Source: Nitrospinota bacterium
GTDB taxonomy: Bacteria > Nitrospinota_A > UBA7883 > JACRLM01
Assembly (NCBI GenBank): GCA_015231995.1
Contig: JADGAO010000004.1
Location: 1 to 33,807, forward strand
Direction of reading: 5' to 3'
Length of the DNA: 33,807 nt
The notes beneath the pieces are model-generated. The model was not told the DNA's origin and did no database searches. It worked only from the letters and a program-made list of their open reading frames with translations. Position numbers and translations under genes: made by a program. Of the stretch, positions 1-33,807 are shown piece by piece (positions within the stretch are counted from its first letter, which is position 1; each line of letters starts with the position of its first letter).

Positions 1-201
1 GAGGTGTTCTTCACCTCGGACTCCCAATCTTAGGGCATTTTGACAAACAAAGATGACAATCCTGATCCTTCGGTCGCAGGGCCTCCCTCAGGATGACACA
101 CTCTGGAAATTGTTGTTGCTGTCCGAGGTGTTCTTCACCTCGGACTCCCAATCTTAGGGCATTTTGACAAACAAAGATGGCGGGGTGAAGAACACCCCGC
201 C
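1..201. repeat. REP-like hairpin/tandem repeat region: a 55-bp direct repeat at 1-55 and 125-179, plus hairpins at 1-17, 123-143 and 179-201
   Basis: GAGGTGTTCTTCACCTCGGACTCCCAATCTTAGGGCATTTTGACAAACAAAGATG occurs twice. Hairpins GAGGTG-TTCTT-CACCTC, CCGAGGTG-TTCTT-CACCTCGG and GGCGGGGTG-AAGAA-CACCCCGCC. Confidence 0.85.
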
Positions 202-259
202 AAGCATCAATGAAAGGCAACGGCGCGAAGGAATTGAAACGCCCACTGGTGGCGTACAG

Positions 260-1402
260 CTACTTCTCCAGCGAGCCTAACGGTATGAGTGTCTGTTCCG
301 TGGCCGACACTAACGGCGCGTAGCTGAGATAGGCGTTGGCGGTAATCGTGACCGGCTCTTTAGGCTTGATGTTGAACATGAACCGGGCCGCTCGGGTTTC
401 GCCGGGGTTGATAGAGCTGTTCTCGATAATCCTTTTGCCGTTGACACATGCGGCGCCTCCGGGCGTGATGACTTTCCCATCCACCCCTGAGATCTTCTTC
501 CCAAACGTCTTTTTCTGGCTCTCCGTCCTGCCATCCGCATCCTTCACGGTCACTTCCAGAATCAGTTCGCGCGGCTGGGTTCCAGTCGGCACGGCGTGGC
601 CGGCACGTGCGTTGGTGACGTCAATATCCACGACATACCGCTCTCCCTTTGAAGGGGCCGACTTGACCAGATGCAGTTTAATCGCCCCTTTCATGGTATC
701 GAGGTTGTGCGAAAGGCTATGGTCGTGAACCTTGCTAGCGGTTGAGGGCTTGATCGCCGGATCCGCCGGAGAGCCGGAAATCCTCGGCATATGGCATCCC
801 TGGCACTGCACGCCTTTGGCGGCGTATCCAGACGTTTTCCACTCGCTGTATGTCGTGGCGGTCTTGACGCCGTGGACGCTTGTTATCTCATGGCAACCGG
901 CGCACAACTCGGACTTGTTGAACCACTCCGCATACGAGGCGGAATGGGCGGGCGATTTGGCGTCTTTCATCGAAGCCCGTTTCTTCCCCGCCACGTCAAG
1001 CTTGAACGGCTCCGGCGACGCCAGGTCCACGCTTTCGATGGAATGGCAGAAATCGCATGTCACCCCCTCGCTTGTGATGGGAAGGGCCGCATCGGCGTCT
1101 TTGGTGGAGATGGTCGTGGGCGCATGGCACTTGAGGCAGGTCTCTTTGGCGGCGCCTTTGGTGGCAAGATACTCCCGGGCGTAGGCCATGCTGAAAATGG
1201 GGTTGGTGAACGACAACGAGTGCAGGGAGCGGGAGAACTCCTCGTAGATGTCCTTGTGGCAAGTCCCGCAGACCTGTGAGCTTGTGAACCCGTGGGCTTC
1301 CACCTTTGCGTCAACGGCGAAGGCAGTGGTGGATATGAAAAGATGCCCCATCAATAGAAAAAGCAGAAGCGTTTTGCCGGCGGTGGTTGAGTGTCTTCTC
1401 AT
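260..1402 (-). CDS. Periplasmic multiheme (five CxxCH) c-type cytochrome, cytochrome c554-like
   Basis: CxxCH motifs CGTCH, CLKCH, CDFCH, CAGCH, CQGCH; N-terminal signal peptide (LLLFLLMGHLFISTTAFA). ATG at 1402 preceded by GAGGAGAGA is a better start than the track start at 1462. Confidence 0.85.
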   Translation of the reverse strand: MRRHSTTAGKTLLLFLLMGHLFISTTAFAVDAKVEAHGFTSSQVCGTCHKDIYEEFSRSLHSLSFTNPIFSMAYAREYLATKGAAKETCLKCHAPTTISTKDADAALPITSEGVTCDFCHSIESVDLASPEPFKLDVAGKKRASMKDAKSPAHSASYAEWFNKSELCAGCHEITSVHGVKTATTYSEWKTSGYAAKGVQCQGCHMPRISGSPADPAIKPSTASKVHDHSLSHNLDTMKGAIKLHLVKSAPSKGERYVVDIDVTNARAGHAVPTGTQPRELILEVTVKDADGRTESQKKTFGKKISGVDGKVITPGGAACVNGKRIIENSSINPGETRAARFMFNIKPKEPVTITANAYLSYAPLVSATEQTLIPLGSLEK

Positions 1403-1468
1403 TCTCTCCTCACTCCAACTGACGTATGAAATAAACATGCGCCGGACACTACGATTCCCCAAAAAACG

Positions 1469-4400
1469 CTATCCCAAAAAACGCCTGACACGCGGGATCA
1501 AATCCTCGGCCATTATGGGTTTGCCGACGAAATCGTCCGCGCCGAGACGGAACGCCTTCTCGCGGCTTTCCATCTGATTGTCGGCGGTTATGATTATAAC
1601 CGGGGTGGAGGCGGTCTCAGGATTCTTTTTGATGGCCTGCAAAAGGTCAAAGCCGCTCATCTTCGGCATCATTATGTCTGTGATTACGATATTCGGACGT
1701 TCGTTTTCCAAAATGCCCAGGGCCTGTTCGCCATCCTCCGCCTCCAGCACGTTAATGCCGATTCTGGCCAGATGCTGTTTGAGCAGGTATCGCACGGGAG
1801 CCTGGTCGTCCACAATCAACGCCACAGGACTGACCGGCGAAAGATTTGCGTAAAACACGCTTCCCCGGCCCTCTTCGGACTCCACGGTCAAATCCCCTCC
1901 CATGGCCGACATAATATCGTGGCTCAAAGGAAGGCCCAACCCTGTGCCCAGCTCCCCCTCCGTTCCCGGCGAAGTGGTTTTTTCCTCGTGCCGGAAGAGG
2001 AACGGAAGGAAGCTCTTCTTTATCCCGACGCCCGTGTCTTGCACGGCGACAATTCCGTTTCCCGGGGCGAACACCCTTACAACCCCTCCCCTCGAGGTGA
2101 ACTTCACGGCGTTCGTGAGAAGGTTTTGCAGTACCTCTACAAACAGGTTGAGGTCCGCGTATAACCTTGACCCGGCCGGAATTTCGTTGGAGAGGGCGAC
2201 TCCCTTGCCAGCCGCCTGCTGGGAGATGTGGGCAAGCGCCATTGTCACCACCACCGACGCGTCGAAAAACCTGAATGCCGGCTTTATTTTGCCTGTCCTG
2301 AGCCTGCTTATGTCCAACAGCTCGTCTATCATATGGATCATGCGATGCCCGCTTTGCAGGACGTGGGTCATGATATCCCTGTTGCGTTCGCTGACTGTCT
2401 CGTCATTTATGACTTCCAACAGGCCGATGATGCTTGCAAACGGAGATTTGAGGTCGTGGGCGACAAGCGAGACGAACTTGTCCTTGAGTTTCGTGGCTTC
2501 CTCCGCCCTCTCTTTGGCCTCCGTAAGCTCCCGCATGATCCTCTGGCGCTCCGTTATATCCGAAAACGCCACCACCACGCCAGTGACCTGGGAGTCATCT
2601 ATCATGGGAGAAGCGATAATGCTGGCGGAGAACATTCCGCCGTCCTTCCTGGTAAGAAGCTCGCCGTCAGCGAGGTGGGTTTGACCAGAGCTGAGAGCTT
2701 TGTAAGCTGGGCAGTCGCATTTTTGTATGGTTGATCCGTCTTCTTTTTTTCCATGGAAACGCCTGTGCACGTCCATCCCCAAAAGCTCCGCTTCAGACCA
2801 TCCGAGAAGCCGTTCGGCTTCCGGGTTCATGAACGTAAGGCGCCCTTCCGAGTCGAGGGCGTAGACGCCCTGCCCTATTACGGAGGTTATTTCGCGTATC
2901 TTCTTCTCGCTCCTCGCCACCGCCTCCTCCGCCTCCTTGCGGTCGGTTATGTCGAAACAGGAGCCTATATAGCCGATGAACTCGCCGGATGATGAAAACC
3001 TCGGAGTTCCGTTGTCCAGCACCCATCTGTACGCCCCATCTTTCCTGCGCAACCGGTACATCATGGAAAAAAATTTCCGGGCGTTAAAGGATTTAATGTA
3101 CATGTCCACACAACGCTCCCGGTCGTGCGGATGGACCCCCTGCGCCCAGCCGTCGCCCATTTCATCCTCCAACGGCCTGCCGGTGAAGTCGAGCCAGCCT
3201 TTGTTGAAGTAATTGCATTTCGCGTCCGTCCCCGACATCCAGATGAGAACGGGCGCGCTGTCGGCGACGAGGCGGAACCGGTTTTCGCTTTCGCGCATGG
3301 CTTCTTCGGCCTTCTTGCGTTCGGTGATGTCGCTGATGACGCCGTGCCAGAGAGTCCCTCCGTCCGCCTCCCGTTCGGGGATCGCGTTGCCGAAAAGCCA
3401 TCGCTCCTCGCTATCGTAACGCTTGAGCCGGAACTCGATCTGCCATGGCGTCAAATCCCGCGCCGACGCCTGCACGGAAGCCATCAGAGGCCCCAAATCG
3501 TCGGGATGCACTGCGGCAAACGCCTTGGCCGCATCCTCGCGCACTTCCTCCGGGCCGACCTGGGCTATATCGCGCAGGGATTCGCTGGCGTAAGGAAAAC
3601 AGAAACTGCCATCCGGGCGCGCCCGGAACTGGTACACAACGCCCGGAACCCGGCTGGCGATTTTATCGAGGCGGTCAAGGGCCTCCTGCCTTTCCTCCTC
3701 TGCCTTCCTGCGTTCCGTGACGTCAATGAACGTGCCAGCCACCAACCCCGTATTCACGCGGAACAGCGTGCCTTCCACCCATTTATCCAGACGAGCGATG
3801 CGCTCCAGATAACTGTAGGGCTTCCCGGTGCGTTCCACTTCGCCGAAGATGTCGAGCCATTTCCTGTCCAGGCCGGGGATCGTCGCATACGCCTTTTTCC
3901 CCACGACATCTTCCTTTTTCGAGTTAAGTATCCTTAAGCACTCATCGTTTACTTCGATCGTGATGTAATCGACAGGATGCCCCTGTTCGTCGAAGACCAT
4001 TTTGTTGAGCGCAAAACCGCTCACCATTTTTTCAAACAGATTGCGGAATTTTTCTTCGCTCTCTTTGAGGGCCTGCTCCGTCCGCTTGCGCTCGGTGGCG
4101 TCGCGCACCAGAGCCAGAATGCGCGTCTGGCCGCCAATGTACGCAAATCGAAGGCTTACCTCGACCCAAAACAAATGTCCGTCGCGGGCGCGCGCCAGCC
4201 AGTCGAAAGTCTGCGGTTCCCGGCTCGCCAACCCGATTTTTTCAGCGGCCTCGACGGACGAATATGGGGGTATGCCGGCGCTAAGGTCGTCCGGGCCGCA
4301 GGCAAGCGCTTCTTCGCGGGTAAACCCGTACATCTCGCACATGCGGGGATTGACGTCTATGATTCTCCCGGTTTGGGCGTCGTGAATGAATATCGCGTCA

Positions 4401-6097
4401 TTGACGGCGCTGAATATCTCGCGGAATTTCTTCTCGCTCTCTTCCAGAGCTTTCTCCGCCAGCCTGCGTTCGGTGATGTCCTGGAGGGCTGTGACCCTGA
4501 TCCGCCGCCCCCCAAATTCCATCATCCGGGCGCGAATCTCGATGGGGAAGAATGAGCCGTCTTTCCTCATTCCCATAATCTCGTACGGTTTCTCGTAACC
4601 GGCGGCGATGTTGGCGGCAACGATTGCGTGGTAATCGGGCGCGGTCAGCTCCAGCGCGTTTCTTCCGGCAAGCTCCTCGACCGTTTCATACCCGAACATC
4701 CCCAGAAAGGCCCGGTTGACGTCAATAAAACGGCCCTGCTCGCTGATGGCGATCCCCTCGAACGACGCCTCGGCCAACTGCCGGAACCTCTGCTCGCTCT
4801 CCCTTAGTTTCTCTTCGGCGATTTTTCTTTTTCCCACCTCATCGGCGAGTTTGTCGCGGGAGCCGGTCGTCGTTCTCAGATTAACCGCCATCTGGTTGAA
4901 GGCCATGGCAAGGCTTCCCAACTCGTCGCTGGATAATTCCTCCATATGGATGTCGTAATCGCCATCGCCGATACGTTTGGCGTATTTTTCCATCCGCGCC
5001 ACCGGCCGGGCCATCCGCCAGCCAAAGTACATTGCGGACAGCCCCATGAGCGCGATAAGAACGCTTCCCGCCAACGCGATCTCCCGCGTGCGCTTCCATG
5101 ATTCGGAGATGGCCTCGCCAAGACCCTGCGAAATGACGACGAACCATGGCTCCCCCTGGTTGCCCAACTGGTGCTCTATGGAACCCGCAGAGCCGCTGAA
5201 CCCGTATTCCCCTGCGTCGTTAGCCATCTTCACAGGCGCGTAGCCTGTCAGCGTCTGCCCCCCTGTGTCTTTGAAAATAATGGAGCCGGAAGCCCTGGCC
5301 CCCAGTTTTTCCACAAGGGCGGACGGGGCGTCGCCGGTGAGCGGCCTGACTCCTGGCGCAAGAACGATTTGACCGTTGCCTCTTACTATCATCAGTTTGC
5401 CTGTGGCGCCGGGGCGGAAACTTTCTATGACCTTATTCAATGTCGAGGTGATGTCATGGTTGCATTTAAGCCTCCCGATAACCTCGCCGCCTTCCACAAC
5501 CGGGATGGTGACTCCGATGACGTAACCATTAGAGCTTGCGTCGTATCCCCGGTCTTCAAAAAACCCGCGCCCCCTGCCGCCGTCACCGGTAGCCATCCAC
5601 CAAGATTTGTGGTGAGGGGCAAGGACGGGAGGATGCTTCATGGTGGCGATGATGACGCCGTATTTGTTTGTGAGGAAAATCTCGCCGTATTCGCCGGGGA
5701 ACTCCCGTTCGTGCTCCCTGAAATACTCCGCGACTGCGTTTGTCGTGTATGGCCGCACAAACTGGTCGTCCTCCTTTTTTGCCTGTGTCCACGCCTCGTT
5801 AAGGCGCGCTATCTCCATTCGCCTTTTGTCCAAGGAGAGTTGGGCAAACTGGCTGTTGCTCTCCGCAAGAGCGTTGATGACGACGTGAGACCGCGAGAGA
5901 ACGGAGGCTATGTGGGCTTTTTCTTTAAGAGTAATGGATATGCGCTCTGCTCGCTCCAACGCGGTTTGTTCGAAAAATATTTTCTGGACATGGATATCGG
6001 CGTCGCGGGCTTCGATGAAATACAGAACGGATATGGCGAGCAGGAAGGCGCCGCCTATCCCGAAAATGGCGAAAGCGAACTTATACTGCAGTTTCAT
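1469..6097 (-). CDS. Multi-PAS hybrid sensor histidine kinase with C-terminal receiver domain
   Basis: N-terminal TM and extracytoplasmic sensor, HAMP-like segment, about six PAS/PAC units ending in D(I/V/A)T(E/D)R linkers, H-box (FVSLVAHDLKSPFASIIGLLE), ATPase motifs (DTGVGI, GTGLGLPL), receiver (VALIVDDQAPVR...VITDIMMPKMSGFDLL). Confidence 0.95.
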   Translation of the reverse strand: MKLQYKFAFAIFGIGGAFLLAISVLYFIEARDADIHVQKIFFEQTALERAERISITLKEKAHIASVLSRSHVVINALAESNSQFAQLSLDKRRMEIARLNEAWTQAKKEDDQFVRPYTTNAVAEYFREHEREFPGEYGEIFLTNKYGVIIATMKHPPVLAPHHKSWWMATGDGGRGRGFFEDRGYDASSNGYVIGVTIPVVEGGEVIGRLKCNHDITSTLNKVIESFRPGATGKLMIVRGNGQIVLAPGVRPLTGDAPSALVEKLGARASGSIIFKDTGGQTLTGYAPVKMANDAGEYGFSGSAGSIEHQLGNQGEPWFVVISQGLGEAISESWKRTREIALAGSVLIALMGLSAMYFGWRMARPVARMEKYAKRIGDGDYDIHMEELSSDELGSLAMAFNQMAVNLRTTTGSRDKLADEVGKRKIAEEKLRESEQRFRQLAEASFEGIAISEQGRFIDVNRAFLGMFGYETVEELAGRNALELTAPDYHAIVAANIAAGYEKPYEIMGMRKDGSFFPIEIRARMMEFGGRRIRVTALQDITERRLAEKALEESEKKFREIFSAVNDAIFIHDAQTGRIIDVNPRMCEMYGFTREEALACGPDDLSAGIPPYSSVEAAEKIGLASREPQTFDWLARARDGHLFWVEVSLRFAYIGGQTRILALVRDATERKRTEQALKESEEKFRNLFEKMVSGFALNKMVFDEQGHPVDYITIEVNDECLRILNSKKEDVVGKKAYATIPGLDRKWLDIFGEVERTGKPYSYLERIARLDKWVEGTLFRVNTGLVAGTFIDVTERRKAEEERQEALDRLDKIASRVPGVVYQFRARPDGSFCFPYASESLRDIAQVGPEEVREDAAKAFAAVHPDDLGPLMASVQASARDLTPWQIEFRLKRYDSEERWLFGNAIPEREADGGTLWHGVISDITERKKAEEAMRESENRFRLVADSAPVLIWMSGTDAKCNYFNKGWLDFTGRPLEDEMGDGWAQGVHPHDRERCVDMYIKSFNARKFFSMMYRLRRKDGAYRWVLDNGTPRFSSSGEFIGYIGSCFDITDRKEAEEAVARSEKKIREITSVIGQGVYALDSEGRLTFMNPEAERLLGWSEAELLGMDVHRRFHGKKEDGSTIQKCDCPAYKALSSGQTHLADGELLTRKDGGMFSASIIASPMIDDSQVTGVVVAFSDITERQRIMRELTEAKERAEEATKLKDKFVSLVAHDLKSPFASIIGLLEVINDETVSERNRDIMTHVLQSGHRMIHMIDELLDISRLRTGKIKPAFRFFDASVVVTMALAHISQQAAGKGVALSNEIPAGSRLYADLNLFVEVLQNLLTNAVKFTSRGGVVRVFAPGNGIVAVQDTGVGIKKSFLPFLFRHEEKTTSPGTEGELGTGLGLPLSHDIMSAMGGDLTVESEEGRGSVFYANLSPVSPVALIVDDQAPVRYLLKQHLARIGINVLEAEDGEQALGILENERPNIVITDIMMPKMSGFDLLQAIKKNPETASTPVIIITADNQMESREKAFRLGADDFVGKPIMAEDLIPRVRRFLG

Positions 6098-6239
6098 ATT
6101 TAAATGCCATTAAAAATCAAACGGGTTTAAGTCCGCTGATACCCCTGGACAGGTATGAACCCCTTTAATGATCACGGGTATTGCAGTCTCATTTTATAAC
6201 ATTTCGGCATAGCATGTAAGACTGACTGACGCCGTTCAG

Positions 6240-6332
6240 CCTGAAAAAGACCAGACGGAGGCGTTCAAACAGTGGTTCGGTGACAGCAAGGTTGTGGACG
6301 AGGATGGGAAGGGAAGTTTGTCGAAGCCTTAA
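6240..6332 (+). pseudogene. Relic fragment of a phage/mobile-element polyvalent protein (ART-PolyVal/MuF-C-like segment)
   Basis: + frame reads PEKDQTEAFKQWFGDSKVVDEDGKGSLSKP*, resembling the common FKxWFGDSKVVDExGKPLVVYHGT segment of polyvalent proteins. No start codon and truncated. Confidence 0.5.
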
Positions 6333-6407
6333 TTTTCCGCCAACTGCTTATACTTTGCTCACATTAAAAGCTCGTGAATCTTCTAATCGCGCAACGCTTT
6401 GATTAAA

Positions 6408-6455
6408 TGGTGCCCCCGGCGTGATTCGAACACGCGGCCTACGGATTAGGAATCA
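6408..6455 (-). tRNA. Partial tRNA-Arg(CCT), 3' half only; putative attachment-site scar
   Basis: Reverse complement GATTCCTAATCCGTAGGCCGCGTGTTCGAATCACGCCGGGGGCACCA: anticodon loop TTCCTAA, T-arm GCGTG-TTCGAAT-CACGC, acceptor 3' strand CGGGGGC, A73 and CCA. No matching 5' half (GCCCCCG... plus D-arm) to the right. Confidence 0.8.
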
Positions 6456-6575
6456 TCGGTCTATGGAATATCCACAACACTGCATAACAAGCTACAACGC
6501 TTAACAACAATTAATTCATAGTGATAAATCAATTCAAGGTCAAGGCTATTGTTGTGACCTGTTGTCATTTATCTT

Positions 6576-6593
6576 GGTGAACTTAAGTTTACC
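6576..6593. promoter_or_regulatory. Near-perfect palindrome GGTGAACTTAAGTTTACC, degenerate copy of the island palindrome
   Basis: Same half-site GTGAAC with 4-nt spacer; one mismatch (GTTTAC instead of GTTCAC). Confidence 0.45.
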
Positions 6594-6830
6594 CTCTCTG
6601 TTTTGAGATTAAAAGGGTGGCCTATAACATTGCCACCCAATGCCATGTCTCGATGGTTTCCCGGAAACGCCATCGTGAAGTTCTCACCTTGCCAGCGAAA
6701 ACCCGCTGTAAGCTGGAGACATACCCGGAGCTAATCCACCTCAATCCTCCTATTGGAACTAATGCTGGCAGTGGTATTTGGAAGCGATCTCAAAAACAGC
6801 ATTGCAATTGCTAAATGCCAAGTATCTCAG

Positions 6831-7058
6831 TCATGCCTCCTTTTTTATCTCTACTGTCTTATCACCTGTTACGGCCATAAGCACCCGTGCACTATACCCT
6901 TTATCTACATGACGTTCTCCTCACTGGTGTAAGCAGTTTATTTGCCATCCGGGTATAGCATCCGTAGTTACTACGTTTTTGTGCATTCTGTCACTAACAT
7001 CGTATACAAATACCTTCCCGTTCCTGTTACGGGTAATCTCGTATAATACATTTTCCAT
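6831..7058 (-). pseudogene. Small ORF (45 codons, in-frame TGA, then 29 more codons)
   Basis: MENVLYEITRNRNGKVFVYDVSDRMHKNVVTTDAIPGWQINCLHQ*GERHVDKGYSARVLMAVTGDKTVEIKKEA*. ATG at 7058 preceded by GAGGAG; TGA at 6921-6923; second stop at 6831-6833. Confidence 0.5.
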
Positions 7059-7070
7059 CACCAACTCCTC

Positions 7071-7086
7071 GTGAACTTATGTTCAA
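7071..7086. promoter_or_regulatory. Palindromic putative operator GTGAACTTATGTTCAA
   Basis: GAAC-N4-GTTC core; 12 nt upstream of the small-ORF ATG at 7058. Confidence 0.6.
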
Positions 7087-7108
7087 AATTTTAGCGAACG
7101 ATGGGTCA

Positions 7109-10100
7109 TCATACCCCACATAGCTTGTCCTCAAATGCAATTTGCCCACGCAGTGGCCAGTGAATCGCAATGCCAGCTACATGTCCAACAGATTTTATCC
7201 CAACAAGTATGTCCGCGTATGAGCGCAATTGCGGCAGGTGCGATATGTATGCTTCTTTTGGCGAAATAACAGTTGCGATTTTATGATCTATTAGCCACGC
7301 TCCCTTGCCAGTCATGACCAACATGTCAATGACACCGGAAACAACGCTTCTCTGCTCATTTAAGCCGATAATCGGAGTTTCGTAGAGGATATCGGATGGA
7401 GCTAAGTGGTCATTGACCCACAGCATGAATTGACGCGCCTGTTCTTGCGCCTTCTCAATATGCTCTCGTGCGAGAGTTTTATTTAAAACCCGATCGACGG
7501 CATCAAGCGCATCAGGTCGTTGGCACAATATTTCAAAAGCCTTGTGCATAGCTGTCCCGAAATCCATCGCGGACAAATCGGCGTGGACACTCATAGCCCC
7601 AGCATAAGAGATTACTTTAGGGCGACAAGAAAGGCTCTTTCCAGAAGTAAGGTCTGAAGGCCTTGCAAATTCCGGGGTTAATTTATTTGGACTGGCTCCT
7701 CGCCTAATCGCTGATCTTCCGATTCTCCCCTGAAATACATCATTGGGCGCTTTTCCAGTTGAAATACCATCTTGCGTTGCCATTAGATGGCGTTTGCAGG
7801 GAAACACCTGTTTTCCTAACTGGATTCCCTTTTCAACAAGTCCAATTCCCGTGGCGTCGTATAGAACATCCCAAAACATGGTTCCGGAAGTTGACCGCTC
7901 CGCTTGGAACTGTATTATAAGCCGCTCCCTTGCGCGGGTCAGGGCCACATACCACAGACGGCGCATCTCCTCATGTGTTCCTGGCCATAAGGCATCTTTG
8001 AATGATTCCTTTTTTTCAGGAATAACGGAAGATGGCCAGACGGATATATGAGCCTTATCGATAATGGCGTCAAGATCGCTGAATCCAGAATATGTGATGT
8101 CAAAGTGCGGGAAGCGTTGCTCCTGCTTTACGTTTGTTCCACAGACGAAGACGACTGGCCATTCCCGGCCTTTGGCGCTATGCCATGTGCTAAGTTCCAC
8201 GGCGTTTTCATCCAGATAACGGGCGTCAGGCTGGGTTCCATCCGCTTCCGCTCGCGCTTGTAGCCATGCGAGGAATGTTTTTAAGGATGTCCCATAAAAA
8301 CCGCCACTGCCAAGCGCGTCCCTGTTAGCTTCCGTAAACTGACGCGCCTCGTTTAAAAAACGGATGATGTTCGCCCGCACCTGATCTCCATCTTCCCATT
8401 CGGAGACAATATCGAATAAACCAAGAGCATCCACGGTTTGTCTGGCAATTGTGTCAACAGGGCTAACATCTACAGATGGCCTCAAATCATCAAGCGCATT
8501 GAGTATTCGATCATCAATTTGGCCCTTTTTAAGCAATCCCTTCAATGCGCTCTCAAGAGAGTGCTCCCCCAGCTCCGTGACGGCAAGATAAAGAGCCGCA
8601 TGACTTTCAGACGGATCAGAAAGGTGCGCCATAGCGTGATACAACACCTGTATCATTGGCTCATCAAACCATCCCATCGCTTCCACTTTCACGCGCAATC
8701 CCATATCTCGTAGAGCCGTGGCGTATTCAGCCATTAAGTTGCGACGCGGGCAGAGTATGGCTATGTCGCTTCCACGGATGCGCCGAGCTTCGCCCGTGCG
8801 CCTATCGGTCACGAAGTTGTCATCATCAGTCAAGTATCCGTGAATCATGGTGGCAGTGGTCGTAATCCAATCACGCTTAGCCACCTTGCCATATGGGATT
8901 ATCACTTCAAGGGCTGTGGAGCTAGTTTTGAAAGTGGCCTTCGGTCGCAACGGTTGGTACTCGTCCTCAAAGAGACGCTTCCCTACAGTATTCACGAAAT
9001 CCATCAAGTCTTTACTGGAGCGATAATTATCAGTCAGTGGACTCACCATCTTGCGGTGTTTATCCTCAAGAGCCTTAAAGAGGCGCGCATCAGCGTTTTG
9101 GAATCCCATGATTGCTTGTTTAAGATCGCCCACCGCCAAGATTGGGGTTCCCATTCGGTGGAACGTCCATAGCAACGCGAATTGTAGCGGGTTGGTGTCC
9201 TGAAACTCGTCAATGACAAGGCAATCAAACATTCCCTTGAGACGTTCATGAGCTGAAGTGACATTGCAAACCAAATGAAGCGCAAGGGCCACCATATCGG
9301 TAAAATCTATGAGACCGTGCCCCTTCTTTGTGGCTTCATAGCTCGTTATTATGTCAGCGCAACCTTCAAGCATATTTCCCAAAAACTTGAGATGGTCGGT
9401 CAAAGGCCCCTCATGCTCAATGATCCTATCCGCCGCGCTGATCACACTGGATACGGCATCATCGTAGCCTTCCGGCAATGGGCATCCTCGCTTTGATTGG
9501 CGTAATTTGCGTAAATCCTGCCACAATGACCAATCGCCCTTTAGCGGCTCTCCACCAGCGGCGCGATGCAAAGTATCAAAATCACTTCGTAAATCACTTT
9601 CTGCCGCTTTGTTTGTTCCATGGGTCTGCGCAAGTGACACGGGAAATTGTTTCAGTAAAGCCTTAACCGCCGCCGTAAGTTCTTTTCGCAATATTTCGCC
9701 GTCAGCAACAGGCCCGTAGACCTTGCGTATCTCGCGTTCCGCTTCTCGGATGAGTGATTGGCGGCGCTTGTTAGAAATTGAGCCGAGTGACCGTAAGAGC
9801 GAAACAAGATGCAGACCCTCGGCGCGAAATGAAGATTCAGAGCTACTACCATCACCATACTTGTAGGTAAAACCATAATGGGGCAGATTTTGGATAATAG
9901 GTTCAAGCTGTGAGGCGCGTGAAAGAGCTTGCCGGATAAAAATTTCCTCTTCATCCTCATTAAGAAGGCGCAATGAAGGTGATATCCCTGCGTCAAAAGC
10001 GAATTCCGTTATCAGCCGCAACCCAAAAGAATGGATCGTTGAAATCTGGGCGGCATCCAAACGAAGCGCGGCGTCCAAGTTCAGCCTTCCGATCAACTCC

Positions 10101-10273
10101 TCACGAATGCGCTCCTGAAGTTCGGAAGCCGCCGCCTCGGTGAATGTCACGGCGGCGACTTTTTCCGGGCTAACTATTCCCCGTTCAATCCATCCCGCTA
10201 TTTCTTTTTGGATGCGATGGGTTTTCCCCGATCCTGCTCCGGCGGAAAGGATAGTTATAGGAGGAAGTGACAT
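7109..10273 (-). CDS. AddA/RecB-like UvrD-family helicase with C-terminal PD-(D/E)XK nuclease
   Basis: SF1 motifs: AGAGSGKT, VIDEFQDTNPLQ, VGDLKQAIMGFQNAD, LTDNYRSS, STWHSAKGREWPVVFV, YVALTRARERL. Nuclease GVIDMLVMTGKGAWLIDHK and a QLRSYA-type motif. Confidence 0.92.
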   Translation of the reverse strand: MSLPPITILSAGAGSGKTHRIQKEIAGWIERGIVSPEKVAAVTFTEAAASELQERIREELIGRLNLDAALRLDAAQISTIHSFGLRLITEFAFDAGISPSLRLLNEDEEEIFIRQALSRASQLEPIIQNLPHYGFTYKYGDGSSSESSFRAEGLHLVSLLRSLGSISNKRRQSLIREAEREIRKVYGPVADGEILRKELTAAVKALLKQFPVSLAQTHGTNKAAESDLRSDFDTLHRAAGGEPLKGDWSLWQDLRKLRQSKRGCPLPEGYDDAVSSVISAADRIIEHEGPLTDHLKFLGNMLEGCADIITSYEATKKGHGLIDFTDMVALALHLVCNVTSAHERLKGMFDCLVIDEFQDTNPLQFALLWTFHRMGTPILAVGDLKQAIMGFQNADARLFKALEDKHRKMVSPLTDNYRSSKDLMDFVNTVGKRLFEDEYQPLRPKATFKTSSTALEVIIPYGKVAKRDWITTTATMIHGYLTDDDNFVTDRRTGEARRIRGSDIAILCPRRNLMAEYATALRDMGLRVKVEAMGWFDEPMIQVLYHAMAHLSDPSESHAALYLAVTELGEHSLESALKGLLKKGQIDDRILNALDDLRPSVDVSPVDTIARQTVDALGLFDIVSEWEDGDQVRANIIRFLNEARQFTEANRDALGSGGFYGTSLKTFLAWLQARAEADGTQPDARYLDENAVELSTWHSAKGREWPVVFVCGTNVKQEQRFPHFDITYSGFSDLDAIIDKAHISVWPSSVIPEKKESFKDALWPGTHEEMRRLWYVALTRARERLIIQFQAERSTSGTMFWDVLYDATGIGLVEKGIQLGKQVFPCKRHLMATQDGISTGKAPNDVFQGRIGRSAIRRGASPNKLTPEFARPSDLTSGKSLSCRPKVISYAGAMSVHADLSAMDFGTAMHKAFEILCQRPDALDAVDRVLNKTLAREHIEKAQEQARQFMLWVNDHLAPSDILYETPIIGLNEQRSVVSGVIDMLVMTGKGAWLIDHKIATVISPKEAYISHLPQLRSYADILVGIKSVGHVAGIAIHWPLRGQIAFEDKLCGV

Positions 10274-10276
10274 TTT

Positions 10277-12955
10277 TTACTCCTCCACGTAAATGCTGAA
10301 TCGCGCAATAAGGGGACTTGCATCAAGGGCGTACGGCTGGATACCGGTTTCTTTGGGAATCCGTTTTCGATCTGCGGACGTGTTCAAGTTGATGCGGCCC
10401 TTTCTTAGATCCTCCATAATGTCTTTAAGGCGGGCTACGGCATTTTTGGAAACATCTACCGCAAGCTCCTCCACACCGGGTAGATTGGATGGTAACCAGC
10501 CTTGTGTATCCGTAAGGGCGATTTGGTCGTTCATGGTGAAATACATGACGCCTACCCGCCCTTTCCCCCGAGTTCCGGTAAGCATCAGACGGTAGGCGTG
10601 GGCCTGAATGTCGTAGCCCTTAACCATCCGTTCACGCCTGGCTCCAGAGCTTGATTTTTTATAATCCACCACAAAGCGTCCACCACCGGGAAGCGCAACA
10701 ACGCAATCGACCCGTCCATGTATAGGCGAATCTAGGAATGCGCCCTCCTGGCTTTGCTCGCTTGCTTCAATTACTCCGCCGATATTCTTCAACAGTTTTC
10801 CCCAAGCCTTGGCCGCTTCCCCAATCTCTCTTTCAAGGGAAGCCAGCTCCAACCGCCACTCCGGTGTCAGCAATAAGGGTGCACGTGACCTGGCCATATT
10901 CGCAACTAGTGAAGGGATACGCTTGATGATGGTTTTTTCATTTGGCAACGACGAACCGACCGGGAAAAGTTGCTCAAAGACATCGTGAGCCAGCGATCCC
11001 TTGGTAATAACGTCCAGTCCGTCAACCGTCCAGAGCCGTGGCGTCGCGCAAAGTTGCCCCAGTAACCATGCCAGTGGAGATACCAGGAGCGTATCCAGTG
11101 CGCTGGGTGAAAGCGAGACGATGGAGCCATCTTTTTTGCTGAGCAGGTTTGCGCCTAGTGAAAGGTTTTTTATTTCTATATCTCGCGGAGCTTGCTTTGG
11201 ACGCTTGTTATTGACGGGAACCATCTGCGCTTTCGCCCGGTCTTCGGGGTGGTGCAATTCAAGCGTGAGGTCATCCGCCTTTTTGATATTCTCGAATGTA
11301 CGCGCGATATACGCCAACGTCTGCGATGGGTGTATTTCAGAGCCATCAGAACCGCGCTTTGAAAAAAGGAATGTGAGAGATTCCGAGGCCGCCGCTATTT
11401 GGCGACGGAATAAATTCCTGGAGTTTTCCAAGCGCCTTGAAGGCCGTTCAATATCGATTCTTAAAGCGTTTTCAATGAGGGCCATTTCATCGTCGGAAAA
11501 CACTGGTGAAATCGGGTGAGTGGAAGGATACCTGTCTTTGTTGAATCCAAGTATCAGTAATCTCTTTACCAACCGCCAAGGCTCTTCACCTTCGTAAAAT
11601 ATGGCGACACCCTCCTGGCTGTACTCAGGATCGACAGAAACCTCCACGGAGACAGGAGCTGTCAGCTCCATAACCTCCTCCCAGGGAATATCACGTCCGT
11701 TCCATGTGGAAAGAAATTCAGCAATCACATTTGCGGTTTGATGAAATACCTCGCGTTCTTCAAGGAGACTTTCGTTGTCGCTAATCATCGAGCGGAGGGC
11801 TTGTAGGGCGGATAGCAATTCTTTCGCGGATTCGATTGGAGCTGAAACAAGGCGAACCACATGCGAAAGTAAAGTGTTTCCACGGGCTTTACGTAGAAAG
11901 TATGGCCGGTTATCAATGGCAAGCTGAGCTAGGTCATGCCTTTCAGCGTCATCTAGCGGCAACAGCGGCGAGATCAGGAACGACCCTAACGCCATAGCAG
12001 GGTGGGGAGGCTTGAGCGTCAACAGAAAATGTAAAAGCGTCTCCCTTCCGATGTCGCGCCTTCCACGCTCTGGCATTAGCCCTGCTAGAGGTATTCCCGC
12101 CAAGGCAAAAACCTCACGTAAAGCGCGGCTGTAATCTATGTCATCAGGTACAAGCAGAGCGAAATCTGATGGTCGTAATTTAGCATGCTTCTTAAGCGTC
12201 GTTTGGACAATGCCAGCGGCCAGTTCCGCCTCCTCCTGGTAATCACGAACCGCTAGAATTTGAACGGAATCATCCTTGGGGCGTTTTTCGCCATCTGGAT
12301 CGAAAATGGTTCGTTGAAGATGGCCCAACGCGAGGTTAGAAGACGCGATTGGAGCTATACATAGAGTTTGCTCCGCCAAATCACGCAAAGCGGTATCAAC
12401 AGATTGCTTTTTACCCCTCCTGAGCTTTTTAATTAACGCTATATCCCAAGGTGAAAGGCTCCCATGCTTTGGGTCATATATGACATCTATTTCCCGAAGG
12501 GAGGTGGAATCCGGGGCATTGAGTATCATATTTATAGCATAAAGATGGCTCGGGAAAGGGCATTCAGCATTCCGCCATAGTTTGTAAAGATCAGCCCATC
12601 GCCGATTCACCCGATCTGGTAAAGGCACGGGTGGTTTTGGAGTAAAAGTGTTATCTGGCCCAAGACCTTCGAGGATAACGGAAAGGGTACGAGCCACATG
12701 CTTGAGGGCTTCTTGCGGAGCTACTTCTGCGCTTTTCAGCCAAAAGGCTTTGGGTACGGAATAGAACGCCTCCTGGAGCTTTTCCATCCAAAGATCATCA
12801 GGAGGCGAAAACAGAAAGGAATCAAGAGCCATATGTATTAGCTCGTGTGTGACTCCCACCCTTACGCCAAGCCATCCACCATTTTGGGCCAATGACATTC
12901 GCACCCTGAGGGCGGAAGTCTTGCCATGAACTAATAAAAACGTAAGCTTATTCAT
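10277..12955 (-). CDS. AddB-like protein with C-terminal PD-(D/E)XK nuclease
   Basis: C-terminal GRVDCVVALPGGGRFVVDYKKSS...YDIQAHAYRLML nuclease motif; long inactive-helicase-like N-terminal region; 3-bp gap to the AddA-like gene. Confidence 0.8.
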   Translation of the reverse strand: MNKLTFLLVHGKTSALRVRMSLAQNGGWLGVRVGVTHELIHMALDSFLFSPPDDLWMEKLQEAFYSVPKAFWLKSAEVAPQEALKHVARTLSVILEGLGPDNTFTPKPPVPLPDRVNRRWADLYKLWRNAECPFPSHLYAINMILNAPDSTSLREIDVIYDPKHGSLSPWDIALIKKLRRGKKQSVDTALRDLAEQTLCIAPIASSNLALGHLQRTIFDPDGEKRPKDDSVQILAVRDYQEEAELAAGIVQTTLKKHAKLRPSDFALLVPDDIDYSRALREVFALAGIPLAGLMPERGRRDIGRETLLHFLLTLKPPHPAMALGSFLISPLLPLDDAERHDLAQLAIDNRPYFLRKARGNTLLSHVVRLVSAPIESAKELLSALQALRSMISDNESLLEEREVFHQTANVIAEFLSTWNGRDIPWEEVMELTAPVSVEVSVDPEYSQEGVAIFYEGEEPWRLVKRLLILGFNKDRYPSTHPISPVFSDDEMALIENALRIDIERPSRRLENSRNLFRRQIAAASESLTFLFSKRGSDGSEIHPSQTLAYIARTFENIKKADDLTLELHHPEDRAKAQMVPVNNKRPKQAPRDIEIKNLSLGANLLSKKDGSIVSLSPSALDTLLVSPLAWLLGQLCATPRLWTVDGLDVITKGSLAHDVFEQLFPVGSSLPNEKTIIKRIPSLVANMARSRAPLLLTPEWRLELASLEREIGEAAKAWGKLLKNIGGVIEASEQSQEGAFLDSPIHGRVDCVVALPGGGRFVVDYKKSSSGARRERMVKGYDIQAHAYRLMLTGTRGKGRVGVMYFTMNDQIALTDTQGWLPSNLPGVEELAVDVSKNAVARLKDIMEDLRKGRINLNTSADRKRIPKETGIQPYALDASPLIARFSIYVEE

Positions 12956-12956
12956 G

Positions 12957-13518
12957 TGCTTTGAGCTTCCCCCGGAAAATAGTCTTCCAAGGGTGACGTA
13001 TTATGAACGTTACATTGGAGATAGAGACTATGAAGATTCCGAGGCAGGCATACACCGCAGAGTTCAAGGAATTGGCTGTCAAGCGGGTGAACGCTGGACA
13101 GTCAGTCGCGTCGTTGGCCAAGGAGCTTGGCCTTATTGAGCAGACACTTCGCAATTGGGTGACGGCGGCCAAGGCCGGCAAGCTCAATGGCGAAGCCGTG
13201 GGCAGGCCAGTTACGACTGAGCAGATGGAGCTCTCCCGGCTACGTTCTGAGAACATGCGGCTTAAGCGGGAGTGTGAAATCATAAAAAAAGCGACGGCGT
13301 ACTTCGCGAAGGATGCGCGATGAAGCACGCCTGGATTGAGGCGCAAGATCGAGACTTGGAACTGACTGGTATGTGCGCGGCTTTGGATGTGAGCGTGAGT
13401 GGTTATCGAGCCTGGCGACGTGGTGGCAAGGCAGACAGTAAGCGGCTGACAGACTCTCAGATGTTGGCGCTGATCCGATCTATTCACGTCAAATACAAGG
13501 GGGCCTATGGCACTTATT
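12957..13518 (+). mobile_element. 3'-truncated IS3-family insertion sequence
   Basis: Contains a complete IS3 orfA and the first ~65 codons of orfB; flanked by ATG direct repeats (12954-12956 and 13519-13521). Exact ends inferred. Confidence 0.75.
13030..13323 (+). CDS. IS3-family transposase OrfA (HTH)
   Basis: MKIPRQAYTAEFKELAVKRVNAGQSVASLAKELGLIEQTLRNWV...LRSENMRLKRECEIIKKATAYFAKDAR; start chosen at the second Met (13030). Confidence 0.9.
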   Translation: MKIPRQAYTAEFKELAVKRVNAGQSVASLAKELGLIEQTLRNWVTAAKAGKLNGEAVGRPVTTEQMELSRLRSENMRLKRECEIIKKATAYFAKDAR

Positions 13519-13526
13519 ATGATTAA
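13320..13526 (+). pseudogene. IS3-family transposase OrfB, N-terminal fragment
   Basis: ATGA overlap with orfA; MKHAWIEAQDRDLELTGMCAALDVSVSGYRAW... ends abruptly after KGAYGT; no DDE catalytic domain. Confidence 0.85.
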
Positions 13527-16500
13527 TTGGTTTGTGGCCATACATTCAATTTCACACGCAAATCGTTAACAATTTCACTTGGAAGGGAGCGAATTCCAGA
13601 AATATCTTTTTCCCCTTCACTTGCGTCTTCCTCTTCGTTTTCGGGTACTATCGTAGCCAAGTCGCCGCCAGTTAAAACCTCAAATATCTGAGCGCGCAAT
13701 AAAAGTTGTTCAAACATTCGCTCATCATAGGTTCCCGCCAAGTATGGCAAACCTATCTCAAGCCTGGGTTTCCCTCCTTTGACGTGCGCTCGTTCACGGG
13801 AAGTTTTGCTTCCAATACGATCTATACGTCCAGTGCGTTGCTCAATTGTTGCAGGGTTCCACGCAAGGTCAAAATGCACAACATGGCGGCAGTATCTGTG
13901 AAGATCGATTCCCTCTTGTCCAACTGAAGTGCAAACTAGAATTTCGGGAAACAATGGAGAATTAAATCCGGTAAATTTGCGTTGCCTTTCTTTAGTTGAG
14001 CCTTTAACTAAATCCACCAAAGGACTTCGCAACTTGGTGACATCAAGCATTTCCGCACGGGAGCTTGAAGGATCGTCAAACGTTCCGGCGGCGCCTTTTA
14101 AGTCCTCTAAAAATACTGTAAAACGATCGGCTAGGCTCTCCGTCTGATTTTCAAGTGGCTGATAAAATCTCTCTACTAAAACATGTCCCCACCCTTCCTC
14201 CCTCTGGTGTGTTTTTTCAGGAATTAGACGCAATAGCACAGAATCCCATGAGATGGCACGGCGCAACCCATGAAACAATTCTCGACGAGCAATCCACTTG
14301 GCATCATCATGCTTGCCGGAACCAATATCTTCAATCATGCTGTGAATATAAGAATGTAATTGGATAATAACCTCCCTGATATGCTCAGAGGAATCGGTCT
14401 GTCCCGCAAGCATCGGAGTGTTGACGCCCAGGAAAAAGTTAGGGCTTTCGGCATATTGATCCAAAATAGGCGTTTCGCGCTTTTTGCGTGCCGCTTCCCG
14501 CCGTGTGACAAGACGAGTCGTCAAGTCTTTTACTTTGGAAGGATCAGGAGTTACATTCCTCCGTTCGTAACGACTTCGCCAACCTTTTTCATCATGTCCC
14601 TCTAACTGACCGTCTTCGCTTTGAGCTTTTCCCTGCGCCTTTCCCACTCCACCAGTTGCTTCGTCTCCATCAATGCCATAAACGGTTTCAACCCATTTAT
14701 GGTTGGCTATTCGAGTAAGAAGTTTGCTCCATCCGGAATCCTCTACACCTTTCCTTAATAACCGTTGTGCGATAACGTGCTCTGTTACACGCGTCAGAAA
14801 AACACGATCCGGTCGTTCATCCGCCATGTCCACGCCATAAATAATTCCGGCTTTTGCAATCTCTGCGATATCTACATCCGTTAAACTAAGCTCATCAGGC
14901 ATGATTGAGTTTGCCCCATAATTCTTTTCCCGACGCGCCCAAAAATATGACCACAACACACGGTCTAAAATCAGCCCAGACAGATCGCGTTCCTTGCTGG
15001 TAAGCCGACTTCGTATGGTTCGCATCCCATCTTTGCCGAGTTTTAATTTCTGCTTTCTGGCTTCAATACGTTTTTCGATACGCTCATTAATAATTTCATT
15101 CAGGCGATCTGCATTGTTTTCGCGAAAACAAAATATCAATGTCTTTTCGCCTTTCTCCCAAAGCTTTTCAACCATATCCACAACAGCTACAACCTTTGGG
15201 TGACTATGGTCTGTGTCGCTAACAAGCTTCTTTAGCAACTTAAATCGCATCTGCTGGCCGGTCGTAACTTCAAATGCTTTTTTAAGCCTATTTCCTTCTG
15301 CGCTTTTAAACAACGTGGAGTAGCAACCGGTCATGTCTCCTGCAAGCGAGGAGCGGCCTTTCTTTCCCTCCAACTGCTTCATCTCAGTGACGCATCGCAT
15401 AAGAAGATAGTGTGGTAGTTCTCCATCCCCACGCACGTCTATCCCCGCAGATCGGTGGAACGCTTCACAGCCTGGTTTGGGAACCGGCGGGCTGACAAAT
15501 TCCCTTCCGACAAGGTACTGGCGATGACCCTGCTTCCTCCTGTGACGGATAACCATCTTTCCCAATTCATCGGAATAATCCGCATTGAAGGCGTACAGAC
15601 GCAACGCTTCACGATAAAATTTGCGGCGGCTAGGATCAATGTCGCTAACAGCGTCATTTGCATATCTGTCGATTTCTTCTTGTCTTAGTGCTCCATGTTG
15701 GGAAGCGAGCTCCAGTAAATGCTCCCGGTTACCCGCAAGTTTTTTCCAGTCATTAATTATGTCATCCTGAGACAACTCTGCAGGAAGACTCCGCCATGCT
15801 TCTTGGAAAAGCCTGCTGGCGTCCTGAGACGCCTTTACTACTGTTGCAATGGTGCGTTCACGATAATCTTTAAGAAACATCCTTCGTTTTTGGGAACCAT
15901 CCTTTTGCGGCCTAGGATTTATGTGCTCACCCGCTTCCAGGATTTTCAGCATCTCATCTGGTTTAAGCTGAAACGGAGTAGCGGTAAGCATCAACAATCG
16001 CCTAGTATGTGGGGCCACAATATCAATAAAATGCTTGTAAACTTTAGGATGATTTTTCCAGTTGTGAGCTTCATCTACGATCACCAAGGGGAAATCACGT
16101 TTAAGCAGAACTGGAATAAGCTTTCGATATAATTTATTCAACTCTGGAGCGACTAATTCCTTCAATATTTCGTCACGGCCACGAGCGTATGGATTAGTTA
16201 TGTCAAGACATTTTTGCCGGATATACTCAATATCATTAGCATAATCAGGCATGTACAATGCGTGATATATATCGTCTTGATCAATTGCCCAATCAGATTC
16301 ATCAGGAAGATTGGTGAGCTGAGTATGATCTTCTGTCCATCCCATCATGTTATCTTTGAGCAATTTTTTACGGCGGTCATTTGTAAAGCCATTAGACCAG
16401 TATCGGAATAGAGCCGCCAACATAAAGCATTGACGCTTAGCGTATCCACTTTGTCTACTGAAAACAGATTCCTTAGCCACTAAAATGCGCGGGGAGTTTA

Positions 16501-16942
16501 ACCGGCGTTGGGAAAAGCGAATCAGTGTATCCAGATCGGCAATTTCTTCTTCAGCAAGCCGGAACCACTTTTCGGCATCGTCACTTTTTTCAGGTGCAAT
16601 ACAACGATTTACAAACTCTCCAACTTCTTTACGCCATTTTTTGTAAAGTGAATCTCCTGGAACTAGAATCAAAACACTGCCACACGCTCCAGATAAATCC
16701 GCCTCTTTCCCATCACTGCGCATACCTTTTAGGATGGAAAATGCCGTAGCCAAAGCCACAAAAGTTTTCCCCATGCCTACTTCATCAGCGACAATCTGGA
16801 CTTCACGGCGCTGTTTGTCATCAGGATCGAAAAAGCGGGACAACAGTGTCTCCACTGTAACCGTTTGACGTTTGGCGTCATTGGGGTCGGTCATCCGCTC
16901 TTTATCCTTGCCCAGATCAATCTCAGGGGAAATCTTAATCAA
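13523..16942 (-). CDS. SNF2-family (SF2) helicase/ATPase
   Basis: DEVGMGKTFVALATA, VIVDEAHNWKNHPKV, MLTATPFQL, CTSVGQEGIDLHRYCRHVVHFDLAWNPATIEQRTGRIDRIGS; 4-nt ATGA overlap with the PLD gene. Confidence 0.92.
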   Translation of the reverse strand: MIKISPEIDLGKDKERMTDPNDAKRQTVTVETLLSRFFDPDDKQRREVQIVADEVGMGKTFVALATAFSILKGMRSDGKEADLSGACGSVLILVPGDSLYKKWRKEVGEFVNRCIAPEKSDDAEKWFRLAEEEIADLDTLIRFSQRRLNSPRILVAKESVFSRQSGYAKRQCFMLAALFRYWSNGFTNDRRKKLLKDNMMGWTEDHTQLTNLPDESDWAIDQDDIYHALYMPDYANDIEYIRQKCLDITNPYARGRDEILKELVAPELNKLYRKLIPVLLKRDFPLVIVDEAHNWKNHPKVYKHFIDIVAPHTRRLLMLTATPFQLKPDEMLKILEAGEHINPRPQKDGSQKRRMFLKDYRERTIATVVKASQDASRLFQEAWRSLPAELSQDDIINDWKKLAGNREHLLELASQHGALRQEEIDRYANDAVSDIDPSRRKFYREALRLYAFNADYSDELGKMVIRHRRKQGHRQYLVGREFVSPPVPKPGCEAFHRSAGIDVRGDGELPHYLLMRCVTEMKQLEGKKGRSSLAGDMTGCYSTLFKSAEGNRLKKAFEVTTGQQMRFKLLKKLVSDTDHSHPKVVAVVDMVEKLWEKGEKTLIFCFRENNADRLNEIINERIEKRIEARKQKLKLGKDGMRTIRSRLTSKERDLSGLILDRVLWSYFWARREKNYGANSIMPDELSLTDVDIAEIAKAGIIYGVDMADERPDRVFLTRVTEHVIAQRLLRKGVEDSGWSKLLTRIANHKWVETVYGIDGDEATGGVGKAQGKAQSEDGQLEGHDEKGWRSRYERRNVTPDPSKVKDLTTRLVTRREAARKKRETPILDQYAESPNFFLGVNTPMLAGQTDSSEHIREVIIQLHSYIHSMIEDIGSGKHDDAKWIARRELFHGLRRAISWDSVLLRLIPEKTHQREEGWGHVLVERFYQPLENQTESLADRFTVFLEDLKGAAGTFDDPSSSRAEMLDVTKLRSPLVDLVKGSTKERQRKFTGFNSPLFPEILVCTSVGQEGIDLHRYCRHVVHFDLAWNPATIEQRTGRIDRIGSKTSRERAHVKGGKPRLEIGLPYLAGTYDERMFEQLLLRAQIFEVLTGGDLATIVPENEEEDASEGEKDISGIRSLPSEIVNDLRVKLNVWPQTN

Positions 16943-19038
16943 CGCATAACCTCCCTTAAGCCATAAGTCTCTTTAACAGTTTTTTCATATTTTGCAAGTG
17001 AGGTTTTTGGAGCAAAAGCGGTGGGATCAATACGTTTCATAGCTTTAAGGTCGTCATAGACTTTTCGCATAGCGTCATCGAAGATACTCCTAAACTCATT
17101 TGACTTCTCATTCTCTGGAGCATTACCCATTGCTTCTGCCATACAAATCAATATCTCCAGCATTTGAAATGAGCATGCCGTAATAGATCGCCTGTCAGCG
17201 TCAGCTCCCGTTGAACCTGCTTTGCGGATTTGGCGGGATAGTGCCACTGGACTAACGTCACCAAGCAATGCCATTTTCAATATTCGCCCTGAAACCATAG
17301 CTTCCCGAATGTTTTTAGCTAGCCCAGGCAGAGCCTCCACAAACGAGCGGATACGGTATGAAGTTATTTTGGAGGTATCAACTAAAATTGATTCATCCTT
17401 AAAGGATTGTTCATTTTCAGATGTGCAGATAGTTTCATCATCAAGGTTGCCGAATATTTCTTCCCATGAAATGCGGTCTTGGTAGTAGTTTAAAATGTCA
17501 TTTTCTCCAACGCTGTCACCATTAGGTGACAAGGGTAAGATATCTTTACTGTTAACCGCAACGTTGATGGGAAACCGGCGTTCGCCACCTGGATTCCAGC
17601 GGATCATGACTTCTTGGGCACTACATAAACGTTTTTTAGCCTCATCTGTTAATTCTATAGTCATCTCGATTTCGGTTGTGATTGAACCACCATGGAAAAG
17701 CGGGCCTCCAACTCCATTACCATCGCTTTCTGGCGCTAGGTAGATAGACCAATCCAATAGATCGATATTTGGGGCAAGTTTGCAGCGAAGCTTATAACGT
17801 CTATCCTCATTGATATCCTCGTGTTCTAACTCCACCGAAATGACAAACGAAGGCCATTGCGGAGTCAGATTTACATCAGGCTTTAATAAAGCATGAATGC
17901 TTGTTTGAGAATCCCCTTCCAACTTTGCTTCGGCGCAGTATGACGGCAATAGGGTATCTAACCGTTTGCTTTCGCGTATTTTGCGTAATAAAAGAAGCCC
18001 CGTTTCAATATTCTGATTCCACCCCTTCCAAGTGCAGTTGGCTGATCCTAGATATGCAAGCGCTCTCTCTGCTCCTTTTATCAAAAGCGTTTTTGCGTGC
18101 AATGCTCGGTTGCCACCATCATCGTCCGTCGGATTAACCGCGACGGCGCGGGAGCTATGAAAGCCCAGAGAAGAAAAATCAAAGGTGGCGTAGTCATGTG
18201 GCAAAATGGGCCGAAAAGTAGTAGCCCCAGGTGTTGCGGCTGTGGCCTCGGTATAAAGGGTTAATTTGCATTGCGGCGCTAAAATCAGAGCCTTACTCAG
18301 TGCTTCAATCGGGCCACCTTTAACTTTTTCCGCCCAGAACGGCGAAACTATATCTACGGAATGGACAAGTTCATTTTTAGGCCAAGCTTCCGCAATTGCA
18401 TCCAGCAGATTGGAATGGCCTGAGCCACTCCAAATAAAACGATCAGATGCATCGCCCTGAACGCCGTCCCATTTACTAAGTCGACTTATTGCTTCTTCTA
18501 CCGTTTTACTCCCCTCACTGGCCTGCGCTTCATTAAGCAAATTGCGTAGACCTTCTATCGCTGAGAGAATTAAATAAACCATTTCAGGTTTCGCGGCTGA
18601 TGCCATCATGACAGCCGCCACCTCCCGATTTGACCGGTAACCTTTATGTGTAAGATTGGCGCTACCAGTAACCAAGACAACTGCTTTTTCGGCGAGTATT
18701 AGCACGACCTTACTATGGAGCTTTACGCCTTTCCAAGGGTGAACGCTTATACGAAGCGAGCGTGGGCGAGAATGGTACCCAGCAGGGTCGCACATAAGCG
18801 TCACATTGCCCAATTCGCTCAATCTTTTCTCCAGCTCTACTCTGTGAGAAACACTTGTGTCATCCCATGCGCCAAGACCTAGTATGGTGGGAAGAAAGTC
18901 TGTTTCTATGAATGCGGCATCCAACTCATAAGTAACACTGACAATGCCTTCTAATCTCCCATACGAATTGTCAAGGCGCAGACGGTCCAATAGTCTACGC
19001 TTGACAGTCTCTTTTGCAGTTGCAGGAGATGCGCCCAT
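16939..19038 (-). CDS. Phospholipase D-like (HKD) nuclease family protein with two HKD motifs
   Basis: HSKVVLILAEKAVVLVTGSANLTHKG and HAKTLLIKGAERALAYLGSANCTWKGWNQNIE. Confidence 0.88.
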   Translation of the reverse strand: MGASPATAKETVKRRLLDRLRLDNSYGRLEGIVSVTYELDAAFIETDFLPTILGLGAWDDTSVSHRVELEKRLSELGNVTLMCDPAGYHSRPRSLRISVHPWKGVKLHSKVVLILAEKAVVLVTGSANLTHKGYRSNREVAAVMMASAAKPEMVYLILSAIEGLRNLLNEAQASEGSKTVEEAISRLSKWDGVQGDASDRFIWSGSGHSNLLDAIAEAWPKNELVHSVDIVSPFWAEKVKGGPIEALSKALILAPQCKLTLYTEATAATPGATTFRPILPHDYATFDFSSLGFHSSRAVAVNPTDDDGGNRALHAKTLLIKGAERALAYLGSANCTWKGWNQNIETGLLLLRKIRESKRLDTLLPSYCAEAKLEGDSQTSIHALLKPDVNLTPQWPSFVISVELEHEDINEDRRYKLRCKLAPNIDLLDWSIYLAPESDGNGVGGPLFHGGSITTEIEMTIELTDEAKKRLCSAQEVMIRWNPGGERRFPINVAVNSKDILPLSPNGDSVGENDILNYYQDRISWEEIFGNLDDETICTSENEQSFKDESILVDTSKITSYRIRSFVEALPGLAKNIREAMVSGRILKMALLGDVSPVALSRQIRKAGSTGADADRRSITACSFQMLEILICMAEAMGNAPENEKSNEFRSIFDDAMRKVYDDLKAMKRIDPTAFAPKTSLAKYEKTVKETYGLREVMR

Positions 19039-19048
19039 AATTCAGCCC

Positions 19049-20443
19049 TTATACTTTATAGAATCCATCGGCTGTACCGGTGCGATAGGAGTGTGGGATA
19101 ATCGTATCCGTCTCCACGGGTTCAGCGGTAAATGATTTTGGCGCGGCATTGTTGAGCGCGAAGCCAGCCTCTGTACGCTCCACCCATGGAGCCTTTGACC
19201 GACCATTGTCATATTTGCCACGTTGAACGTCTTCATGGCGGTGCTGGATCACTCTGGCAAGTTCAACTGTATCAGAGCTGGCATCCCGCATTAGCTCAAA
19301 AAGACGGCGGATATCTTCGATTTTCTCCATTCCTCTACTCATATGTTCGGTGTCTAGATTGGAGATGTGCGCCAAAAACGCATCAACAACAACTCTGACA
19401 TTAGCTCCAGTCCGTTTTAAAATTTCGTCGGTTCCAATAATGTCATCAGCAAGACGTCCCCATTGTCCGCAAAGCCAAATCAGACGATTCAAAATGAAAA
19501 GTGCGTGCTTATAGCACTTCTCATATCGAACAATAGAGACAATAGCCTCTTTCAAGTCCTTATTTCTATTACCAATGTTCTGCTTAATGCGAGTAAGCCT
19601 GTCAAACTCAGTTTCGCCATTTTTATATGGTCGCTGACGTAACAGTTCGGCCGTCCGCTTGCGGATTTGGTTGAAATTGAACGCTTCTTGTAGCAGTCGT
19701 CTTTCTTCAGCTCCTGCCGTTCCTTCAAGAAGACGGGCGCGTAGGCCCCAATCTGTCAGATCACGGCGGCTGACTTTTTCAGAGCCACCTCCTACAACAT
19801 CCTTGACGGCCTTCGGCATATTTGTTTCCCGAATAAATGCCTCTCCTAGCGGAAGACCAAGGTCATTTGTCAAAGTGAGATTTTTACGGTTGTTAAAGAG
19901 TCGTAAGCGTTCAGCGACACTTGCGTAAACACCAAGGGCTCCATGAGAAGCTTGCCGTGAAAGAAGACGATAATCATGGCCAACATACTCCCTTCCTACT
20001 ACACGTAAAGCTTCCGCTTGGGCATAGGTTACGCCTCTTACACCGAAAGAATTAAATCGGGTGGCGCTATCATCAGATTTAGTTTCAAGGTCTGCAAGGG
20101 TGATTGCCAAAGCCCATAACCTTTCCAGCCGTAACAACGAATCTTGGCGCTTTCGAATAGATTGCTGACCATTTCCAGTATCTTGAACGAGAGCCAGCCC
20201 GGCGCACAGCATGGCAAAATAGCGAGGTTGCGATGCCACGTTTGTGATATCGGGCAATATTTTATCTGCCAGAAATCCAGAGCTCCGGTCAAAGCCAAGA
20301 GGATCAACGCTACCACCGGGAGTATCCTTTGGATCAAATGCGGTAAGAAAGAAATCGTCTATTGTGATCTCCCCCAGGCGCAAGGCCAGGAAGCAAATAC
20401 GATGACTTTTGATGCGATGAGCATAATTGATGATCCATATCAA
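19049..20443 (-). CDS. Uncharacterised protein, first gene of the predicted defence operon
   Basis: 464-codon ORF 10 bp upstream of the PLD gene on the same strand; no motif recognised. Track start is TTG, so the N-terminus is uncertain. Confidence 0.75.
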   Translation of the reverse strand: MIWIINYAHRIKSHRICFLALRLGEITIDDFFLTAFDPKDTPGGSVDPLGFDRSSGFLADKILPDITNVASQPRYFAMLCAGLALVQDTGNGQQSIRKRQDSLLRLERLWALAITLADLETKSDDSATRFNSFGVRGVTYAQAEALRVVGREYVGHDYRLLSRQASHGALGVYASVAERLRLFNNRKNLTLTNDLGLPLGEAFIRETNMPKAVKDVVGGGSEKVSRRDLTDWGLRARLLEGTAGAEERRLLQEAFNFNQIRKRTAELLRQRPYKNGETEFDRLTRIKQNIGNRNKDLKEAIVSIVRYEKCYKHALFILNRLIWLCGQWGRLADDIIGTDEILKRTGANVRVVVDAFLAHISNLDTEHMSRGMEKIEDIRRLFELMRDASSDTVELARVIQHRHEDVQRGKYDNGRSKAPWVERTEAGFALNNAAPKSFTAEPVETDTIIPHSYRTGTADGFYKV

Positions 20444-20818
20444 TTTACCATTGCGGAGTCTATGTCCCTAAACTCCGGTAAAAGCCAGCAATCACTCAAA
20501 TAAAACATTTCCTCAACGGCGGCTAATGAACAGCTCCATCCACCGCCAACCTGACACTATCAATAAAACTGCATCGTGTTGTGTCATACAGCAGGGAACG
20601 CGCACAAACCCCATCATTTTATATAAGCAAGAAATGCTCCATTTGTAGCAGTCTGATTTTAAAGGTGATATATTTTTACAGTGCTAAGGATGTTGTGGGG
20701 AAAAGCTACGGGTGTGGGAAAATACAACGCTAGCCGTCGGAGCGGTTATAATGAAATGAGGCCTCTTTAGCCTTGTGATGGCGGATGTTTCCATTGTGGG
20801 GCAAATAATATCTCATTT

Positions 20819-20834
20819 GTGAACACAAGTTCAC
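20819..20834. promoter_or_regulatory. 16-bp perfect palindrome GTGAACACAAGTTCAC, putative operator upstream of the defence operon
   Basis: Inverted repeat GTGAAC/GTTCAC with 4-nt spacer in an intergenic region; same motif at 31248 and 7071. Confidence 0.65.
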
Positions 20835-20899
20835 GCCTATGGGTGGCGCTACTTTGGCGTTAATACGATGATATGGAAACACACTCCCGGCTGGCTATA

Positions 20900-21055
20900 T
20901 CAGCTTGGGTTTCGATTGAATTTCTCTCTCCATTCGGCCATCGCTCTTCGCATCCGATAATATGTCCGCAAAATGGAATTGCCCGTTCCTTCGTACATTG
21001 CATCCCACCACATGGAATCAAACCTCAACCGCTTTTCCTTTTTCATTTCTACCAT
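20900..21055 (-). CDS. Small basic protein (51 aa) overlapping the 3' end of the integrase gene
   Basis: MVEMKKEKRLRFDSMWWDAMYEGTGNSILRTYYRMRRAMAEWREKFNRNPS*; ATG at 21055 lies inside the last codons of the recombinase gene. Below the supplied track's length cutoff. Confidence 0.45.
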   Translation of the reverse strand: MVEMKKEKRLRFDSMWWDAMYEGTGNSILRTYYRMRRAMAEWREKFNRNPS

Positions 21056-21600
21056 GATAGCTCTCTAACAAGACCGGTATCCATCGTGGTAGCTATGTAA
21101 TAGTCCAGGCTGGCGATAGATTTATGGCGGGAATAGGCTTTTGTTTTCACCAGATCATGGCCGGTCATCTCATAAATCTTGGTCACGAAAGCTTTCCTGA
21201 AACTATGGGTGTTTATCTTGCCGTCAATGCCAAGCGCCTTACAGACCGCTTTGACCATGAGGCTGGCCTGTTGCCGGGTGATTGGTTTGTTATCGCCGTT
21301 GCGAGACAAGAACAGAGGGGTTTCATCGGTTACGGTGATGCCCTGGTCTTCGTAATGCGCTTTAAGCTCCACCACGGCCATTTTGTAAGCCTCCGGTATC
21401 GGATAGCTCGTATTATACCCCTGCTTGGAGGCTTTTATCTGAACGTATGAGCCGGACACATCGCCGAAGGTCAATCCCAAGCCCTCGCTTATGCGTGAGC
21501 CAAAAGAAAGCCCGGTCAATACCAGAACGCGGTCACGAATTTTCAAACTACCAAGAATTTCCCGGATTTCGGAAGCTTCCAAGACCCTGCAACCCCTCAT
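21049..21600 (-). CDS. Short tyrosine recombinase (catalytic domain only)
   Basis: SRISEGLGL (Arg I), HSFRKAF (H-x-x-R), YSRHKSIASLDYYI (H and Tyr nucleophile); 183 aa; AAGGTAAGGG upstream of the ATG. Confidence 0.88.
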   Translation of the reverse strand: MRGCRVLEASEIREILGSLKIRDRVLVLTGLSFGSRISEGLGLTFGDVSGSYVQIKASKQGYNTSYPIPEAYKMAVVELKAHYEDQGITVTDETPLFLSRNGDNKPITRQQASLMVKAVCKALGIDGKINTHSFRKAFVTKIYEMTGHDLVKTKAYSRHKSIASLDYYIATTMDTGLVRELSW

Positions 21601-21757
21601 TTGCCCTTACCTTTATATCATTAATATTTATATTGGAAATATAACTTTATTTCGCCTGTTTGTCAATAGGAAAAACGCCACAACTAACATTATTTCAATC
21701 GCTTGAATTTAACAATATGGGAAATTGACAAGTTGGTGGCGCCACACAAACTGCCGT

Positions 21758-24700
21758 CTACCATGCCGCCCAATCTCCGCACAACAACTCGGCCTGCTCC
21801 AAAACAGTCTGGGTCGCCTTTTCCTGTTTGTCAGGCGGGTAGCCGTATTTTCTCAAGATTCGCTTTACCGTTATCCGCATTTGGGCACGGACGCTCTCCC
21901 TAACTGTCCAGTCTATGGTCACGTTCTTTTTTATGGATTCCACCAATTCCCGCGCAATCTTTTTCAGTGTCTCATCACCCAATTCTTTCGCGCTGTCATT
22001 GACCTCCAGCGCGTCGTAGAACGCAATTTCGTCTTCGCTCAAACCAAGTCCTTGCCCATGCCGCGCCGCCGCATTCATCTCCTTAGCAAGCGCTATGAGT
22101 TCCTCGATAATTTGCGCCGTTTCGACAGCCCTGTTCTGATACTTCCTGATAGATTGCGCCAGCAGTTCAGCAAACGAGCGGGATTGAACCAGATTTTTCT
22201 TGGAGCGCGTTTTGATTTCGTCGTTCAATAGTTTCCGCAAAAGCTCAACGGCCAGATTCTTATGTGGCATCCCGCGCACTTCCGCTAAAAACTCATCAGA
22301 CAGAATAGAAATATCCGGCTTTTCCAATCCAGCGGCGGTGAAAATGTCTATCACCTCGCCGGAAGCTACCGCCTTTGAAACAATCTGCCGTATAGCGTAA
22401 TCCATGTCTCCCCCGGCCTTCCCCCCGTTACCCGTAGATTTCGCCATCGCTGACCGCACGGACTGGAAAAACGCCACGTCATCCCGTATCTCAATCGCCT
22501 TCATATGCGGAACCGCCAACGCGAACGCCTGCGACAACTCTGTAACGGATTTCATCAGCCGCGCCTTGCCGTCTTCTTGCAAAAGAATATGCTCCTGCGC
22601 CGCTGGGAGAAGTGTCAGCTTTTGCTCCGGTCTGCCTGTTATCCAATGTGACCAGTCGAATCCATGAAACAAGCCGCAACACACTTCGTATTTTTCTAAC
22701 ATCACCGCAACGGCTTCAGCCTGATCAATTGCAGTCTTTCCAGTTCCGCCGCTTTCGGTGTAAACGGACATTGCCTGACGCAACTGATCGGCCAGCCCCA
22801 AATAATCCACCACAAGACCGCCCGGTTTGTCTCTGAATACCCGGTTCACACGGGCGATGGCCTGCATCAATCCATGCCCCCGCATCGGCTTGTCCACGTA
22901 CATGGTATGCAAACAAGGGGCATCGAATCCCGTAAGCCACATATCCCGCACGATTACTATTTTGAAATTGTCCCCCGCATCCTTGAATCTTTTCGCCATT
23001 GTTTCCCGGCGGGGTTTATTGCGAATATGCTTCTGCCAATCCAGTGGGTCGGAAGCGGAGCCGGTCATCACAACCTTGATTACCCCCCTGCCATCCTCTT
23101 CATCGTGCCATTCCGGGCGAAGCTTTATGATAGCGGCGTATAGGTCAACGCAGATTCGCCTGCTCATGCAGACAATCATCGCTTTGCCCTCCATCGTTTC
23201 AAGCCTCTGCTCGAAGTGGGTCACAATATCCTGGGCGATAAGGTTCACCCGTTTCTCCGCGCCAACGATGGCTTCCAACGCCGCCCACTTGGTCTTTAGT
23301 TTTTCCTTGCTGGTTTCTTCCTCTCCTTCGGTGACTTCCTCAAACTCTGTGTCTATCCTCGGCTTCTCGCTCTCGATAAGCTCCAGTTTCGCCAACCTGC
23401 TTTCGTAGTAGATAGGCACGGTCGCCTTGTCCTGAACGGCTCGCTGGATGTCGTAAACGCTTATGTAGTCGCCAAACACGGCGCGGGTGTTCTTGTCCGT
23501 AAGCTCTATTGGAGTTCCCGTAAATCCGATAAACGATGCGTTCGGCACCGCATCCCGCATGTGCCGGGCGAATCCATCTATAAAGTCGTACTGGCTACGA
23601 TGCGCTTCATCGGCGATGACGACAATATTGTGTCGCTCGGATAATGTGGGGAACTTGTCGCCCTTTTCTTCCGGCATGAACTTCTGAATGGTGGTGAATA
23701 TCACCCCGCCGGACGCTACTTGAAGAAGTTTTCGCAAATCATCCCGGTTTGTAGCCTGAACCGGCTTTTGACGCAGGATTTCATGACAACGGGAAAAAGT
23801 GCCGAATAATTGATCGTCCAGATCGTTCCGGTCGGTAAGTATAACCAGCGTCGGGTTCTCCATAACCGGATGCAGTATCACCCGCCCGGCGTAGAATGCC
23901 ATCGTCAGGCTCTTACCGCTCCCTTGCGTGTGCCACACAACGCCGCATCGTTTGTCGCCTTTCGGCTTTGAAGCGGCGACCGTAGATTCTACAGCGTTCA
24001 ACACGGCGTGGAACTGGTGATACCCGGCCAGTTTCTTTATGATCTCGCCCCCGCCGTCATCTTCATAAACGATGAAGCTTCGGATCAGGTTTAAGAACCG
24101 GCGTTTCTCGAATACGCCCTTTATCATGGTTTCTAGTTGCGGCATGGATGCTGGAGCCGGTTTCTCGCCTTCGATAGTGCGCCACGGCATGAACCGCTCT
24201 TTGTCGGCGGATATGGTTCCAATCCGCGCCTCTAACCCGTCGGAGATTATCAGGGCTTCGTTAAAATTGAACAGGGAAGGAATTTGTTGTTTGTAGGTTT
24301 GCAGTTGGTTGAACGCTGACCATATTGTTGCGTTTTCGTCAGTGGGATTTTTAAGCTCAATTACGGCCAGCGGCAAACCGTTTAGGAACACCACCACGTC
24401 CGGCCTGCGGTTGTGTTGCCCCTCTTGCACGGTGAACTGGTTCACAACCAGCCAATCGTTATTATCCGAGTTGTCGAAATCTATTAACCGCGCATGGTCA
24501 TAACCCGTGGAACCGCCTTCCCGTTGATATTCCACCGAAACGCCATCAACAAGCATACGGTGGAAAGATCGGTTGTTAAGAAGCAGTGATGGCGCATCCT
24601 GTCGGATTACTTTCCGAAATGCGTCTTCACGAGCATCAGGCGGAATATTGGGATTGAGGCGGGACAACGCATCCTTTACCCGACCAGCCAGGACAGTTTC

Positions 24701-24832
24701 CCGATAATCTCCCCGTTCAGCCCCAGGCTCCCCCGGCGCGATGGATGGGCCGTTAAGCACGGAATAGCCCAGCCCTTCAAACCACACCAGCGCGGCTTCT
24801 TCAACAGTGGATTCGGCTATAGACATCTTCAT
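21758..24832 (-). CDS. hsdR: Type I restriction endonuclease subunit R
   Basis: [20 protein letters not shown] nuclease motif, [62 protein letters not shown]. Confidence 0.95.
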
Positions 24833-24850
24833 CTTCGATAATATGGCAGC

Positions 24851-27070
24851 TCATTTGACATTGGCCGGGCCACCTAATATTTGTACCATTACTAATAGAG
24901 CCCCCAAGCCCATTGCACCCCAACAGAAATTCCTCCAAGGCTTTACCCAGAATCCTACAATCACAGAGGAGACGATAAGACAAAATCCTGCTTGAAGGCC
25001 GTAACTGTTAGAATTACTCATTAGCCAATTCCACGGCCACACGAAATTAACAGCGAGCTCAAAGACCATGATAATGAGAAGTGAGACGAGAATGCTTGCA
25101 ATTTTCGCGGCGGTAAGATACCGGGCTTCGGCTTTTTGTCTAAGCAAAGCTTCTTGATTGGCCTTTTCCTCTATCGAATCCTTCTCTAATCTCAACGCTT
25201 CAAATTTCGCAGATGTATCTTTGGCATTAGTTTCTGCATCCTTTTGGGAGTTCGCAAGTGCTTCTTTTTCAAGCTCCTTCGCCTGTATAGTTTCATGCGC
25301 TTTTGCAGCTTCTATTGCCGCGACCTGCTTCTGCTCGTTAAGTTCATTCTCAGCTCGCTCTTTGTCAGACCGCAAAGCTTCAATCTGCCTCGCCTTCGCT
25401 GCGTTCTCTCCAAGGAGCATCTGATTCTCAGCAGCAATAGCTGACTCTATCAGAGCTTGGAACTCTTCATCGCTATTTGTAGTTCGAAGGCCATCAATCA
25501 GACGATCATTGGAAAGCATTCTTTTAGCCGTTTCTTCAGGAAAGTCTTTATATGTCGCGAGCAGGCCAAGCATCCTAGAGCAAGCTTTAGCCGCGCCACT
25601 ACCGATGGTTCTAAACTCCGGCATAGCAAAAGTCTCTGCAAATGAGCGATCAAAGTCCTGACTGGCTGGGACGAATGGGCGGAGGATTTGCCAAAGTATG
25701 TTTGGCAACACAACGGATGCGTGAGCATTAGCTTTTCGGCTCGCATCGCTGTCGAACCGGTATAGCATATAGTCACATGTCACAAACAGTGCACCTGCTT
25801 CAAGTGTGGAAGTGCCGTTTTTTCGAAGAGTACGTACGCAATCCAGGACAGCAACATCGTGAGCTATCAAGTCGTATGACTTTTCCTTATTTATGCTCTC
25901 TAGGAACTCTTTATACTCGGCTTCAAGGGTGGCACGTTCTTCCAGTCGATTTATTTGTGGCTGGAAAACCTCAATTCCCTTGTTCTCCAATAGAACATCC
26001 ATGTGCTTATACGGCTGGAAAAATGTATCAACATCAATACCAGTTTCTGCGTTTTTCTGGTGGTATTTGAGTTCGATGCCGGACATGAAACTCGAAGTAG
26101 TGGCTGCTCGGCTAAGTGATTGCGTCCATCTACGTCTATGGAGTACGTCACAATAATAGGATATTGAAGAGATAAGTTCCCGAAGCGTTGCTTCGTGATA
26201 TCTCAATTTGAGAGGTAGCTTGTGTTTGGTGACAGCATCCAGCAACTCATTTGAGACTTCTACAAGGTGATGCACATGGAGGCCGAGAATCCCGAAAAGG
26301 AAGTTGGTATCGCAAAATAGCATAAGTTGACTGAGTTTCTCTCGGAAACGCGCCGCGACCTCAGGAGAAACCGCCAATGAGAAATAATTGGTTGCCCCAT
26401 CAGCGCATTCGGCAATAAACCGAGCCCTCTCTGAATTCTTCCCGACGGTGCCGAGGAAGTCGGTGATTGCGTGCTTGGCAGATGCTTGAAGGGGCGGATC
26501 AAACCTCGCATTCACTGCCTCAGTTAGAAGGCGCGATAGGCTTTTAGCATAGTCTGATGGAAGTTCAACAGAGGGATCGAGAAATACTGCAACCTGTATC
26601 CCGTGACGCAGAAAGGCTTTGGCGAGATAGTCATGCAAAGCAGTCCATGCGAGATCAGGATTAAGATCAGAAAATCGTTGTGTGATTTCCGATATCCATT
26701 GCATCTTGACGCGCTCTTGCAATTGAGATGCTTGGTCAATGCGCTCCTTGACTTTCTGTCGAGTATCGGGCAAAAGGACGTAGTTTGTTCCCATGGGCAT
26801 GTAAACCTGTCCGGAGGATGTCAGGTGATCCAACGCTTTTTGAACCTGATGATCTTGCGCTTCAATGCCAAACATGACACTCAATATTTTTGCTACGTCC
26901 TGAATGCTAGATGCCTTCTCCTCCTCAAAGGTGAGTAACGTATGGAGGATTAACTCCTGCAAACTTTCCTCGGGGCTTTTTGTCTCCGCAATTGCAATAT
27001 AATTGCACATCTGCTGAAGTGCAGTACCTGGTGCAGCAAGCTTGATGCTCGGATCTGTGGATACATTCAT
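24851..27070 (-). CDS. PIN-like domain protein with coiled coil and C-terminal transmembrane helices
   Basis: LMLFCDTNFLFGILGL, EATLRELISSI, HDVAVLDCVRTL, ALFVTCDYMLYRFD give a D-E-D-D PIN-like pattern. Then an E/K/A-rich coiled coil and hydrophobic segments IASILVSLLIIMVFELAV, AGFCLIVSSVIVGFWV, GAMGLGALLVMVQIL. Confidence 0.65.
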   Translation of the reverse strand: MNVSTDPSIKLAAPGTALQQMCNYIAIAETKSPEESLQELILHTLLTFEEEKASSIQDVAKILSVMFGIEAQDHQVQKALDHLTSSGQVYMPMGTNYVLLPDTRQKVKERIDQASQLQERVKMQWISEITQRFSDLNPDLAWTALHDYLAKAFLRHGIQVAVFLDPSVELPSDYAKSLSRLLTEAVNARFDPPLQASAKHAITDFLGTVGKNSERARFIAECADGATNYFSLAVSPEVAARFREKLSQLMLFCDTNFLFGILGLHVHHLVEVSNELLDAVTKHKLPLKLRYHEATLRELISSISYYCDVLHRRRWTQSLSRAATTSSFMSGIELKYHQKNAETGIDVDTFFQPYKHMDVLLENKGIEVFQPQINRLEERATLEAEYKEFLESINKEKSYDLIAHDVAVLDCVRTLRKNGTSTLEAGALFVTCDYMLYRFDSDASRKANAHASVVLPNILWQILRPFVPASQDFDRSFAETFAMPEFRTIGSGAAKACSRMLGLLATYKDFPEETAKRMLSNDRLIDGLRTTNSDEEFQALIESAIAAENQMLLGENAAKARQIEALRSDKERAENELNEQKQVAAIEAAKAHETIQAKELEKEALANSQKDAETNAKDTSAKFEALRLEKDSIEEKANQEALLRQKAEARYLTAAKIASILVSLLIIMVFELAVNFVWPWNWLMSNSNSYGLQAGFCLIVSSVIVGFWVKPWRNFCWGAMGLGALLVMVQILGGPANVK

Positions 27071-28446
27071 TAGACAAGCCCCCCTATAAAGTTCTCGGAT
27101 TCGTTGATGCGGATTTCGCCGGACAGGAGTTTCGGTAATAGCGCATCGCGGATGGTGGCGAGGGTGTGGGATTCATGCCGATTGGCATTGACTCTCTCGT
27201 AAATCGGCGCACAGATGCGATGGAATTCATCCATGATGGGCACCTTGTCGGGTAAAGCCACTTGCCATTTGCCGATTACCTCAGGTCGAACAGCAGGGTA
27301 GGCTCCACCATCCGCTTGATGGCCCAAATGTTCGAAAATTTCCGGTTGTGTCAACGCTGTGTGAATAAAGCTCCACGGAGCTTTTACTGGAGTGAAGACC
27401 GCGAAGCCCGTTGATGCAATCAGGCTGGGTGAAGGATTTAGACATAGGAAGTACGACCCACGTTCTGGTCGCACAGTGGACATCACCGTGTCACCATGCC
27501 GAAGTCGTCGGCGTGCCCGACTAGGTTCTTCCCCACGCTGGAAAATTTGTGTGGCGCCAATTTCACCACGCACAACCTCGGAAATTTCTACATATTCTAT
27601 CCGGCTAATCTTATCGTTCTTACCAAGTGTCCATGCGTTAATTTCTGATAGCTCCGCAATCCGAGCTAAACCCCACCCCTTGGGAATCTGGCCTAATTCG
27701 GAGTCCTGGAAGCTGTCGGGGAAAAGGTCGAGGATTTCCGGTGTCATGTAGGGGCAGGCCTGCGTGCCTGCCCGTTGCGCGTTTGCCCAGTTTGAGGGCG
27801 CCCACACAGGGTCGCCCCTACGGGCGCGGACGGGATCGAAATCCACAAACCACGATTTGAATATCGCCCGCGCCATCCCCTCCAGCGTCTCGTTCATTCG
27901 CCGGTTCAACTCTATCTTGTCATCCAACGTTCCGAGGATATGTGCAATGGCGCGTTGTTCAGGAAGGGGGGGAATCTGGATTTCTATTCTATTGATATCC
28001 CTTATTGGGAGTTGCGGTTGTGCGCTTCCTGTTTGGAGTGCTAGTACTTGCTCCCGAAAGAGCGCAGACCTAACAAAAAAATATAAAAAACGTGGATATA
28101 GGGCCGTAGTTTTAGCCCTAAAAATTACCATCCCAGAATTTATTCGTATGTTTTCAAAATTAATAGAATCATCGAAGTATGCCGCATTTCCAACTGTTCC
28201 TCGTGTAGTTAAAACCACATCATTTCTGATTAACTTTCCTTTTCGTAACGAAGCGTCTTTCTCCGCTGTGACAAAAGAACAGTCGGAAAAATTAAATCCA
28301 TTGGCCGAAACGTTTCCAGCGTTCAGAAATAAGCAATGACCTGCTTTTGAAAATTCGGTCAGATTAGGGTAATTCGTCCCACGATCACCGTCTATTATTT
28401 CAAGAGGTGCATTTTCAAATTTCATGGTCTGCCACTCACCCGCCAT
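27070..28446 (-). CDS. hsdS: Type I restriction-modification specificity subunit
   Basis: PLPEQRAIAHILGTLDDKIELNRRMNETLEGMARAIFKSWFVDFDPVRA and FPDSFQDSELGQIPKGW; two TRD-sized halves. Confidence 0.95.
   Translation of the reverse strand: MAGEWQTMKFENAPLEIIDGDRGTNYPNLTEFSKAGHCLFLNAGNVSANGFNFSDCSFVTAEKDASLRKGKLIRNDVVLTTRGTVGNAAYFDDSINFENIRINSGMVIFRAKTTALYPRFLYFFVRSALFREQVLALQTGSAQPQLPIRDINRIEIQIPPLPEQRAIAHILGTLDDKIELNRRMNETLEGMARAIFKSWFVDFDPVRARRGDPVWAPSNWANAQRAGTQACPYMTPEILDLFPDSFQDSELGQIPKGWGLARIAELSEINAWTLGKNDKISRIEYVEISEVVRGEIGATQIFQRGEEPSRARRRLRHGDTVMSTVRPERGSYFLCLNPSPSLIASTGFAVFTPVKAPWSFIHTALTQPEIFEHLGHQADGGAYPAVRPEVIGKWQVALPDKVPIMDEFHRICAPIYERVNANRHESHTLATIRDALLPKLLSGEIRINESENFIGGLV
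27748..27821. repeat. 74-bp REP/MITE-like double-hairpin element inside hsdS
   Basis: Terminal inverted repeats GTAGGGGC...GCCCCTAC; internal hairpin GGGCAGGC-CTGCGT-GCCTGCCC; second imperfect hairpin GGGCGCCCACACAGGGTCGCCC. Confidence 0.75.
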
Positions 28447-29530
28447 GCCCCGGCTCCTTCATGGAGGTTTCCAATTCCTCGATACTTGGCAATTCGCCTT
28501 TCAGCTTTTTCGGCAGGGTTTCCGTCAGTTTGTATCCGGATACACCTATTGGTTTCCGGGTATCGCGCAGGGCGTATTCAACAACCACCTTGTTCTTCGA
28601 TTTGCACAGGATTATGCCGATGCTTGGCTGGTCATCCTTGTGGCGCAGGAGGTCATCCACGGCGGAAAGGTAAAAGTTCATCTTTCCCGCGTATTCCGGT
28701 TGGAATTCCCCTACTTTTAGCTCTATAACCACGAAGCAACGAAGGCGCAAGTGGTAGAAGAGCAGATCAATATAAAAATCATCCCCGCCGATTTCCATAT
28801 GGTACTGGCTACCGACAAAGGCAAACCCTACGCCAAGTTCCAGCAGGAACGCCCTTATCTGCTCCAGCAGGGCTTTTTCCACGTCCCGTTCCTTGGCCTC
28901 TTCGCCGATGGTCAGGAAGTCAAAGACGTATGGGTCTTTCAATATCTGCCGGGCAAGCTCTGATTGCGGCGCGGGAAGGGTGCGGGCGAAGTTGGAAACG
29001 GCTTTCCCTTGCCGCTTGTACAGGCCGCTCTCAATCTGGTGGACAAGAACGTTGCGCGACCAGCCGTTTTGAATGGTCTGGCGGATGTACCATTCCCGCT
29101 CAATGGAGGCTTTAACCTTATCCAAAAGAACTACGTTATGAAACCAGGGAATTTGTGCAGCAACCTGCTGCACAAATTGGCTGTCCTGGTATGCCTCGGC
29201 GAATAACCTCATATATTTAAGGTTACGCGGGGAGAATCCTTTCATCTCCGGGAACTCGCGCCGCAGGTCTTGGGCTAATCTGTCCACAACTTTTGCGCCC
29301 CAACCCTCCTGGCGCTGGCTATCGAGAATCCGGCGGCCAATCTCCCAATAGAGCAGAACCAATTCGCGGTTGGCGGCAAGGCCAGCGCGAATCTGGGCGG
29401 AACGAATCTTCCCTTTAAGGTCGTCGAGCAGGAGCGCATAGTCCACAGGGGCTTTGCCTGATTGTGCAACAGGCTGTTGGACAATTTCGAAATCAGGCTT
29501 TCGAGGCTTGCCTTTACCCGCCATAGCCAA
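28436..29530 (-). CDS. DUF1016/YhcG-family PDDEXK nuclease domain protein
   Basis: [50 protein letters not shown] and [44 protein letters not shown]. Confidence 0.92.
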
Positions 29531-31088
29531 GCTCCTTCAGGTTTGCCCAAATCATTTTGTCGAGTTTGGCGGATTCGGCGCACTGCTCCTTTAACTTGGC
29601 GGTGAGATGCTTCATTTTATCGTCGAACGGCTCGTCGTCGTCTTCCACCTCTTCCGCGCCGACGTATCGCCCCGGTGTGAGGACGTATCCATGAGCGGCG
29701 ATTTCTTCCGTCTTGGCGCTCTTGCAGAAGCCGGGGATATCCGCGTATTTGCCCGCGTCTTTTTCGCCACGCCATGCGTGATATGTGCTGGCGATACGGG
29801 TTATGTCTTCACTGGTAAGCTCGCGGTGAACGCGATCAATCAACGTCCCAAGCTTGCGAGCGTCTATGAAAAGCGTCTCGCCCCGGCGGTCACGGAAGCG
29901 GTTATTCTTCTTGTCGCGGGCGATGAACCATAGGCAGACGGGAATCTGCGTGGAATAAAAAAGTTGCCCAGGCATAGCTATCATGCAGTCCACTAGGTCA
30001 GCTTCGATAATCTTCCGACGGATTTCACCCTCGCCAGACTGATTGCTGGACATGGAGCCGTTGGCAAGAACAAACCCGGCGTATCCCGTGGGCGCAAGGT
30101 GATGAATGAAATGCTGAACCCACGCATAGTTGGCATTGCCCGCAGGTGGAACACCGTATTTCCAGCGTTTGTCTTCGCGCAGGCGATCACCGCCCCAATC
30201 GCTAGAGTTGAAGGGTGGATTAGCCAGGATGTAGTCCGCCTTTAAATCTGGGTGAAGGTCGCGGTGAAACACGTCGGCATGTTCGCTACCAAGGTTGTTA
30301 TCTATGCCGCGAATGGCCAGGTTCATTTTGGCAAGGCGCCACGTGGTGGGGTTGGATTCCTGACCATAAACAGCTATGTCGCCGATGCGTCCGCCGTGGA
30401 CTTCCACAAACTGCTCGCTTTGAACAAACATGCCACCGGAGCCGCAACAAGGGTCGTATACCCGCCCCTTGTATGGCGAGATCATTTCGACCAGAACTTG
30501 AACGACACATCGAGGGGTATAGAACTGGCCGCCCTTCTTGCCTTCCGCGCTGGCGAACTGCGAGAGGAAGTATTCGTACACACGGCCCAGAACGTCTTTT
30601 GAGCGGCTTTCCTTGTCGCCAAGGCCAATTGTGCTTACAAGGTCTATCAGTTCGCCCAGCCGGTGTTTGTCGAGGTCTTGGCGGGCGTAATTTTTAGGAA
30701 GAACGCCCTTGAGGGAAATGTTATCCCGCTCAATGGCAGTCATGGCATCGTCCACCAGTTTTCCGATAGTGGGTTGCTTGGCTTTAGATTGAAGATGGCT
30801 CCACCGCCCCTCCTGTGGAACCCAGAAGACGTTTTTAGCCTTGTACTCATCCGGGTCTTCCGGGTCGGCTCCGTGGTGTTTATCCGCAAACAGCTTGGCG
30901 TGATGTTCCTCGAAAGCGTCGGAGATGAATTTCAGGAAGATAAGGCCAAGAACGACGTGCTTGTATTCCGCCGCGTCCATGTTGTTACGAAGCATATCGG
31001 CGGCTGACCACATCTTGGCTTCAAAGCCAAGGTTGGCCCCGTTATTGGGTTTGCCTTTTGCGCTTCCTGCTTTTTTACCCTTCGCCAT
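29514..31088 (-). CDS. hsdM: Type I restriction-modification DNA methyltransferase subunit M
   Basis: [15 protein letters not shown] (SAM binding), [12 protein letters not shown] (NPPF), [25 protein letters not shown] upstream of the ATG. Confidence 0.96.
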
Positions 31089-31247
31089 TTCACCCCAGCA
31101 TTTAGAAAATATGGAAATTGTACCATCAATAGGAATTCAGTTTAACAAGGGCGAGCATGAGTGGCTACTAAGGGGAGAAAACGTGAATTGAAGGAAGATT
31201 TTAAAGAAAGATTTAAGAGCGACTATGATAAATAAAATTCCAAGAAC

Positions 31248-31263
31248 GTGAACTTGTGTTCAC
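31248..31263. promoter_or_regulatory. 16-bp palindrome GTGAACTTGTGTTCAC, putative operator upstream of hsdM
   Basis: Exact reverse complement of the 20819-20834 site; intergenic between hsdM and the terL-like gene. Confidence 0.65.
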
Positions 31264-31462
31264 TTCAATTTACTGTCTCACTGCACTTCGTTTTATTCTG
31301 GATGGCTAAACTTTTAGTAGGATGTAGCCACGTCCATGTAAGGAGTGGAACAAACACAAAAATGGATGCCACTGCCGCCGCATAGCCAATAGCTGTTACA
31401 CCGTCAAATTCGCCCTTTCAAACCACATCAGCATATATCACTTATAAAAGCTGATTGGCATT

Positions 31463-33370
31463 TCAGTATTTTCTGCGCGATTCATTGGCCTGCTCTTCCC
31501 TGGCATTGATGAACATAACCCGTATGGAATTGGGTATGTCCCGAATAGGCACTTCAAAGCGCGCCCATGATTCCCGGCGCCAAGTTAGGCCATAGACCAC
31601 ACCTGCCAGAGAATCTGAAAGGTCTTTGCTTCCACGTTGGTTGTGATCCACCTTCCCATGCTTTGGATCAAACTCAAGCTCCCGAAGCTCCTTGAACAGT
31701 TTCTGGTTATTCGGCATTTTTAAACGCCGGTCATAGATGGCCTGCTTTAATAGTTCGTAGGGAAGAGGTGTTTTGTCCATTGACTGTTGGCCAGTCATAA
31801 AACCCTTCTGACGGAGCATTTGAATGGAATCAGCGGATTGAAAACTGTCAAATGTTATCCAGCGAATGTTCATCTCCATATCCCGAAGCTTGTACAGAAA
31901 TTCCCGTATCTTCGAGAAGTTGATTTCCCCACCTCTTGGAGGCTTAACCTCCAGGGCGAAGTCTATCCGTATTTGGGGGAGTTTTTCTATGAAGTCCCCA
32001 CGTTTCACCTCAGTGAACCCTTCAACCAAGCCGCAAACTATCCCGGCGCTGTCGGATGACAAGGCAAGATCAACATGGACAAAGTGAGCCTCATCTGGAT
32101 GAAAGAATTTCTGCCTGTAAATCTCGACATTCGTTTCATGGAAGTCCACATCATCCCGGCTCAATATGGACTCATGCTTTCCAAAACACTCAGATATTGC
32201 TTCAACATCCAAGATGAATGGGTGGAGGGCCACGGTTGATTTACCAAGGATATCCCTGATGGCTCCGGTTATGTCCAGTTCAAACTCGCTCCGGTATTCA
32301 ATGGGGACTTTTTCAACAAAAGGCTGATCCTGAGTTGAAAGCTGTTCATCGTCACCGATAATCCTTGGTTTTTTAAAATCGTTTCCCACAAAAACAGAAA
32401 ACCATTTGCCAGAAAAATTACGGGCTGGCAAGATATCCCAAGTTCGCTTGTCATAAATATAAATCGAGGTTTTACCCGTTCGTCTGATTTCGTCTCTAGC
32501 CTCCGCCTCCTTTAAGTCTGTGAACTGGCCGGGGTATCTTCGTGAAGACACCAAACAGAGTATTCCCGGAAGGATTCCATATTTCATGAACCTCGACTTT
32601 CGGCGCCGGGCAATTGAGTCGTATAAGGCTGTGGCTTGGTCATAATTCCCGCCTGTCATGGAACGTTTAGACTTATCCACCGCTTCCATATGGTTAAGCT
32701 CGTCGAGCAAAGCGGTGAAAATATTCTGGCCAATTGTTGCGGTTTCCTCTCCTGACACCGGTTTGACGATTATCCTGTTCGGGAAAACCATCTCGGAAGT
32801 GAGAGATTTATCGTATGGGAACTTCTCCCGGAAATATGGAGAACCATCCACCATCGCCTTAAACCGTTTGTAGTCCACACTCTTTGCGAGGGTGGCGTTT
32901 ATGTTCTGGAAGACGATAAGTATTTCCGAGGATGGGTCAAGGTCAAAGAGTCTTTGGGGTTGTCGAAAGCAGGAAAGCACATATACTTGATACGCAATGG
33001 TGATTAAAGCTGTTGTGCTCTTGGCCGCGCCAATCGCCCCGGTGAAAACGGCTTCCGTGTATACCGACCCCACCCGCGATCCATTAGACAAACCTTCAAC
33101 AACGGGATTATTTATCTTCTCAAGCACTTTCAAAACTTCGGGGTAAACAATTGACTCGTAGTTAAGGTATTCAGGGCTATTTACGAACTCTCGGATGCTT
33201 ACTGGGTAAGTTTTCATGTACTCCATGAGACGCAGGCAAAAATGCCGCCCCTCCATCGCCTCTTTAACGGCGAATCCGGTGAACTCCCCCAACTCAGGGC
33301 TGATAGTCTTGTTGCTCTTGGTAAGGCTGGCTATCAGCTCAGTAACTTTCTTCAGCTTAACCGTTTTCAT
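31463..33370 (-). CDS. Phage terminase large subunit-like ATPase/nuclease
   Basis: GAIGAAKSTTALITIAYQ (Walker A-like), IFTALLDELNHME (Walker B-like), HFVHVDLALSSDSAGIVCG (RNase H-fold nuclease start). Confidence 0.8.
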   Translation of the reverse strand: MKTVKLKKVTELIASLTKSNKTISPELGEFTGFAVKEAMEGRHFCLRLMEYMKTYPVSIREFVNSPEYLNYESIVYPEVLKVLEKINNPVVEGLSNGSRVGSVYTEAVFTGAIGAAKSTTALITIAYQVYVLSCFRQPQRLFDLDPSSEILIVFQNINATLAKSVDYKRFKAMVDGSPYFREKFPYDKSLTSEMVFPNRIIVKPVSGEETATIGQNIFTALLDELNHMEAVDKSKRSMTGGNYDQATALYDSIARRRKSRFMKYGILPGILCLVSSRRYPGQFTDLKEAEARDEIRRTGKTSIYIYDKRTWDILPARNFSGKWFSVFVGNDFKKPRIIGDDEQLSTQDQPFVEKVPIEYRSEFELDITGAIRDILGKSTVALHPFILDVEAISECFGKHESILSRDDVDFHETNVEIYRQKFFHPDEAHFVHVDLALSSDSAGIVCGLVEGFTEVKRGDFIEKLPQIRIDFALEVKPPRGGEINFSKIREFLYKLRDMEMNIRWITFDSFQSADSIQMLRQKGFMTGQQSMDKTPLPYELLKQAIYDRRLKMPNNQKLFKELRELEFDPKHGKVDHNQRGSKDLSDSLAGVVYGLTWRRESWARFEVPIRDIPNSIRVMFINAREEQANESRRKY

Positions 33371-33746
33371 TCACTTCATCCGCCATTATCCTGTTGATCT
33401 GGGAAATGAATTTGGAAATCTCCGAACCATCGCTGGATATTCCATTGGATTCGGTCATTTTTAACTCGAAGGTGCGTTTGAGCTTGGTCATCTCAAGTAT
33501 TTCCAGGGAAGCCTTGAGCCTGACACTGTCGTTATCTGACCCCATCATACTTACCAATACCATCGCGGCGGTTTCTGCCTTTGCTTCAAGAAGGGAATAC
33601 GCCCGTTCCCGCTGTCGCCGGGCGTAATTGGTCAAGGCCTTCTGAAACTCCGGTTTCTTCCGCCAATTCAGTATTGTTTGGTCGCTTACTCCACATTCTT
33701 TGGCTATTTCAGCAAGGGTTTGTCTGCCAAGAAACAAGAGTTCCAC
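33357..33746 (-). CDS. Terminase small subunit-like HTH protein
   Basis: MELLFLGRQTLAEIAKECGVSDQTILNWRKKPEFQKAL HTH; overlaps the terL-like start by 14 nt. Confidence 0.65.
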   Translation of the reverse strand: MELLFLGRQTLAEIAKECGVSDQTILNWRKKPEFQKALTNYARRQRERAYSLLEAKAETAAMVLVSMMGSDNDSVRLKASLEILEMTKLKRTFELKMTESNGISSDGSEISKFISQINRIMADEVNENG

Positions 33747-33807
33747 GGCCTTTGGACTGCACCCCTTAAACTGGAGCGTTTTTAAGCCGAAATTAGTGTG
33801 CCTGTCC

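Follow-up and report, generated by a model that had tools for sequence, protein, structure and literature searches.

A palindrome repeated across a defence-carrying prophage-like element of Nitrospinota is probably a site of the element's own regulator rather than part of the host SOS response

Results

A prophage-like element in a tRNA-Arg(CCT) gene and its defence cargo

The window analyzed in the current work is the whole of contig C303 (33,807 nucleotides), taken from a draft genome which is 86% complete and in which the element described here is incomplete. The leftmost 6.4 kb of the window are host chromosome (histidine kinase, cytochrome) and are followed by a repeat of the 3' part of tRNA-Arg(CCT), while contig C28 ends in a complete tRNA-Arg(CCT) and breaks off immediately behind that gene. 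Considering that a 3' repeat of this kind, combined with a full tRNA gene, is what integration into tRNA genes classically leaves behind, the contig from ≈6.4 kb rightward is, judging from its sequence, an integrative prophage-like element located in tRNA-Arg(CCT).

From left to right, and all on the minus strand, this element carries a defence operon, a recombinase gene, a type I restriction-modification (R-M) operon and the terminase genes (Table 1). Its large terminase is ≈50% identical to TerL of the temperate Stenotrophomonas phage DLP5, in which ParB is separated from TerL by one small gene. The small contig C258 of the same genome encodes a DUF488 protein, a phage DAM-like/GNAT protein and a ParB-like protein; it has a GC content of 45.7%, and its composition and tetranucleotide usage are nearer to those of the island than to those of the host. 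Because ParB, the small gene and TerL are adjacent in DLP5, C258 would probably adjoin the right end of C303, which carries TerS-TerL.

The defence operon (7109-20443) consists of an Azaca-like trio (464-aa protein, phospholipase-D-like protein and helicase), the AddA-like and AddB-like nucleases and a 197-aa protein. As in Azaca (ZacABC), the phospholipase-D-like and helicase genes match the ZacB and ZacC models, whereas the 464-aa protein matches neither ZacA nor any other model and AddAB-like genes have been added. Among 385 genomes, a single homologue was found for the first defence gene, on a 16-kb contig (G334:C245), where the phospholipase-D-like and helicase genes occur in the same order; identities to the window proteins are ≈32-33, 30 and 40% (464-aa protein, phospholipase-D-like protein and helicase, respectively), and no AddAB-like genes are present.

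Within the R-M operon, a 739-aa protein (24851-27070) sits between hsdS and hsdR, for which one weak PHROG match was obtained but no Pfam family above cut-off, no PADLOC family and no plasmid relative, and a YhcG/DUF1016-family PD-(D/E)XK nuclease (28436-29530) is located between hsdM and hsdS.

Table 1 Features of the window and position of the palindromic sites
Feature	Position	Strand	Remarks
Attachment-site repeat, 3' part of tRNA-Arg(CCT)	6402..6456	-	left boundary of the element
Degenerate copy of the palindrome	6577..6592	.	GTGAACTTAAGTTTAC; 1 mismatch, spacer TTAA
45-codon ORF	6921..7058	-	follows the 7071 site directly; leader GAGGAG resembles a ribosome site
One-mismatch copy of the palindrome	7071..7086	-	GTGAACTTATGTTCAA as the window reads, TTGAACATAAGTTCAC on the minus strand; ≈22 bp after the UvrD-gene stop, ≈12 bp before the small-ORF ATG
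UvrD-type helicase with C-terminal PD-(D/E)XK nuclease, AddA-like	7109..10273	-	
PD-(D/E)XK protein, AddB-like	10277..12955	-	892 aa
SNF2/DEAD helicase, ZacC/PDC-M27C-like	13523..16942	-	
Phospholipase-D-like protein, ZacB/DrmC-like	16939..19038	-	
First protein of the defence operon	19049..20443	-	464 aa, no family; G334 homologue
Perfect palindromic site	20819..20834	+	GTGAACACAAGTTCAC; 376 bp upstream of the first defence gene (start 20443), ≈215 bp downstream of the recombinase gene
Tyrosine recombinase	21049..21600	-	183 aa, catalytic domain only; R, H-x-x-R, H, Y residues present
Type I R-M operon (hsdR, 739-aa protein, hsdS, YhcG-family nuclease, hsdM)	21758..31088	-	
Perfect palindromic site	31248..31263	-	GTGAACACAAGTTCAC on the minus strand, plus-strand letters GTGAACTTGTGTTCAC; ≈160 bp upstream of hsdM
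Phage terminase large and small subunits	31463..33746	-	large subunit (TerL) at 31463-33370

Sequence, placement and copy number of the palindromic sites

A preliminary description of the window had reported a palindrome at 20819-20834 which recurs as its exact reverse complement at 31248-31263, and both copies were found as reported, the spacer ACAA being identical in the two in addition to the arms. The copy described at 7071-7086 was likewise recovered, with one mismatch and followed by the 45-codon minus-strand ORF, for which no Pfam match was obtained; the degenerate form placed at 6576-6593 is present with one mismatch, its coordinates being corrected to those of Table 1. The four sites can be written in a common form, GTGAAC-(W)(Y)AA-GTTCAC, the spacer being constant at 4 bp. 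Their two-fold symmetry is perfect or near-perfect, the spacer sequence is shared as well, reading W-Y-A-A on one strand, and conservation stops at 16 bp (6-bp arms and N4), the flanks not being conserved.

All four sites are located between genes, in agreement with the preliminary description, in an element whose intergenic share is 6.7% (P ≈2e-5), and each of the large intermodule gaps of the element holds a palindromic site. The proposal that three of them precede separate transcription modules is true only loosely, as the 20819 site is 376 bp away from the start of the defence operon and the 7071 site lies just downstream of that same operon. The distances from site to gene start are unequal (376, ≈160 and ≈12 bp) and shuffled sequences contain promoter-like matches as often as the surroundings of the sites do, so that the sites show no operator geometry in common. 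No Rfam match was obtained anywhere in the window.

Across the 3.23-Mb genome, a third exact copy of the 16-mer is present on C258, inside an ORF. When GTGAACWYAAGTTCAC was searched at ≤2 mismatches, seven places were retrieved genome-wide, five of which are on C303 and C258, and the reversed-pattern control at the same threshold retrieved none. In this genome-wide scan, of the kind suggested in the preliminary description, the exact copies are all on C303 or C258.

Distribution of the site outside the element

The homologous operon of G334, which occupies a different setting, might be expected to share the palindrome if the latter came with the defence genes as one of their own components. 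The whole G334 contig, including the region upstream of the trio, has no site at ≤2 mismatches. This one homologous operon indicates that the site belongs to the element and not to the defence system.

The perfect site was absent from the 11 other members of the order that were searched, and in ≈380 further genomes (385 in total) sites were scattered, mostly single and with mostly unrelated spacers; on these grounds a general regulon of the host, or of its class, was rejected as the meaning of the palindrome. Two class relatives (G017 and G019) hold one site each, of the same spacer type and inside unrelated ORFs, which is a probable, though not fully explained, coincidence. In G017, the 16-bp palindrome type (ATAA spacer) falls within a gene that probably encodes a restriction enzyme (927-2125 of that locus) and has a C5 methylase on one side and a Vsr-like gene on the other. 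As regards the element itself, the site is two-fold symmetric, repeated within one element and absent from the order relatives searched, in line with an element-specific operator family.

Alternative explanations for the repeated palindrome

The presence of a small tyrosine recombinase, encoded directly downstream of hsdR, raises the alternative that this enzyme acts on the palindromes at the junctions (att, defence operon, R-M operon, terminase) and so inverts or exchanges blocks of cargo. The perfect copies are inverted with respect to each other and flank exactly the block formed by the recombinase gene and the R-M operon, the protein is a compact catalytic domain of FimB size with its active-site residues, and each large intermodule gap has a site. 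Tyrosine-recombinase sites consist of inverted arms of ≈9-13 bp around a crossover region of 6-8 bp, however, and the palindrome has neither dimension, its conserved 16 bp with 6-bp arms, N4 and no flanks being short for a recombinase core. In addition, the C258 copy lies within an ORF, and relatives of the recombinase (≈30% identical, in Firmicute phages and cyanobacterial plasmids) showed no comparable setting at the two plasmid members inspected, so that recombination is regarded as an unlikely function of the sites.

Chance repetition of a palindrome, combined with selection by a reader looking for one, was evaluated in two ways. Fixing the motif beforehand gives an expectation of 0.06 sites for the element at ≤1 mismatch. 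When no motif was fixed, and every repeated palindrome with 6+6 arms and a 0-12 spacer was counted, one of 60 simulated windows (first-order Markov) yielded a family of four. The window taken alone is accordingly moderately surprising and only suggestive. The exact word also occurs singly in unrelated genomes elsewhere, and a scan with GTGAACAYAAGTTCAC of one genome per species (GTDB 220) returned at least 118 single-copy matches in unrelated phyla, approximately at chance level. Within the genome under study, on the other hand, ≈0.0015 copies of the exact 16-mer are expected by chance (2 x 3.23 Mb / 4^16) and a third copy exists on a phage-type contig, which is at odds with the chance frequency that the preliminary description had named as a refutation. 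Occurrence within ORFs, named alongside it, applies to the C258 copy but to none of the four window sites. Chance is quite unlikely because of this third exact copy, the clustering of five of the seven ≤2-mismatch places on C303 and C258, the shared spacer and the intergenic position of all four window sites.

It is very unlikely that the palindromes are dispersed partition-type (centromere) sites of a phage able to live as a plasmid, as is N15. Such a reading draws on the ≈50% identity of the terminase to that of DLP5, which lives as a phagemid (PMC5834331), on the ParB-like gene of C258, and on the precedent of N15, whose centromere sites are, like the palindrome, short inverted repeats scattered over a temperate phage genome (according to the passage of PMC5016525 that cites Ravin and Lane 1999). 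Unlike N15, the window element is integrated, at a tRNA gene, and shows no partition operon, and no ParA, on C303 or on the probably adjoining C258. Furthermore, the C258 ParB-like protein is short, probably placed beside the terminase, without a Pfam match, and similar to PHROGs that mix nuclease, methyltransferase and ParB-like genes, and the DLP5 stretch examined is devoid of the site.

Transcription terminators or RNA hairpins are highly improbable, even though a plus-strand terminator score was obtained for two of the four sites. The stem does not exceed 6-7 bp, a T-containing tail is present at only two of the four sites, no T-run was scored at the 20819 or 7071 site, and the plus-strand orientation is opposite to that of all large genes.

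The palindrome does not match the probable LexA box of the lineage

The GAAC-N4-GTTC core is the Gram-positive LexA core, and on this basis the preliminary description had proposed a LexA/SOS box. The host has one clear LexA (contig C354), with a recognition helix (SSPATVHKHL) which appears similar to the Bacillus type. The window sites share core and spacing with the Gram-positive box CGAAC-N4-GTTCG, yet differ from it in their outer bases, which are GT/AC and not C/G.

The suggested search for enrichment upstream of lexA and recA retrieved the palindrome core from none of the 21 readable lexA promoters and none of the 22 recA promoters of the Nitrospinota class. Instead, a direct repeat, TTCG-N7-TTCG, precedes a TTA-like box in 19 of the 21 lexA promoters, and TTCGTATTTTTTTCGTTTA is found at -81 of the host recA promoter, although over the class as a whole only 2/22 recA promoters contain TTCG-N7-TTCG, a repeat which occurs in ≈1% of 200-base bins of the sequence examined. 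TTCG-N7-TTCG(N)TTA is thus the probable LexA box of the class, and TTCG-N7-TTCG-N-TTA is absent from the window. LexA motifs vary widely, and a direct-repeat box with the same spacing, GTTC-N7-GTTC, is known from Alphaproteobacteria (PMC8565304).

Given that the lexA promoters use TTCG-N7-TTCG and never GAAC-N4-GTTC, a link between the palindrome and the host SOS response appears unlikely, and the specific proposal that the sites are host LexA boxes through which the defence genes are SOS-induced is scarcely credible. Besides removing this attractive but wrong reading, the comparison offers the probable SOS box of the Nitrospinota class to other workers.

Discussion

A proposed element-encoded regulator as the best explanation

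A repressor site of the element is favoured because of the symmetry of the palindrome, its confinement to the element and its placement, and the palindrome is probably the docking site of the element's own regulator. In such a scheme, one dimeric, sequence-specific DNA-binding protein of the integrated element would recognise the palindrome; it would most likely be a transcription repressor encoded outside the assembled window, would occupy several dispersed places, mainly the gaps between cargo modules, and when bound would probably dampen transcription of the cargo or of the lytic block during residence. We give even chances to the more precise statement that the palindrome binds one dimeric regulator encoded in the unassembled part of the element.

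The single island regulator of the preliminary description agrees with sites that are element-confined, intergenic and absent from the host order, but no regulator gene was identified, the window having no HTH repressor gene other than that of the terminase small subunit (TerS). The label of a palindromic operator of the defence operon is correct in that a site is present upstream, and is weakly supported since that site is 376 bp away and the search for a regulator gave none. The position of the C258 copy inside an ORF, the varying distances to gene starts and the lack of consistent promoter overlap also count against an operator, and no literature on the half-sites as an operator was found.

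The arrangement can be compared with the stoperators of the Cluster A mycobacteriophages L5 and Bxb1, where several copies of one short repressor site are spread over the phage genome (PMC6550527, PMC9283540). The element resembles these phages in having one short site in several dispersed copies. The stoperators, in contrast, are 13-bp asymmetric sites, present in up to ≈30 copies per genome with one predominant orientation, whereas the known sites of the element number five at most, are palindromic and occur in both orientations, and a repressor was not identified.

It is possible, though rather doubtful, that a prophage repressor jointly controls the Azaca/AddAB-like and type I R-M modules by means of one dispersed palindromic operator, such that resident-phage immunity and cargo are switched together. 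If true, a prophage regulator acting over separately acquired defence modules would explain how mobile elements hold their cargo silent and at what point they release it, an open question in defence-island biology.

Operators near an S24/CI-like repressor encoded on another contig (C111) were also considered and rejected, the best match there having two mismatches, which is not above chance. The same genome contains a second prophage contig, which is Mu-like and carries a split C5 methylase (G000:C199).
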